Shown piece by piece: positions 1 to 59,719 of a DNA stretch of 59,719 nucleotides (position 1 is the first letter of the stretch; every line of letters begins with the position of its first letter). A program made the position numbers and the translations under genes. Source of the stretch: Bacteroidota bacterium (GTDB taxonomy: Bacteria; Bacteroidota; Bacteroidia; Bacteroidales; JAAUTT01); NCBI GenBank assembly GCA_021779665.1, contig JAJYAG010000020.1:1-59719 (forward strand). The letters run 5' to 3'. Below the pieces are notes generated by a model. The model was not told where the DNA came from and made no database searches. It saw nothing but the letters and a program-made list of their open reading frames with translations.

Positions 1-566
1 TTCCGATCTTTATCAGTAAAACTCCCGATATATTGCTCAGAACCCATACCTCATCAGTCCAGGTGAGAGTAATGGAGAAAACACAGCCGCCAATCAGGTT
101 GTTAATGCCGGGGAGAGTTTTCAGAAATGAGGCTATTTCAGCACGTTCGCATTGTATGTTCCACCAGGTGGAAGGTTTATTTATTGACAAAAAAGTTTCT
201 TTTGCCGATTTAAAGCAGACCCTGTTGTTTTTTGCAAAAGAAATGTTTGGCCCGGAAACAAAAATCCGTCTGCGCCCTTCATTCTTCCCATTTACTGAAC
301 CATCAGCCGAAATGGATATTTCGTGTAACTGCGGAGGAAAAGGCTGTAACTTATGTAAATATACCGGATGGCTGGAAATATTAGGTTGCGGAATGGTTGA
401 TCCTAATGTTTTGGACAACTGTGGAATCGACTCAAAAGAATATTCAGGTTTTGCTTTCGGTATGGGCATTGAACGAATAACAATGCTGAAATACAACATC
501 AAGGATATCAGAATTTACTTTGAAAACGATGTCAGATTTTTAAATCAATTTAAATCAAGCATCTAA
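1..566 (+). CDS. pheS: Phenylalanyl-tRNA synthetase alpha subunit, C-terminal part (5' end outside window)
   Basis: This is the alpha chain of the cytoplasmic (alpha-beta)2 enzyme that charges tRNA-Phe. The reading frame is already open at base 3 and runs 187 codons to a TAA, so about half of a normal PheS of roughly 340 aa is visible. Class II motif 2 ([19 protein letters not shown]) and motif 3 ([16 protein letters not shown]) are intact. Between them lies a short insert with four cysteines ([11 protein letters not shown]) just before the conserved GCGMV motif; E. coli PheS lacks it, and I recall it as typical of Bacteroidota PheS. A metal-binding role is only an inference. A TTG at 33 is an internal leucine codon, not a start. 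A hairpin follows the stop. Confidence 0.96.
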
Positions 567-572
567 ACACAT

Positions 573-612
573 AAAAATGAGTTACAGGATAACTATCTCG
601 TAACTCATTTTT
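573..612. terminator. Bidirectional terminator hairpin between pheS and the OsmC gene
   Basis: A perfect 13-bp stem (AAAAATGAGTTAC / GTAACTCATTTTT) encloses a 14-nt loop. It has A-rich and T-rich flanks on both sides, so it can work for the two convergent genes. The right part lies inside the last codons of the OsmC gene, whose stop codon is at 582-584. Confidence 0.75.
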
Positions 613-995
613 ACTGCCCCTTCTAAAGTTGCCTTAACCCCGCAATATTTCTCCTGCGAAAGTACTACTGCTTTTTCAAGCTTGGCATAATCAAGGTTAA
701 AACCCTTAAATTCATAAATAACTTTCATTTCCAGAAATTTCTTAGGATGTTCATCGGCGGTATCTCCTTCAATTTTAATATTGAAATAATCCAGGTCCAC
801 CTTCATCTTTTTGAGTATTGAAACAACATCCATCCCGGTACAACCTCCTAAGGCAAGCATTAACAATCCTTTAGGCCTTACACCAAGATCTTCACCTCCG
901 AATTCAGGCATAGAATCCATACTAACGGTATGATTACCCAGTTGCGAAATGAAATTCATGTTCTTCTTCCAGAGAATGTTTGCTTCAAGTTTCAT
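582..995 (-). CDS. OsmC/Ohr family protein (putative peroxiredoxin-like hydroperoxide reductase)
   Basis: At 137 aa this has the usual length and layout of the OsmC/Ohr superfamily, cytoplasmic proteins that reduce organic hydroperoxides with two redox cysteines. Both candidate cysteines are present: C52 in GGCTGMDVVSILKKMK and C118 in EKYCGVKATLEG. The remaining sequence matches the YhfA-like general OsmC branch better than true Ohr. The gene converges on pheS and diverges from a Crp/Fnr regulator at 1141, with about 145 bp between the two starts. Control by that regulator is plausible from position but unproven. The substrate cannot be told from sequence. Confidence 0.88.
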   Translation of the reverse strand: MKLEANILWKKNMNFISQLGNHTVSMDSMPEFGGEDLGVRPKGLLMLALGGCTGMDVVSILKKMKVDLDYFNIKIEGDTADEHPKKFLEMKVIYEFKGFNLDYAKLEKAVVLSQEKYCGVKATLEGAVKMSYEIVIL

Positions 996-1140
996 AAAAT
1001 GCCAAGTTTTGCTTATTGAAAAAATAATTAACTTTAATCACAAGAATTATAAAGAAATATAGTTCTCCATATATGTCCATTTTTAACCTTTTTTTTGCAT
1101 TTTTGTTCAATAATCCGAAATTTTATATAAAACTGAAAAT

Positions 1141-1842
1141 ATGAGGCAACCCGCTATTCATCATAACACCGAAGAATGTAATATCTCAAGTGCTCCTCTT
1201 TTTAAAAGCCTGTCGAACGATGAAACCGATAAGGTAAATTCAGAAAAATCCACTGGGTCCTATAAAAAGGGAACATACATATATCACGAAGGAAACAGAA
1301 TAAACGGGTGTTATGTAGTTTTTAAAGGAATCTTAAAAATTTACAAAACCGGTATAGACGGTAAAGAACAGATTATACGTTTTGCAAAACCTCATGAAAT
1401 TATTGGCTTCCGCTCTGTTTTAAGCGGTGAATTAGCCTGTACTACCGCCAAAGTAATGGAAGATGCAGTTTTATGCTACATCCCCCAGGATACGTTTTAT
1501 CATCTTGTAAAAAATAACGGGAGCTTTTCACTGGAACTTATGCAGCTTATTTGCAGAGAACTAGGCGAAGCAAACGAATATATTACTGACATTGCTCAAA
1601 AAACAGTACGCGAGCGTCTGGCAGAAATTCTGATACATTTAAAAGACAGTTTTGGTCTGGATTCGGAAAATGTGCTCCAGATATCGTTAACACGAGAAGA
1701 ACTTGCCAACATTGTTGGAACAGCTACTGAATCGGTTATCCGACTTTTATCCGAATTTAAATCAGACCATTACATTGATATCGATGGCAGAAAAATTAAA
1801 ATTCTGAATTACAACGCACTTCAAAAATTAGCGAATCTCTAA
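1141..1842 (+). CDS. Crp/Fnr family transcriptional regulator
   Basis: This 233-aa protein has an N-terminal cyclic-nucleotide-binding-type beta roll (about residues 20-140, with YHEGNRINGCYVVFKGILKI) and a C-terminal winged helix (about 155-230). The recognition helix lies in LTREELANIVGTATESVIRL. It lacks the N-terminal CxxC..C set of a 4Fe-4S FNR, so it is more likely of the redox, NO or nucleotide-sensing Crp/Fnr type common in Bacteroidota. It is divergent from the OsmC gene and converges on ruvB, whose stop codon directly abuts its own. The ligand and targets are unknown. Confidence 0.9.
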   Translation: MRQPAIHHNTEECNISSAPLFKSLSNDETDKVNSEKSTGSYKKGTYIYHEGNRINGCYVVFKGILKIYKTGIDGKEQIIRFAKPHEIIGFRSVLSGELACTTAKVMEDAVLCYIPQDTFYHLVKNNGSFSLELMQLICRELGEANEYITDIAQKTVRERLAEILIHLKDSFGLDSENVLQISLTREELANIVGTATESVIRLLSEFKSDHYIDIDGRKIKILNYNALQKLANL

Positions 1843-2865
1843 TCAGAAAAGCTTGAATTGGGTTAAATCCCGGTTCAAACCAAAAGTCTTATAGGCGAGA
1901 TCGGTCACCTCCCTTCCGCGGGGAGTTCTTTTCATAAAACCTTCCTTAATCAGGTAAGGTTCGTAAACTTCTTCAATAGTACCGGCATCCTCGCCTATTG
2001 CAGTAGCAATGGTATTTAATCCAACCGGCCCACCTTTGAATTTTTCAATAATGGTTCGTAAAATCTTATGATCCATCTCATCCAAACCATGCATGTCAAT
2101 ATTTAAAGCATTTAAGGCATATTTGGTTATATCCATATCTATAACACCGGTACCTTTTACCTGGGCAAAATCACGAACACGACGCAACAAAGAATTACAG
2201 ATGCGCGGTGTTCCCCGGCTTCTGCGTGCGATTTCAAAAGCGGCATCTTCATATATTTCAACACATAAAATACTCGCAGAACGCTTAATAATACCCTTAA
2301 TTGTGTCAACATCGTAATACTCCAAATGACACGATATACCAAACCTCGCCCTTAACGGACTGGTTAATAATCCTGACCTTGTAGTAGCACCAATTAATGT
2401 AAACGGATTAAGGTTTAGCTGAATAGACCGTGCACTTGGACCCTTATCGAGCACAATATCGATAACATAATCCTCCATGGCCGAGTAAAGATATTCTTCA
2501 ACAACCGGACTTAACCTGTGTATTTCGTCAATAAACAGCACATCATTTGGTTCAAGATTGGTAAGGATCCCGGCCAAATCACCAGGTTTATCCAAAACCG
2601 GACCAGAGGTAACACGAATCTTTGTATTTAATTCGTTAGCAATAATATTCGACAAAGTTGTTTTTCCCAAACCTGGGGGACCATGCAACAAAACATGATC
2701 GAGAGCTTCGTTACGCATTCGGGCAGCTTGTACAAAAACTCTCAGATTTTCAACAACCTGTCCCTGACCCGAAAACTCCTGAAATCCAATTGGCCGTAAT
2801 TTAATATCAATATCAGAGTCGGAAGATTTGTTATCGTTCCGAATATCAAAATCTTCGCTCATCAA
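1843..2865 (-). CDS. ruvB: Holliday junction branch-migration ATPase RuvB
   Basis: RuvB is the hexameric AAA+ motor that, with RuvA, drives branch migration at Holliday junctions. The 340-aa length is normal. Walker A is GPPGLGKTT at residues 62-70, Walker B DEIH at 113-116, sensor I GATTRSG, and the C-terminal winged helix ends in [16 protein letters not shown]. Two adjacent ATG codons (2865 and 2862) could start it. The first overlaps the stop of the upstream MORN-repeat gene as ATGA, which suggests translational coupling. The upstream partners are nadA and the MORN protein rather than ruvA or ruvC. The N-terminal 20 residues are acidic and Ser/Asp-rich. Confidence 0.97.
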
Positions 2866-4400
2866 TTCTTTTTAATATCTTCAATTTTAATACCGTTTAT
2901 TCTTTTTTCAACGTCATTCTCATAGGCCACAGTTAATGCAATAACCCCAAGCTCATCAAATTTACGCCAGGTTTTTTCCTTAAAACCATTCACATAAAAC
3001 TGTTCTTCTTTTAACTTACCGTTGTCGTAATAAATCAAAAACTTCCCATCAGGGTTACCCTGAATATAATTACCTTCCGACTTAAGAACGCCATTACTAT
3101 AATATTCCTTCCACAAACCTTCTTTCAGACCTACTACATATTTACCCTTTTCAATATTATCGCCAACTTTAATCTCCCAATCACCATCCATTTCACCTTC
3201 AACGTACCTGCCATTGGTAACAGTATCACCACTTTCATTGAATTCCATAAAAATGCCATCACGTTTTCCCCGGGAATATTCTTCAACACGTAAAGGTTTT
3301 CCATTTTTATAAAACCATTTCCATTCGCCATTGAACGAGCCATTATTGAAATTTCCAATCTGCTCGGCTCCTCCACCAGCAAAAAAGAACTTCCACTCTC
3401 CTACCTGCCGGTTATTCTTAAATATACCTTCAGATTTTAATTCTCCATTTTCATAAAAGTTCTTCCAATGCCCTTCTTTTTTACCATCTTCAGTTAAATA
3501 ACCCTCGCTAACTATTATACCATTATCATTAAAAATTCGGGCTGTTTCAATAGTTCCATCCTCTTTATAGAAGGTATGAATACCTATGGGAATATTGGCT
3601 CGATAAAAACCCTTCCTATTAACATTTCCATTAGGATAACGATCAATACGCTCATCCAAGGAAAATTCCTGGGATTTTTCAGGCTGTTTCAAATCGCCCT
3701 TATCGTAAAGTAAAGAAACCGAAACATCTCCTCTTTCGTTAAATTCATTAGCGTAACCGTTTAAGGTATCGTTCACAAAAATTTTTTCACTTTTAATTTT
3801 ACCGTTGTCGTATAGTTCTATCCATGTTCCTTGCTTTTGTCCTTTATCATTAATGCGGTTTACATACTGACGATCAATCATATAATCATTAAAAAACTCA
3901 TATAGAGTAATAACCAGTCCATCCTGATTAAACTCCTTTCCTGGACCGCTCTTTTTACCGTTTTTATAGTTTATTATTTCCTTAACCTTACCATTTTCAA
4001 AATAGTAATATGAAAGGCCTTCTCTTTTGTCGTTCACATAAAGTTCTTTGGAAGCCATATAATTAACATTCCCAACATTAAGAACATTCCTGACATTGTA
4101 TTTATAATAATAACCATTTCTCTTCCCGAGAACAAAATTTATCTTTTCGGTAGTATCACCTTTCTCATCATAAAAGATCCAAAGACTATCTAGTAAAAAA
4201 TTACGCCGGTTACCTTCCGATTTAACAACTCCGTTCAAATAATAAGTTTTCCAATAACCATCCGGTTTACCGTTCACCATTGTACCTTCGCTCGATATCT
4301 TACCGTTTGGATAAAATAATTTAACATATCCATTCTCGGCCTTTTCCTGAGCAAACGCAACGTTTACACATAAAAGAAACAGAATAATGAGTTTGTACAT
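2862..4400 (-). CDS. Secreted MORN-repeat (YwqK-like) protein
   Basis: The protein is about 512 aa. A signal peptide ([18 protein letters not shown]) is followed by tandem MORN_2-type repeats of the form WKxYYxNGxLKSEGxYxxGxxxG, roughly a dozen or more across residues 30-500. In this family (often annotated toxin-antitoxin system YwqK family antitoxin) the repeats form an elongated beta sheet; a specific function is not known. An in-frame ATG at 4430 would add ten residues before the signal peptide; I prefer 4400 because the hydrophobic segment then starts at once. The gene sits in an operon between nadA and ruvB, overlapping ruvB by 4 bp. Export to the periplasm or surface is inferred from the signal peptide. 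Confidence 0.82.
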
Positions 4401-4439
4401 ATTGTAGTTATTTGAAATTGAACCTTTCAAAAATAATCC

Positions 4440-5399
4440 TTATTTACTTTTAATATTTCTCGAAATCTCGAGCATACGCATAATTGGCCTGCGTGCCTTT
4501 TCCATTAAATCTTTTTCCAAATTTATCTCATAAGAATCATTTTTTAAAGAATTAAGGATTTTATTTAGGTCAATCATCTTCATAAACTGACAATCGTTGC
4601 AGGCACAGGTAGAATCGTTTGGAGGAGCAGGAATAAAATTCTTACCGGGATTTTCCTTTTTCATCTGATGCAAAATTCCCGATTCGGTAGCTACAATATA
4701 AGTATTAGACTTATCCTGAATGGTATACTTTAACAAAGCAGCTGTAGAACCAATATAATCCGAAATAATTAACACAGGTTTATCACACTCGGGGTGAGCA
4801 ATAATTTTCGCATCCGGATTCTCTTTTTTCAGAGATAAAATTTTCTCAAGCGAAAAACGCTGGTGAACATGACAATGACCATTCCAAATAACCATATCGC
4901 GTCCCGTTTTACTTTTTATATAGTCACCCAGATTACGGTCAGGACAAAAAATAATTTTTTCTCCTGCCGGAATACTGTTAACAATTTCGTAAGCATTGGA
5001 TGAAGTACATATTATATCGGACAAAGCTTTGATTTTTGCGGTAGTATTAACATAACTGACAACTGTGTGATTTGGATGCGCTTTCACAAAGGCTTCAAAT
5101 TCATCGGGAGGACAAGAGTCCGCCAGCGAGCAACCCGCATTTAAATCGGGTAACAAAACTTTTTTATCCGGACATATAATTTTAGCCGTTTCAGCCATAA
5201 AGTGAACGCCGGCAAAAACGATCACATCAGCTTTAGTTTTTTCAGCTTCCTGGGCGAGGGCCAGACTATCGCCAATAAAATCGGCAATTTCCTGAACCTC
5301 GTCAACCTGGTAATAGTGTGCAAGAATAATGGCATTGCGCTTTTTCTTAAGTTCGAGGATTTGCTGAGATACTTCCGCCTTATTAACAACTATATTCAT
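4440..5399 (-). CDS. nadA: Quinolinate synthase NadA
   Basis: NadA condenses iminoaspartate with dihydroxyacetone phosphate to quinolinate in de novo NAD synthesis, using a 4Fe-4S cluster. The 319-aa protein shows the expected cluster cysteines: C90 in LNAGCSLADSC, C176 in WNGHCHVHQRF, and the C265/C267/C270 group in STCACNDCQFMKM, the last probably being the ligand. The active-site HYYQ segment is at residues 28-31. It is the first gene of a leftward operon with the MORN protein and ruvB. Neither nadB nor nadC is nearby. A 548-bp non-coding region separates it from the divergent rpiB. Confidence 0.96.
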   Translation of the reverse strand: MNIVVNKAEVSQQILELKKKRNAIILAHYYQVDEVQEIADFIGDSLALAQEAEKTKADVIVFAGVHFMAETAKIICPDKKVLLPDLNAGCSLADSCPPDEFEAFVKAHPNHTVVSYVNTTAKIKALSDIICTSSNAYEIVNSIPAGEKIIFCPDRNLGDYIKSKTGRDMVIWNGHCHVHQRFSLEKILSLKKENPDAKIIAHPECDKPVLIISDYIGSTAALLKYTIQDKSNTYIVATESGILHQMKKENPGKNFIPAPPNDSTCACNDCQFMKMIDLNKILNSLKNDSYEINLEKDLMEKARRPIMRMLEISRNIKSK

Positions 5400-5947
5400 A
5401 TTATATTTTATTTCTTTTTTATTAAAAAATTAATGATGATAATGATGTGCTGTTAATTCTGTTTAAAAAATAATTGCAAAACTGTTGATTTTTTCGATAT
5501 CAAGATTATAAAAACAGGTTATAAACATAAATTAAACGTTAAATTAATTTAAAATTAAGCAATTATTAGGTTATTAACAGTCTGTTCATATCAGGTTTTA
5601 CTAATAAAAACCCTATTCAATTTTTGTTCCGTCGCGTTTATTTTATGTTAAAAAGTGGTAATTTATTTTCATAACCATATTTGGAATGGTGGGAAAAAGA
5701 TATAATGAAAAATCCTTGCCAAACTACCACCATTTCTTCATAAAAATTTTTCATATCCACATCAGACACTTATTAACAATTTTTCAAAACCATTTGTTAA
5801 AAGACACCTGGCAATAAAAAATCCCTACAAAATAATACTTAAGAGTATAATTTTCCTTTATTTTACAACTTTTTAAGTAACACATTGATTGTTGATATTA
5901 AGATATTTATAAATATCAGTATAACAATTAATTAATATTATTTTGGA
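5400..5947. other. 548-bp AT-rich intergenic region between divergent nadA and rpiB
   Basis: I see no credible gene, tRNA or conserved structured RNA here. The stretch is very AT-rich and must hold the promoters of both divergent operons, although no clean TAnnTTTG box with a TTTG partner was found. The one distinct element is a perfect 16-bp palindrome, GATATTTATAAATATC, at 5902-5917, about 30 bp before the rpiB start. One near-match to a DnaA box (ATATCCACA near 5754) is isolated. Confidence 0.6.
5902..5917. promoter_or_regulatory. Perfect palindrome upstream of the rpiB-rrf2-hemW operon, possible operator
   Basis: GATATTTATAAATATC is its own reverse complement and lies 30 bp upstream of the rpiB start codon. 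Rrf2-family repressors bind AT-rich palindromes and often autoregulate, and an Rrf2 gene is second in the operon. The link is inference; AT-rich palindromes also arise by chance. Confidence 0.3.
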
Positions 5948-6385
5948 ATGAAAATAGGGATTGCAAACGATCATGCCGGATTTGAGTTAAAGCAGCAGAT
6001 TAAACCTTATTTAGTATCGAAGGGTTATGAACTGGTTGATTTTGGCTCCGATTCCAATGTATCTGTTGACTATGCTGATTATGCCCATCAGCTTGCTTAT
6101 GCTGTTGAAAAGAACGAAGTAGATCTTGGTATTTCAATTTGCGGGAGCGGAAATGGAATTAACATTGCTGCCAACAAGCATCAGGGAGTGCGATCGGCAC
6201 TATGCTGGAACCCTGAAATCAGCCATTTGGCCCGTTTACATAATAACGCGAATATTTGTGCTTTACCCGGGCGATTTATAAACAAGGAACAGGCCATTGA
6301 GATATTGGACCAGTTTCTGAATACCAATTTTGAGGGAGGTCGCCACCTGAACAGAATAAATAAAATACCATTACCTAATATTTAA
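5948..6385 (+). CDS. rpiB: Ribose-5-phosphate isomerase B
   Basis: RpiB interconverts ribose 5-phosphate and ribulose 5-phosphate in the pentose phosphate pathway. The 145-aa protein matches the RpiB/LacA/LacB family: D8-H9 in IANDHAGFELK, the catalytic base C65 in ISICGSGNGINIAANK, and the HNNANICALPGRF segment with the conserved His and Arg that bind phosphate. Cysteine at position 65 favours true RpiB over galactose-6-phosphate isomerase subunits. It starts a tight operon: three bases separate it from the Rrf2 gene, and three more separate that gene from hemW. Confidence 0.95.
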   Translation: MKIGIANDHAGFELKQQIKPYLVSKGYELVDFGSDSNVSVDYADYAHQLAYAVEKNEVDLGISICGSGNGINIAANKHQGVRSALCWNPEISHLARLHNNANICALPGRFINKEQAIEILDQFLNTNFEGGRHLNRINKIPLPNI

Positions 6386-6388
6386 AAT

Positions 6389-6823
6389 ATGCTCTCCAAT
6401 ACCAGTAAATATGCTATCCGCGCTGTTATTTACCTAGCTTTAAACGGAAATAAAGATTCCAAAATAGGAATAAAGCAAATATCAAAAGATCTCGAAATCC
6501 CAACTCCATTTCTGGGCAAGATTCTACAATCGCTTGCAAAACATAAGCTTCTTGCATCAACAAAAGGTCCCCATGGAGGTTTTTCTCTGGGCAAAAACGC
6601 TTATGATGTTTCTTTAATGGATATTGTTGAAATAATTGACGGGTTGGATAGTTTCAACATGTGCGTGCTGGGTCTGAAAACCTGCACCGAGAGTCATGCT
6701 TTTTGCCCTATCCACAGCAGTTATTCGGGAATCAGAGAACAGTTAAAAGATCTGTTTCAGTCGGAAAACATTGGTATACTGGTAGAAAAAATCAAAACTT
6801 CACAAAATCAGATAGCAATTTGA
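6389..6823 (+). CDS. Rrf2 family transcriptional regulator with an IscR/NsrR-like cysteine triad
   Basis: This 144-aa protein has an N-terminal winged helix (SNTSKYAIRAVIYLA at 3-17; recognition region TPFLGKILQSLAKHKLL; wing KGPHGGFSL at 59-67). It ends with three cysteines at 92, 99 and 106 (MCVLGLKTCTESHAFC). The place and rough spacing match the Fe-S ligands of IscR and NsrR, although the spacing here is six residues rather than five. It is therefore probably an Fe-S-based sensor of iron, cluster status, NO or redox. Its operon partners are rpiB and hemW. Autoregulation through the palindrome at 5902-5917 is a guess. Confidence 0.9.
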   Translation: MLSNTSKYAIRAVIYLALNGNKDSKIGIKQISKDLEIPTPFLGKILQSLAKHKLLASTKGPHGGFSLGKNAYDVSLMDIVEIIDGLDSFNMCVLGLKTCTESHAFCPIHSSYSGIREQLKDLFQSENIGILVEKIKTSQNQIAI

Positions 6824-6826
6824 TAA

Positions 6827-7966
6827 TTGGCCGGAATTTATATACATATCCCCTACTGCCGTAAGGTTTGTTACTATTGCGATTTTCACTTTACGGCTTC
6901 GTTCAGGGATGTTGATCCGGTGATAAGTGCCATAATCAAGGAACTTGAAGAAAGAAAGCATTACCTGAAAGGTGATAAAATTGATACAATTTATTTTGGA
7001 GGAGGAACACCTTCGGCTGTTGATTTTGTAAACATTAAAGCCATTCTTGAGAAGATTTACGGGGAATTTACCATCGCTGAAAACCCCGAGATTACCCTGG
7101 AAGCAAATCCCGATGATCTTCATCCTTCGTACTTTAAAAACATCAAAAGCATTGGAATAAACCGGTTGAGCATTGGTGTGCAATCCTTTATAGAGCGCGA
7201 CCTGAAATGGATGAACCGGCGCCACAGTGCCGAAAAGTCCGCTGATTCCGTTAAATTCGCTTACGACAATGGATTCACCAATATAAATATCGATTTAATA
7301 TACGGTATTCCCGGAATGAGCAACGAGGAATGGAAATTCAATCTAGACAAGTTTTTTGAGCTCGAAATTCCGCACCTTTCAGCCTATCATCTTACTATAG
7401 AACCCAAAACTGTTTTTGGCGTCCAGAAAAAAAAGGGAAAACTTACTGAAATAGAAGAGGAAGCAAGTGTAACCCAATTTGAGATTCTTTTGGAAGAAAC
7501 CGCAAAACGAGGTTATCAACATTATGAAATATCGAATTTTGCCAAAGAGGAATATTTTTCAAAACATAATCTGGGGTATTGGAAGAACCATCTTTATCTG
7601 GGCGCGGGGCCTTCGGCCCATTCGTTTGACGGAACTTCCAGGCGCTGGAACACCAAACTGCATAAGGTTTATATTGAAAAAGCAGGTACGGGCGCAGGAT
7701 ATTTTGAAGAAGAAGTTCTGACCAAAGAGGAGCAGTTTAACGACTACATTCTCACAAATCTGCGAACCATGTGGGGGATAAATCTGAATACCATAAAGTT
7801 GCAGTTTGGCGAAAGCTACGCGCTTGAAACTACTAAAACAGCAGATAAATATAAAGAGTACCTTGCTTTTGGCCCTGACATTATAAAACTTAACAATAAA
7901 GGGAAGTTTATTGCCGACAGGATAGCTTCGGAATTTTTTACCGATGTAAACGAAGAATCAGAATAG
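6827..7966 (+). CDS. hemW: Radical SAM heme chaperone HemW (TTG start)
   Basis: The 379-aa protein begins at a TTG three bases after the Rrf2 stop, and the N-terminus MAGIYIHIPYC fits HemW exactly, so the TTG start is well supported. The radical SAM motif is C11-x3-C15-x2-C18 followed by Asp-Phe. HemN has a fourth cysteine (CxxxCxxCxC), and its absence places this protein with HemW, which carries and inserts heme, and not with the coproporphyrinogen dehydrogenase HemN. The glycine motif GGGTPSA and the HemN C-terminal region are present. The 3' end overlaps the convergent kinase-like gene by 9 bp. Confidence 0.93.
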   Translation: MAGIYIHIPYCRKVCYYCDFHFTASFRDVDPVISAIIKELEERKHYLKGDKIDTIYFGGGTPSAVDFVNIKAILEKIYGEFTIAENPEITLEANPDDLHPSYFKNIKSIGINRLSIGVQSFIERDLKWMNRRHSAEKSADSVKFAYDNGFTNINIDLIYGIPGMSNEEWKFNLDKFFELEIPHLSAYHLTIEPKTVFGVQKKKGKLTEIEEEASVTQFEILLEETAKRGYQHYEISNFAKEEYFSKHNLGYWKNHLYLGAGPSAHSFDGTSRRWNTKLHKVYIEKAGTGAGYFEEEVLTKEEQFNDYILTNLRTMWGINLNTIKLQFGESYALETTKTADKYKEYLAFGPDIIKLNNKGKFIADRIASEFFTDVNEESE

Positions 7967-8647
7967 CCGTCTCAGCTCAGCCATTTTAATAATTACTTCA
8001 ACAATTTCCTCTGGCTTGGATGTCATGCAGTTAAAGCGTAAATCGAACCAGGTATAATCGGTATTTTTTCCTTTAAAAAACTCGCGGTATTTTTCACGAC
8101 GGGCATCTATTTCCTGGGCGTACTTCTTGGCTTCGGGGATGGATAAATTATATTTTTCGCTTATCCGGGAAGCTCTCCATTCCAAAGGCGCTTCGAGGAA
8201 TATGTGAAGCGATTTTTGAATATCGCGGGTAAAGGCAATGCCTCCCCGGCCAACAACTACAACATTCCCGTGATTAGCCATGGAACGGATAATTTTTCCT
8301 GTCGTATTCAAAATTTTGTTATCGCTTTTGTAATATCTGGACGATTGCGCACTCAATATTTCATCGAAAATACCACGCTTTTCTTCAAAAACCTGCTTAA
8401 TTAACTGCGGTTCCAGGTTCAGTTCCTGGGCAGCTTCGGCAAATATTTCCTTTCCAACCCACTTCCATTCATGATTTTTTAAGGAATTTAACTTTCGCTC
8501 GTTTAATGCTTGAGTAAGTAAGCGGGCAACACATTTGCCGGGACAACCCATTTCGCGTGCTATGGTGACAATAGGACCAGGATCGGCAGTTTTCAGATCA
8601 ATTTCCTGGTAGCGGTCTTTTAAGTAGCTGATAAGGTTGATACTCAT
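7958..8647 (-). CDS. Cytidylate kinase-like family protein
   Basis: With the ATG at 8647 this is a 229-aa protein of the cytidylate-kinase-like family (Cytidylate_kin_2), P-loop kinases distinct from canonical Cmk. The N-terminal GPIVTIAREMGCPGKCVARLL is the P-loop region, although glycines are partly replaced. VVVGRGGIAFTRD and the LID-like arginine segment IDARREKYREFF follow. An upstream ATG at 8722 would add 25 hydrophobic residues that do not fit the family, so I reject it. The substrate is unknown. The gene converges on hemW with a 9-bp overlap and lies 77 bp downstream of the last base of dnaG's far side, on the opposite flank of which dnaG is also leftward. Confidence 0.82.
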   Translation of the reverse strand: MSINLISYLKDRYQEIDLKTADPGPIVTIAREMGCPGKCVARLLTQALNERKLNSLKNHEWKWVGKEIFAEAAQELNLEPQLIKQVFEEKRGIFDEILSAQSSRYYKSDNKILNTTGKIIRSMANHGNVVVVGRGGIAFTRDIQKSLHIFLEAPLEWRASRISEKYNLSIPEAKKYAQEIDARREKYREFFKGKNTDYTWFDLRFNCMTSKPEEIVEVIIKMAELRRLF

Positions 8648-8772
8648 TGCGTTTGAGTTTAAAGATGAAATAATCAGGACCTTATTTTTTATTAAAGTTA
8701 CGAAGAAACTGATATATATCAAATTAAAATTTGATAAATGTATTTACTTAAAACTATTTGTAATTGTGAGAG

Positions 8773-10695
8773 TTAGATGATTATCCGGTTACCAAGATTT
8801 TTCGAAAGCTCTTTTTTGTAATTGGTTAGCATAATATATCGTTGCTGGAGGCCCATAATTTCTTCCATATTCTTCTCCTGCTGGGCTTTTAGCATTAACA
8901 CTTCAGTCTCTTTAAGCATTGCCTGTACTTTTTTGCTTTTGAATGCCATCAAACATTCGGGAATAAGCGTTTTCAGCTTCATATCCTCGGTTTCGATGAA
9001 AGTTTCGTTGCGTTTCCAGATTTTACTCAGATTGTGAGGAGTAGCAAACATATCGATCACCAGCCGGCTGATAACATCATCGGGGTGCTGAATAAAGTAT
9101 TTGCTGTCAATATCTTTCTGTTGTTGAAAACAGAGCTTTATTTCATCGTAAATTTTCTGATATCCTGCATTCGAAAATTGAAGTTCGTCGTGCTCTATTT
9201 CGTTGATCATAAGCTCCGTAACTGAAATATCGTGACCTTCAGCTCCTTCTTCTTTAGGATGAATAATTTGGGGTCCATATGTGAGAAGTATGCGGATAAG
9301 CTCTTTTTCAGCAGTTTCGAGCGCTTTATTTTCGGAAGGAGTTGTTGTTTGAGCCGGAACAGTTTTTGGTTGAACCGGAGTTTGCCTTTCGGGCTTCTCT
9401 TTGCGGAGTTTGCTTATTTCGGTGTATAAAATACTCTCTTCGATATCCAGCAAGCGACTGCAATTCTTAATATAAACGGTGCGCTTGATGGTATCGGGGA
9501 TAATCGAAATAGACTTAACAACATCGCTGATGATGGCGGCCCGTTTAACAGGATCGTTTTCAGCATCCTTAAGCAGCAGATTCGTTTTGAAGGTGATAAA
9601 ATCAGTTTCGTGGCTGTTCAGATATTCAACAAGCTCGGCAGCACCCATTTTCCTGGAAAAGGAATCAGGGTCTTCACCATCGGGCAACAGCAAAACTTTA
9701 ACATTTAAACCTTCCTCCAGCACCATGTCGATACCGCGCAGTGAAGCTTTTATACCGGCAGCATCGCCGTCGTAAAGGATGGTAACATTGGGTGTAAACC
9801 GTTTTATAAGCTTAATCTGATCTTCGGTAAGCGATGTTCCCGACGAAGCCACCACATTTTCAATGCCAGCCTGGTGCATGGAAATAACATCCGTGTAACC
9901 TTCAACAAGATAACATTTGTCGAGCTGCATAATTGACTTACGGGCATGGTAAATCCCGTAAAGCACCTTGCTCTTATGATAAATTTCGCTTTCGGGCGAA
10001 TTGAGGTATTTTGCAAATTTTTTGTCAGTCTTTAGAATACGGCCACCAAAAGCAATTACTTTACCGGCAAGGTTGTGAATGGGAAACATCACACGTCCGC
10101 TGAAACGGTCGAAAGCACCATGTTCACCTTCGATGGTAAAACCGGTCTTAACCAGGTATTCAAGCTTATAACCTTCCTTTTTTGCTTTTTTTGTAAAGGC
10201 ATCGCGTTCCTCGAGACAATATCCCAGCTCAAACTTTTCGATGATATCTTTTCGGAAACCACGCTCCTTAAAATAACTCAGGCCGATAGCCTTACCTTCC
10301 TCATGGTTGAAAAGATTCGTGGTAAAAACCTTTTGGGCAAACGAAGAAAGCACCATCATACTTTCGCGGTCGTTTTTTACCTGCACATCTTCTTCTTTCT
10401 GTGCGGTTTCAACAACTTCGATATGATACTTTTTGGCCAGGTGCTTCAGTGCCTCGTAGTAGGTCATATGCTCAATTTCCATTATGAAATGGACGGCGTT
10501 ACCCCCTTTTCCGCAACCGAAGCATTTAAAAATGTTTTTAGCCGGTGAAACTGTAAATGAAGGCGTTTTTTCGTTGTGGAACGGACAATTTCCAAGATAA
10601 TTCACCCCACGCCGCTTCAAGGAAATAAAATCCTGCACCACCTCAGTAATCTGGGCAGCATCAAAAATGCGGTCTATGGTAGATTGTTCTATCAT
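8773..10695 (-). CDS. dnaG: DNA primase DnaG
   Basis: DnaG makes the RNA primers for lagging-strand synthesis. The 640-aa protein has an N-terminal CHC2 zinc finger (C37, H40, C58, C61), the RNA polymerase domain, and a TOPRIM domain with EGYTD at 265-269 and DGDAAG at 309-314. The C-terminal helicase-binding region is diverged, as is usual. A low-complexity linker rich in Pro, Gln and Thr (about 437-455) separates the catalytic and C-terminal domains. It is not beside rpoD or rpsU. Long antisense frames inside it are shadows. Confidence 0.97.
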   Translation of the reverse strand: MIEQSTIDRIFDAAQITEVVQDFISLKRRGVNYLGNCPFHNEKTPSFTVSPAKNIFKCFGCGKGGNAVHFIMEIEHMTYYEALKHLAKKYHIEVVETAQKEEDVQVKNDRESMMVLSSFAQKVFTTNLFNHEEGKAIGLSYFKERGFRKDIIEKFELGYCLEERDAFTKKAKKEGYKLEYLVKTGFTIEGEHGAFDRFSGRVMFPIHNLAGKVIAFGGRILKTDKKFAKYLNSPESEIYHKSKVLYGIYHARKSIMQLDKCYLVEGYTDVISMHQAGIENVVASSGTSLTEDQIKLIKRFTPNVTILYDGDAAGIKASLRGIDMVLEEGLNVKVLLLPDGEDPDSFSRKMGAAELVEYLNSHETDFITFKTNLLLKDAENDPVKRAAIISDVVKSISIIPDTIKRTVYIKNCSRLLDIEESILYTEISKLRKEKPERQTPVQPKTVPAQTTTPSENKALETAEKELIRILLTYGPQIIHPKEEGAEGHDISVTELMINEIEHDELQFSNAGYQKIYDEIKLCFQQQKDIDSKYFIQHPDDVISRLVIDMFATPHNLSKIWKRNETFIETEDMKLKTLIPECLMAFKSKKVQAMLKETEVLMLKAQQEKNMEEIMGLQQRYIMLTNYKKELSKNLGNRIII

Positions 10696-10814
10696 CGTAC
10701 TAAAAATCGCTGCTAAAGTAGCGTTTTAGTGTGGATAAAATAATGCGAAACTCTTTTACATTTTCGACAAAAAGCCAGTATTTTGTGTTCATTAAATGTT
10801 AATAACCGGGAAAA

Positions 10815-10916
10815 GGAGTTTAGGGGTTTAGATATTAGCGGTTTAGGGAAATATAGTCATACTTATTTCAAAGCTGCTAATAAACCTATAGCCTAAATAC
10901 CTAACACCTAAACACC
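10815..10916. repeat. Inverted pair of degenerate heptad (ACCTAAA-like) repeats
   Basis: Between dnaG and the Sir2 gene, a G-rich arm (10815-10848, GTTTAGG-like units) faces a C-rich arm (10885-10916, units CCTAAAT, ACCTAAC, ACCTAAA). The two are imperfect reverse complements about 36 nt apart. Each arm has a 7-bp period. The right arm ends five bases before the Sir2 start codon, so it would lie in the leader of that mRNA. Function unknown. Confidence 0.6.
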
Positions 10917-10921
10917 TATCT

Positions 10922-11626
10922 ATGAAAAAGAAACTTGTTGTACTTACCGGAGCGGGAATAAGCGCCGAAAGCGGACTAAAAACCTTCCGCGATATGGGTG
11001 GACTGTGGGAACAATACGATGTAATGGAAGTTGCGAGTATTGAAGGCTGGTTCCGGAATCCTCAACTGGTGCTTCAGTTTTACAACGACCGGCGCAAACA
11101 GCTTGAAACAGCTCTTCCTAACGATGGCCATAAAGGGTTGGTCGATCTGGAAAAGTATTTCGATGTTTATATCATCACTCAAAATGTGGATAACCTGCAC
11201 GAGAAAGCCGGAAGCAAGATTATTCTCCATTTACATGGCGAACTCACAAAAGTGCGCAGCACAAAGTACGAAGACGATATTCAGGATATTGGCTACAAAG
11301 AACTGAAATGGGGCGACAAATGCAGTCGCGGCGAACAACTGCGGCCACACATTGTATGGTTCGGAGAAGCCGTTCCTGCCATTGAAGAAGCCGCCGAAAT
11401 TACCCAGACTGCCGATGCATTTGCCGTTGTTGGAACTTCGCTCAATGTTTATCCGGCAGCCGGACTGGTAAGTTATGTGCCACGCTCTGCTCCTATCTTT
11501 TTGGTTGATCCCAACGATGTTGCCATTTCGATGCCCGGGCGCATGGAATTTATAAAGGAAAAAGCCGGAGTTGGAGTAAAACTGATGAAAGAAAAGTTAC
11601 TGGACTACTTTAAAATCAACCCATGA
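10922..11626 (+). CDS. Sir2-family NAD-dependent protein deacylase (CobB-like, lacking zinc cysteines)
   Basis: Sirtuins remove acyl groups from lysines using NAD+. The 234-aa protein shows GAGISAESGL (10-19), TQNVDNLH (86-93), the catalytic His in HLHGEL (H105), and GTSLNVYPAAGL. Y54 and R57 form the YxxR pair that in SIRT5 and CobB recognises succinyl or malonyl lysine. The usual two CxxC zinc pairs after HGEL are absent; only one cysteine (KCSRG) lies there, as I recall for other Bacteroidota CobB homologues. The last four bases overlap the next gene as ATGA, which suggests coupling. Confidence 0.92.
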   Translation: MKKKLVVLTGAGISAESGLKTFRDMGGLWEQYDVMEVASIEGWFRNPQLVLQFYNDRRKQLETALPNDGHKGLVDLEKYFDVYIITQNVDNLHEKAGSKIILHLHGELTKVRSTKYEDDIQDIGYKELKWGDKCSRGEQLRPHIVWFGEAVPAIEEAAEITQTADAFAVVGTSLNVYPAAGLVSYVPRSAPIFLVDPNDVAISMPGRMEFIKEKAGVGVKLMKEKLLDYFKINP

Positions 11627-12222
11627 GAAATTTTCTCCTTATAACTGTTGCAGTTTTATTTTCAATCAATGTTACCGCTCAGAGGTTTAACGGTGGACTG
11701 ATAGCCGGTTTCAATGCCTGTCAGGTAGACGGGGACACTTACGCCGGTTATAACAAATTTGGTTTGGCTTTTGGTGCATTTACAAGTACAGCTATTACGG
11801 AAAAGCTTGATGGAGAGCTGCAAATAAGATTTATGCAGAAAGGAGCAAGCAAAAAAGTTAGCGAAAACGATTTGAGCAAATATGTTAGTAAACTGAATTA
11901 CATTGAATTGCCTATAGTGCTGCGGTACAATCAAACATCCAGACTCTCGTGGCATCTTGGTCCCGGGTTTGGGTACCTGTTTAAATATTCCGTTGAAGAT
12001 GAAAACGGTCCGTTGAATGATGATGCCATACATTTCCGTAGTTTTGATCTCTCGGCCATGGCTGGCATTCAATATAAATTAGCTAAAAAGCTGGGGATAT
12101 CGGTTACTTTTTCCTATTCCCTTTTACCTATATCCGATCATCCTAACGATCCTATCCATTTCAGGCAACCCGGACTTTATAACAATGTAGTGACTACGCT
12201 CCTCTCCTACCAGTTTAACTAA
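11623..12222 (+). CDS. Outer-membrane beta-barrel protein (PorT / porin family)
   Basis: This 199-aa protein has a Sec signal peptide (MRNFLLITVAVLFSINVTAQ) and then alternating beta strands with Gly and aromatic residues (GGLIAGFNACQVDGDTYAGY, IELPIVLRYN, WHLGPGFGYLFKYS). The last residues, LLSYQFN, form a terminal strand closing in Phe-Asn. This is the layout of small Bacteroidota barrels of the outer membrane beta-barrel / PorT-like family. It probably has 8 strands. It overlaps the Sir2 gene by 4 bp and the convergent ComF gene by 4 bp. No specific role can be assigned. Confidence 0.85.
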   Translation: MRNFLLITVAVLFSINVTAQRFNGGLIAGFNACQVDGDTYAGYNKFGLAFGAFTSTAITEKLDGELQIRFMQKGASKKVSENDLSKYVSKLNYIELPIVLRYNQTSRLSWHLGPGFGYLFKYSVEDENGPLNDDAIHFRSFDLSAMAGIQYKLAKKLGISVTFSYSLLPISDHPNDPIHFRQPGLYNNVVTTLLSYQFN

Positions 12223-12926
12223 GCCATTGCCAGCACGGCTACACTCACTCTGGCTCCCGGAGCTTTTAGTGCAGCGCTTACACAGGCTTCGAGTGTCGAG
12301 CCGGTTGTTACCACATCGTCAACAATCAAAATGTGCTTGTTTTCGGCGGCGCGTATATCGGCAAGTTCGAAAATGCCTTCAACATTGGTCCAGCGTTCGT
12401 ATCTTCCTTTGCGTGTTTGGGTGGGATTGGCAATTACTCTTTTCAGAAGGTTACATTTCAGCGGTTTGGAGAGAATTTCCGAAATTCCGCGGGCTATGAG
12501 TTCACTTTGGTTGTAACCTCTTTTTTCAAATTTTTTAGGATGCAGAGGAACGGGAACTATCATATCCACAGTTTCAAAATCTGTTTGAAGTAATTCCTGA
12601 CCGAACCAGCGGCCAATTTCAATACCCAGTGATTGATGGTTGCGGTACTTTATTTTATGAAGGATTTTCTGAAAACGGCTTCCTTTATGGAATACAAAAT
12701 AAGCAGTAGCATTTTCGACAAGCACCCTTCCCCAGAAAAGCTGTGCCACAGGATTTTCCTTATTGTTGTGAAACCTGGTATAAGGCAGATACGATCTGCA
12801 GCGGGTACAGACTTCCCTTTCACCTTTGAACAGAGCTGCATTGCACGAAGCGCAAAGGTTGGGATAAAGCAGCGAGATAAAATCTTCCGTCAGACTTTTG
12901 GTTTTGTGGAATAATTTCAATAACAA
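12219..12926 (-). CDS. ComF family phosphoribosyltransferase-like protein
   Basis: The 235-aa protein has the ComF layout: an N-terminal double zinc ribbon (C25, C28, C40, C43), then a type I phosphoribosyltransferase domain. The PRPP loop VDDVVTTGST is near residues 202-211, and the RGYNQSELIARG segment is conserved in ComFC/GntX. ComF proteins aid DNA uptake in competent bacteria, but homologues are near universal and their exact role outside competence is unclear. No other competence gene is in the window. It converges on the barrel gene with a 4-bp overlap. Confidence 0.92.
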   Translation of the reverse strand: MLLKLFHKTKSLTEDFISLLYPNLCASCNAALFKGEREVCTRCRSYLPYTRFHNNKENPVAQLFWGRVLVENATAYFVFHKGSRFQKILHKIKYRNHQSLGIEIGRWFGQELLQTDFETVDMIVPVPLHPKKFEKRGYNQSELIARGISEILSKPLKCNLLKRVIANPTQTRKGRYERWTNVEGIFELADIRAAENKHILIVDDVVTTGSTLEACVSAALKAPGARVSVAVLAMA

Positions 12927-12978
12927 TGCTGGAAATTTTTAATTTGGTGGTTTATATTAGCTTCATAAATATAATAAT

Positions 12979-14286
12979 ATGATGAAACACAGCCATAAAA
13001 TTTACCTTTTCTTTTCTGTTTTTATTTCACTGGCGTGTTTTGCTATTTTTTTAATAACCGGCATACCTGCCATTTACATTTTCATAATCCTTTTAAGTAG
13101 TGTTATTCTTTTACTTCTTTTTATGCTGGGAAGCTTACAAAAGCGGGTAAGGCAGGCAGAAGAGAATGCCCGGCAGGAGATTTCAGGAATAAAACTTGAA
13201 ATGGAAGAAAACTACGAAAAAACAACGAAAGAGTTAAAAGAGTTATATGAGAACAGCAAACAAAGCGAAATCCATTTAAGAGAAACCATTGAGTCGTCCA
13301 TGCAGGGAATTGCAATTCTTTCGCTCGATGGACAATTTTTAAAAGTGAACGGAGCCGCTTGCGATATTATAGGTTATACCGAAGAGCAGCTTTTGAGAAC
13401 GGATTTACAATGTATAACTCACCCTGAAGATTTCAGCGATGATGTGTTGAATATGAAAGGCCTTGTTCAGGGTAAGTCTGCCGGGTACAAACTGGAAAAG
13501 AGATTATATCATGTTGCCGGAATAACGGTTTGGGTGATGCAATACATGAGGCTTATAAAAGATCCGACAGGTAATCCTATACACTTTGTAACTCATTTTG
13601 TGGATATTACCGAGCGTAAACAGGCTGAAGAACAATTAAAAAAATACACCGAGACTCTTACGGTTTTATTACGCGAAGTAAATCACCGTGTTAAAAACAA
13701 CCTTGCTGCGCTTATCAGCATGCTCCACATGGAGCAAAACAAGGCAAGAGCCACGGGTAATACAGGTTATATTGACTTTTTAAACGATTTAATCAGTCGT
13801 ATCCAAAGCCTGTCAACGGTTCACAGCATGCTTTCAGCGCAGAACTGGCAACCTTTGGAGTTAAGTCAGTTATGCAATCAGGTGATTCAGGCAGCCATTT
13901 CGGGAACACCTCCGGGTAAAAAAGTTCAGATCGAAATTCCGAAAACAAAATCGAAAATACAAGTAAACAGCAATCAGGCTCACCATTTAACATTAGTTAT
14001 TAACGAACTCACCACCAACTCAATCAAACATGCCATTCACGACCGTGATCAGGCAATTATCCGTGTCGATATTTCAAACGATGGGGATAATATAGAAATA
14101 AGGTTTAAAGATGACGGACCTGGTTTTCCGCAGGCTCTTATCGATGGAGATTTCCGCAGGGCAAATATTGGTTTTGAACTTATCAGGGGAATAGTTCAGC
14201 AAAGTCTCGATGGAGAATTGATCCTGGAGAATGATAACGGGGCAACCGCGATAATTAAATTTCAAAACGAACTTGAACTGATTTAA
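12979..14286 (+). CDS. Membrane PAS sensor histidine kinase of the HisKA_2 type (orphan)
   Basis: At 435 aa, the domains in order are two transmembrane helices (about 8-28 and 31-51) with almost no external loop, a coiled coil (about 53-100), a PAS/PAC domain (about 101-215), a HisKA_2 dimerisation helix with the phospho-acceptor H236 in REVNHRVKNNLAAL, and an HATPase_c domain with the N box NELTTNSIKHA and DDGPGFP. With no periplasmic domain, sensing is probably by the PAS domain or within the membrane. No response regulator lies beside it, so it is an orphan kinase. Either ATG of the adjacent pair (12979 or 12982) could start it. Confidence 0.92.
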   Translation: MMKHSHKIYLFFSVFISLACFAIFLITGIPAIYIFIILLSSVILLLLFMLGSLQKRVRQAEENARQEISGIKLEMEENYEKTTKELKELYENSKQSEIHLRETIESSMQGIAILSLDGQFLKVNGAACDIIGYTEEQLLRTDLQCITHPEDFSDDVLNMKGLVQGKSAGYKLEKRLYHVAGITVWVMQYMRLIKDPTGNPIHFVTHFVDITERKQAEEQLKKYTETLTVLLREVNHRVKNNLAALISMLHMEQNKARATGNTGYIDFLNDLISRIQSLSTVHSMLSAQNWQPLELSQLCNQVIQAAISGTPPGKKVQIEIPKTKSKIQVNSNQAHHLTLVINELTTNSIKHAIHDRDQAIIRVDISNDGDNIEIRFKDDGPGFPQALIDGDFRRANIGFELIRGIVQQSLDGELILENDNGATAIIKFQNELELI

Positions 14287-14289
14287 TTT

Positions 14290-14321
14290 TTTGCCTTGAA
14301 CCACACTATTTAGTATTTTTG
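14290..14321 (+). promoter_or_regulatory. Bacteroidota-type promoter of the adaptor lipoprotein gene
   Basis: TTTG (14290-14293), a 20-bp spacer and TATTTTTG (14314-14321) match the Bacteroidota -33/-7 consensus exactly. The predicted start near 14328 leaves a leader of only about 8 nt before the ATG at 14336. Confidence 0.65.
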
Positions 14322-14335
14322 AAGAAACTAAGCAT

Positions 14336-15460
14336 ATGAAAGCTTTTTCATTTTTTTTAATCGTCCTGTTCTTCACCGGTTGTTCCAAAAAGGCTTCTGA
14401 GAATAATACCGGAGAACCAAAACATACAAATGCCATTGAATTTACTGATGAGCAGCTTAAACTTTCAGAAGTAAAATGGGATAGTATCCGAAAGAAAGAA
14501 ATATCAGATATAATCGATTGTAGCGGGACAATTGAATTGCCTCCGCAGAATAATCTGACAGTATCGCCGGTTAAAGGTGGAAATGTGAAAGAAATTAGCA
14601 TCATTCCCGGAATGTTTGTAAAAAAAGGTCAAACCATTGCCACGCTTGAACATCCCGATTATTTACAATTGCAGCAGGAATACATTGAAGCTGGCAGCCG
14701 TTATACTTTTCAAAAGGAAGAATATAAACGACAGGGAGAATTAACTCTCGAACAGGCAACTTCATTAAAAAAGATGCAGTTGACAGAAGCCGATTTTAAA
14801 GCATTGGAGGCCAAAATAATGTCTCTCAAAAAACAGTTACAGATGCTTGGAATTGATGCAGACAACCTGAAGGCTGATAAAATTTCTTCGGAAGTAGTTA
14901 TAACCTCTCCTATTGATGGTTATATTACCTATGTTTATACAAACCGGGGAAAATATATATCGGCCGGAGAAAAACTTTGTGAAATTATTGATAAAAGCCA
15001 TTTACATCTGCAGTTAAATATCTTTGAGCGCGATTTACCCTTCGTGAAGCAGAATCAGGCAATAAACTTTAGTCCGGCAGCTATTCCCAATAAACAGTTC
15101 AGCGCACGTATCGAATTCATTGGTCAGGCAATTGATCACGATAATAACAGCATTCCTGTTCATGCACACATTTTTCCGGTTGATGACGAATTAAAGCCAG
15201 GGATGTTTGTAAGTGCCAAAATAAAGGCAAACCCACGGTCGGTTTACGTACTTCCTTTAACTTCGCTTGTTAAGAAAGGCAACGATTTTTTTGGCTTCAT
15301 TGCAAAAGACAAAAAGTTTTACAGGACAAAAATAAATACGGGTAAGGAGTTAGAAAATTTTGTTGAAGTGGTGCCTGAAGATTCTGCCTTTTTAACCAGT
15401 AAATTTGTTACACAGGGTGCATATTACCTCGAATCGGAATGGAATAAGAGTCAGGAGTAA
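14336..15460 (+). CDS. Efflux periplasmic adaptor lipoprotein (CusB/HlyD family), orphan
   Basis: The 374-aa protein begins with a lipoprotein signal (MKAFSFFLIVLFFTGC, lipobox FTGC, acylated Cys at about 16). It then shows the membrane-fusion-protein layout: a beta-barrel/barrel-sandwich hybrid (GGNVKEISIIPGMFVKKGQT), a helical hairpin (about 115-165), return to the lipoyl half (SPIDGYITYVYTNRGKYI), and a beta-barrel with KPGMFVSAKI. This fits the CusB/CzcB adaptors that link an RND pump to a TolC-type channel. No RND pump or channel gene adjoins it, and it has its own promoter. Metal export is a family-based guess. Confidence 0.85.
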   Translation: MKAFSFFLIVLFFTGCSKKASENNTGEPKHTNAIEFTDEQLKLSEVKWDSIRKKEISDIIDCSGTIELPPQNNLTVSPVKGGNVKEISIIPGMFVKKGQTIATLEHPDYLQLQQEYIEAGSRYTFQKEEYKRQGELTLEQATSLKKMQLTEADFKALEAKIMSLKKQLQMLGIDADNLKADKISSEVVITSPIDGYITYVYTNRGKYISAGEKLCEIIDKSHLHLQLNIFERDLPFVKQNQAINFSPAAIPNKQFSARIEFIGQAIDHDNNSIPVHAHIFPVDDELKPGMFVSAKIKANPRSVYVLPLTSLVKKGNDFFGFIAKDKKFYRTKINTGKELENFVEVVPEDSAFLTSKFVTQGAYYLESEWNKSQE

Positions 15461-15468
15461 AAGTAAAC

Positions 15469-15500
15469 TTTGCGCTTGCTGCAAAATATTTATAACTTTG
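15469..15500 (+). promoter_or_regulatory. Bacteroidota-type promoter of the coiled-coil gene
   Basis: TTTG (15469-15472), a 20-bp spacer and TAACTTTG (15493-15500) match the -33/-7 consensus exactly. The start codon at 15538 follows after a leader of about 30 nt. Confidence 0.7.
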
Positions 15501-15537
15501 CATCGTTTTTTGTGAAAACCCTTTAACCCAAATAAAT

Positions 15538-16431
15538 ATGGAAAATAATTATGAAACGAAGCCTAAATCAGGCAAAGGTTTAACCATTTTACTTACAATA
15601 GTAGCCTTAATTTTACTTGCCGCTGTTGTAGTTTTGTTTTACAGACTCAATGATACCAAAAAACAGGCAAATGAAACGGAGCAATATTTAGAGACCCAAA
15701 AGAAATCGCTTACCAATGAGCTGCAGGACTTAATTGGAGAATACGATGCTCTGAAAACCAATAACGATTCAATAAATCAGAAGTTAACCGAGCAGCAGGA
15801 AAAAATTAAAAAGCTTTTGGGTTATCAGGCTTCCAATATTCAGAAAATCAAACTTTACGAAAAGGAATTAAAAACATTGCGCGACGTTCTGAAAAGTTAT
15901 ATTGCTCAGGTTGATTCGTTAACCACACGCAATCAGCAACTTATTCAGGAAAATACTGAAGTGAAAGGAAGTCTGGATGTTGCCCGTGAAGAAAACATTA
16001 AACTTTCGACTGAAAAGGAAGATTTATCATCCAAAGTACAGAAAGCTTCGGTTATAACCACCAGCAATATTGTGGTTACACCGCTTAACAAACGTGGAAA
16101 GGACGAAGATAAATCCACCCGTATTACCAAGCTTAAAGTTTGTTTCACTTTGCGTGAAAATGCAATTGCTTCTACCGGAACCAAAGAAGTTTTTATCAGA
16201 ATTACCCGTCCGGATGAAATGGTACTTGCTTATTCAGAATCGGATGTGTTTAACTTCCAGGGACAGCAAATTGTTTATTCAGCTAAACGTCAGATAGAAT
16301 ATGAAAACAAGGATCTTGATGTTTGTATTTTCTGGGATAACAACGACAAAATTATAGTTGGCACTTACACTGTCGATATTTTCACAGATGGCGCTTTGAT
16401 TGGCACAACCAAATTCACAATCAAAAAATAA
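15538..16431 (+). CDS. Conserved membrane-anchored coiled-coil protein of unknown function
   Basis: This 297-aa protein has a short Lys-rich cytoplasmic N-terminus, one transmembrane helix (about 19-36, LTILLTIVALILLAAVVVLF), a long coiled coil (about 40-165) with Gln, Lys and Glu heptads, and a C-terminal beta-rich domain (about 180-297; FTLRENAIASTGTKEVFIRI, TYTVDIFTDGALIGTTKFTI). The orientation puts the coil and beta domain in the periplasm. I do not recognise a named family; homologues in Bacteroidota are annotated as hypothetical. A strong promoter and a terminator flank it, so it is probably a single-gene unit that is well expressed. Confidence 0.8.
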   Translation: MENNYETKPKSGKGLTILLTIVALILLAAVVVLFYRLNDTKKQANETEQYLETQKKSLTNELQDLIGEYDALKTNNDSINQKLTEQQEKIKKLLGYQASNIQKIKLYEKELKTLRDVLKSYIAQVDSLTTRNQQLIQENTEVKGSLDVAREENIKLSTEKEDLSSKVQKASVITTSNIVVTPLNKRGKDEDKSTRITKLKVCFTLRENAIASTGTKEVFIRITRPDEMVLAYSESDVFNFQGQQIVYSAKRQIEYENKDLDVCIFWDNNDKIIVGTYTVDIFTDGALIGTTKFTIKK

Positions 16432-16452
16432 TTTGTCGAAAAATATATAAAG

Positions 16453-16481
16453 AAGCTTTGCAGCAATGCAAGGCTTTTTTT
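16453..16481 (+). terminator. Rho-independent terminator after the coiled-coil gene
   Basis: The stem AAGCTTTGCA / TGCAAGGCTT (10 bp, one G-T pair) closes a GCAA tetraloop and is followed by a run of T. It ends at the stop codon of the convergent polyprenyl synthase gene. Confidence 0.8.
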
Positions 16482-17454
16482 ATGCCTTGCGGTTCATAAT
16501 TAAGTAAGCAAGGCTTTTAAGTTCATCTTTTGGTTTTTGAACCATTACTTCGTCAAGAGCACGCATAGCTGCATTAGTATAATAGGCAACCATTTCCGAA
16601 GCTATTTCCTTAATTCTTAATTCGTTGAACATATTCAACACACCCGAAATTTTATCGCTTCGTGTTATAGAAGTATCATTGTAAAATTTCTTAAGTGTTT
16701 GCCTTTGTTCCTTTGGTGCTATTTCAAGAGCTTTCAGGTATAAAAAGGTCTTTTTGCAGGCAGCAATGTCGCCACCAATACTTTTCCCAAATTCGGCTTC
16801 GGTTCCGAAAGTATCCAGCAGGTCGTCCTGTACCTGGAAAGCCAGGCCTAAATTAAGCCCGAATAAATAAAGTTTCTCCTTCGCTTTTTCATCAGCTCCA
16901 CCGCAAATGGCGCCGATTTTTAAGCTGGTAGCCAGTAAAACAGCTGTTTTGAGCCTGATCATTTCCAAATATTCCGGAAGAGTAACATCGGTCCGGGTTT
17001 CAAAATTCATATCCAGTTGCTGGCCTTCACAAATTTCAATGGCTACTTTGGAGAAAATATCAATAAGCTCAGGAATAAATTCAGTTTTTGTGCGGCAAAG
17101 GTGCTGATAAGCAATAATGTTCATAGCATCGCCCGAAAGAATTGCAATATTCTCGTTCCATTTATGGTGAACTGTAGGATTATTGCGCCGCATGGGAGCT
17201 TTGTCCATAATATCGTCGTGCAGGAGCGTAAAATTGTGGAATATTTCTACGGCTAATGCCGGATGCACGGCTGCATCGGAATTGTCGGTGAATAACTCAC
17301 AGGCTAGCAGGGTAAGAACGGGCCGGATTCGCTTACCACCAAGTCCAAGGATATATGCAATAGGCTGATAGAGTTCGTCGGGCTTATTATCGTGGAAAGT
17401 TAATTTCGAAATCTCCTGATCAATTTTACTTTTACATTCGGAAAAGCTGAGCAT
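16480..17454 (-). CDS. Polyprenyl (isoprenyl diphosphate) synthase
   Basis: This is a trans-prenyltransferase that extends allylic diphosphates with isopentenyl diphosphate. GGKRIRP, the first aspartate-rich motif DDIMD (residues 88-92 counted from the upstream ATG at 17478) and the second, DDLLD (218-222), are intact. The residue five positions before the first motif is Phe (FTLLHDD). Large residues there usually limit chain length, so the product may be FPP or GGPP rather than octaprenyl diphosphate. I prefer the ATG at 17454 (MLSFSECKSK, 324 aa) because the family starts there. It is a single gene between convergent and divergent neighbours. Confidence 0.88.
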   Translation of the reverse strand: MLSFSECKSKIDQEISKLTFHDNKPDELYQPIAYILGLGGKRIRPVLTLLACELFTDNSDAAVHPALAVEIFHNFTLLHDDIMDKAPMRRNNPTVHHKWNENIAILSGDAMNIIAYQHLCRTKTEFIPELIDIFSKVAIEICEGQQLDMNFETRTDVTLPEYLEMIRLKTAVLLATSLKIGAICGGADEKAKEKLYLFGLNLGLAFQVQDDLLDTFGTEAEFGKSIGGDIAACKKTFLYLKALEIAPKEQRQTLKKFYNDTSITRSDKISGVLNMFNELRIKEIASEMVAYYTNAAMRALDEVMVQKPKDELKSLAYLIMNRKA

Positions 17455-17652
17455 ATTTTTATAAAATTTAACGTGCAAAGTATTAAAAAAAGAGCTAATA
17501 AGGTGATTAAAAAAATAGTTTTGCCTGTAATTATTTGAAAGATAATTTATTAATCGTTGAAAATAATTAATATAAACTTAAAGCAAATTTGTAAGATGCT
17601 ACCTTCCAGAGTTATTATTTTGCATAATTTTCAACAGGTTTGAAGTAAGTAC

Positions 17653-19347
17653 ATGTTTTCAATCATTGTCAGCATATTAAGTGTTATTGGCTCGTTAGGA
17701 GTGTTTTTGTTTGGCATGAAGCTCATGAGCGATGCTTTGCAGAAAATGGCAGGCTCGCGTGTAAGAGCTATTCTTGCCGCCATTACATCCAATAGACTTA
17801 AAAGTGTTACTACCGGTTTGGTTGTCACCGCGGTAATTCAAAGTTCATCGGCCACTTCGGTTATGATTGTAAGCTTTGTAAATGCGGGTTTGCTATCGCT
17901 TACCGAAGCTGTAGGTATGATTATGGGAGCCAACATTGGTACCACCCTTAAAGCATGGCTTTTTGTTGCTGTGGGTGTAAATGTTAAGGTTTCGCAGTTT
18001 GTACTTCCTATTGTGGCATTATGTTTTCCATTGCTTTTTTCAAGGCGAAGTTTATTAAAGTACGCGGGCGAATTTGCAATGGGCTTTGCATTAATATTTT
18101 TTGGTCTGGACTTGTTGTACAATATTTTACCCGATCTCACATCTAACCAAACAGTAGTGAATGTTCTGGAGAGAATTAACAACCTGGGAGTATTATCTAT
18201 AATCCTGTTTGTTTTCATTGGAATGTTTATTGCTGCCTTATTTCAGTCGTCGAGCGCTGCATTTGTTTTTACGCTTTCTTTCAGTGCTGTTGGTATAATC
18301 GACTTTCCGCTTGCTGCAGCCCTGGTTATTGGTGAAAATATCGGGACAACCATTACGGCAAATATTGCAGCTTTTATTGCTAACGAAGATGGGCGAAAAG
18401 CCGCACGTGCTCATTTCTTGTTTAATTTAGCAGGTGCATTTTGGGTTTTGGCAATATTTCCCTTTTTTCTAAAGGGTGTAGATGTTATCGTAAACAGCAT
18501 ATTTAATGGTTCAGCATTTACCGACCACCATCTTATTCCATGGGCATTGGCCATTATTCACACATTATTCAACATCACAAATACTTTAATTCTGGTATGG
18601 TTTATACCTGTATTGATTCATCTGAGTGGTTTGCTTGTAAAACATGGTAAGAAGGATGACAAATTCAGGATGACCTTCTTTTCAAAAACTATTTTTTCCA
18701 CTTCTGAAATATCAATTTTACAGGGCCGTAAAGAAATTAACCTTTATTCCAAGCGCATAAAATCCATGTTTAAACTTGTGAAAAATATGTTTAAACAGGT
18801 TAACGATCAGGAATTTAGTAATGAATTCAATCAGGTGAAAAGCCTCGAAGCTGAATGTGATCAAATTGAAGTAGAGCTTTCATCTTTTCTTACAAAAATT
18901 GGACAGGGAGAGCTGAGTTCCGAAAGTAACCAGCGCTTAAAAGTAATGATGAAGATTGTTACCAGTCTCGAAAGTATAGCCGACAACTGTTATAATATTG
19001 CAAAAGCCCTGAAGAAAAAGCGGCAGGCAAAAATCTGGTTTACGCAGGATATTCGCGATAACATAAACCAGATGCTGGAACTTTTAGATGAAGCTTTTGA
19101 AGTAATGCACAATAATTTAAGCAAGGATTACTCGGAAGTGACAATAGATAAGGCTGAAGCCAATGAAGAAAGAATTGATGATCTGAGAAATATCCTTAAA
19201 GAGGAATATTCGAGCAACCAGGAAAAGGGATATAAGTACGAAGCCGGAATTATTTATAATGACATTTATACCCGCTGCGAAAGGCTTGGCGATCATATCT
19301 ATAACATAACTAAAATAATAGTGCAATCCAATTCGGCTTCGCAATAA
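17653..19347 (+). CDS. Na/phosphate cotransporter family protein with PhoU-like C-terminal domain
   Basis: The 564-aa protein has two inverted Na/Pi-cotransporter repeats marked by QSSSAT (63-68) and a second QSSSAA near residue 197, each followed by a GANIGTT or GENIGTT motif. It has about eight or nine membrane helices up to residue ~320 and then a cytoplasmic helical PhoU-like domain (about 360-560). This matches the NptA/YjbB-type PNaS family, which exports or imports phosphate with sodium. The last base directly abuts the stop codon of the convergent universal stress gene. Direction of transport and regulation are not shown by the sequence. Confidence 0.92.
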   Translation: MFSIIVSILSVIGSLGVFLFGMKLMSDALQKMAGSRVRAILAAITSNRLKSVTTGLVVTAVIQSSSATSVMIVSFVNAGLLSLTEAVGMIMGANIGTTLKAWLFVAVGVNVKVSQFVLPIVALCFPLLFSRRSLLKYAGEFAMGFALIFFGLDLLYNILPDLTSNQTVVNVLERINNLGVLSIILFVFIGMFIAALFQSSSAAFVFTLSFSAVGIIDFPLAAALVIGENIGTTITANIAAFIANEDGRKAARAHFLFNLAGAFWVLAIFPFFLKGVDVIVNSIFNGSAFTDHHLIPWALAIIHTLFNITNTLILVWFIPVLIHLSGLLVKHGKKDDKFRMTFFSKTIFSTSEISILQGRKEINLYSKRIKSMFKLVKNMFKQVNDQEFSNEFNQVKSLEAECDQIEVELSSFLTKIGQGELSSESNQRLKVMMKIVTSLESIADNCYNIAKALKKKRQAKIWFTQDIRDNINQMLELLDEAFEVMHNNLSKDYSEVTIDKAEANEERIDDLRNILKEEYSSNQEKGYKYEAGIIYNDIYTRCERLGDHIYNITKIIVQSNSASQ

Positions 19348-20196
19348 TTACTGGCCGTACATAAACTGGCCAACAGCAGCAAAGTTGGCTTTAGGATTGA
19401 TGCACATTACAGGTATCTTTTCCTTATTGGCAATCATAAATTGTTCTTTAGCCCCAAACATATAATCGAGAATACTTATATATTTTGTGGTAACTGTAAG
19501 AATGATGTCGGCATCAATTTTCTTTGCAAAAGCAATTGTTTCCTTAGTGAAATTGCTCGATTTTTCGGGAGAGAAAATCTCATAGGTAAGATTATTCTGG
19601 ATCAAAAATCTGATTGCAAAGTTGAGATTTGTATTGATTTTTTTCTGTAACGACTTGTCCTTTACCGGATACTTATAGAGGAATACTTTCGAATTAAAAT
19701 ATTTCCCGAAATAAATTGCCCAGTTAAGGGTTTCTTTGTTTTCCGATTTAAAATCAACCGGAAATACAACTTTTGAGTATTTCTCGTAACTGACAGGTTT
19801 GTCTTGTACAACAATAAAAGGAACACTCGAACCCACAATAACACGTAAGGCCCAGCTTCCGAACATCCGCTGGCTGCGGGTCATGCCATGAGTTCCCATT
19901 ACAACAAGGCTGGCTTTGTTGTCAGATGCATACTGGGCAATGTCTTTGAAAATCGAACCTTCTTTAAGGATCACACCGGGTTTAATGCCAAATTTTTTAA
20001 AAGACTCTTCAGCCGAAGTTTCCATTTTTTTTCTTTTGCTATCAATTTCCGATGAGGAGGTCCCTGGTTTTAAAATGTGAAGGAGAATAATTTCCTGATC
20101 AATAGTTCTTGAAATACGAATGGCATGTTCAAGCGCATTTTCTGAAACAACGGTGAAATCCCATGTAACAAGGATGAATTTTTTTATCTCTTCCAT
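19348..20196 (-). CDS. Tandem-domain universal stress protein
   Basis: At 282 aa, two UspA-type domains lie in tandem (about 5-145 and 150-275). The first has the ATP-binding signature GTHGMTRSQRMFGSWALRVI, close to the G-x2-G-x9-G(S/T) pattern. The second is degenerate and lacks the glycines. Such cytoplasmic proteins bind ATP or AMP and are induced by starvation and stress. No promoter match was found in the 160 bp between it and asnS. It faces the Na/Pi cotransporter gene end to end without spacing. Confidence 0.9.
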   Translation of the reverse strand: MEEIKKFILVTWDFTVVSENALEHAIRISRTIDQEIILLHILKPGTSSSEIDSKRKKMETSAEESFKKFGIKPGVILKEGSIFKDIAQYASDNKASLVVMGTHGMTRSQRMFGSWALRVIVGSSVPFIVVQDKPVSYEKYSKVVFPVDFKSENKETLNWAIYFGKYFNSKVFLYKYPVKDKSLQKKINTNLNFAIRFLIQNNLTYEIFSPEKSSNFTKETIAFAKKIDADIILTVTTKYISILDYMFGAKEQFMIANKEKIPVMCINPKANFAAVGQFMYGQ

Positions 20197-20365
20197 ATTT
20201 TTAAAGGGTTGGTGTGGCTAAATTATAAATTTCTTTTAAATATTTTATAACGATGGTTAAATCTTATTGTTATGCCAAACATTTAGTTTGTTTTGGCTTC
20301 GCAAAAATTGTTTATTCCAAATGCATAAAAATATTTATTTTAGCGGTTTGTTAAAAATGATTTAT

Positions 20366-21760
20366 ATGAAGAACGAGCATTTCAAAATAAAGGAAGTTCT
20401 TACTTTGCAGCCTGTAGACACAGAGATATTGGTTAAAGGGTGGGTTCGCACTAAAAGAGGAAATAAAAACGTAGCCTTTGTTGCATTAAACGATGGATCA
20501 ACAATAAATAATCTTCAGATTGTTGTTGAGGTTTCTAATTTTTCGGAAGATTTATTAAAAAAAATAACCACTGGAGCCTGTATTGCAGCTCAGGGGAAAA
20601 TTGTGAAATCGATGGGGCAGGGGCAAAGTGTTGAAATGCAGGCCTTGGAGATTGAAGTTTATGGTGAATGTGATCCGGAAGTTTATCCTTTGCAGAAAAA
20701 GGGCCATACCCTAGAATTTCTGCGGGAAATAGCCCATTTGCGTCCACGTACAAATACTTTCGGGGCTATTCTGAGACTTCGTCATGCGATGTCATTTGCT
20801 ATTCACAAATACTTTAACGATAACGGGTTCTTTTATCTGCACACCCCGATTATTACCGGATCGGATGCAGAAGGTGCCGGGGCCATGTTTCAGGTTACAA
20901 CACTCGATTTAAAGAATATCCCTTTAAATCCTGATAAATCGGTTAACTATGAGGACGATTTCTTTGGAAAATCGACCAACTTAACTGTATCAGGCCAGTT
21001 GGAAGGTGAATTGGGAGCGATGGCATTGGGCGCCATTTATACTTTTGGACCTACATTCCGTGCTGAAAATTCAAATACACCACGCCACCTTGCCGAATTC
21101 TGGATGATTGAACCGGAAGTTGCTTTTTATGAGATCAAGGATAATATGGATCTTGCAGAAGATTTTCTGAAGTATCTTATTACTTATGCACTCGAAAATT
21201 GCGAAGACGATCTCAAATTCCTTAACGAAATGTACGATAAGGAATTGATTGACAGGTTGAAATTTGTTATCGAAAACGATTTCCAACGTTTAACATATAC
21301 CGAAGGTATTAAGATTCTTGAAAAGGCCGACCAGAAATTTGAGTTCCCTGTTTTCTGGGGAGCAGATCTTCAGTCGGAACACGAACGTTACCTGGTTGAA
21401 AAACATTTCAAGCGCCCCGTAATTCTTACCGATTATCCCAAAGATATTAAAGCATTCTACATGAAACAGAATGATGACGGTAAAACCGTTCGTGCCATGG
21501 ATGTGCTTTTTCCTAAAATTGGCGAAATTATTGGAGGTTCACAACGCGAGGAAAGTTACGAGAAACTCACCCAAAGAGTTGATGAACTCGGAATACCACA
21601 GAAAGATCTCTGGTGGTACCTCGAAACCCGTAAATTTGGTACCGCTCCCCACGCAGGATTTGGTTTAGGTTTCGAAAGATTATTATTATTTGTTTCCGGT
21701 ATGGCTAATATTCGCGATGTTATTCCATTTCCGAGAACACCTAAAAACGCTGAATTTTAA
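20366..21760 (+). CDS. asnS: Asparaginyl-tRNA synthetase
   Basis: This class IIb enzyme charges tRNA-Asn. From the ATG at 20366 ([12 protein letters not shown]) the protein is 464 aa, the normal AsnRS length; an open frame to 20267 would add an unlikely Phe/Cys-rich leader. An N-terminal OB-fold anticodon domain ([19 protein letters not shown]) comes first. Motif 2 follows ([21 protein letters not shown] region) and then motif 3 ([12 protein letters not shown]). The sequence [11 protein letters not shown] with EFP(V/I)[12 protein letters not shown] is typical of AsnRS rather than AspRS. A strong terminator follows at 21806. Confidence 0.96.
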
Positions 21761-21805
21761 ACTCAAAAAAAATTCTGATTATCAGATAAAAGCAATTTTT
21801 TCAAG

Positions 21806-21827
21806 AAGCCCGGATAACGGGCTTTTT
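21806..21827 (+). terminator. Rho-independent terminator after asnS
   Basis: The 7-bp GC-rich stem AAGCCCG / CGGGCTT with a GATAA loop is followed by a short T run, 45 bp after the asnS stop codon. Confidence 0.8.
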
Positions 21828-21914
21828 GAATTTTGGCCCGTATTTTGAAAAGCAACTTTCAGACCTAACAATTATTTCGAAGTTTGTATTGGAACTTTCC
21901 ATCCAAAAAATCGT

Positions 21915-21922
21915 TAAATTTG
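21915..21922 (+). promoter_or_regulatory. Candidate -7 box for rpoN
   Basis: TAAATTTG fits the Bacteroidota TAnnTTTG -7 element. The nearest upstream TTTG is 28 bp away, too far for the usual spacing, so only half of the promoter matches. The predicted leader is about 30 nt. Confidence 0.4.
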
Positions 21923-21946
21923 TAGGTAACGAAATAACTAAGCCCT

Positions 21947-21953
21947 AAAGGAG
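21947..21953 (+). promoter_or_regulatory. Shine-Dalgarno-like site of rpoN
   Basis: AAAGGAG lies seven bases before the rpoN ATG. Clear Shine-Dalgarno sites are rare in this window, as expected for Bacteroidota, so this one stands out and supports the start at 21961. Confidence 0.55.
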
Positions 21954-21960
21954 AAACAAT

Positions 21961-23400
21961 ATGCTTCGACAGAAACTCCAGCAAAAACTTCTTCAGAAGC
22001 TTTCGCCACAGCAGATTCAAATGATAAAGCTGCTGGAGATACCTTCTATGCAGCTTGAGCAACGCATCAAGAAAGAGATAGAAGAAAATCCGGCTTTGGA
22101 AGAAGGTGCTGATGAAAATTCCGATGAATCAATTGATGATGTGGCTGCCAAAGAAGAGCGCCAGGTCACACTTGAGGATTATGAGTACGATGATACGCCA
22201 TCATATAAGCTAAATTCAAATAATTATTCAAAACCGGAACTCAAGCCCGATATTCCTTTTTCGGTTGGGTTCTCGTTTCACGATTATCTCGAAAATCAAT
22301 TAGGGTTGCGGGATCTCGATGAAAGAAAAGAAGAACTAGCACTTTATCTAATTGGAAATATTGACGATGATGGTTATTTGCGGCGCAAACTCGAAGCAAT
22401 TGCCGATGATCTTGCTTTCTCGCAGAATATAAAAACCAATGAGTTTGAACTTTTAGAGATACTGAGAATTATTCAGGACTTTGATCCCCCGGGAGTTGGT
22501 GCACGCGATTTACAGGAGTGTCTTATTCTGCAAATTCAAACCCGCGATCAGAACCAACCCGAAGTGGCTTTGGCCCGTAAAATTTTGAAACATCATTTCG
22601 ATGAGTTCACCAAAAAACACTTCGACCGCATTATAGACCGGCTCAACATTACCGAGCAACAAATGAAGGAAGCTGTGGATGAGATTCTGAAACTTAATCC
22701 AAAACCCGGAGGAGGCTATTCTGATCCACACAGTAAGGTTGCCGAACATGTGATTCCCGATTTTATACTTGAAAATGAAGATGGGGAGCTCCAGCTCAGC
22801 CTCAATTCGCGTAATGTTCCTGAGTTAAGAGTGAGCAAAACATACAGCGAAATGCTCGATACCTACAGCCACAGCGGTAAAGGAAAATCAGCCGGACAAA
22901 TGAAAGATGCTGCAAGTTTTGTGAAGCAGAAAATGGATTCGGCCCGCTGGTTTATCGACGCAATAAAACAGCGTCAGAATACCTTGCTGGCAACCATGGA
23001 AGCTATAATCGATTATCAGAAATTATACTTTCAGGATGGCGACGAAATGTTTCTTAAACCTATGATCCTGAAAGATATTGCTGATAAAACAGGTTTGGAC
23101 ATCAGTACCATTTCCCGGGTTGCAAACAGCAAATACATTCAAACACATTTTGGGATATTTCCGCTGAAATATTTCTTCTCGGAAGGGATGCAAACCGATT
23201 CGGGCGAAGAAGTTTCGACCAGGGAAATTAAAAAGATACTGGAAGAATGTATTGAAGCTGAATCCAAACGCAAACCGCTTACCGATGATGAACTGGCGGA
23301 AATACTTCAGAAGAAAGGCTATCAGATTGCCAGAAGAACAGTAGCCAAATACAGGGAACAGCTTAATATTCCGGTAGCTCGATTAAGAAAGGAACTATAA
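21961..23400 (+). CDS. rpoN: RNA polymerase sigma-54 factor
   Basis: The 479-aa protein carries the sigma-54 layout: region I rich in Gln and Leu (LRQKLQQKLLQKLSPQQIQM, residues 2-21), which enhancer-binding proteins act on; an acidic region II (about 50-100); and region III with the core-binding domain and HTH. The RpoN box ARRTVAKYR at about 457-465, which contacts the -24 element, is exact. Sigma-54 needs AAA+ activators; none is in the window. The PAP2-like gene follows three bases after the stop, so the two are probably co-transcribed. Confidence 0.97.
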   Translation: MLRQKLQQKLLQKLSPQQIQMIKLLEIPSMQLEQRIKKEIEENPALEEGADENSDESIDDVAAKEERQVTLEDYEYDDTPSYKLNSNNYSKPELKPDIPFSVGFSFHDYLENQLGLRDLDERKEELALYLIGNIDDDGYLRRKLEAIADDLAFSQNIKTNEFELLEILRIIQDFDPPGVGARDLQECLILQIQTRDQNQPEVALARKILKHHFDEFTKKHFDRIIDRLNITEQQMKEAVDEILKLNPKPGGGYSDPHSKVAEHVIPDFILENEDGELQLSLNSRNVPELRVSKTYSEMLDTYSHSGKGKSAGQMKDAASFVKQKMDSARWFIDAIKQRQNTLLATMEAIIDYQKLYFQDGDEMFLKPMILKDIADKTGLDISTISRVANSKYIQTHFGIFPLKYFFSEGMQTDSGEEVSTREIKKILEECIEAESKRKPLTDDELAEILQKKGYQIARRTVAKYREQLNIPVARLRKEL

Positions 23401-23403
23401 CGC

Positions 23404-24027
23404 ATGTGGTCTAAATTCTTGTTTAAGGATATTCCCACAGTTGTGTCTTATGTTATGCATCCGCTGCTGATGCCTGCAATAGGAATATTCATTCTTTTCA
23501 ATTCAGGCACTTACATTTCTTTTCTACCTTTTGAGTTTAAACGTTCGGTATTTTTGCTTGTATTAATTTGTACACTGGGAATACCATTGTTCTTTATACC
23601 GTTATTCCTTTACAGACGAATAATCTTAAATATTCAGATGAATTCTTCTCAGGAAAGAATAATTCCACTCGCTTTTACAGCTATTTCTTTCTTTTTTTCT
23701 TATTATTTGCTCAGCAGCTCTTCTGTACCCAAGACTTTGCAGGTTTTTCTGCTAGGCTCAACAATTTGCGTTGCATTAACCCTTCTGATAACCATAACCT
23801 GGAAAATTAGTGCACACATGATTGGCCTTGGAGGAATTGTCGGATTGATAATTTCCCTGGCAGTTTTTATGCATTCTAATGTAATGGCTTATCTTATTCT
23901 TTTTATTTTTTTATCCGGGGTAACAGCCACCTCACGCCTTTTACTGGGTAGTCATACTCCAGCCCAGGTCTATTCTGGCTTTGGCGTTGGATTTCTGGGG
24001 ATGTTTAGCACCATTTTATTTTTCTAA
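23404..24027 (+). CDS. PAP2-superfamily-like integral membrane protein
   Basis: This 207-aa protein has about six membrane helices. Its C-terminal half keeps parts of the PAP2 phosphatase signature: WKISAHMIGLGG (compare KxSxHxxG) and RLLLGSHTPAQVYSGF (compare R..xGxHxxxDVxxG), so the second and third PAP2 motifs can be seen. The first motif, KxxxxxxRP, is represented at best by SSQERIIP. A lipid or isoprenoid phosphatase role is possible, with the catalytic His pair present, but the family is often annotated only as membrane protein. It sits 3 bp after rpoN and before the ileS promoter. Confidence 0.75.
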   Translation: MWSKFLFKDIPTVVSYVMHPLLMPAIGIFILFNSGTYISFLPFEFKRSVFLLVLICTLGIPLFFIPLFLYRRIILNIQMNSSQERIIPLAFTAISFFFSYYLLSSSSVPKTLQVFLLGSTICVALTLLITITWKISAHMIGLGGIVGLIISLAVFMHSNVMAYLILFIFLSGVTATSRLLLGSHTPAQVYSGFGVGFLGMFSTILFF

Positions 24028-24042
24028 AAAAACCCGTATAAT

Positions 24043-24074
24043 CTTTCCGTATTTAGCTGATAATTCTATCTTTG
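24043..24074 (+). promoter_or_regulatory. Candidate promoter of ileS
   Basis: TTTC (24043-24046, one mismatch to TTTG), a 20-bp spacer and TATCTTTG (24067-24074, exact -7 box) sit about 150 bp before the ileS ATG. The resulting leader of about 140 nt is long for this window and contains the 18-nt sequence also found upstream of gldA. Confidence 0.5.
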
Positions 24075-24222
24075 TAAACTTTTTTAAATTACCGGTTGGT
24101 AGTCGTAAGTTTTTTAGCAGGCTACGCAGTTTCCGAACATTTTTAATGATTGGAGGTTTACTTGGTCGATGCCCGATGACTAAAGATTACCTGACTGGTT
24201 TAGTCTAACAGAAGGATTTATT

Positions 24223-27200
24223 ATGAGTAACCGTTTTCCGGAGTATAAGAAATTTGATTTATCGCAAGTTAACAAGGAAATTCTTGCTTTATGGAATAAG
24301 AATGGCACATTCAAAAAGACTTTGGAACTTCGAAAAGGCCATCCTACATTTGTATTTTACGAGGGACCTCCTTCGGCTAATGGTATCCCGGGTATCCACC
24401 ATGTGATGGCTCGTACTATCAAAGATATCTTCTGCCGTTTTAAAACCATGAAAGGATTTTATGTTGAGCGCAAAGCGGGATGGGATACCCACGGTTTGCC
24501 TGTTGAGCTGGGCGTTGAAAAAGCATTGGGAATAACAAAGGAAGATATTGGTAAGAAAATTAGCATTGCCGAATATAACAACGCTTGCCGCAAGGATGTA
24601 ATGAAATATACCGACCTGTGGGAAGAACTTACCGAAAAAATGGGTTACTGGGTGGATATGGAACATCCCTATATTACCTACGATAACCGGTATATCGAAA
24701 CCTTGTGGTGGTTATTGAAAAAGTTATACGAAAAAGGACTTTTATATAAGGGATACACCATCCAACCATATTCTCCTGCAGCAGGAACCGGGCTTAGCAC
24801 ACACGAGCTGAATCAACCCGGCTGCTACCGCGATGTGAAAGACACCACCATGGTGGCCATGTTTAACATCGTTAAAAATGCCAAATCAGAGTTTTTGTTC
24901 GAAAATACAGATACCCCTGTGTCTTTTCTGGCATGGACCACCACTCCCTGGACTTTACCATCGAACACCGCGCTTGCTGTCGGGAAAGATATTACATACG
25001 TAAAAGTTCTGACTTTTAACCCTTATTCGGGAGTTCCTTGTACTGTAATATTAGCAAAGGATCTGCTTAACAATCATTTCAATCCGAAACATGCCGGGCT
25101 TGCTTTTGAAGATTACCAGGTGGGGCATAAGGAAATTCCTTTTAAAGTTATTGGCGAATATAAAGGAGCTCAGTTTAACGAAATACGTTACGAGCAGTTA
25201 ATACCCTTCCATCAACCGGCTACAGGCGATGCATTCCGTGTTGTTCTCGGCGATTTTGTTACTACCGAAGATGGTACCGGTATTGTTCATATTGCCCCCA
25301 GTTTTGGTGCCGACGACTTTAAAGTGGCCCGCGAAAACGGAATTGGCGCACTTACGCTCGTTGATAAGCAGGGGAAATTTGTAGAAGGTATGGGGCCTTT
25401 CAGTGGCCGTTATGTTAAAAACAGCTACGATGCCAGTCTTACCGACGACGATGCCACTGTTGATGTGGATATTGCAGTTATGCTGAAAAAAGAGAACAAA
25501 GCTTTTAAAATAGAAAAACACGTTCACACCTATCCACATTGCTGGAGAACCGATAAGCCGGTTCTTTACTATCCTTTGGATTCCTGGTTCATCAAAACCA
25601 CCGCTCTAAAGGAAAGAATGATGGAGCTGAACGATACCATTAACTGGAAACCGGCTTCCACCGGAACAGGCCGTTTTGGTAAATGGCTCGAAAACCTTCA
25701 GGACTGGAACCTGAGCCGTTCCCGCTACTGGGGAACACCACTTCCAATCTGGCGTACCGAAGACGGTTCGGAAGAAATATGCATAGGTTCCGTATCCGAA
25801 TTAAAAGCCGAAATCGAAAAAGCTGTTAAAGCCGGAATGATGATTTCCAATCCGCTCGAAAAATTCAGCGAAGGAGATAATTCCGAAACTAATTATAACC
25901 TCTTCGACCTTCACAGGCCGTTTGTTGATGAAATTTTCCTGGTGTCACCTTCCGGAAAGAAAATGACCCGCGAAACCGACCTGATTGACGTTTGGTTTGA
26001 CTCGGGAGCAATGCCTTACGCTCAATATCATTATCCGTTTCAATCCCACGAAAATTATCCGTATAAGCTCGATTCGGGTAAAATTACTCCTATTGAAAAG
26101 ACCGACCGGGGGGTATACCCTGCAGACTTTATCGCGGAGGGTGTTGACCAAACCCGTGGCTGGTTCTTTACATTGCACGCCATTGCTGTGATGTTATTCG
26201 ACTCCGTAGCGTTCAAAAATATAGTTTCCAATGGTTTGGTGTTGGATAAGAACGGAAATAAAATGTCGAAACGACTTGGCAATGCCGTCGATCCTTTCGA
26301 AACCATCGAAAAGTATGGCTCCGATCCTTTGCGCTGGTACATGATTACAAACGCGCAACCCTGGGACAACCTTAAATTCGATATGGGAGGTATTGACGAG
26401 GTGAACCGTAAATTCTTCGGAACCCTCTACAACACCTATTCGTTCTTTGCTCTCTATTCCAATGTAGATAAGTTTATTAACGATAAGCCTGAGGTTCCGG
26501 TTAAAGACAGGCCTGAGATCGACAGGTGGATCATTTCTCTTCTTAATTCTTTAATTAAGGAAGTTGAGGAATGTTACGAAACCTATGAGCCTACACGTGC
26601 AGGTCGCGCTATAGCCGACTTTGTTACCGAGAACCTGAGTAACTGGTATGTGCGGCTTAACCGCAAACGTTACTGGGGTGGCGAAATGGACAGCGACAAA
26701 CTTGCTGCCTATCAAACATTATACACCTGTTTAGCAACTGTGGCAAAACTTGCAGCGCCTATCGCCCCGTTCTATGCTGATAAACTTTATATGGACCTGA
26801 ATTCAACCTCAGGTAGGGAGAATTCTGAATCGGTTCATTTGTCCGATTTCCCAAAATACGATTCTTCCCTTGTGGATAAAGATCTGGAAGAGAGAATGGA
26901 CTTAGCTCAGAGGATATCCTCGCTCGTACTTGGATTACGCCGCAAGGTGAATATCAAAGTGCGTCAGCCGTTGCAAAAAATCATGATTCCTCTGCTGGAC
27001 ATGTCGTTGGGTGCAAAGATAGACGAGGTAAAAAAACTCATACTTACTGAGGTTAACGTGAAAGAACTGAAGTATGTGGATGAAACCGATGGCATTCTGG
27101 TTAAAAAGATAAAACCCAATTTCAAAACCCTTGGCCCGAAATATGGCAAACAAATGAAAGGGATTTCAGCTGCTTTTGCACAATTTGATCAGGCTAAAAT

Positions 27201-27639
27201 TGGCCAGATTGAGCGCATGGGCAATGATAATCTTAAACTTTTGGTTGACGGAGTTGAAGTTCTGATTTCGCTGGAAGATGTGGAAATTACATCGGAAGAC
27301 ATACCGGGATGGCTGGTAGCAAGCGACGGTAAGCTCACTGTAGCTTTGGATATAACCTTAACCGAAGATTTGATCCAGGAAGGATTGGCCCGTGAATTTA
27401 TCAACCGTATTCAGAACCTCCGCAAGGACAGCGGGTTTGATGTAACGGATAAAATTTCAATTAAAATACTAAAACAAGAGGCCATTATTCCGGCATTGGA
27501 TAAATATAAGTCTTATATTGCTACCCAAACGCTGGCAACCGGGATTGAGCTGGTGGACAGAATGGATGAACCTGATTCGGTTGAAATTGAACTGGACGAT
27601 AATATTAAAACGTTTTTAAAGTTATTTAGGATAAAATAA
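24223..27639 (+). CDS. ileS: Isoleucyl-tRNA synthetase
   Basis: This class I synthetase charges tRNA-Ile and edits valine in a CP1 domain. The 1138-aa length, the HIGH-like motif GIHH (57-60, after GPPSANGIP), the KMSKR form of the KMSKS loop (680-684) and the lack of a C-terminal zinc finger fit the longer, eukaryote-like IleRS type and not the E. coli type; I recall this type in Bacteroidota. Type 2 enzymes tend to resist mupirocin, but that cannot be concluded here. AWTTTPWTLPSNTALAV and the editing-site region are intact. The dksA-like gene follows 50 bp downstream. Confidence 0.96.
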   Translation: MSNRFPEYKKFDLSQVNKEILALWNKNGTFKKTLELRKGHPTFVFYEGPPSANGIPGIHHVMARTIKDIFCRFKTMKGFYVERKAGWDTHGLPVELGVEKALGITKEDIGKKISIAEYNNACRKDVMKYTDLWEELTEKMGYWVDMEHPYITYDNRYIETLWWLLKKLYEKGLLYKGYTIQPYSPAAGTGLSTHELNQPGCYRDVKDTTMVAMFNIVKNAKSEFLFENTDTPVSFLAWTTTPWTLPSNTALAVGKDITYVKVLTFNPYSGVPCTVILAKDLLNNHFNPKHAGLAFEDYQVGHKEIPFKVIGEYKGAQFNEIRYEQLIPFHQPATGDAFRVVLGDFVTTEDGTGIVHIAPSFGADDFKVARENGIGALTLVDKQGKFVEGMGPFSGRYVKNSYDASLTDDDATVDVDIAVMLKKENKAFKIEKHVHTYPHCWRTDKPVLYYPLDSWFIKTTALKERMMELNDTINWKPASTGTGRFGKWLENLQDWNLSRSRYWGTPLPIWRTEDGSEEICIGSVSELKAEIEKAVKAGMMISNPLEKFSEGDNSETNYNLFDLHRPFVDEIFLVSPSGKKMTRETDLIDVWFDSGAMPYAQYHYPFQSHENYPYKLDSGKITPIEKTDRGVYPADFIAEGVDQTRGWFFTLHAIAVMLFDSVAFKNIVSNGLVLDKNGNKMSKRLGNAVDPFETIEKYGSDPLRWYMITNAQPWDNLKFDMGGIDEVNRKFFGTLYNTYSFFALYSNVDKFINDKPEVPVKDRPEIDRWIISLLNSLIKEVEECYETYEPTRAGRAIADFVTENLSNWYVRLNRKRYWGGEMDSDKLAAYQTLYTCLATVAKLAAPIAPFYADKLYMDLNSTSGRENSESVHLSDFPKYDSSLVDKDLEERMDLAQRISSLVLGLRRKVNIKVRQPLQKIMIPLLDMSLGAKIDEVKKLILTEVNVKELKYVDETDGILVKKIKPNFKTLGPKYGKQMKGISAAFAQFDQAKIGQIERMGNDNLKLLVDGVEVLISLEDVEITSEDIPGWLVASDGKLTVALDITLTEDLIQEGLAREFINRIQNLRKDSGFDVTDKISIKILKQEAIIPALDKYKSYIATQTLATGIELVDRMDEPDSVEIELDDNIKTFLKLFRIK

Positions 27640-27689
27640 TACTAATATTAAAGATTAAAATTTTACTATCTTTAAACAAAATTTGAGTT

Positions 27690-28067
27690 ATGGCAGAAAA
27701 GAACCGATATTCAGATGCTGAGCTTGAAGAATTTAAGAATATAATTCTTGAAAAGCTAGAGAAGGCAAAACAGGACTACGAACTACTTAAGAGTGCCATT
27801 ACTCACAGTGAGAGTAACGACACCGAAGACACATCTCCCACATTTAAGGTGTTGGAAGAAGGTGCCGCTACCTTGTCAAAGGAAGAGGCCGGTAAACTGG
27901 CCCAACGTCAGCTTAAGTTTATTCAGCATTTACAGGCTGCGATGATCCGTATCGAAAACAAAACCTACGGAATATGCAGGGAAACAGGCAAACTTATACC
28001 TAAAGAAAGGTTAAGGGCAGTACCTCATGCTACACTTAGCATAGATGTAAAACAGAATCAAAGGTAA
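27690..28067 (+). CDS. DksA/TraR-family protein with degenerate zinc finger
   Basis: At 125 aa, an N-terminal helical hairpin (about 8-85), which in DksA enters the RNA polymerase secondary channel, is followed by the zinc-finger region YGICRETGKLIPKERLRAVP. Only the first of the four zinc cysteines remains (C96); the other positions are Thr, Ser and Val, so zinc is probably not bound. This form is what I recall from Bacteroidota. The acidic hairpin tip has ESNDTEDTSP in place of the classical DxxDxA. A role in transcription and stringent control is inferred from the family. It lies between ileS and a terminator. Confidence 0.88.
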   Translation: MAEKNRYSDAELEEFKNIILEKLEKAKQDYELLKSAITHSESNDTEDTSPTFKVLEEGAATLSKEEAGKLAQRQLKFIQHLQAAMIRIENKTYGICRETGKLIPKERLRAVPHATLSIDVKQNQR

Positions 28068-28088
28068 GTTAACATATATTAACCTTTT

Positions 28089-28128
28089 AAAAAAATGATT
28101 GGAACCATGGGTCTCAATCATTTTTTTT
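28089..28128 (+). terminator. Rho-independent terminator after the dksA-like gene
   Basis: The 13-bp stem AAAAAAATGATTG / CAATCATTTTTTT with a 13-nt loop is followed by more T. It separates the ileS/dksA-like unit from lspA. Confidence 0.8.
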
Positions 28129-28187
28129 ATTTTTGGGCTGTTTTTCAGAAAAGTTAGAAATGCACATAATATCAATTTTATAAAAAA

Positions 28188-28889
28188 ATGAAACTTACAC
28201 CCGGCAAAAAAGCAGCATTGCTTGTTATATTAGTGTTATTGGTAGACCAGGCAATAAAGATTTGGATTAAAACCCATATGGCTTTGGGTGAAAGTTTTCA
28301 GGTATTTGGAAGTAAATTTCTGATTCACTTCACCGAAAATCCGGGAATGGCATTCGGAATGCAATTTGGTGGCGAAACAGGAAAGCTTGTTTTAAGCATA
28401 TTTCGCATCATCGCTGTAATTGGCATTTGCTGGTACCTTGCTCATCTTATCAAAACAAAGGTTAAAACAGGTTTAATATTATGTTTTGCCTTGATTTTAG
28501 CAGGAGCAATAGGGAATATTCTCGACAGTGCTTTCTATGGGTTAATTTTCGACAAGGGAATGGTTTATAATCCGGAAATTCAGGATTGGGAGCGCTACTA
28601 CGGTATCGCGCAATTTGGTCAGCCCGGGTATGCCGGTTTCCTGAAGGGATGCGTTGTAGATATGCTTTATTTCCCATTGTTTGAAGGTCACTATCCAAGC
28701 TGGGTTCCTTTTTGGGGAGGCAGGGAATTTATGTTCTTCCGTCCGGTTTTCAATATTGCCGATTCATCAATAACAGTTGGAGTATTCCTGATTTTGATTT
28801 TCCAGAAGAGATTTTTCAAAACTGAGAAATCCGATTCTGAGATTGAAGAACAACAGGAAACCTCATCGGAAACAGTTAGCGCGCAATAA
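28188..28889 (+). CDS. lspA: Lipoprotein signal peptidase (signal peptidase II)
   Basis: LspA is the inner-membrane aspartyl protease that cleaves prolipoproteins. The conserved motifs are in order: D20 in the first helix, FTENPGMAFG (48-57), GNILD with catalytic D113, VVDML (156-160), and FNIAD with catalytic D192. At 233 aa it is well above the usual ~165. The extra length lies between GNILD and VVDML (about 119-153), between VVDML and FNIAD (161-186), and in an acidic C-terminal tail. The two catalytic aspartates are 79 residues apart here against about 19 in E. coli. The epimerase gene follows after 9 bp. Confidence 0.93.
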   Translation: MKLTPGKKAALLVILVLLVDQAIKIWIKTHMALGESFQVFGSKFLIHFTENPGMAFGMQFGGETGKLVLSIFRIIAVIGICWYLAHLIKTKVKTGLILCFALILAGAIGNILDSAFYGLIFDKGMVYNPEIQDWERYYGIAQFGQPGYAGFLKGCVVDMLYFPLFEGHYPSWVPFWGGREFMFFRPVFNIADSSITVGVFLILIFQKRFFKTEKSDSEIEEQQETSSETVSAQ

Positions 28890-28898
28890 AAAATTATA

Positions 28899-29924
28899 AT
28901 GAATCTGGTTATTGGAGGAACAGGGTTAGTTGGATCGCATCTGATACTTGAATTGCTTTCCCGTGAGGAAAAAGTCAAAGTATTCGTACGCCCGGGCAGT
29001 TCCAAAAATCAAATTCTGCAAACTTTCAGGTATTATAACAACGAAGCTCAGATCTTATTTGATAAGCTCGAATGGGTTGAGGGTAATATCATGGATTATT
29101 CTTCCATTGTAAATGCTCTTGAAGGCATCTCTCGGGTATATCATTGTGCTGCTATGGTTTCGTTTTCTCCCGGGGATAAGGATCTTTTGCTCCGGAATAA
29201 TGTTGATGGAACTGCCAATGTGGTTAATGCCTGTCTTAAAAAGAAAGAAGTAAAACTTTGCTTTGTAAGTTCCATTGCCGCATTAGGACATTCCGAAGAT
29301 TCGGAGGAAGTAACAGAAGCTCATAGCTGGAAACCTACCATAAAGCGTTCAATTTATTCGGTAAGCAAGTTCAAATCGGAAATGGAGATTTGGCGGGGAA
29401 TTGAAGAAGGACTTGAAGCTGTTATTATCAATCCGTCAGTTATAATTGGTCCCGGAAACTGGAAAAACAGCAGCTCTGCTTTTTTCCCATTGGTATACAA
29501 AGGGTTGAAATTTTATACGCATGGTGTTACAGGTTTTGTTGATGTTCGTGATGTTGCTGAAATAATGATTCAACTGATGAATTCAGGGGTTAAAAATGAC
29601 AGATTTATTGTTTCGGCAAAAAATGCTTCATTTAAAGAACTATTTCATCTTATCGCCAAAGCATTGAATGTGTCTCCTCCAAAATATGAAGCTACACCTT
29701 TGCTGTTAAATATAGCTTCCAGGCTGGATGGAATAAAAAGCGCCATAACCTCATCGCAGCGAAAAATTTCCGACGATACAATTTCGGCCGCAACTTCACA
29801 GAATGCATATAGCAACAGGAAAATAAGAGAGTTATTGGGCTTCGAATTCAGGAATATGGAACAGACTATAAACGATTGTGCCGGATTTTACCTAGGGCAA
29901 ATGTGGAATAAAGGGAAATCTTAA
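28899..29924 (+). CDS. NAD-dependent epimerase/dehydratase (extended SDR)
   Basis: This 341-aa extended short-chain dehydrogenase/reductase has the Rossmann motif GGTGLVG at 6-12, the SSIAALG strand with a catalytic Ser, and the YSVSK catalytic Tyr-Lys pair near residue 148. The core resembles dihydroflavonol-4-reductase-like and hopanoid-associated sugar epimerase families that act on nucleotide sugars, steroids or other small molecules; the substrate cannot be told. It is 9 bp downstream of lspA and probably shares its transcript. A perfect 17-bp-stem terminator follows. Confidence 0.9.
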   Translation: MNLVIGGTGLVGSHLILELLSREEKVKVFVRPGSSKNQILQTFRYYNNEAQILFDKLEWVEGNIMDYSSIVNALEGISRVYHCAAMVSFSPGDKDLLLRNNVDGTANVVNACLKKKEVKLCFVSSIAALGHSEDSEEVTEAHSWKPTIKRSIYSVSKFKSEMEIWRGIEEGLEAVIINPSVIIGPGNWKNSSSAFFPLVYKGLKFYTHGVTGFVDVRDVAEIMIQLMNSGVKNDRFIVSAKNASFKELFHLIAKALNVSPPKYEATPLLLNIASRLDGIKSAITSSQRKISDDTISAATSQNAYSNRKIRELLGFEFRNMEQTINDCAGFYLGQMWNKGKS

Positions 29925-29937
29925 AAACAAAAGCATA

Positions 29938-29975
29938 TAAATGAAAAAAGCTCCAACAGGAGCTTTTTTCATTTA
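29938..29975. terminator. Bidirectional terminator between the epimerase and TPR genes
   Basis: A perfect 17-bp stem, TAAATGAAAAAAGCTCC / GGAGCTTTTTTCATTTA, closes an AACA loop. Its A and T runs let it serve both convergent genes. Confidence 0.9.
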
Positions 29976-29991
29976 TAGTTTTAAAATTATT

Positions 29992-30966
29992 TTATTTTGC
30001 CGGAGCAGCACCAGGGCATTTTAAATTTGTTTGTTGTCCTTTGGCGGCTGTCACAAACGGACCATACTGAGCATTCTTGAAATTTGCGCAAGCGCTGTCT
30101 TTATCGCCTTTACCAACCTGAGCAACTGCAAGCTCATAATAGAATTTAGCTTTAGCTTCGGGAGTTCCTGTTTCCAGATCTAAACCTTTCTGAGCAAGAT
30201 CGGCAGCTTCGTTGAAATTCTTTTTTTCATTATTAGCTTTTGCTAACTGATAATATACGTCTTTGTCTTCTCCGTATTTTGTAGCTAAATTAAGAGAAGC
30301 AATCGCATCATCGTACTTTTTAGCGGTATTTGCTTTGGAACCGGCAAGTTTATAAAAATCAAGGGCCAGCTTTTTAGCGTTGGGAACTGTAGGATCGTTA
30401 CCTGCTTTTTCAATAAACTGATCTATTGTTTGACCAAACAGTTCAGCGTTATTGATTTTACTATAAACCTGAGCTTTTGGCAGCAAAGCTTTATAATAGT
30501 CAGGACTAACAAGCATAGCACTGTCGAATGCAGCTATTGCTTTGTCGTTTTCGTTAGCTTTGAAATAATTAGAACCTTGCAACATGTAAAGCTGAGTAAG
30601 CAAAGTTGTAGCCCTATCCTTGGTTTTATCGTTTTTATATTTGTCGGAGGCGGCTATTGTAGCTTTTGAATCTTTAATAGCAGCTGGTATATTCTTGGCT
30701 GTATAGGATTTATATGCTTGCTGGTAATACAGATCGGGAACAACGGCCATTGCTTTTTCTTTTAAATCGGCAGCTGAATCACCAAGTTGTTCACTTATCT
30801 GTATACTTTTTTCAAAAGATCCTATTGCGCCCTGAACATCGGTTTTCATCAAATTGACACCCTGATTGTAAGCTTCAATGGCTTCATTTTTGGTTTGAGC
30901 TTGTACGTGGAAAGTAAATAAAGCTCCTAAAGTTAAAGATACCGCTAGTTTTTTAAATGTAGTCAT
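29992..30966 (-). CDS. Periplasmic TPR-repeat protein
   Basis: The 324-aa protein has a signal peptide (MTTFKKLAVSLTLGALFTFHVQAQ) and about six tetratricopeptide-like helical repeats (for example EAIEAYNQGVNLMKTDVQGA, YFKANENDKAIAAFDSAMLV, FYKLAGSKANTAKKYDDAIA). It ends in a segment with two cysteines (SACANF and NLKCPGAAPAK) that could form a disulphide. TPRs act as protein scaffolds; no partner is evident. A candidate TATATTTG -7 box lies on the minus strand at 31018-31025, without a clear -33 element. It is Lys/Ala-rich and probably soluble in the periplasm. Confidence 0.85.
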   Translation of the reverse strand: MTTFKKLAVSLTLGALFTFHVQAQTKNEAIEAYNQGVNLMKTDVQGAIGSFEKSIQISEQLGDSAADLKEKAMAVVPDLYYQQAYKSYTAKNIPAAIKDSKATIAASDKYKNDKTKDRATTLLTQLYMLQGSNYFKANENDKAIAAFDSAMLVSPDYYKALLPKAQVYSKINNAELFGQTIDQFIEKAGNDPTVPNAKKLALDFYKLAGSKANTAKKYDDAIASLNLATKYGEDKDVYYQLAKANNEKKNFNEAADLAQKGLDLETGTPEAKAKFYYELAVAQVGKGDKDSACANFKNAQYGPFVTAAKGQQTNLKCPGAAPAK

Positions 30967-31064
30967 ACTTGTTTCTTTTAAAATAAAAACTCAAAATAGT
31001 TTGGTTCTCTTAAATAACAAATATATAAATATAAATGTTTGAGCATAATTTCTAGAGAAAATAA

Positions 31065-31107
31065 ACGTGGCTTTTCATCAAATCTTAATAATGATGAAAA
31101 GCCACGT
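31065..31107 (-). terminator. Terminator of the small secreted protein gene
   Basis: A perfect 16-bp stem, ACGTGGCTTTTCATCA / TGATGAAAAGCCACGT, closes an 11-nt loop, with a T-rich stretch after it in the leftward direction. It lies 30 bp after the stop of the gene at 31137-31508. Confidence 0.75.
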
Positions 31108-31136
31108 GAGTGTATATTTTAAAAGAAAAGGGCGAT

Positions 31137-31508
31137 TTACTTTTTTGCTAGGTCTTTGTTTGATACTCTTGAATGTTTTATGGGAGCAAATTGCTGCTTT
31201 GACAACCAGATTTTTGTTTCCATCACCGCTCCATTAAGATCCTTTAACTGAACTTCTCCCCAGTCGGTGAGTTTAGCAACTGTTTCGTTATTGCTGCTTT
31301 TCTTTACAAATACTTCAAGATCAGTGATAACTTCAGTTGTTATTTTATCCACTTTTTTACACGAATCGTCGAAGAAATTGGTGATCTCTTCTAATTGAGA
31401 ACCTACGCTTGAGTAGTTGACTGATTTTTGGCCAAATCCTGTTCCCCAAACAAATAAGAAAGCAACTAATAGAGGGACTCTGATAATTTTTGAAATTGAG
31501 GTTTTCAT
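31137..31508 (-). CDS. Small secreted protein of unknown function
   Basis: This 123-aa protein has an N-terminal signal peptide (about 1-26, ending GTGFGQ) and a mature part of about 97 residues that is mostly helical by composition, with one cysteine (DDSCKKVDK) and a basic C-terminus. I recognise no family. It has its own strong terminator and an upstream gap of about 240 bp, and its codon use looks like that of the neighbours, so I take it as real. A periplasmic or secreted location is inferred from the signal peptide. Confidence 0.65.
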   Translation of the reverse strand: MKTSISKIIRVPLLVAFLFVWGTGFGQKSVNYSSVGSQLEEITNFFDDSCKKVDKITTEVITDLEVFVKKSSNNETVAKLTDWGEVQLKDLNGAVMETKIWLSKQQFAPIKHSRVSNKDLAKK

Positions 31509-31680
31509 TTGTGTATTTTTTGTTTTTAGAGGTCTAATGAATGCTCCATTTCTGTAATTTATAAAAAATCATTCACGTTTTAAAATTATCATTTTCTGTG
31601 CCAAGATGTATAAGTATTTATAATTCAATGTGAAACATTAAAAACTGAATGTTAAGAATGCATCGCAATAGGACACCTTG

Positions 31681-31696
31681 TGTTCGTTTCCGAACA
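31681..31696. promoter_or_regulatory. Palindrome TGTTCG-N4-CGAACA upstream of gldA
   Basis: Two 6-bp arms, TGTTCG and CGAACA, flank TTTC, about 28 bp before the candidate -7 box of gldA. That places the element just upstream of, or over, the -33 region, where a regulator could act. Its right half belongs to an 18-nt sequence that recurs in the ileS leader. Confidence 0.35.
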
Positions 31697-31723
31697 TTTT
31701 TAAGGTGATGAAAAAATTTTCGT

Positions 31724-31731
31724 TACTTTTG
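31724..31731 (+). promoter_or_regulatory. Candidate -7 box of gldA
   Basis: TACTTTTG fits TAnnTTTG and lies 20 bp before the start codon at 31752. No exact TTTG at the -33 position was found, only the T-rich run near 31697-31702. Confidence 0.4.
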
Positions 31732-31751
31732 ATAACCCAAAAACTATCAGG

Positions 31752-32663
31752 ATGTCGATTATTGTTGAGAAAGTAAGTAAAACATACGGAAAGCAGTTTG
31801 CGCTCCGGGATGTTTCGTTCAGCATAGAACCCAATGAAATTGTTGGCTTTATTGGTCCAAACGGGGCCGGTAAATCTACAATGATGAAAATTATTTGCGG
31901 ATATCTGCCCCCTTCAGAAGGCACTGTTAAAGTTAATGGCATTGATGTTAGCGAAGCGCCTTTAAAAGTCCGCGAAACAATAGGGTATTTACCTGAGAAC
32001 AATCCCTTGTATCACGAAATGTATGTGCGCGAATATCTGGAATTTGTTTCCGGAATGCTGAAGATTCCCAACAGAGAAACCAGAATTACTGAAATAATTA
32101 AGCAAACGGGACTTGAAGCCGAGAAACACAAGAAAATTGCTGCACTTTCGAAAGGATACAAGCAAAGAGTGGGTATTGCACAGGCACTTATTCACAATCC
32201 ATCAGTTGTTATACTCGATGAACCAACAACAGGACTCGATCCAAACCAGATTCTTGAAATACGTAATTTGATTTCCGAAACCGGTAAAGGGAAAACCATC
32301 ATGCTTTCCACTCATATTATGCAGGAGGTGGAAGCTATTTGCAGCAGAATAATTGTAATAAATAAAGGAGAAATAGTTGCGAACGATAAAGCTGGAAATC
32401 TGAAAGTTCAGACGCAGGGCAGTTTTGTTACTATTTCGGTTGAATTTAATGCGCAGGTGGATATAGAAAAACTCAACAAGATAAAAGGGGTTGTGAAGGC
32501 TGTTAATGTTAAAGGCAGCAATTATCTTTTGCAAAGCAATGTTGATAACGATATCCGTCCGGATGTATTCCAGTTCGCTGTAGAGAGTAACCTTACTGTT
32601 CTTGCTTTACAAAAGATGGAACAAAGTCTGGAAGAAGTCTTCCGGGAACTTACGAAGAAATAA
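31752..32663 (+). CDS. gldA: GldA-type ABC transporter ATP-binding protein
   Basis: At 303 aa, Walker A is GPNGAGKST (35-43), the signature region is LSKGYKQRVGIAQAL, and Walker B is VVILDEPTTGLDP. The region after residue 215 is the extra C-terminal domain seen in GldA-like ATPases. In flavobacteria GldA with GldF and GldG forms an ABC transporter linked to gliding motility; related proteins occur in many non-gliding Bacteroidota. The permease genes gldF/gldG are not adjacent, so the symbol rests on similarity alone and a general ABC-2 role is possible. The gene has its own promoter region and converges on cysS. Confidence 0.75.
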   Translation: MSIIVEKVSKTYGKQFALRDVSFSIEPNEIVGFIGPNGAGKSTMMKIICGYLPPSEGTVKVNGIDVSEAPLKVRETIGYLPENNPLYHEMYVREYLEFVSGMLKIPNRETRITEIIKQTGLEAEKHKKIAALSKGYKQRVGIAQALIHNPSVVILDEPTTGLDPNQILEIRNLISETGKGKTIMLSTHIMQEVEAICSRIIVINKGEIVANDKAGNLKVQTQGSFVTISVEFNAQVDIEKLNKIKGVVKAVNVKGSNYLLQSNVDNDIRPDVFQFAVESNLTVLALQKMEQSLEEVFRELTKK

Positions 32664-32715
32664 TTTTCTTGTACAGTATTCTCTTCCGACTCACTACCTG
32701 ATATTTCCGGCTATA

Positions 32716-34185
32716 TTACTTCCTGCTCCAGTCAAAGCCGTCCTTCCGGTCTTTTACTTCAATGCCTAAATTGGTGAGCTCATTGCGTATTTTGTCCGAA
32801 GCTGCAAAATCTTTCCGCGCTTTTGCATCCATGCGCATTTCCAGGATCATGTTCACCAATCCTTCAATAAGTCCGGAATCTCCAGCCGCAGCAGTTTCAT
32901 CTTTCAACCCTAAAACCTTGTCTACAAATGTACTGAAGATCTCTTTCATCAGCTCAAGATCTTCTGCATGAATAGTTTCATGTCCATCCTTAACGGCATT
33001 GATGTATCGAACGCCATCAAAGAGGTGAGCAATAAGAATGGGGCTGTTGAGGTCGTCGTTCATGGCTGCATAGCACTTTTGTCTCAATTCGGCCACGTAA
33101 TCCGACTTTTCTCCCGATGTTTTTAATGTTGGCAATGCTTTTACAGCAGCAAACAAGCGTTGAAGTCCTTTTTCGGAAGCCTGCAGCGCTTCGTTGGAAA
33201 AGTCGAGGGTGCTGCGGTAGTGAGCCTGAAGGATGAAAAACCTCACTGTCATTGGGCTGTAAGCTTTCTCGAGTGCTTTGTGATTGCCGGAGAACAATTC
33301 TTCCAAAGTTATATAGTTACCGAGCGATTTACCCATTTTTTGCCCGTTAATGGTAATCATATTATTATGAATCCAGTAACGAACGGCATCTTTTCCGCTT
33401 GAAGCAACTGTTTGAGCTATTTCACACTCATGATGCGGAAAAAGTAAATCCATACCGCCTCCGTGAATATCAAACTCTTCGCCCAGATATTTGGCACTCA
33501 TAGCAGAGCATTCGAGGTGCCATCCCGGATAACCGTCGCTCCAGGGCGAAGGCCAGCGCATTAAATGTTCGGGAGTTGCTTTTTTCCAAAGGGCAAAGTC
33601 GAAACTGGAATGTTTTTCCGACTGTCCGTCCAATTCACGTGTGAAGCTCAAAAGATCGTCCAATACACGTCCTGAGAGCTTTCCATAGGCATGCTGCTGA
33701 TTATATTTCTGAACGTCGAAATAAACTGAACCGTTACTTTCGTAAGCGAATCCGGCTTTTAGTATTTTTTCAATTAAAGAAATCTGCTCAATAATATGTC
33801 CGGAGGCCTGGGGTTCGATACTTGGAGGAAGAACTCCCAACAGATTAGTAAATTGATGATAGCGATTTATATAATACTGAACAACTTCCATCGGTTCAAT
33901 TTCCTCTACACGGGCTTTTTTGGCAATCTTGTCTTCGCCTTCGTCGGCATCGTTTTCCAGGTGGCCAACGTCGGTTATATTGCGAACATACCTTACTTTA
34001 TAATCCAGCGCCTGAAGATACCTGAATACCAAATCAAAAGTTATCGCCGAACGTGCATGTCCCAGATGCGGGTCCCCGTAAACAGTTGGTCCGCAAACAT
34101 ACATTCCTACTGCAGGCGAATGAAGAGGAATAAATTGTTCCTTCTTTCTCGAAAGAGAATTATAGACAAAAAGCTGATGCTCCAT
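32716..34185 (-). CDS. cysS: Cysteinyl-tRNA synthetase
   Basis: This class I synthetase charges tRNA-Cys. The 489-aa protein shows C31 in [13 protein letters not shown], where HLGH (40-43) is the HIGH motif, the zinc ligands C31, the Cys in HLECSAM and the HHECE motif, and KMGKS for KMSKS ([10 protein letters not shown]). The length is normal. It is a single leftward gene; about 200 bp with a heptad-like repeat separate it from the divergent anSME-like gene. Confidence 0.97.
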
Positions 34186-34237
34186 TAAATAATTAAAATA
34201 AATCGCAAACCTACATGAAATTTAGGTAACGAGCAAG

Positions 34238-34272
34238 AAAGTCGTAAGTTGGTAGAAGAAAGTCGTAAGAAA
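34238..34272. repeat. Degenerate heptad repeat in the cysS/anSME-like intergenic region
   Basis: AAAGTCGTAAG occurs twice, at 34238-34248 and 34259-34269, exactly 21 bp (three heptads) apart, with degenerate AG-rich heptads between. A related sequence, GGTTGGTAGTCGTAAG, is in the ileS leader at 24094-24109. Confidence 0.5.
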
Positions 34273-34381
34273 ACAGGAAAAATTATTTTATTGTATCTCA
34301 GTTAAAGAGGAATAAAAATTCAGTGTTTTTGTATGAAACAGAAATAAATTTTAGTTAAATAGCGACCAATTAATAAGTGAG

Positions 34382-35728
34382 ATGAAAAATCTATTTTTAA
34401 ATAAACCCATTGCATTTTCGACCATGGCAAAGCCTATCGGGTCGGTTTGTAATTTAAACTGCACGTATTGTTACTATTTGGAAAAGCAGAACCTGTATAA
34501 ACAAATTTCCGATTTCAGGATGAAAGAAGAGGTTCTGGAGAAGTTTATCAAACAATATATAGAAGCTCAACAAGTTCCAACGGTAAGTTTTGTATGGCAG
34601 GGAGGCGAACCGAGTTTGCTCGGGCTGGATTTTTTCAGGAAAGTAATTGAATTTCAAAATAAATATGCCGGTAAGAAACAGATAGAAAACTCGTTTCAAA
34701 CCAACGGAACACGGTTGAATGAAGAATGGTGCCGGTTTTTCAGTCAGCATAATTTCCTGGTGGGAATTTCAATTGACGGTCCCGAAGCACTTCACAATCA
34801 ACACCGTGTTTACAAAAACGGTGCTCCTACCTTTGCCGATGTGATGAAAAGCATTGAATTATTGCATAAACATCGCGTGGAATTCAATACACTTTCGGTT
34901 GTGAACAGAATGAATTCAAAACATCCTTTGGAGGTGTATCATTTTCTAAAGCAAATAGGAAGCGGTTTTATCCAGTTTTTACCTGTTGTTGAAAGATTGG
35001 CTTTGGAAGAGCCAAAAGATGGCTTAAAATTGGTTCATGCCAACAGTAATGACATTGCGAAGGTAACGGATTGGTCGGTTTTACCGGAAGATTACGGGGA
35101 ATTCATTATTACCATTTTCGATGAATGGGTACGAAAGGATGTTGGACGTTACTATGTTCAGTTGTTTGATGTTACGCTGGCCAATTGGGTGGGAGAGAAC
35201 CCCGGTTTATGCATTTTTTCGGAACAGTGTGGCAATGCACTGGTAATGGAGCATAATGGCGATGTTTATTCTTGCGATCATTATGTTTATCCCGAGTTTT
35301 TGTTAGGAAATGTGGGGGAGAAGTCACTTTCGGAGATGCTGATGAGTGATGAGCAGTTTGCTTTTGGCAGCAAAAAACTTCAATCGCTACCTCAATATTG
35401 TATCGATTGCGAGTACAGGTTTGCATGTCATGGAGAGTGCCCAAAACACAGGTTTGAAACCACTCCCGATGGTGAGTTCGGATTAAATTACCTGTGTAAA
35501 GCCTATAAAATGATTTTTGAGCACATGCATCCTTATATGCAGTTTATGGGCGATGAATTAAAAAAACAGCGTCCTCCAGCCAATGTGATGCAATGGGTAC
35601 AAAAGATGGATGATAAAAAAACCGGTAAAGTACCACCCTCTAAAATTGTAATTGGTCGGAACGATCCGTGTATTTGCGGCAGCGGGAAGAAGTTCAAGCA
35701 CTGCTGCGACGGAAAGTTTCAGTTTTGA
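34382..35728 (+). CDS. Anaerobic sulfatase-maturase-like radical SAM/SPASM protein with C-terminal SEC-C motif
   Basis: The 448-aa protein has a radical SAM CxxxCxxC motif (C23, C27, C30, in VCNLNCTYCYYLEKQ), the GGEPSLLG motif, and a SPASM domain with cysteines for auxiliary 4Fe-4S clusters (CGNALVMEHNGDVYSCDHYVYPE, CIDCEYRFACHGECPKHR region). It ends in a SEC-C zinc motif, CICGSGKKFKHCC (430-442). This is the layout of anaerobic sulfatase-maturing enzymes (AnSME, ChuR), which convert Cys or Ser to formylglycine in sulfatases. No sulfatase gene is in the window. It overlaps the convergent DUF218-like gene by 10 bp. Confidence 0.88.
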   Translation: MKNLFLNKPIAFSTMAKPIGSVCNLNCTYCYYLEKQNLYKQISDFRMKEEVLEKFIKQYIEAQQVPTVSFVWQGGEPSLLGLDFFRKVIEFQNKYAGKKQIENSFQTNGTRLNEEWCRFFSQHNFLVGISIDGPEALHNQHRVYKNGAPTFADVMKSIELLHKHRVEFNTLSVVNRMNSKHPLEVYHFLKQIGSGFIQFLPVVERLALEEPKDGLKLVHANSNDIAKVTDWSVLPEDYGEFIITIFDEWVRKDVGRYYVQLFDVTLANWVGENPGLCIFSEQCGNALVMEHNGDVYSCDHYVYPEFLLGNVGEKSLSEMLMSDEQFAFGSKKLQSLPQYCIDCEYRFACHGECPKHRFETTPDGEFGLNYLCKAYKMIFEHMHPYMQFMGDELKKQRPPANVMQWVQKMDDKKTGKVPPSKIVIGRNDPCICGSGKKFKHCCDGKFQF

Positions 35729-36729
35729 CCGGACGACCGGATGATAAAAGCTGTTCCGATCCAGCTAATGAATTCATCCCAAACAGCCAGATACCAATGG
35801 GTTTCTCCGGCACTGTGAAAGCTTTTGTTTTTCTTAAAGGGAGAAATATAGGTTCCTACTGCAAAATTTTCTGGCAATGCTTTTTCATAAGCAAGTTTAG
35901 TTCTGCGGGAATGTGTTGGATAAGTGTAAATATTTACCGAATTCAATTTGATATTATTTTTCCTGAGATACAGGTTAAAAGCTTTTGCTGAAGCCAGTGT
36001 ATTATTGCGTTTCCGGAATAAAGTATCGACAACAATTATTTTTGGTTTTATACCTGCCTTGGATGACAGATAATGGGCATTCATCATCGCTGAAGATATT
36101 AAATCTTTATTCAGGTAAAAACACTCATTCCGTGAAGGAAGAAACGAAAATGTATCGAGCATAATCTTATAAACTTCCAGATTAATGTCTTCGGTTTTTG
36201 TCAGTCGGTCGTTGTTGAAATACAGGTTTAAATAAGGGATTTGATCGGGTGACAATTTAACCGGAAAGGAAAAAGTATCAATTTGTCCGGTTACGAAAGT
36301 ATGGGCAAACATGGAATCTTTCAATGAAACAAAGAAATGGGCAAATTCTCCTTCGGCAGAGGAGCTTTTAGCTACTATTGAGACTCTGGAAACAGTGCTT
36401 TTTATTTTCTTTTTGTCGTATCCCTTCAGAAAAACATATCCGTTTGTAATTAATCTCAGGTTATCCTTCTGTTTTTTTTCATGTTGCCTTTTCTCTTCCA
36501 CAACATCCCAGTTTTCGCTTCTTTTCACGCCCACTACAAAAATGGTATCGAAATCGTTATAATCGAACGGGGGATGATCTATGGCATGAGAACTCATCCA
36601 TCCTTCAACAATCAGGATATTTGACTTTACTGGTTCATTAACTATAAAAAAACCTGTTTTGTAGAGAAAAACAGGTATTAATGAAACAACAGAAACGAAG
36701 ACAATCAGAAGAAATTTTAACCTTTTCAT
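35719..36729 (-). CDS. ElyC/SanA/YdcF (DUF218)-like membrane protein with inserted CBM60-like domain
   Basis: This 336-aa protein has an N-terminal membrane anchor (about 5-23), then the first strand of a DUF218-like fold (NILIVEGWMSSHAID, 37-51). Residues about 115-190 resemble Ca-dependent xylan-binding modules (CBM36/60): SIVAKSSSAEGEFAHFFV, FVTGQIDTFSFPVKL and NLYFNNDRLTKTEDINLEVY, with the F-ND...D-NL pattern of the calcium/sugar site. The DUF218-like fold then resumes (KPKIIVVDT, RNNTLASAKAFNLYL, VNIYTYPTHSRRTKLAYEKAL). A role in envelope or surface glycan metabolism is inferred. Domain assignment is by eye only, so confidence is moderate. Confidence 0.6.
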   Translation of the reverse strand: MKRLKFLLIVFVSVVSLIPVFLYKTGFFIVNEPVKSNILIVEGWMSSHAIDHPPFDYNDFDTIFVVGVKRSENWDVVEEKRQHEKKQKDNLRLITNGYVFLKGYDKKKIKSTVSRVSIVAKSSSAEGEFAHFFVSLKDSMFAHTFVTGQIDTFSFPVKLSPDQIPYLNLYFNNDRLTKTEDINLEVYKIMLDTFSFLPSRNECFYLNKDLISSAMMNAHYLSSKAGIKPKIIVVDTLFRKRNNTLASAKAFNLYLRKNNIKLNSVNIYTYPTHSRRTKLAYEKALPENFAVGTYISPFKKNKSFHSAGETHWYLAVWDEFISWIGTAFIIRSSGQN

Positions 36730-36779
36730 AGAACGCCTAAGGTAATATCAACAAAAATAAGAGTGTATCCTTTCGAAAA

Positions 36780-37691
36780 TTATTCCGCCATAAATTTCAT
36801 ATCCTTTAACCAAATAATAAAACTTTCCTGCCAGGTAGCAATGGCATAGCCACGACCTATTCCCGAGTCAAATCCGTGACCTCCTTTGGAATAAATGTGA
36901 AGTTCGGCCGGAGTTTTTTTGGAGAGGAAGACTTTATAGAGATCTATGCAATTTGCGGCAGGAGTGACGTTATCTTCTGCACCATTTATAAAGAAGGCCG
37001 GGGGTAGTGTTTCTTTCTTCTCGGCAGCATTTTGAATTTGAGGAGAAATTCCGGGATAAATCAGGCACAAAAAATTAGCAGTTGTGGAAGTTTGTCCAAA
37101 GTTAGCGTATGAAGGAAGTTGTTTCTCTAATAGTTCTACTCCAACTAACAGACTTAATGCACCTCCGGCCGAATAGCCTGCTATGCCAATTTTATTTGCG
37201 TCGATTCCTAATTCTTTGGCTTGGCTGCGCAATAAAAAAATTGCCTGTTTGGCATCGGCATAAACATGCGGGTAATAGTCGTTCATCGACATTTTAGATA
37301 CCAGATCGTCGCTGTTGTAAGTGCGGTATTTGAGCACAAGCGAGGTTATCCCCTGCTGGGCCAGCCACAATGCAAAATCGTTTCCTTCTCGATCAAACCA
37401 CACATCGCGGAAACCACCGCCCGGACAGATTACCAGGGCTACTCCGTTAGGTTTTTGTGGTTTGTGAATGATGTAGGTCGGGGTTGAAACGCAACTAAAC
37501 ACCCGGTTTAACCGGGAAGGAGAACTTGCTTGAACGTCGGATGTTCGCGATTTTTCCTCATTATATTTTATGGGACTATTTGAAAGCCCGTTGGGCCAAA
37601 GTGGTTTTTCTTCGGGTAACTGAGCAAAAGCCATGGTACAGAAGAAGGTAAATGCAATAACTGCGGTTGGGTACTTTATTTTCGATTTCAT
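36780..37691 (-). CDS. Secreted alpha/beta hydrolase (acetyl-esterase / BD-FAE-like)
   Basis: This 303-aa protein has a signal peptide (cleaved after MAFAQ, residue 24). The alpha/beta hydrolase core has an oxyanion-hole sequence PGGGF (90-94), the nucleophile S174 in GYSAGGALS, D240 in NGAEDNVTP and H272 in GGHGFDSG. The family includes acetyl xylan esterases and feruloyl esterases of Bacteroidota glycan-use loci, often annotated as xylanase by carry-over. Activity on acetylated or feruloylated plant glycan is plausible, given the export signal and the nearby xylan-binding-like domain and SusC/D locus, but not shown. It follows the permease array after a MITE-like repeat. Confidence 0.85.
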   Translation of the reverse strand: MKSKIKYPTAVIAFTFFCTMAFAQLPEEKPLWPNGLSNSPIKYNEEKSRTSDVQASSPSRLNRVFSCVSTPTYIIHKPQKPNGVALVICPGGGFRDVWFDREGNDFALWLAQQGITSLVLKYRTYNSDDLVSKMSMNDYYPHVYADAKQAIFLLRSQAKELGIDANKIGIAGYSAGGALSLLVGVELLEKQLPSYANFGQTSTTANFLCLIYPGISPQIQNAAEKKETLPPAFFINGAEDNVTPAANCIDLYKVFLSKKTPAELHIYSKGGHGFDSGIGRGYAIATWQESFIIWLKDMKFMAE

Positions 37692-37797
37692 TGCCTGGAT
37701 TTTTGGGGTAAGTTATGAAATTATGCTTTATCGCGCCTCTTTTTTAGGTGAGTTTTGCAGTTTGTATTTGTTGTGATTGTGTCCGTCTTTGTGATTA

Positions 37798-37926
37798 CCC
37801 CCTAAATCCCCTCAAAGGGGGATTTGTCTCCGAATTGAATGTTGCGAGATTCATCATTTGTTTATTCAAATATGACACTCTATCGGAGCTTTTTTGAAGT
37901 CCCCCAATTGGGGGATTTAGGGGGCC
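37798..37926. repeat. MITE-like palindromic element with about 35-bp terminal inverted repeats
   Basis: The left end CCCCCTAAATCCCC (37798-37811) is the exact reverse complement of the right end at 37911-37924. The similarity continues inward: each arm has its own hairpin (AAATCCCC..GGGGATTT on the left, CCCCCAATTGGGGG on the right) and a CTCCGA/TCGGAG pair further in. The ~127-bp unit lies between the last permease and the esterase gene. No target-site duplication is obvious and no coding sequence lies inside. It may act as a terminator as well. A solo arm is found at 47794-47821. Confidence 0.7.
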
Positions 37927-37929
37927 ACC

Positions 37930-40323
37930 TCATTCATATCTCAGACTCTCTACCGGGTTCCGGCTGGCAATCCGGGAATAATTAAATGCAGCAATAATAG
38001 CTACCAGCAAAATAATACTCAAACTGCAACCTGCAAAAATTACCCAATGGAGATGGATTTTCCCTGCAAAGTTCATCATCCATTTATTAGCTGTAAACCA
38101 GGCGGCAATAAGTCCCATCGCCACTGCAGGAATGACAATACTTTCCAGGTCGTAAATAAACATTTTTAAAATTCCCGGCAGGGTGGCTCCGTTGATCCGA
38201 CGAATCGCCAGCTCTTTACTGCGACGGTTAGCTTCATTAGCCGTATAACCCAGCAATCCTATAGTGGTAATAAGTAAAATTATGAAATTGCCAATGATGA
38301 TAGAATCGCGAAATCCGCGTTCACCCAGGTAAAGATTTTGCCGTTCTGTTTCCAGGCTCTTCACAACAGCATCCTGATGTTCAACAAATTCATTGAACAC
38401 GGCTGTCAGCTTTGGAGTAAGATTGTCGGTTATTCCATTTTGAACTTTAATCATCACATTAAAGGAACGCGAGGGATTTTCATCAATAAATTTCTCAATT
38501 CTTTCTTCGGGCATGAAAAAGAATACCGATGGTCGGAAATCGGGGTCAGCCATGGAGTTGATAGTAAAATCGGGAAAAGTACCTTCAATGGTAGTTAACC
38601 CGTGCTCGCTGATATTTATTTGTTTTCCGGTCACACCATCCTTCCAACCGGTATTCATTGCCAGCATTTCAGCACCTTTTTTACTAATAAGCACATTGTT
38701 TGCTGCAGACGTTGTTGAAAAGCCTTTACCATCAATCACAGGGATATTGAGTATCGAAAGGTAATTTTCGTCGATCCAGTAAAAATCGGCAATGTTGAAT
38801 AATTCTTTCTCTTGGCCCGGAAGGGAAATATTGTTACCCGAAGCTCCATTTGTGGGTACATTATAGCCTAATCCTATTCTTTCCAACTCGGGCATAGCTC
38901 GTAATTTATTCAGTAAAGTGGAAATTTTACTCCCGTTCATTCCGCTTGTTGAACCAAAATAAATGCCCTCAGTCCGGTAACCATGATCTGCCTTTCTCAT
39001 TTTTTCGTATTGTAATGTTACGATAACCAGCATTGTAAAAATGAAGGAAGCTCCTATAAACTGGAACGAAAGCAGAATCAGTTTCCACTTGGTTCTTTTC
39101 TGCTGATAATTACGGAAGGCTGTTGCAACGGGAATCCTTGAATAAAAACGCCCTGATAGATAACTTACAGAAAAAGCAAGGACAACAACCAGTGTTAGTA
39201 GAGGAACAATTATGCCGGGATTTATCATGGACGAAAGACTATGTCCCAGTTGAGCCTCGGCAATAGGTTTGATAAGCAGGATGAGAAGCAAAGCTCCCGT
39301 AAGCGAAATAAAGAATAGTAAAGCTGTTTCGGAGAATATAAGCTTGTATAAGTTCCAGGCGTGAGCTCCGCATGTTTTGTATATGGCCGAAGTTTTGGCT
39401 CTGTTTATCAATGCACTTAGGGTTAGCAAAATATAGTTCATGAGAGAAACAAACAACACTGCAAATGCAATGGCACTGAGGATGACTATCATGTCTTTTG
39501 CTTCGCTGGCCCGTATTTTATTGATAGGATGGAAAGAATACTTCAATACTCCGTTCTGTTCCTGTTCAAATTTGATAATGTCCTGGTTCTTTTCCTGCAT
39601 CTTGCGAACAGCAGGCTCCAGACTCCCGGGCGATACTCCCGGAGCCAATCTTACGCAGGCATAATAACGGTCATTCCCTAACCAGTTGTTTGACCCGTCC
39701 CACCGGAACAGTTGACCAGTTGAGGCCATGGATATGAGTATGTCGTAATTATAGTTAGCATTTTCGGGTAATGCCTCAAATATTCCATTTATTGTAAACT
39801 TCTTACCAGGATATTCCTTCAGTTCAATTACTTTTCCAATAACATCTCCGCCCATTGTCCCGGCAATCTTATCGGAAACCATACACTTCATGGGGATTCT
39901 GAATATTTCTTCTGGATCTCCTGCGATGATTCTTCTGGGAAGAACATCAAAAACATGCTCGTCGGCAAGAGAAAAGTCGGCCTTGTACTTTAAATCACCG
40001 GAGTAAAATATGGAGGAGCCAATGGAATTTAGCCGGGTTGCTGCTTCAATACCAGGAACTTCAGCTTTTAACCCAGGGGCTATGGCACCACTTACACGAT
40101 TATTGCTCTCCAGCTTATCAGAAGCTTTGTCAAATTTAAAGTTTTCGTAAACCGCATAAGTGCGGTCGGCTTCAGGATAAAAATCGTCGAAGCTGTAATA
40201 ATAAAAGACTTCCGACAGCAGCAGTATTCCAAAAGCCAGTCCTGCTATCAGAGAAACGATACGGGTAATGGAATGCTCTCCTTTTCTTGGCAATCTACGT
40301 AAGGCAAATTTTAAGTTATTCAT
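37930..40323 (-). CDS. FtsX/MacB-type ABC transporter permease 1 (most distal of the array)
   Basis: This 797-aa permease has the double-FtsX plan: an N-terminal helix (about 22-42), a large periplasmic MacB_PCD-type domain (about 45-275), three helices (about 280-395), a fourth helix (about 415-440), a second periplasmic domain (about 445-675), and three C-terminal helices. It ends in SRNPVESLRYE. It is the most divergent member. The conserved coupling sequence RTKEIGIRKVNGA is RSKELAIRRINGA at the C-terminal half and RAKTSAIYKTCGA at the N-terminal half. It lacks the near-identical C-terminal block of its neighbours. It should rely on the array's single ATPase. Substrate unknown. Confidence 0.88.
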   Translation of the reverse strand: MNNLKFALRRLPRKGEHSITRIVSLIAGLAFGILLLSEVFYYYSFDDFYPEADRTYAVYENFKFDKASDKLESNNRVSGAIAPGLKAEVPGIEAATRLNSIGSSIFYSGDLKYKADFSLADEHVFDVLPRRIIAGDPEEIFRIPMKCMVSDKIAGTMGGDVIGKVIELKEYPGKKFTINGIFEALPENANYNYDILISMASTGQLFRWDGSNNWLGNDRYYACVRLAPGVSPGSLEPAVRKMQEKNQDIIKFEQEQNGVLKYSFHPINKIRASEAKDMIVILSAIAFAVLFVSLMNYILLTLSALINRAKTSAIYKTCGAHAWNLYKLIFSETALLFFISLTGALLLILLIKPIAEAQLGHSLSSMINPGIIVPLLTLVVVLAFSVSYLSGRFYSRIPVATAFRNYQQKRTKWKLILLSFQFIGASFIFTMLVIVTLQYEKMRKADHGYRTEGIYFGSTSGMNGSKISTLLNKLRAMPELERIGLGYNVPTNGASGNNISLPGQEKELFNIADFYWIDENYLSILNIPVIDGKGFSTTSAANNVLISKKGAEMLAMNTGWKDGVTGKQINISEHGLTTIEGTFPDFTINSMADPDFRPSVFFFMPEERIEKFIDENPSRSFNVMIKVQNGITDNLTPKLTAVFNEFVEHQDAVVKSLETERQNLYLGERGFRDSIIIGNFIILLITTIGLLGYTANEANRRSKELAIRRINGATLPGILKMFIYDLESIVIPAVAMGLIAAWFTANKWMMNFAGKIHLHWVIFAGCSLSIILLVAIIAAFNYSRIASRNPVESLRYE

Positions 40324-40413
40324 AGGTTGATGTTATACGATGTTAATATGTTTACAATGCATTGGAAAATCTGTAATTAAAGATTATTTATAAGATTTTG
40401 TATTCCTACTAAA

Positions 40414-40439
40414 TACTCGGTACTCAATACTCAGTACTC
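40414..40439. repeat. Short tandem heptad repeat (TACTCNN) between permeases 2 and 1
   Basis: Units TACTCGG, TACTCAA, TACTCAG and TACTC lie head to tail in the 122-bp gap just downstream of the permease 2 stop codon. The period is exactly 7 bp. Confidence 0.65.
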
Positions 40440-40445
40440 CTTCCC

Positions 40446-42869
40446 CTATTCATACCTCAGACTTTCCACCGGGTTCCTGGTTGCTGCCCGCCAGCTTTGC
40501 CAGCTTACAGTTATAAGAGCTATTGCCAATGCAATAATTCCCGCTGCAGCAAACACCCACCAGCTCATATCTGTTTTATAGGCGAAATTCTGGAGCCATT
40601 TATGCATGGCATACCAGGCAATAGGGCAGGCGAGGATGAAAGCGATAAACACCCAACGTAGAAAGTCTTTGTTAAGCATGGCAACTATAGTTAAAGTTCC
40701 TGAACCATTCACCTTTCGTATACCAATTTCTTTTGTCCGGCTTGTAATAATGAAAGAAGCAACTGCAAATAAACCCATGCACGAAATCAGAATTATTATA
40801 AAAAGAATAAAACTTAAAAGCTTTTGCTGCTTGATGTAATTAGCATACAAACTTTTATAAAGCATTCCAATAGGTTCAATTTCGGGTGTATTTTCCGGAG
40901 CAAACTGATGGAACACGTCTTTTACAGCCGATACGGCTTCATCCATCTTCCCTTCAGCGTATTTTACTGATAGGGATGACAGAAAAAAGTCATCTTTATA
41001 AATCATTACCAAGGGCTTTTCATTTATCTCCAAAGATGCTATATAGGTATCTTCGACAACACCAATGATATATCCTTGTTTGATCCAACCTGTTTCGAAG
41101 TAAAAATATTGAAAAGGCTTGCCAATTGCTTCACTGGGTTTGGTAAATCCCAGATAATGCAATGCTGTTTCGTTAATGATATACTTTGGGATGTATTGAC
41201 CAGGCTCGGTTTCAGTAAAATCATCGCCGGCAAGAAATCGTATGCCATAAAAAGTATTGAAATTATGACTCACCGGCAACATGTAAATCTTTTTATTTTC
41301 GGGAGCCTTATTGTCGATTGTGAAATTGCTGCAGGCAAAAGGATCTTTTCCCGGAAGATACCAATGAAAAGTCATATCTTTTATCACCGGTCTTTTAATT
41401 AACTCCTGTTTAAAATTCCTGAAATTTGATGTGATTTCGCGGGGAAGATTCCCGATAGTTAAAATGTTATCCTGGTTTTTGCCCAAACGGTTTTTAAGGG
41501 AATAGCTAATTTGCTTTGAAATAAACAGCGTTGCAATAATCATGGCAATAGCAACGGTAAACTGTGCTAAAACTAGCCCTGTACGCACTTTGCCCTCCTT
41601 TCTTCCAAATACAAACGTGCTTTTTGAATGACTTTCCATTGACTTCACGGGAAGGTTGTTTCGAAGCAAAAACATAGGGTAGAGACTACATAAAACTCCC
41701 ACCAGAATAAAAGCAGCAGTAAAAAACAAATAGTAATGTAACCCAAAAGACTCTGATATTGGCGAAACTATCTGAAGCCAACCTTTCAATTTATCCGAAA
41801 ATAAGGCAAGCAAAAAAACACCGATAAAAACTGAAACAAATGATGTAATCAGACCTTCAATAATTAGTAAGTAAGCAATGGCTCGTTTTCGTGAGCCCAA
41901 AGTATTATTGATAAGAATATATTTATGCCTGTTCTGGAAAGCGGCCAGCTGCATGTTTACGTAATTGACAAAGACAATGATTAACAATAGTAATCCGGCT
42001 ATTTTGAGTGAAAAAACCAGTTCGGCATTCCCATTAGTTTCAATTTCCAGAAGTTTTGAAGAATGCAGATGAATGTCAGTAACTGGCTGCAAATGAAATT
42101 TTATTCCTTTTTGCTGTTCAGAGGTAAGGTATTTTTTGCCGAAACTCTCAAACTTCTTCTTCAGATCCTCGGCGGATGCTTTTTCCTTAAGCAGGAAGTA
42201 CAAATAAAAAATAGAACTGAAATTTTGGGGATTATCGAAACTAACAAGGTACTGAGGGTGCAGATGGCTGTTTGGCGGAAAGTCGGGCATTATTCCGGTT
42301 ATGGTATATTGCATGATGCTGGTATCGTTTCTGTATATCAGCAATGGTTTTCCCAAAGGATTTATTCCCGGATAATATGTTTCGGCAAAGGACTTACTCA
42401 GCACTGCACTTTTAGGCTCTTTGAGAACATCAGAACTGTTTCCTTCCAAGAGTTTGACATTAAAAGCATGGAAAAAATTTGAATCTGTTTCGAAGGCCTG
42501 CTTCGCATCAAATTTTGTATCACCACATTTCACGCTCAGGCTCTGCGATGGAGACAGCCGTGCAATCGATCCGGAGATCCGGAGTATGGATTCTACTTCA
42601 GGAAAATAGCCATAAAAATTACTTATCCAAGGTTCAAAATTCACTCTCGCAAAATCCCTTGAGGCTTCTCCGTCAGTATACTCAAAACTAATACGATACA
42701 AGCGGTTGGAATTTTCATAGCTTCTGTCGTAACTCTCTTCGTATCTGACCCACGAACCTATAAAAACTGTGACTGCAAATACCAACCCCAACCCCGTAAC
42801 ATTAATTATAAATATTCTGTTGTTCTTTAGGATGAATCTGATTACGAGTTTTACTAAAAATGAAAACAT
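40446..42869 (-). CDS. FtsX/MacB-type ABC transporter permease 2
   Basis: At 807 aa this is the longest member of the array, with the same double periplasmic domain plan. The N-terminal helix is near 21-41 and the first periplasmic domain contains YGYFPEVESILRISGS and YYPGINPLGKPLLIY. The C-terminal coupling region RTKEIGIRKVNG is intact, although it continues as SGTLTIVAML. The last ~57 residues (WYAMHKWLQNFAYKTDMSWW onward, ending ATRNPVESLRYE) are almost the same as in permeases 3, 4 and 6. The gap to permease 1 is 122 bp and that to permease 3 is 71 bp. The function is transport or mechanotransmission with the ATPase at 52512; substrate unknown. Confidence 0.9.
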   Translation of the reverse strand: MFSFLVKLVIRFILKNNRIFIINVTGLGLVFAVTVFIGSWVRYEESYDRSYENSNRLYRISFEYTDGEASRDFARVNFEPWISNFYGYFPEVESILRISGSIARLSPSQSLSVKCGDTKFDAKQAFETDSNFFHAFNVKLLEGNSSDVLKEPKSAVLSKSFAETYYPGINPLGKPLLIYRNDTSIMQYTITGIMPDFPPNSHLHPQYLVSFDNPQNFSSIFYLYFLLKEKASAEDLKKKFESFGKKYLTSEQQKGIKFHLQPVTDIHLHSSKLLEIETNGNAELVFSLKIAGLLLLIIVFVNYVNMQLAAFQNRHKYILINNTLGSRKRAIAYLLIIEGLITSFVSVFIGVFLLALFSDKLKGWLQIVSPISESFGLHYYLFFTAAFILVGVLCSLYPMFLLRNNLPVKSMESHSKSTFVFGRKEGKVRTGLVLAQFTVAIAMIIATLFISKQISYSLKNRLGKNQDNILTIGNLPREITSNFRNFKQELIKRPVIKDMTFHWYLPGKDPFACSNFTIDNKAPENKKIYMLPVSHNFNTFYGIRFLAGDDFTETEPGQYIPKYIINETALHYLGFTKPSEAIGKPFQYFYFETGWIKQGYIIGVVEDTYIASLEINEKPLVMIYKDDFFLSSLSVKYAEGKMDEAVSAVKDVFHQFAPENTPEIEPIGMLYKSLYANYIKQQKLLSFILFIIILISCMGLFAVASFIITSRTKEIGIRKVNGSGTLTIVAMLNKDFLRWVFIAFILACPIAWYAMHKWLQNFAYKTDMSWWVFAAAGIIALAIALITVSWQSWRAATRNPVESLRYE

Positions 42870-42940
42870 AAGCGATTTCTTGTCAGATGGTTTTCGTTAA
42901 ATTATATATCATAGCAATGTTCAAAGCTGTACCTGATCGA

Positions 42941-45322
42941 TCACTCATACCTCAAACTCTCCACCGGGTTCTTGGTTGCTGCCCGCCAGCTTTGCCAGCT
43001 TACTGTAAGCAAGGCAATAACCAGCGCAATAGCGCCGGAAGCAGCGAACACCCACCAGCTTAAATCTGTTTTATAGGCAAAATGCTCCAGCCATTTGTGC
43101 ATAGCAAACCAGGAAACAGGGCATGCAATAAGGAAAGCGATTCCAACCCATTTTAGAAAATCCCTGTTAAGCAGGGTCATCACCTGGAAAGAGCGGGCAC
43201 CATTTACTTTACGGATGCCTATTTCCTTTGTGCGTTGCTGGGTCTCGTAGGCAGCAACAGTAAATATGCCTGTAGTTGTAATAAATAAGGCAATGATGGT
43301 GAAGATGAGGTAAATCTGACTGAGTCGCTTTTCCTTCCGGCTCAGGGTTTCAACTTCCTCTTTGAGGAAATTGTAGCTGAACTCTTCTCCCGGATTAACT
43401 TTTTTGAATAATGCCGATACTGCCTGCAGTCCACTTTCAAGCGAACTCTCTTTGAATCTGATAAGAAAACTCATTCTGATATCCTCAAAATAAACCATAA
43501 ACATGGGTTGAGGTTTGCTGGAAAGATGCTGATAATTAAAATCTTTCACCACACCAATAATTTCATATCCAACACTGTCTTCATTACTCCTTTGAAGTCT
43601 GCTCTCATGAATATCTTTTATTCCCCAGTATTTTTTGGCAGCTTCGTTAATTACAATTTTATTCATGCCTGGGCGATCCACCTGAGCATCAAAAAAACGT
43701 CCTTCGGTTAATTGTAATCCCAGTACTTTCAGGTAACCAGGTTGAACGCCCAATCCTTTTTCGCTCAAATAATCCATGCCGCTGCCCATTAATTTCCAGG
43801 AACCCATTATAGGAGGGTTGATCGGCCCATCTCCCTGGGCAAAGGCTTCTATCGCAGGAATAGATGCCAGTTCGTTTCGTATATATTGATAGCTGTTCTG
43901 CTTTTCAGTTTCCATTCTCATTCTTTCCTCCTCATTTCCAGGGGAGTTTGGTTTATTCCGGTACATACTTACCCTGACAACATTTTCCGTATTAAATCCA
44001 AGATCTTTATGTAACATAAACGAAAGTTGCTTGAATATTACCAGTGTGGCCACTATGCAGGCTATGGTAAGCGTAAACTGAATAGTAACGATTGTTTTTT
44101 GGCTTGTAAGGAAATTTCCTGAAAATACCTCCTTATTCAGACTGTCTCTGATGGTGACTCCCGAAGTTATTATGGCAGGGTAAATCATGGCCAACGCAAA
44201 CAAAACCAATAAAATGATAAGGTTTAATGCTGTAATTGTCAGGGCCGATGGTGCCAGCGCAACCTTTGTAAATGCGTTAAAATGAGGAAGGATAACAACG
44301 TAGGCAAAAGTGACGATAAGAAACGACAAAAATATAAGCAATGCAATCTCGACTATTTTCTGAGCAATGAGTTCCCGCTTTTTGGTTCCAAGCGTTTTAT
44401 TCAGTCCGATATATTTAATACCATCGTTTATCTGAAGAACCTGAAAGCCGCTGAAATTAAAAACCGTTATTACAAAAACAATCAGCATAATAATGCTTAA
44501 AACATACACATCTTTCTTATTACCGAAATGCGAAAAGATGAACTGGAAAAGAAAATTTGGGGTTTCATAAAAATATATGTCATTGAAGGGCATCAGACCA
44601 AGTTTACTTCCTTTAAAATAGGAATCGCTCAGATTTTCGATTTTTTTCTCAAACTCTTTCCGGTTAAACTTTTCCCCGGCTAATAGAAAGTCAGCACCCG
44701 GTCTTTGGAAGGAACCAGAATAACCTGGGAGGATGATGTCAAAAGTAACAGAACTGTTGGAAGGCAATTTTTTTACAACTCCTTTTACAGTGAATGTTTT
44801 AGTCTCGTTGGTATTTACTTTAATTAACTGCCCGACAGGATCCTTATCGCCAAACATTTTACGGGCAAAATCTTCTGTAATAACAGCAGCAGTGGGGCTT
44901 GCAAGTATTGATGTTTTATCCCCGGTTAAAAGGTTAAAGTCGAAAATACTGAAAAAAGTGCTGTCGGTTATAAGGACTTCGGGCGAAAATGAAGATTGGT
45001 CCGTGGATACATTTATTGCCCCATTCGAAAACTTCTGGATTGTCGTCAGGCTTTTCAGTTCGGGATAGTCTTTGGGGTTGAAATTAATTGCATTTTTGGC
45101 AGAGAAGGGATCGAGCTGACTTTCAGGAGAAATCCTGATGGTCATCATATAAATGTCCTTTCTATGTTTATGGAAACCATTCATGGAGATTTCATTATAG
45201 ACATAGGAGAATAGAAGCGATATGCACAAAGCCCCCAGTGAAACCGTGATAATACCTCCGGCAAATAGCAACCAGCGCGCCTGAATTCTCCTGATAGCCA
45301 GTTTTAAAGAATATTTTATCAT
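42941..45322 (-). CDS. FtsX/MacB-type ABC transporter permease 3
   Basis: This 793-aa member has the same membrane plan. The first periplasmic domain holds DYPELKSLTTIQKFSNGAI and FARKMFGDKDPVGQLIKVN, the F.G.dPvGk motif of MacB_PCD domains. The coupling sequence RTKEIGIRKVNGARSFQVMT is intact. The C-terminus (WFAMHKWLEHFAYKTDLSWW to ATKNPVESLRYE) is close to those of permeases 2, 4 and 6 with several substitutions. It is 34 bp downstream of permease 4. No premature stop or frameshift is seen. Confidence 0.9.
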   Translation of the reverse strand: MIKYSLKLAIRRIQARWLLFAGGIITVSLGALCISLLFSYVYNEISMNGFHKHRKDIYMMTIRISPESQLDPFSAKNAINFNPKDYPELKSLTTIQKFSNGAINVSTDQSSFSPEVLITDSTFFSIFDFNLLTGDKTSILASPTAAVITEDFARKMFGDKDPVGQLIKVNTNETKTFTVKGVVKKLPSNSSVTFDIILPGYSGSFQRPGADFLLAGEKFNRKEFEKKIENLSDSYFKGSKLGLMPFNDIYFYETPNFLFQFIFSHFGNKKDVYVLSIIMLIVFVITVFNFSGFQVLQINDGIKYIGLNKTLGTKKRELIAQKIVEIALLIFLSFLIVTFAYVVILPHFNAFTKVALAPSALTITALNLIILLVLFALAMIYPAIITSGVTIRDSLNKEVFSGNFLTSQKTIVTIQFTLTIACIVATLVIFKQLSFMLHKDLGFNTENVVRVSMYRNKPNSPGNEEERMRMETEKQNSYQYIRNELASIPAIEAFAQGDGPINPPIMGSWKLMGSGMDYLSEKGLGVQPGYLKVLGLQLTEGRFFDAQVDRPGMNKIVINEAAKKYWGIKDIHESRLQRSNEDSVGYEIIGVVKDFNYQHLSSKPQPMFMVYFEDIRMSFLIRFKESSLESGLQAVSALFKKVNPGEEFSYNFLKEEVETLSRKEKRLSQIYLIFTIIALFITTTGIFTVAAYETQQRTKEIGIRKVNGARSFQVMTLLNRDFLKWVGIAFLIACPVSWFAMHKWLEHFAYKTDLSWWVFAASGAIALVIALLTVSWQSWRAATKNPVESLRYE

Positions 45323-45356
45323 AGGTTAGAAATTATTTCAAGGTCTTAGTTTATAT

Positions 45357-47741
45357 TTATTCGTAGCGGAGCGACTCCACCGGGTTCCTGGTTGCTGCCC
45401 GCCAGCTCTGCCAGCTTACTGTTACAAGAGCTATCAGCATTGCAATGCCTCCTGCAGCTGCAAATACCCACCAGCTTAATGAGGTTTTATAGGCAAAATT
45501 CTCGAGCCATTTGTGCATGGCATACCAGGCAATGGGGCAGGCGAGGAGGCATGATAGAATTACCCATTTCAGGAAGTTACCATTGAGCATTACAAGAATT
45601 TCGGACATGCGCGCCCCGTTTACCCTGCGTACACCAATCTCTTTGGTTCTCTTTTCGGCTATAAATGCTGCCAGACCAAAAAGTCCCAAACTGCTGATAA
45701 CTATAGCTATGAAAGTAAACAGTGACACCAGCTTGCCAATGCGTTCCTCTTCTTTAAATTTTTCATTATACTGATCGTCCACAAACGCATAGTCGAAGGG
45801 AGCAGCAGGTACTATTTTGTTTATTACATTTTCAATTTTGGGCAAAGCTTGTGACGCACTAACGGCAGGATTAATCCGGATATAAAGATGCTTCTGATCC
45901 TCTTCTGAGGGTATAAGTATGGTAGGAACGGCAGGATCGTAGGGAGAACCTTTTACCATATCCTTCACAACTCCAAGTATTGTGTAGCCTGGTTTGTCGT
46001 TGTACGATGGATTGGTCCTGTTGATAGTTTCTCCGATGGGCGATGGTAGTTCCATCATTTTCAGTGCCGATTCGTTAATAATAATGGTGGATAAATCGCT
46101 TTTCATTTCTCTTGAGAAGTCGCGACCCTGCAGGAATTGGAGTCCTATAGTCTTACAATATTCAGGAGATACTCTCACCACATTAAAAGATGGACTTTCT
46201 TCCTTCACCTTTTGATTTTTCCATGTGAAATCGGAGTTCCACCCTTTGGTAGTTGTTACAGGATAGTTGGATGCTGTTATTTCATAGATTACGCCGGTGT
46301 TTTTAAGTTCATCCCTCAAGGTGAGGAACTTGCCTTTGTAATCGGGAGTATTCATGTAAAGCGTTAACAGTCCTTGGGGTGTATATCCTACAGGTCGGTT
46401 TTTTGCATGCAGAATTTGTTTGTATATGATTAGAGAACCGATTATTAATGCAATGGAAATTGTAAATTGAAAAACAACGAGCAATTCTCGTGAAGAGATT
46501 CCAAGACGGGTTTTACTATGTTGTCCCGAAATAGCTTTTAAAGGCTTCAGTTTTGAAAGATAAAAAGCAGGGTAAATTCCGGCGAGCAGGTTTACGATAA
46601 ATAAAAAGGCTGTGGATATGGTCCAGAATTGCCAGCTATTCCAGGGAATTTGCAAATTCTTACCCGATATTTGATTAAACCAGCCGAGCGATAACATTAA
46701 AGTAGCGAGCGCAATTAAGTATGCAATCAGAATTGTCAACATCGACTCGTTTAAGAAATGACGTATAATCCACAAACGAGTTGAGCCAAAGGTCTTACGT
46801 ATTCCGATTTCCCGGGCATAAAAGTCGGATCGTGACGTACACAGGTTTACATAATTGATACAAGCCAGTATAAGGATGAGAAATCCAATCGCTATCAGTA
46901 TTTGCAGCATTTCAAAGCGACTGTTCGATACCTCGGCACCGTTCAGGAACGACGAATGCAGATGCCACCTGTTCATAGGATGCAGAAAAAGTTCGGTGTT
47001 TGTTTTTGGATCGTGTTGGCGCAGGGCATGCCTGATTGTTTGAGAGGTTTCCTGAAAGCTGGCTCCTGGTTTCAATTGAACCAGCAGATACATGTTAAAA
47101 TTATTCCACACGTTGAGGTTTGACCAGTCACCAAGGTACCGGTCCAGCGGGGCAAGATATTTTGCTTCGGCAAATTCGGTATTGGCTGGTAAATCCTTAA
47201 ACACACCGGTTACCATTAAATCATAAGTAGCATCCATCTTTACCATCTGTCCAACTGCTTCTGAATCGCCAAAAAGCTTGTGAGCAACCGATTCCGACAA
47301 AAAAATTGAGTTAATATCATTTAATCCGTTTTGAGTACCCGATACCATTTCCAGGCTGAGCATCCGGGGAGCATCGGGCTGCATAAAATAACCTTTCTCC
47401 ATGTGCTTTTTTTCGCCCGAACTTATGATACGCTCCTCCACTCTTCCCCGCACCAGGGCAATTCCCGAAAAATGGTTTTCGTATTGGTCTTTGAGTAGTG
47501 TTCCCATGCCGGTTGTAACAATATCGCTTGTATAAATATCCCCATGATTAACATTCTCGTTACGCATTACTTTGGCAATGGAACTATAGTTGGTATGATA
47601 ACGGTTAAAAGACAATTCATCGTGAACCCAAAGTCCAATCAGCAGGGTAACCGCAATACCAAGCATGAGACTTATAATTTTCACATAAATAAAACCTTTA
47701 TTGTTGATAAGGCCTCTGAAAAAGAGAACAAGTGTTTTCAT
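45357..47741 (-). CDS. FtsX/MacB-type ABC transporter permease 4
   Basis: This 794-aa member has the N-terminal helix near 18-38, the periplasmic motif KLFGDSEAVGQMVKMD, the first-half coupling sequence YAREIGIRKTFGST and the second-half sequence RTKEIGVRRVNGARMSEIL, all intact. Its last 56 residues differ from those of permease 6 at a single position, and the matching DNA shares a 32-base identical run (45415-45446 with 50224-50255), although the periplasmic domains have diverged widely. An 82-bp gap with a solo repeat arm separates it from permease 5. Confidence 0.91.
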   Translation of the reverse strand: MKTLVLFFRGLINNKGFIYVKIISLMLGIAVTLLIGLWVHDELSFNRYHTNYSSIAKVMRNENVNHGDIYTSDIVTTGMGTLLKDQYENHFSGIALVRGRVEERIISSGEKKHMEKGYFMQPDAPRMLSLEMVSGTQNGLNDINSIFLSESVAHKLFGDSEAVGQMVKMDATYDLMVTGVFKDLPANTEFAEAKYLAPLDRYLGDWSNLNVWNNFNMYLLVQLKPGASFQETSQTIRHALRQHDPKTNTELFLHPMNRWHLHSSFLNGAEVSNSRFEMLQILIAIGFLILILACINYVNLCTSRSDFYAREIGIRKTFGSTRLWIIRHFLNESMLTILIAYLIALATLMLSLGWFNQISGKNLQIPWNSWQFWTISTAFLFIVNLLAGIYPAFYLSKLKPLKAISGQHSKTRLGISSRELLVVFQFTISIALIIGSLIIYKQILHAKNRPVGYTPQGLLTLYMNTPDYKGKFLTLRDELKNTGVIYEITASNYPVTTTKGWNSDFTWKNQKVKEESPSFNVVRVSPEYCKTIGLQFLQGRDFSREMKSDLSTIIINESALKMMELPSPIGETINRTNPSYNDKPGYTILGVVKDMVKGSPYDPAVPTILIPSEEDQKHLYIRINPAVSASQALPKIENVINKIVPAAPFDYAFVDDQYNEKFKEEERIGKLVSLFTFIAIVISSLGLFGLAAFIAEKRTKEIGVRRVNGARMSEILVMLNGNFLKWVILSCLLACPIAWYAMHKWLENFAYKTSLSWWVFAAAGGIAMLIALVTVSWQSWRAATRNPVESLRYE

Positions 47742-47793
47742 TTCTTCTCAGTTATGTAATAAAAATTGCAATCTATTTTAATCTAAGCTCCTA

Positions 47794-47821
47794 AGTCCCC
47801 CATTGGGGGATTTAGGGGGCC
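47794..47821. repeat. Solo arm of the MITE-like palindromic repeat
   Basis: A CCCCC/GGGGG hairpin followed by ATTTAGGGGGCC matches the right arm of the element at 37798-37926 (37901-37926), with one base deleted from the AATT centre. It sits immediately downstream of the permease 5 stop codon, as the full element sits immediately downstream of permease 1. Confidence 0.7.
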
Positions 47822-47823
47822 TA

Positions 47824-50142
47824 TCACTCATACCTCAAACTCTCCACCGGGTTTCGCGTTGCTGCCCGCCAGCTTTGCCATACAACCGTAAACAACATGA
47901 GCATCAGGGCAAGCATGCCGCCTTGCATAAATAAAATGGCATCCAGTTTAATATGCTTTGGAAACATCGAAAGATATACCCGGGAAATGACGATGGTTAT
48001 TGGCGACGCCACAATAATTGCTATCAGAACCTGGGTAAGCAGACCCTTTGACAATTGGTTTATAATCCTGAATGAAGAAGCGCCACATACTTTTCGTATT
48101 CCAATTTCTTTCCTGTGCCTTTCGGCAATGAACACCGAGAGCCCAAACAGCCCGAAAAGCGCTGTAATTATGGAAATGATAAAGAATGTATTTACAAGGT
48201 ACTGCGCCGAATAATACGATTTAGCCATTTCTTCTCCATAATCGAGGTGGTATTTAAGTTCTACGGGATAATCCGGATTTATCTTTTGCAGGGTCGCGTT
48301 TATATAGTTAAATGCCTGTTCGCGTTTTGACGGATCTATTCTGAATAAAAGATTTGTATTCTGCTCTTTACTGGGCAGGATCAATTGCGGCATTTCTGTA
48401 AAGATGGGCGGCAAAGCCATGTACGAATCCACAACCCCAATAATACGGCACTGCTTGTTTTCGGCTAACATTATACGCCCCACCGGATCGGCATATCCAA
48501 GTACCTCCGCTGTTTTCCTGTTTATAACAATGGCATTCTCAGAATCGGAACTATAGTCCTTCGAGAAAAAGCGGCCTTCCAGCATTTTAATCTGATAAAC
48601 CTCCAGGTAATCCACATCGGCATACAAACGATTAGCAGGAAGCTTATTATCCTTCTCTTTCCAATCGGTCGAAACGCTAAAACCCATCATTGGTAAAGCA
48701 CTAGCCCACGATACCCCAAGGATGGATGGCTCTTTCTGCATTTCGGCTTTTACTTTGTTTAAATCGCCCCAGGCATATCCCGTTGTGCAAATAACATTTT
48801 CGGGATTACAACCCAGAACATTCTCATCAGTCAGATACCTGTTTTGCTTGTTAAGCACCATCATTATCTGAATGAATATTACAGCAATTATGAACTGGAG
48901 GGTAGTGAGCGTCCAGAGCGACCTGTTTTTGCCTAACGACAGTGTATTGGAATTTCTGAAATAATCGATAGATCGGGATGACGAAATTTTTATTGCGGGA
49001 TAAACGCCCGAAAGCAATACGGTTGCAGTAAACAATCCCAGAATAATAAATGCCAGTTCCCAACTAAAAGCCAGAGAGATATGGGTATCCATAATCGCAT
49101 TAAAATCGGGAAGAACCATATAAAGCACCATCAGAGCCAGGATAAAACTCAGGGCAGTTGAGAATGCTGTGTCGCAGATGAGTTGTTTAAATATTCCAAA
49201 ACGCCGGGCGCCATTTACGATTCGGGCTCCTATTTCTTTATTTCGTGCCGAAAACAGAATATTTGTAAGGTTCACATAGTTGATACACGAAATCACCAGA
49301 ACCAGGATTCCGCCAATCAAGAATGCAAGCAACTTACCATAGTTATTAAAATAATCACCATTCAGGTGCATGTCTTTTATAGGCAATAAAAAAGGATAAG
49401 CATCGATTACGGTTACAGGTAGTTTAAAATCCGCTGCAATCTTCTTGTTAAGCGCTTTTATGTCTGTTCCGGGTTTAAGGAGAAGGGTATTCATGTAGGC
49501 GGTAGATTCATACTCTGTATATTTCCAATGAGAGAACCTTTTGGCAACTGTAAAAGGTACAATTATATCGCCCTGGACTTCGGTATTCGAAGGGAAATTC
49601 TTATAAACCCCGGTTACTGTAAAATTCACTTTTTGTCCATCCAGAATAAAAAGCATGGTTTTCCCAACAGGATCAGCTCCTGCAAAATATTTCCCTGCTG
49701 TTTTCTCGGATATTACTATGGATGCAGGATCGTACTTCAGTTGTCCTCCTGTAAAGGGGACAGTGTATATTTTGAAAAACGCCGAATCGGCAAAGAGAAC
49801 TTTTTTTTCGTTAAAAAGGTTATCGCCTACCCTCACGGTTGCGTCGTAAAGTCTGGAAATCGAATTCATTTCAATTTCGGGGAACATATTGCGCAGCGCG
49901 TCACCTTCGGGGCCCCAGGTGGTCTGAATCCATTTTATAGATCCAAAATCGCCGGAGATATAAACCCTGCATATCCGGTCGGCATTTTTGTGGCTGTTTT
50001 CGTAGGTCAGCTCATGATACGAATAGACAATAGCCAGCAATGCACAAGCCAGTCCCAATGTTAAACCAAGGATATTGATGGAAGAAACCAATCGGTTTTT
50101 CCTGAGGTTTCGCCAAGCCATAAGAAGGTTGATCTGTAGCAT
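47824..50142 (-). CDS. FtsX/MacB-type ABC transporter permease 5
   Basis: At 772 aa this is the shortest member. The first helix is near 21-42 (INILGLTLGLACALLAIVYS). The periplasmic motif KYFAGADPVGKTMLFI and both coupling sequences (KEIGARIVNGARRFGIFK and KEIGIRKVCGASSFRIIN) are intact. The C-terminal helices are unrelated in detail to the shared block of permeases 2, 3, 4 and 6, apart from the end VWQSWRAATRNPVESLRYE. It thus looks like an older lineage within the array. It lies 23 bp downstream of permease 6. Confidence 0.9.
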   Translation of the reverse strand: MLQINLLMAWRNLRKNRLVSSINILGLTLGLACALLAIVYSYHELTYENSHKNADRICRVYISGDFGSIKWIQTTWGPEGDALRNMFPEIEMNSISRLYDATVRVGDNLFNEKKVLFADSAFFKIYTVPFTGGQLKYDPASIVISEKTAGKYFAGADPVGKTMLFILDGQKVNFTVTGVYKNFPSNTEVQGDIIVPFTVAKRFSHWKYTEYESTAYMNTLLLKPGTDIKALNKKIAADFKLPVTVIDAYPFLLPIKDMHLNGDYFNNYGKLLAFLIGGILVLVISCINYVNLTNILFSARNKEIGARIVNGARRFGIFKQLICDTAFSTALSFILALMVLYMVLPDFNAIMDTHISLAFSWELAFIILGLFTATVLLSGVYPAIKISSSRSIDYFRNSNTLSLGKNRSLWTLTTLQFIIAVIFIQIMMVLNKQNRYLTDENVLGCNPENVICTTGYAWGDLNKVKAEMQKEPSILGVSWASALPMMGFSVSTDWKEKDNKLPANRLYADVDYLEVYQIKMLEGRFFSKDYSSDSENAIVINRKTAEVLGYADPVGRIMLAENKQCRIIGVVDSYMALPPIFTEMPQLILPSKEQNTNLLFRIDPSKREQAFNYINATLQKINPDYPVELKYHLDYGEEMAKSYYSAQYLVNTFFIISIITALFGLFGLSVFIAERHRKEIGIRKVCGASSFRIINQLSKGLLTQVLIAIIVASPITIVISRVYLSMFPKHIKLDAILFMQGGMLALMLMLFTVVWQSWRAATRNPVESLRYE

Positions 50143-50165
50143 GATTTGGGAGTTTTAAGGTTTAT

Positions 50166-52499
50166 TTATTCGTATCTGAGAGATTCCACCGGGTTTCGCG
50201 TAGCTGCTCGCCAACTTTGCCAACTTACTGTTACAAGAGCTATCAGCATTGCAATTCCTCCAGCAGCTGCAAAAACCCACCAGCTTAAATCCGTTTTATA
50301 GGCAAAATTCTCAAGCCATTTATGCATGGCGTACCAGGCAATAGGGCAGGCGAGGAGGAAGGCGATGGCTACCCATTTAATAAAATCGCGGTTGAGCATG
50401 GCCATGACTTCGGTGGTGCGGGCACCGTTAACTTTGCGGATGCCGATTTCTTTCACTCTGTTCAAGCATATTAGGAAAATATGACCCAGGATACCCATGC
50501 AGGTCAAAACAATGGCAATCAGGCAAAAGAATGTAACCGACCTGCTTAGCCGTTCTTCTTTTTCGTACATGGATTGGAACTGATCGTCGTAGAAAGAGAA
50601 AATAAAAGGTTCTCCCGGCGAAAGCTTTTTCCACATTCTTTTGAGCTGATCCATTTGCCCGCCAGTATTTCCTTCGGCCAGACTTACTGATAATACATTC
50701 GCATCGGGTGTTTGTGAGTAAACAATTGCTAAGGGTTCAATAAGGGAGTGTAATGATTCGAACATAAAATTTTTCACAACTCCAACCACCTCATAACCGC
50801 CCTCACTTATATCCAGTTTTTTACCATTAAAATCGCTCCATTGATATTGTTTCAAAGCTTCTTCGTTCAGCAAACAGGTCTTTTCCATATCGCCGGTCAG
50901 AAAATCACGACCATCGAGCAATTCTATGCCCATAGTTTTCAGATAATCACTGCCGGCTTTTATAAGGTTAATATCGAAGCTGGTCTTTCCTTCGCCAACT
51001 GCAAATCTCCAGTTAATCATGCCGGGACAGCCGTTACTGAGGGTGCTGCTTTTAACAAAAGGAAGATTATTTGTTTCCTGCAGTAAGGTTTGGGTGTTAG
51101 GGTACTTATAGGGAATGTCGATTCGTAACAGCTTTTCTTTATTAAACCCCAGATCGGTATGTTTCGCAAAATTTAATTGTTTGAAAATAACCATTACAGA
51201 AGTTATGAGGGCTATAGATACCGTAAGCTGGAAGATTAGCAATAACTGCCGGCTCAGTTGTTTCTGGTTTTTGTTTCCTCTGAATCCCGAAAGGAAGGAA
51301 GTAATGTTAAACCTGGAAAGTACATAAATGGGGGCAAGGCTGTTGATAAGAATTATAGCAACAACAACACCCAAAAACAGGGGGCCGGTAGAAAGCAGAT
51401 CATAAAACCCGAAATGGATTTCCTTTCCGAAAATGATTTTGGAATATGGAAGTGCAAGCGCGGTAACAATTGTGGCTATTATAAAAGAGAACAGCACACC
51501 TATTGAAACCTCCATAAAGATATATTGAACCAGATTTTTCCATTTTGCACCGTTTATTTTATTAATTCCAATCTCCTTCATTTTGGCAAATTGCATCGAA
51601 ACCGAGTAGTTTAAATAATTGATGCTGGACAGAATAAGAATAAGCAATGCAATCACGATGAAAATTTTCAGCATGAAGGGATTGCCTTTCGCATGACGAC
51701 TTTTTACTTTGAGTGTGGAAAGGTAAATATCGGAGAGGTTTTGTATGCCAATACTATCGATATCAAGCGAATGAGACCTGATGGTTTTATTAAGGTTGTT
51801 TAATAAGCTGTTGGGGTCGGCTCCATTCTTTAATTGAACAAAAATATTAGTGGGATTATATACCAAGCCTCCCGAATGTGTCCTGTTCATTCTAAACTTT
51901 TCGTTTTCGCTGTTCATTATAATGTCGGCTTTGAACGTTGAATTTGCAGGCAATTCGTTGATTATTGCAGTAACCGTTCCAAACATAAAATTGCTGATGT
52001 TGATTGGTTGTCCCAATGGATTCTCACCACCATATAATTTCTGCGCCAGTGATTTTGAAATTGCGACGGCTTCTTTCCTGTCGAAAGGTTTATCGACCAG
52101 CTTTTCAGTAACCTCCACTTTAAAAATGTCAAAGAAATTATTTGTCGTGGCAAGTATATGCTCAACCTGGGTGTCGGTATGCTTTTGTTCATTTTTGGCG
52201 ATCAGGGCAATCCCCGAACTATAATCAAGCGGACAAACATCCTCAACTTCCGCGAAGTTTTTTGCCAGCAGCGAAGTAAGATCATAATGGATGTTGGCCC
52301 TTACATTTTTGGCATCGTAAAGCCTGTAAATTTGCCTATGATTTTTAAAGCCATGGTTTACAGTTTTTTCCGAATGATAGAATAACCCAATCAGGATAAA
52401 GGCAGCAAAGCCTATGGCAAAACCTCCCATTATCAGAATGGTGTAAATCCTGTTTTTCAAAAGGTTCCGGAAGGCGAGTATCAGGTTGAAGCGTATCAT
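50166..52499 (-). CDS. FtsX/MacB-type ABC transporter permease 6 (ATPase-proximal)
   Basis: This 777-aa permease is the first after the ATPase gene, only 12 bp from it, so the two are almost certainly co-translated. The layout is as for the others: a helix at about 20-41, a periplasmic domain with KLYGGENPLGQPINIS, coupling sequences MKEIGINKINGAKWKNLV and VKEIGIRKVNGARTTEVM, and a C-terminal block nearly identical to that of permease 4. No adaptor protein or outer-membrane channel adjoins, unlike MacAB-TolC. Roles seen in the family include lipoprotein release, peptide or antibiotic export, and mechanotransmission across the envelope. Confidence 0.91.
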   Translation of the reverse strand: MIRFNLILAFRNLLKNRIYTILIMGGFAIGFAAFILIGLFYHSEKTVNHGFKNHRQIYRLYDAKNVRANIHYDLTSLLAKNFAEVEDVCPLDYSSGIALIAKNEQKHTDTQVEHILATTNNFFDIFKVEVTEKLVDKPFDRKEAVAISKSLAQKLYGGENPLGQPINISNFMFGTVTAIINELPANSTFKADIIMNSENEKFRMNRTHSGGLVYNPTNIFVQLKNGADPNSLLNNLNKTIRSHSLDIDSIGIQNLSDIYLSTLKVKSRHAKGNPFMLKIFIVIALLILILSSINYLNYSVSMQFAKMKEIGINKINGAKWKNLVQYIFMEVSIGVLFSFIIATIVTALALPYSKIIFGKEIHFGFYDLLSTGPLFLGVVVAIILINSLAPIYVLSRFNITSFLSGFRGNKNQKQLSRQLLLIFQLTVSIALITSVMVIFKQLNFAKHTDLGFNKEKLLRIDIPYKYPNTQTLLQETNNLPFVKSSTLSNGCPGMINWRFAVGEGKTSFDINLIKAGSDYLKTMGIELLDGRDFLTGDMEKTCLLNEEALKQYQWSDFNGKKLDISEGGYEVVGVVKNFMFESLHSLIEPLAIVYSQTPDANVLSVSLAEGNTGGQMDQLKRMWKKLSPGEPFIFSFYDDQFQSMYEKEERLSRSVTFFCLIAIVLTCMGILGHIFLICLNRVKEIGIRKVNGARTTEVMAMLNRDFIKWVAIAFLLACPIAWYAMHKWLENFAYKTDLSWWVFAAAGGIAMLIALVTVSWQSWRAATRNPVESLRYE

Positions 52500-52511
52500 T
52501 GTTGTAGCGGT

Positions 52512-53204
52512 TTAAACTGCACTTGCAGTTTTCGTTTTCGATTCATCAAACAACAATCCGTCAGCCATTCGCACAATCCGGTGGGCGTATTTGGCAAACT
52601 CCTCGTTATGTGTCACCTGGATAATGGTCATTCCCTCTTCATTAAGTTGTTTGAGCATTTCCATAATCATGCGGCCCTGGTCGGTATGGAGGTTTCCGGT
52701 TGGCTCATCGGCAAGCAATAACCGTGGTTTACCAGCAATAGCACGGGCAATGCCTACCATCTGTTGCTGTCCGCCTGATAGCTGTTGCGGAAAAAGATCT
52801 TTTTTGGCAACAATGTTGAAGCGGTCGAGCAGGTCGGCTACCATGGCCTGCCGTTCCTTGGTTTTAAGGCCTTTATAAACAAGCGGGGTTTCTATGTTTT
52901 CGTAAACTGTTAGTTCTTCAATCAGGTGATATGCCTGGAAGATAAAGCCAATATAATCACGGTGATAATCGGTCTTTTGTTTCTCTTTTAATTTATGTAC
53001 CGGTTGATCCAGAAAATAATACTCGCCTTCGGAAGGTTCCTCGAGCAGACCAATAATATTCAACAGAGTAGATTTACCAGCGCCACTGGGACCCATAATG
53101 GAAATAAACTCGCCCTCGGCAACTGTGAGATCAACATTTTTAAGGATAAAGGTTCTGTTGTATTTGTTATCGAAATACTTGCAGATGTTTTTTAGTGTAA
53201 TCAT
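52512..53204 (-). CDS. ABC transporter ATP-binding protein (MacB/LolD/FtsE type)
   Basis: From the ATG at 53204 (MITLKNICKYF) this is a 230-aa type VII ABC ATPase. Walker A is GPSGAGKST, the Q-loop is IGFIFQAYHLI, the signature is LSGGQQQMVGIARA, Walker B is LLLADEPTG and the switch His is in VTHNEEF. An upstream frame to 53267 has no family-like sequence. It is first in the array and the only ATPase there, so it may serve six permeases. The usual signature is LSGGQQQRVAIARA; here Met replaces Arg after QQQ and Gly replaces Ala. Expression probably starts in the 436-bp region shared with the divergent sigma factor gene. Confidence 0.93.
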   Translation of the reverse strand: MITLKNICKYFDNKYNRTFILKNVDLTVAEGEFISIMGPSGAGKSTLLNIIGLLEEPSEGEYYFLDQPVHKLKEKQKTDYHRDYIGFIFQAYHLIEELTVYENIETPLVYKGLKTKERQAMVADLLDRFNIVAKKDLFPQQLSGGQQQMVGIARAIAGKPRLLLADEPTGNLHTDQGRMIMEMLKQLNEEGMTIIQVTHNEEFAKYAHRIVRMADGLLFDESKTKTASAV

Positions 53205-53297
53205 GGATGGTTGTTTTTGGAAGTGAAGCAATTTGAATACCGTATGTTGTATAATGCAGTAAAACAATAATTTAATGAATGATAAAAATATATCCTT

Positions 53298-53335
53298 TGT
53301 CTATTAATTAGACAGAAGCGTAATTATTTTAGACA
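53298..53335. promoter_or_regulatory. Candidate operator: TGTCTA-N5-TAGACA plus a third TAGACA
   Basis: An inverted repeat, TGTCTA (53298-53303) and TAGACA (53309-53314), is followed by another TAGACA at 53330-53335, 21 bp (two helical turns) from the second half-site. It lies 94-131 bp upstream of the ATPase start codon. Which regulator uses it is unknown. Confidence 0.4.
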
Positions 53336-53342
53336 GATTTGG

Positions 53343-53415
53343 GTTGGATGGCCTGCCCGGGCCTTAAGCTTCCGCATCGCTTTGCCCTGGGCTGTATTAT
53401 CCAAGGCCTTCAGCC
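53343..53415. repeat. GC-rich REP-like hairpin block
   Basis: A GCCCGGGC palindrome (near 53355-53362) is followed by a second structure, GGCTG (53390-53394) with CAGCC (53411-53415) enclosing AAGGCCTT. The composition stands out from the AT-rich flanks. It resembles REP-type dispersed repeats that Y1 transposases spread, as I recall from Bacteroidota genomes, but only one copy is in the window. Confidence 0.4.
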
Positions 53416-53570
53416 TTAAAAAACATAAAATCAAATCTACATTTCTGTGCAACATAGCCTTTATGGACTATGGTCTGTCGACTTACTAAACGCCTGATTC
53501 AAATAACGTAAATACATCATCCAATCCCAATACTTTATTCTAAACAAAATTTTTCGTATTAAATAATTAC

Positions 53571-53578
53571 TAATTTTG
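53571..53578 (+). promoter_or_regulatory. Candidate -7 box of the ECF sigma gene
   Basis: TAATTTTG fits TAnnTTTG. The predicted transcript starts near 53585, which supports the ATG at 53641 over the in-frame TTG at 53581. Confidence 0.5.
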
Positions 53579-53640
53579 GCTTGGGGTTATTATGTAAAAA
53601 ATACACAAAAAGATCGATTATTGATCTTATATTCAGAATA

Positions 53641-54225
53641 ATGGAAAAATGGGAAAGTAATTATTCGGCTTCTTTATTTTTCACTGAGAAAGATTTTGAC
53701 ATCCTTTTCAAGAATCTTTATCCTCCCTTATGTGGTTTTGCCGGTCGTATTCTTTCCAACCTTAGCGAAGCCGAGGAGTTAGTGCAGGATGTTTTTGTAA
53801 ACCTTTGGCTTAACCAATCGCGGATACATATTCAAACTTCCCTGAAGGCTTACCTGTATCAAATGGTTCATAATGCTGCCATTAACCGGCTGGAGCATCT
53901 GCGCACACAAAAGAACCAGGTAAACAAGGTTGCTACGGAGCAGGAGTGGCTCGAAATCCATATGAGCTATTCGGTTAACGAATCGTTTCTCGAGATACTT
54001 GAGTCGAAGGAAACCGAAGCCAGAATCCTCAAAGAGCTGGAACAACTGCCTGATAAATGCCGGGAAATTTTTCAGTTAAGCCGGTACAGGAACCTTACCA
54101 ATGCCGAAATTTCCAAAAAGTTAAATTTATCCCCGGTAACCGTGCGGGTGCAGTTATTCCGGGCCTTAAACCATCTGCGGAAAGCATTACAAAATATTTC
54201 TTCTTTTTTTCTTTTTTCTCTGTAA
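53641..54225 (+). CDS. ECF RNA polymerase sigma factor (Bacteroidota SusCD/FecI-like type)
   Basis: From the ATG at 53641 the protein is 194 aa, normal for ECF factors. Region 2 includes LFKNLYPPLCGFAGRIL and AEELVQDVFVNLWLN (core binding and -10 recognition). Region 4 includes LPDKCREIFQLSRYRNLTNAEISKKLNLSPVTVRVQLFRALNHLR, quoted here only as its start LPDKCREIFQ and its HTH LNLSPVTVRVQL. It is followed by a FecR anti-sigma gene and susC, so it should switch on the susCD locus when the SusC transporter signals substrate binding. It may autoregulate. Confidence 0.94.
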   Translation: MEKWESNYSASLFFTEKDFDILFKNLYPPLCGFAGRILSNLSEAEELVQDVFVNLWLNQSRIHIQTSLKAYLYQMVHNAAINRLEHLRTQKNQVNKVATEQEWLEIHMSYSVNESFLEILESKETEARILKELEQLPDKCREIFQLSRYRNLTNAEISKKLNLSPVTVRVQLFRALNHLRKALQNISSFFLFSL

Positions 54226-54268
54226 ACGTTTTCGAAAGTAATCCTGTCAACATAACAGAATCTGTATT

Positions 54269-55387
54269 ATGAATGAAAGTTTTAATATACCGGAGGATAT
54301 TTCTATCCTTATTATTGAGTTTCTTGAAGGAAATATAGCTGATGAAAACCTTAGCCGGTTAAACCATTGGCTAAAGGAAGATGATGCGCATTTAAAGCAG
54401 TTCAATGCACTCAAATCGGTATGGCTGATGAACAGTAAAGCCTTACCATACGAAGCTCCAAAGATTGATAGTGATTTAGATAAAGTTAAAGATAAGATTG
54501 CCAATAAGGTCAAACCCGAAGTTCGTCATTTATGGACCTTCAAAAAGGTAGCAGCCTCGTGGATCGTATTTCTTGTAACAGGAGGCCTGCTGGGCCTATT
54601 GGTTTCGAGGGAGAAAACGGAGCCTGTGGTTCCGGCGTTAACTACCATCACGGCGCCGGTAGGTGCCAAGTCCATTGTAGATTTGCCCGATGGCAGCAAA
54701 GTATGGATAAATGCCGGAAGTACCATAACATATAATAATTCGTTCGGAAAGCTGAACCGCGATCTTAAACTGGTTGGTGAGGCATATTTCAGTGTTAAAA
54801 CAAATCCTTCGCTGCCTTTTATTGTAAAAACTTCGGATATTATGGTAAAAGCCATGGGAACAAAGTTCAACGTAAAAGCTTATCCCGAGGAAAAAACCAT
54901 TACAACCACCCTGGAGGAAGGGAAAATTATTGTGACTTCCCTGAAAAAGAAATCACCCGATAAGGTGGTCGAACTTAAGCCACGCGAAATGATAACCTTT
55001 ATAAAACAGCCAATGGAACCGGCAAAGGCAGAAACTCAACAGGAGCATGTTAATAAAAAAGGTTCTGAAGGCACTTTAAGTGAGATCATTCCCGAGGTGA
55101 AAACGGAGCTTCAGACATCGTGGAAAGATGCTACCTGGATTATTGAAGGAAAAACCCTTGGCGATTTGGCTCCCCTGCTGGAACGAAGATATAATGTGCT
55201 GATCAGTTTTGAGAAGACCGACATCAAACAGTTTAAATTCACCGGTAAAATTCAGAACGAGCCGATAGAGCAGATTCTCATGGCAATAGAGTTATCCTCT
55301 CCGGTTAAGTTCAGCATCAGTAACAATAAGATTTCGCTCTATCTGAATAAGGCCATGCTTGAGAAATATACTCAGAATACAAATTAA
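54269..55387 (+). CDS. FecR family anti-sigma factor with C-terminal DUF4974-like domain
   Basis: At 372 aa, it has a cytoplasmic N-terminal sigma-binding helix bundle (1-90), one transmembrane helix (about 93-112), a periplasmic FecR domain (about 125-230, with VDLPDGSKVWINAGSTITY and GEAYFSVKTN), a Pro/Glu/Lys-rich linker, and a C-terminal domain of the DUF4974 type (about 290-365, GKTLGDLAPLLERRYNVLIS). That domain resembles the STN fold and is thought to contact the transporter's N-terminal domain. The protein holds the ECF factor until SusC signals. Spacing from the sigma gene is 43 bp. Confidence 0.94.
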   Translation: MNESFNIPEDISILIIEFLEGNIADENLSRLNHWLKEDDAHLKQFNALKSVWLMNSKALPYEAPKIDSDLDKVKDKIANKVKPEVRHLWTFKKVAASWIVFLVTGGLLGLLVSREKTEPVVPALTTITAPVGAKSIVDLPDGSKVWINAGSTITYNNSFGKLNRDLKLVGEAYFSVKTNPSLPFIVKTSDIMVKAMGTKFNVKAYPEEKTITTTLEEGKIIVTSLKKKSPDKVVELKPREMITFIKQPMEPAKAETQQEHVNKKGSEGTLSEIIPEVKTELQTSWKDATWIIEGKTLGDLAPLLERRYNVLISFEKTDIKQFKFTGKIQNEPIEQILMAIELSSPVKFSISNNKISLYLNKAMLEKYTQNTN

Positions 55388-55521
55388 CTTACTAACTAAA
55401 CACTACTAACATGAATACATCTTAAACAATTACCCTGCAAAAAACAAGAGGAGAAATAGTTACGACCTACTTCCCCTCTGGTGATGTTCCAATCCTATGT
55501 AGAATTTAAACATTCAAATTT
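55388..55521 (+). other. susC leader region with a mini-ORF and hairpin
   Basis: The 134 bp between fecR and susC hold a four-codon frame (ATG at 55411, stop at 55423-55425, MNTS) and an imperfect 9-bp hairpin (AGAGGAGAA at 55447-55455 with TTCCCCTCT at 55471-55479). No TAnnTTTG box was seen, which fits a promoter read by the adjacent ECF factor, or read-through from fecR. Confidence 0.4.
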
Positions 55522-58500
55522 ATGAAAAAAAAATTGAAATGGGGGGATTATGCCCATAAACAAAGTTCATTTCAGAAAATACATTTAACCATGAAGCTTA
55601 CACTACTACTAACAGTAATATTAACTTTTCAGGTTTCGGCTTCGGTATTTTCGCAAAGAATCAGCCTTAATGAAGATACAAAAGGTGAAACTGTCAGGAA
55701 TGTCCTGAAAATTATTGAGAAACAAACCAATGTCAGGTTCTTTTATAACGAGGATTTTAAGCAGTTGAACGAAGTACTGTCCCAAAATATTACTTCGGGA
55801 TCGTTGGACGAAATGCTAGAAAAGATCTGTACTCCTGCCCGGCTTACGTTCAAACTGATGGATAATAACTTTGTTGTGATTTATCCGGTTGGGATGGTAC
55901 AAACCATTAAAGTCAACGGAAGTATTACCGATGCTGTAACCGGAGAACCAATTTTAGGGGCAAATGTCACCATCGAAGGAACCACCTCCGGTACTGTGAC
56001 CGATCTTAACGGAAAGTTTACAATCGACGTGCCTTCGCAGCAATCGGTTCTTGTAATATCTTTTGTGGGCTATCTTTCGGAAAAAGTTGTTGTAGGAACC
56101 CAATCAACAATAGATCTGAAACTTGCTCCCGACATCAAAAGTCTTGAAGAAGTTGTGGTAGTTGGTTACGGGGTTCAGAGAAAGAGCGATTTGTCGGGTG
56201 CTATATCTTCGGTTAAGGCCGCTGATATTGAAAACCGCAGTGTTGTGAAAGTTGAACAAGCCTTGCAGGGTAAAACGGCTGGTGTTCAGATAATACAAAC
56301 TTCCGGTTCCCCGGGGGCAACGGCAACCATCCGGGTACGTGGTTACAGTTCAAACTCCGGGTCGGATCCTCTTTATGTGGTAGATGGATTAAGAACCAAA
56401 AATGTTGGGGCCATTGATCCTAACAATATCGAAAACATAGAAATTCTTAAAGATGCAGCCTCTGCTGCTATCTATGGAGCCGAAGCAGGCAATGGGGTTG
56501 TGCTTATCACCACCAAATCGGGTAAAAAGGGAGGCGGACAGGTTATGTACGATTTTCAGTATGCCGTGAACCAGTTTACCCGCATACCGCGCTCGCTCAA
56601 TGCCCAGGAATATATCAATTACATGACCGAAGCCAACTATATCCAGATGACTGAAATAAATCAGAAGTGGGATGGTAAGACCGACACCAACTGGGCCGAT
56701 ATCGCTTTTGAAAATTCGGTGATGGCAAAACACAATCTGGCCTTTCAGGGAGGAAACGATAAAGGAAGTTATTACCTGGCGCTTACATCGCTAAATCAGG
56801 ATGGTATTATAACCGGAAGTGCCGATACTTACAGGCGTATCACCGGCATGATCAACGCCGATTACTCGCCCAAAAAGTGGCTCAAGGTTGGAACAACAAA
56901 CACCATTGAAAAATGGGAGAGAAAGGCTGTCTCCGAAAACAGCGAATACGGCAGTTTACTTAGTTCTGTGATAACATTGGATCCATTAACTCCCGATGTT
57001 TACGATCCCGGTAAGGTTCCGGCATATATGCAAACGCTTATCGACCAGGGTAGAATTTTCCTGAAAAACGAGAAGGGACAATATTATGCGCCTTCGCAAA
57101 TTTATGAGGCCGAACAGACTCACCCTATGATTATGCGCGACAGGACTAAACCCAAAGATTACGGCGTGAATGTTCTTGGAACAATTTATGCCGACTTTAC
57201 TCCCATCAAAAACTTTAAGTTTACTTCCAAGCTGTCGTATAACGCCGGCGTTACCAATAACTATTCTTTTTCAGAGAGATATTATGCCAACGGGGTACTT
57301 AGCAACGACTTCAATACCACAAGCCGCTCTAATTCCAATAATACCTACTACCAATGGGAAAACTTTGCCAACTACGATCTCGAAATCGGCAAAAGCAATA
57401 TTACTGCTTTGGCGGGTATTTCTTATTCCGATAACTATACCACGCTGCTTAACGGAAGTGTGAATGCGCTTATCAAGGACGATCCTCTTTTCAGAGACCT
57501 CAGCTATGCATCGGCTACTGCTACCCGTACCGTGGGAGGTTCATATATTAAAAACCGGAGCTTCTCGTATTTTGGTCGCCTTAACTACGATTATAACCGG
57601 AAATACGGATTTACAGCAATTTTAAGAAGAGATGCCGCCGATTTATCGTATTTGCCTAAAGCAAACCGTTGGGGTTCGTTTCCCTCGATTTCTGCAAGAT
57701 ATATTCTGTCAAACGAGGATTTCTTCCCTAAAAACATCCCCATTACACACCTTAAACTGCGGGTAAGCTGGGGTCAGAACGGTAGCCTTGGCCCACTCGG
57801 GGGCTACAGCTATATAGGTACAATTAGTTCAAGTGGCAGTTATCCATATTTGAACGATATTGCTTATCAGGTTGCATCATCGCCAAGCCGCCTCAACAAC
57901 GATGAAATAACCTGGGAAACATCCGAACAGATCAATTATGGTTTGGATTTAAGGGCATTCAACGACCGGCTTAGCGTAGGAGTAGACTATTACATCAAGA
58001 AAACCAAAGATTTATTGGTTGCAGCCATACCTCCTAAAGAAACCGGTGTTTCAACCACCACCATCAACGCCGGAAATGTCGAAAACAAAGGTTTGGAGCT
58101 GGATTTAGGATGGAGCGATAATATCGGCGAATTTAAATATAGTTTCAGGGGCAACCTGGCCACACTTAAAAATAAGGTTACTTACCTGGATCGCAGTATC
58201 ACACGGTTACCGGGCGTGAATTTCCATACGAATCTTATAACAGCCTTTGAAGTGGGAAAGCCTGTTTGGTATATGTATGGATATAATATGATTGACGTGG
58301 ATGACGCTACCGGCGATCCGGTTTTTGAAGACCAGAAAACTGTGGATACCAATAACGATGGTATTCCCGATGCTGCCGATGGTGTCATTAACGATAACGA
58401 TAAGGTAATGATAGGCAAAGGTATTCCCGATCTGACTTATGGACTCACTTTTTCGGCCAATTATAAAGGCGTTGATTTCACAATTTTCGGCACAGGATCG

Positions 58501-58911
58501 GAAGGGAATGACATTTTTAATGCTTTTACCCGTCCCGACCGTCCACGTGGGAACAAACTTAAATTGTACTACGACGACAGATGGACTCCCACAAATACAA
58601 CAGCTTCCCGTCCACGTGCCGGTTCCAATGGTGACGACAAATACTGGGGCAGCAATATGGTGGTGTTCGACGGGTCGTACTTCAAAATAAAACAAATTCA
58701 GGTAGGTTATACAATTCCTAAAAAACTGGCTCAAAAAGCCTTTATGAATAACCTGCGGGTTTATGTTTCGTTCGACGACTGGTTTGTGTTTACCAAATAC
58801 AAAGGACTCGATCCGGAAGCTTCTGCAGGAACAACTTCGGCAATCGGAGTTGATAAGGGAGCTTATCCTACCTATAGAAAATTATTGTTTGGTTTTAATT
58901 TAACCTTATAA
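55522..58911 (+). CDS. SusC/RagA-family TonB-dependent outer-membrane transporter with STN signalling domain
   Basis: The 1129-aa protein starts with a basic pre-sequence, then a signal peptide (hydrophobic core about 24-45, ending SVFSQ). Domains in order are an STN/secretin_N signalling domain (about 46-120, RNVLKIIEKQTNVRFFYNED), a CarboxypepD_reg-like domain (about 130-205), a TonB-box-like EEVVVVGYG, a plug (VRGYSSNSGSDPLYVVDGLR), and a 22-strand barrel ending in LLFGFNLTL. The STN domain lets it signal to FecR and the ECF factor. It pairs with the SusD lipoprotein that follows after 10 bp. The ligand is probably a glycan or peptide; nothing here identifies it. Confidence 0.96.
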   Translation: MKKKLKWGDYAHKQSSFQKIHLTMKLTLLLTVILTFQVSASVFSQRISLNEDTKGETVRNVLKIIEKQTNVRFFYNEDFKQLNEVLSQNITSGSLDEMLEKICTPARLTFKLMDNNFVVIYPVGMVQTIKVNGSITDAVTGEPILGANVTIEGTTSGTVTDLNGKFTIDVPSQQSVLVISFVGYLSEKVVVGTQSTIDLKLAPDIKSLEEVVVVGYGVQRKSDLSGAISSVKAADIENRSVVKVEQALQGKTAGVQIIQTSGSPGATATIRVRGYSSNSGSDPLYVVDGLRTKNVGAIDPNNIENIEILKDAASAAIYGAEAGNGVVLITTKSGKKGGGQVMYDFQYAVNQFTRIPRSLNAQEYINYMTEANYIQMTEINQKWDGKTDTNWADIAFENSVMAKHNLAFQGGNDKGSYYLALTSLNQDGIITGSADTYRRITGMINADYSPKKWLKVGTTNTIEKWERKAVSENSEYGSLLSSVITLDPLTPDVYDPGKVPAYMQTLIDQGRIFLKNEKGQYYAPSQIYEAEQTHPMIMRDRTKPKDYGVNVLGTIYADFTPIKNFKFTSKLSYNAGVTNNYSFSERYYANGVLSNDFNTTSRSNSNNTYYQWENFANYDLEIGKSNITALAGISYSDNYTTLLNGSVNALIKDDPLFRDLSYASATATRTVGGSYIKNRSFSYFGRLNYDYNRKYGFTAILRRDAADLSYLPKANRWGSFPSISARYILSNEDFFPKNIPITHLKLRVSWGQNGSLGPLGGYSYIGTISSSGSYPYLNDIAYQVASSPSRLNNDEITWETSEQINYGLDLRAFNDRLSVGVDYYIKKTKDLLVAAIPPKETGVSTTTINAGNVENKGLELDLGWSDNIGEFKYSFRGNLATLKNKVTYLDRSITRLPGVNFHTNLITAFEVGKPVWYMYGYNMIDVDDATGDPVFEDQKTVDTNNDGIPDAADGVINDNDKVMIGKGIPDLTYGLTFSANYKGVDFTIFGTGSEGNDIFNAFTRPDRPRGNKLKLYYDDRWTPTNTTASRPRAGSNGDDKYWGSNMVVFDGSYFKIKQIQVGYTIPKKLAQKAFMNNLRVYVSFDDWFVFTKYKGLDPEASAGTTSAIGVDKGAYPTYRKLLFGFNLTL

Positions 58912-58921
58912 ACTGCATACA

Positions 58922-59719
58922 ATGAAAAAGATATATTTCATTATAATAGCCTTTACCGCATTTATTTTAAATTCTTGCGAAAAATCACTCGATGTTCCCC
59001 AACAGGGAGTTACCTCTACCGGTAACTTTTATAAAACCAATGCCGATGCCGAAGAGGCCATTGCAGCAGTATATTCTTCGTGGAAAACAGCAATATTTAA
59101 CGACTTTTTCCTGAGAAATATGCTTTCCGACGATGTCATCTGCGGTGGCGGGGGAAGAGGCGACAATACCCAGCTCGAACAGTTGAACGAGTATACGTTT
59201 GGCTCAACAAACACATTTATTTCCGGGGCTTTTGGTAATTATTACAACATTATCTATTTATCAAACTTGGTTATCAATAATTTCTCCACGGATACTGATG
59301 TAAAGAAAAGGGTAATTGCCGAGGCAAAAGTGGCAAGATCGTGGAGTTACTTCAACCTTGTTACTCTCTGGGGCCCGGTTCCTTTTGTATTGAAGGAGCT
59401 TTCGCCCAGCGAATATCAGCAGAAAAATGGCGATGTTGAAGCCATCTGGGCTCAGATCGAAAAAGATCTCCAGGACGCGGTTGAGAGCAACACCCTGCCT
59501 CAGAAATCATCCCCAACCGATAAAAGTACCGGGGCACACCTCACCCATCAGGCGGCTCTTTCGTTTTTAGGAAAGGCTCAGGTATTCAGGGGTAAATATG
59601 CCGAAGCGGCTGCTACGCTCAAACAAGTGATCAACTCGGGTAAATATGAACTTTTCCCCGTTTATGAAAATTTGCTGGTGCCCGAAACGGATTTTAACCC
59701 GGAAAGTGTTTTTGAGCTG
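58922..59719 (+). CDS. SusD/RagB-family surface lipoprotein, N-terminal part (3' end outside window)
   Basis: From the ATG at 58922 the frame stays open for 266 codons to the window edge; full SusD homologues are about 500-650 aa. A lipoprotein signal peptide (MKKIYFIIIAFTAFILNSC, lipobox LNSC) is followed by typical SusD sequence: FYKTNADAEEAIAAVYSSW near 37-55, EAKVARSWSYFNLVTLWGPV (the R-A..Y..L...G.VP motif) and TPR-like helices AALSFLGKAQVFRGKYAEAA. It forms the lid over SusC and binds the ligand at the cell surface. It starts 10 bp after susC. Confidence 0.95.
   Translation, partial: MKKIYFIIIAFTAFILNSCEKSLDVPQQGVTSTGNFYKTNADAEEAIAAVYSSWKTAIFNDFFLRNMLSDDVICGGGGRGDNTQLEQLNEYTFGSTNTFISGAFGNYYNIIYLSNLVINNFSTDTDVKKRVIAEAKVARSWSYFNLVTLWGPVPFVLKELSPSEYQQKNGDVEAIWAQIEKDLQDAVESNTLPQKSSPTDKSTGAHLTHQAALSFLGKAQVFRGKYAEAAATLKQVINSGKYELFPVYENLLVPETDFNPESVFEL

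Follow-up and report, generated by a model that had tools for sequence, protein, structure and literature searches.

Evidence for recurrent recombination at the shared 3' ends of tandem ABC permease genes in Bacteroidota

The 3' ends of the permease genes in tandem ABC transporter arrays of Bacteroidota very probably recombine recurrently, by conversion and module exchange centred on a 3' block that the genes have in common. The recombining ends would span roughly the last 60-80 codons, with homology over ~96 codons in Labilibaculum. Short conversion tracts would replace the 3' end of one gene with that of another, and exchanges with junctions in the block or at its edge would shift modules of intergenic DNA plus gene body among positions, arrays and species. 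The outcome would be a constant C-terminal part, freely diverging bodies and one ATPase serving all of them. Silent sites in the block are homogenised by genome, by array and by distance within the array, block trees are incongruent with body orthology, and related genomes have exchanged modules with some of the junctions inside blocks.

The permease array and its shared 3' block

The window (the whole 59,719-nt stretch of DNA analysed, whose positions serve as coordinates) carries one ABC ATPase gene followed by six tandem permease genes encoding 772-807 amino acids, numbered P1 to P6, all on the minus strand and transcribed in the order P6 to P1 (Table 1). The ATPase gene is located 12 nt upstream of P6 and its best NCBIfam model is DarD, at 252.6 bits and below the cut-off of 375. 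All six permeases have MacB_PCD and FtsX domains above the Pfam cut-off. A Foldseek search of the PDB with an AF2 model of P6 (pLDDT 85, pTM 0.80) returned Escherichia coli YbbP (9ge6, E 1.2e-19, TM 0.47) as the nearest structure and then MacB, with LolCDE and BceAB as lower-ranked matches. By their domains, and for P6 by its fold, the window permeases are classed as Type VII ABC permeases, and their pairing with the ATPase is predicted. The P6 model begins with TM1 (residues 17-45), a periplasmic domain, TM2 (274-305), a coupling helix (307-315), TM3 and TM4. Next come a helix of some length at residues 410-447 and another periplasmic domain, followed by TM6 (646-680), a second coupling helix (682-690), TM7 (695-730) and TM8 (740-767); residues 770-776 form a tail helix.

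The genome of the window (G000) contains 19 full-length members of the family, in arrays on contigs C246 (the window), C207 (four permeases) and C298 (three); the rest are apparently solitary, some of them near contig ends. Before the window ATPase (53581-55387) lie a divergent ECF sigma factor and then an ORF resembling an anti-sigma protein, a candidate. A 408-aa protein with Big_9/cadherin-like and DUF1349 matches is encoded between the ATPase and the permeases of the C207 array (L023, 1982-3208).

Table 1. Features of the permease array, in window coordinates
Feature	Position	Strand	Remarks
ABC ATPase	52512..53267	-	sole ATPase of the array; PF00005 1.7e-34
Permease P6, 777 aa	50166..52499	-	MacB_PCD + FtsX; first permease after the ATPase; AF2 model
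P6 3' block, last 58 codons	50169..50342	-	end of TM7, TM8, tail helix
P6 second coupling helix, residues 682-690	50430..50456	-	AF2 secondary structure; faded edge of homogenised tract in position profile
32-nt run in P6, identical to 45415-45446	50224..50255	-	sequence comparison
Permease P5, 772 aa	47824..50142	-	body without full block
P5 terminal ~20 codons in common with block	47827..47886	-	includes 27-nt run identical to P3
Permease P4, 794 aa	45357..47741	-	MacB_PCD + FtsX
P4 3' block, last 58 codons	45360..45533	-	nearest to P6 of 31 compared blocks
32-nt run in P4, identical to 50224-50255	45415..45446	-	sequence comparison
Permease P3, 793 aa	42941..45322	-	MacB_PCD + FtsX
P3 3' block, last 58 codons	42944..43117	-	nearest to P2 and C207_10948
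Permease P2, 807 aa	40446..42869	-	MacB_PCD + FtsX
P2 3' block, last 58 codons	40449..40622	-	block comparison
Permease P1, 797 aa	37930..40323	-	outside homogenised set
P1 tail RNPVESLRYE	37933..37962	-	whole extent of P1's sharing

Over their last 58 residues, P2, P3, P4 and P6 are 81-98% identical in amino acids and 75-87% in DNA across the six pairs; the preceding 58 residues are 50-59% identical and the remainder 22-26%. P4 and P6 agree at 57 of the 58 positions, and their 32-base run is exact, with mismatches at both borders. These results bear out a preliminary description of the window, which had noted a single difference between the P4 and P6 tails, the 32-base run, the closeness of P2 and P3 in the same block and wide divergence outside it. 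Its range of 40446-50400 omitted P1, most of P6 and the ATPase, and its statement that P1 and P5 have only NPVESLRYE in common with the block is right for P1 and wrong for P5, in which ~20 codons and the run identical to P3 are shared.

Similarity at silent sites was expressed as the same-codon fraction, the share of identical degenerate residues using the same codon, and was compared with two null models, one based on codon usage and a stricter one based on position-specific codon preference. Across the six pairs of P2, P3, P4 and P6 the fraction is 0.44-0.68 in the block and 0.36-0.45 in the rest. In the P4/P6 block 32 of 49 degenerate codons are the same, whereas the codon-usage model predicts 16.8 (0 of 2000 draws) and the position-specific model 21.1 (P=0.0005); for the longest identical run P is 0.007 and 0.031, respectively. 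Same-codon counts exceed chance under both models for P4/P6, P2/P4, P2/P3 and P3/P5 (P5 tail, 18 of 25 against 8.2-9.7 expected, P<=0.0005), those of P2/P6 and P3/P4 are weakly above the stricter model (P=0.04), and the P3/P6 block has no excess over chance (18 of 41; P=0.15 and 0.58).

Block dS is 0.82 for P4/P6, 0.71 for P2/P4, 0.96 for P2/P3, 1.08 for P3/P4 and 1.15 for P2/P6. In codons -110 to -59 the first three of these pairs have values of 3.5, saturated and 1.6, and the bodies of P4/P6 and P2/P4 are saturated. The preliminary description had proposed recombination between the 3' ends and had taken equal silent divergence in the block and the rest as a sign of purifying selection on the protein alone; silent divergence is instead lower in the block than upstream or in the body for these three pairs, and P3/P6 is saturated in the block too. 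The block values together with the saturated bodies indicate that the exchanges in the window are real but not very recent.

The strongly homogenised stretch runs from the end of TM7 through TM8 and the cytoplasmic tail helix. The earlier suggestion that the block is perhaps the part that meets the ATPase is right only in part: the second coupling helix is situated where homogenisation fades, and selection on the protein is enough to explain its conservation. We infer that what preserves the block is the need to match the ATPase common to the permeases, or the membrane bundle.

Silent sites and phylogeny of the block across species

Contigs were scanned with the last 75 residues of P6, and the best 80 of 515 confirmed stretches (72 loci) were combined with G000 and with G001, a genome of the same genus. 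After de-duplication this survey set comprised 299 permeases, 256 of them block-bearing, from 56 species. The survey left out L054 (a duplicate of the G001 record), genes whose last 600 nt were identical, the 43 of 299 permeases with block identity to P6 below 0.55, and any pair in which fewer than 60 degenerate body residues were identical. The loci were picked by the resemblance of their blocks to that of P6, and the sampling favours block-bearing arrays; survey species and pairs are not independent.

Among survey pairs with bodies less than 30% identical, the same-codon fraction of the block is 0.43 between species, 0.49-0.50 between different loci of one species and 0.55-0.56 within an array, and that of the body stays at 0.41-0.43 in all of these classes, close to what codon usage predicts. 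The pattern of concerted evolution, with silent identity of the block higher within than between genomes and the bodies as control, is seen in 48 of the 51 testable species of this survey of the best 80 of 515 stretches; the direction is reversed in BH25, CarbA043 and fen958. Bodies are more alike within than between species in 37 of the 51, and the block excess is above the body excess in 47 (Wilcoxon 1.9e-8), the mean within-species excess being 0.127 for the block and 0.014 for the body. In a position profile based on a random 6000 of the between-species pairs, same-array pairs exceed pairs from different species by 0.10-0.17 at codons -1 to -60, 0.08 at -61 to -70, 0.06 at -71 to -80 and <=0.04 further upstream. 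Within arrays the same-codon fraction of the block is 0.585, 0.552, 0.530, 0.515, 0.463 and 0.391 for genes one to six steps apart (five pairs at six steps), with a flat body, and adjacent pairs are higher in 32 of 45 loci (p=0.001).

G001 holds an orthologue of P6 with a body 75% identical in amino acids (L035, 13795-16131; P6, 50166-52499). This orthologue stands third of four in its array, and P6 stands first in C246. It adjoins orthologues of two C207 genes of G000; because its array-mates match the C207 array, the P6 gene occupies different arrays in the two genomes. Between P6 and its orthologue the same-codon fraction is 0.51 in the body, 0.58 in codons -100 to -59 and 0.36 in the last 58, and the blocks are 70% identical in nucleotides with 15 of 42 same codons, which is chance level. 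The P6 block is nearest to that of P4 in the same array (0.87), and the block of the orthologue to that of B_C295_41206, its array neighbour (0.89); between the bodies of these two genes dS is saturated and dN is 0.85. An AU test on the block rejected the grouping of P6 with its orthologue (p=2e-6), as expected from the earlier proposal that the block should group by genome and not by orthology. Block orthology was rejected in all four pairs put to the AU test, the others being C207_5819 with B_C295_41206 (p=0.003) and two in a Labilibaculum set (p=0.004 and 0.006, from quick trees).

Two of four array orthologue pairs of G000 and G001 lose block orthology, C298_8697/B_C50b is mixed and C207_3230/B_C295_43806 keeps it; all four apparently solitary orthologue pairs keep it. 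Block trees at odds with body orthology and decay with distance, two further marks of concerted evolution, are thus both present, with the C207_3230 pair keeping its orthology. Across the survey, orthologues with 90-100% identical bodies have same-codon fractions of 0.886 in the body and 0.781 in the block (n=9), those with 80-90% identical bodies 0.687 and 0.516 (n=12), and those with 70-80% identical bodies 0.543 and 0.508 (n=32); block and body are equal at 60-70% (0.46, n=57).

Purifying selection on the protein, perhaps with local codon preference, would by itself keep the block alike with no recombination. The protein of the block and coupling helix is indeed conserved between species too (amino acid identity of 0.59-0.89 per 10-codon bin over the last 60 codons), and codon agreement between species in the block exceeds the expectation from usage (observed/expected 1.30; 1.09 upstream). 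We nevertheless consider this explanation very unlikely, because silent identity varies with genome, array and distance while the bodies act as an internal control, because silent identity is lower in the block than in the body for the orthologues with 80-90% identical bodies, and because a near-identical orthologue pair from Labilibaculum, described below, differs mostly in the block.

Module exchange and array turnover in Labilibaculum

A direct case is provided by Labilibaculum euxinus A4 (L060) and Labilibaculum sp. K2S (L061). The body proteins of L060_10244 and L061_12659 are 99.6% identical, and 21 of the 28 nucleotide differences between the genes fall in the last 222 nt. The block of L061_12659 shares 99.4% identity with the block of L061_10292, its neighbour, the bodies being 22% identical, and the block of L060_10244 is nearest (97.7%) to that of its own neighbour L060_7910. 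Upstream the two loci are collinear at 91.5-92%, and this gene and the next are in swapped order. Inside the block of the gene preceding the moved unit there are no differences in the last 60 nt, one in the next 30 and then 3-5 per 30; the intergenic DNA is identical (15/15), and differences resume ~240 nt before the unit's own stop. Beyond what the preliminary description had claimed, whole gene bodies are exchanged too.

In all nine Labilibaculum-group genomes the locus begins with HlyD and ATPase genes, and in seven the array is followed by one and the same pair of genes (f5 and f6), G301 and G300 ending before them. Unlike the window, the Labilibaculum locus precedes the ATPase with kinase, sigma-54 regulator and HlyD genes. 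The permeases fall into 18 families at body identity of at least 60%, some of them partial genes, and are ordered ABCDEF, AGEF, DGEF, ABHIDF, ACBGJEF, KLGHM..N, CD.., FPQE and RF. Some adjacencies are kept, as is E-F in four genomes. G302 and G303, which are 99% identical on both sides, differ in the first permease (A versus D). In the locus set, the neighbours of orthologous permeases (bodies at least 60% identical) are orthologous in 4 of 112 comparisons, versus 319 of 494 when non-permease genes of these loci are compared at 60% or more (49 of 57 at 90% or more, 44 of 104 at 60-70%). Neighbour orthology was called at 50% for permease bodies and 45% for other genes, 42 comparisons with a gap above 600 bp were set aside, and the comparisons share loci and are not independent.

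Some modules are above the identity of their backbone (PB 99.7 versus 92.7%, PG 99.3 versus 92.3%, PH 98.7 versus 87.1%), with identical intergenic DNA (15/15, 71/71 and 38/38, respectively), and some are below it (PE 91.0 versus 98.2%). Module identity ends at about the previous stop codon for PG and PH; for PD it ends ~30-41 nt and for PB 60-90 nt into the previous gene. BLAST edges within permeases mostly lie 287-298 nt before a stop and mark only the start of block homology, which by codon count is beside the coupling helix. Clustering of blocks by genome in G303 and G297 holds for PE and fails for PF, the G297 PF block resembling G303 blocks (0.84-0.87) more than those of its array-mates (0.67-0.80).

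Two candidate rules were not convincing. Travel of the end of the previous block together with the module is clear for PB only; in the survey, the last 30 nt of upstream neighbours score 0.761 versus 0.743 in controls (n=45) and 0.883 versus 0.860 (n=12). Block replacement tracks a change of the downstream gene weakly, the block being above the body in 9 of 19 cases with the same next gene and 21 of 31 with a different one.

A Labilibaculum euxinus permease contains one in-frame TAA and is perhaps a recent pseudogene (L136; G296:C36:215423-217534). In the G298 array (L168/L169) a 616-aa partial permease, PN, lies between two copies of a 511-aa ORF (family f26), perhaps an insertion element. 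PI in the G299 array (L164/L165) resembles other blocks in no more than roughly its final 41 nt and, like P5 in the window, consists of a body joined to a bare tail.

Four of the nine Labilibaculum-group loci have a block without a body in the gap between the ATPase and the first permease, and two of these blocks are interrupted by internal stops. In the wider set there are 37 distinct stop-to-stop segments shorter than 300 aa that end in the tail motif, 33 of them shorter than 80 aa; 354 segments carry the motif overall, counting repeats from overlapping loci. G000 has one such remnant, in the corresponding gap on C298. Remnants include those at L162 (G303; stop at 5256), L171 (G297; 5173), L055 (2609) and L024 (minus strand, 13514). 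Three scars are 0.81-0.84 identical to each other and 0.69-0.90 to the blocks of their own arrays, values that favour neither homogenisation of remnants in the manner of genes, which would by itself eliminate protein selection as the cause, nor its absence. Directly before several tail remnants is a short palindromic element (TCCCCTTTAGGGGATTTAGGGG-like, read as KSPLGDLGV; L079 12640-12925 and 15380-15560, L103 10230-10430, L111 10600-10800, L119 11880-12050), possibly a REP-like element involved in making the remnants.

Site-specific recombination, with the tail DNA as the target of a recombinase in the manner of a shufflon or integron, would agree with the several junctions at or near a stop codon (PG, PH). 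We regard it as extremely unlikely: the codon-conservation comparison of 5000 between-species pairs found no conserved recombination site at the tail, whose codons are free between species (the last codon is GAA in 144 genes and GAG in 112), junctions also lie ~30-41, 60-90 and ~240 nt before a stop, and homology-driven exchange typically yields conversion tracts with distance decay. An assembly artefact, in which near-identical 3' blocks join wrong bodies and so fake order changes and block/body mismatches, is scarcely credible, for although most of the genomes are drafts or MAGs with within-genome identical runs of up to 179-188 nt, the single-contig genomes G303 (4.97 Mb contig, DGEF) and G297 (5.72 Mb, FPQE) still do not agree in the order and content of their arrays, misjoining cannot create 18 body families, and the runs between P4 and P6 in the window are <=32 nt.

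The lack of an invariant site and the varied junctions point to homologous recombination, presumably of the RecA type, as the agent of the recurrent exchange between 3' ends. Since a block flanks each unit of intergenic DNA and body on either side, permeases could be excised, inserted, permuted and swapped whole and in frame by homologous recombination. The 3' block may thus serve as a recombination anchor and the loci as hypervariable permease cassette islands with one fixed ATPase, integron-like without an integrase; we hold this reading tentatively, the balance lying marginally against it. Swaps would then occur within and between species, probably under pressure for varied exposed domains, and such islands, if real, would go beyond known concerted evolution. 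The exchange of bodies is presumably adaptive; selection would favour variety in the bodies and compatibility in the C-terminal part.

Significance and comparison with known systems

The process described here is concerted evolution, which is already known; its occurrence in permease arrays appears to be new. Among the matches listed from open-licence PMC papers, subscription papers excepted, there was no description of 3'-end homogenisation or module exchange in such arrays. Our results imply that cells can trade transporter variants yet keep a common tail, and suggest that the traded part is the bodies with their exposed domains and not the C-terminal part. Some Bacteroidota genomes carry dozens of such duplicated permeases without known function. 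Whole-gene similarity and gene-order orthology fail for these permeases because both 3' ends and order recombine, and caution is required with trees or family models built from the C-terminus of such proteins, which can follow the genome and not the gene. The modules also give a countable unit of exchange between species.

In the bab and hom paralogues of Helicobacter pylori, recombining ends in common surround variable parts. Excerpts of the literature describe concerted evolution of these outer-membrane paralogues; they are adhesins, with no shared-ATPase array and module turnover of the kind seen here. According to an excerpt of PMC5266723, surface proteins of Porphyromonas gingivalis, which belongs to Bacteroidota, undergo domain rearrangement and mosaic exchange between strains; these are gingipains and fimbriae, unlike the tandem permease array of the window.

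Closer in function is the darobactin exporter DarB/DarD, which like the window array has a separate permease and ATPase, and in Labilibaculum the likeness includes an HlyD protein. The window permeases miss the DarB cut-off (NF038008, 50-121 bits versus 700). The darobactin exporter has one permease, whereas the window array has six. ADOP (TIGR03434), also a duplicated permease, is the best NCBIfam model for all six window permeases, which score 131-288 bits versus a cut-off of 622. ADOP genes are not known to have an adjacent ATPase; one is present here. Two Dyadobacter genomes have 28 and 33 copies annotated as ADOP, according to an excerpt of PMC11573002.

The MacB_PCD and FtsX domains are common to the window permeases and the Type VII permeases E. 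coli YbbP (of YbbAP), MacB, LolC/E and BceB. YbbP is a duplicated single chain with two coupling helices, as stated in an excerpt of PMC12646458, and the P6 model is alike in both respects; sequence identity is 12-16%, and the extra linking helix pair of YbbP is not recognised in the P6 model. In contrast to these Type VII relatives, the window array has six permeases for one ATPase, and their 3' ends are homogenised.
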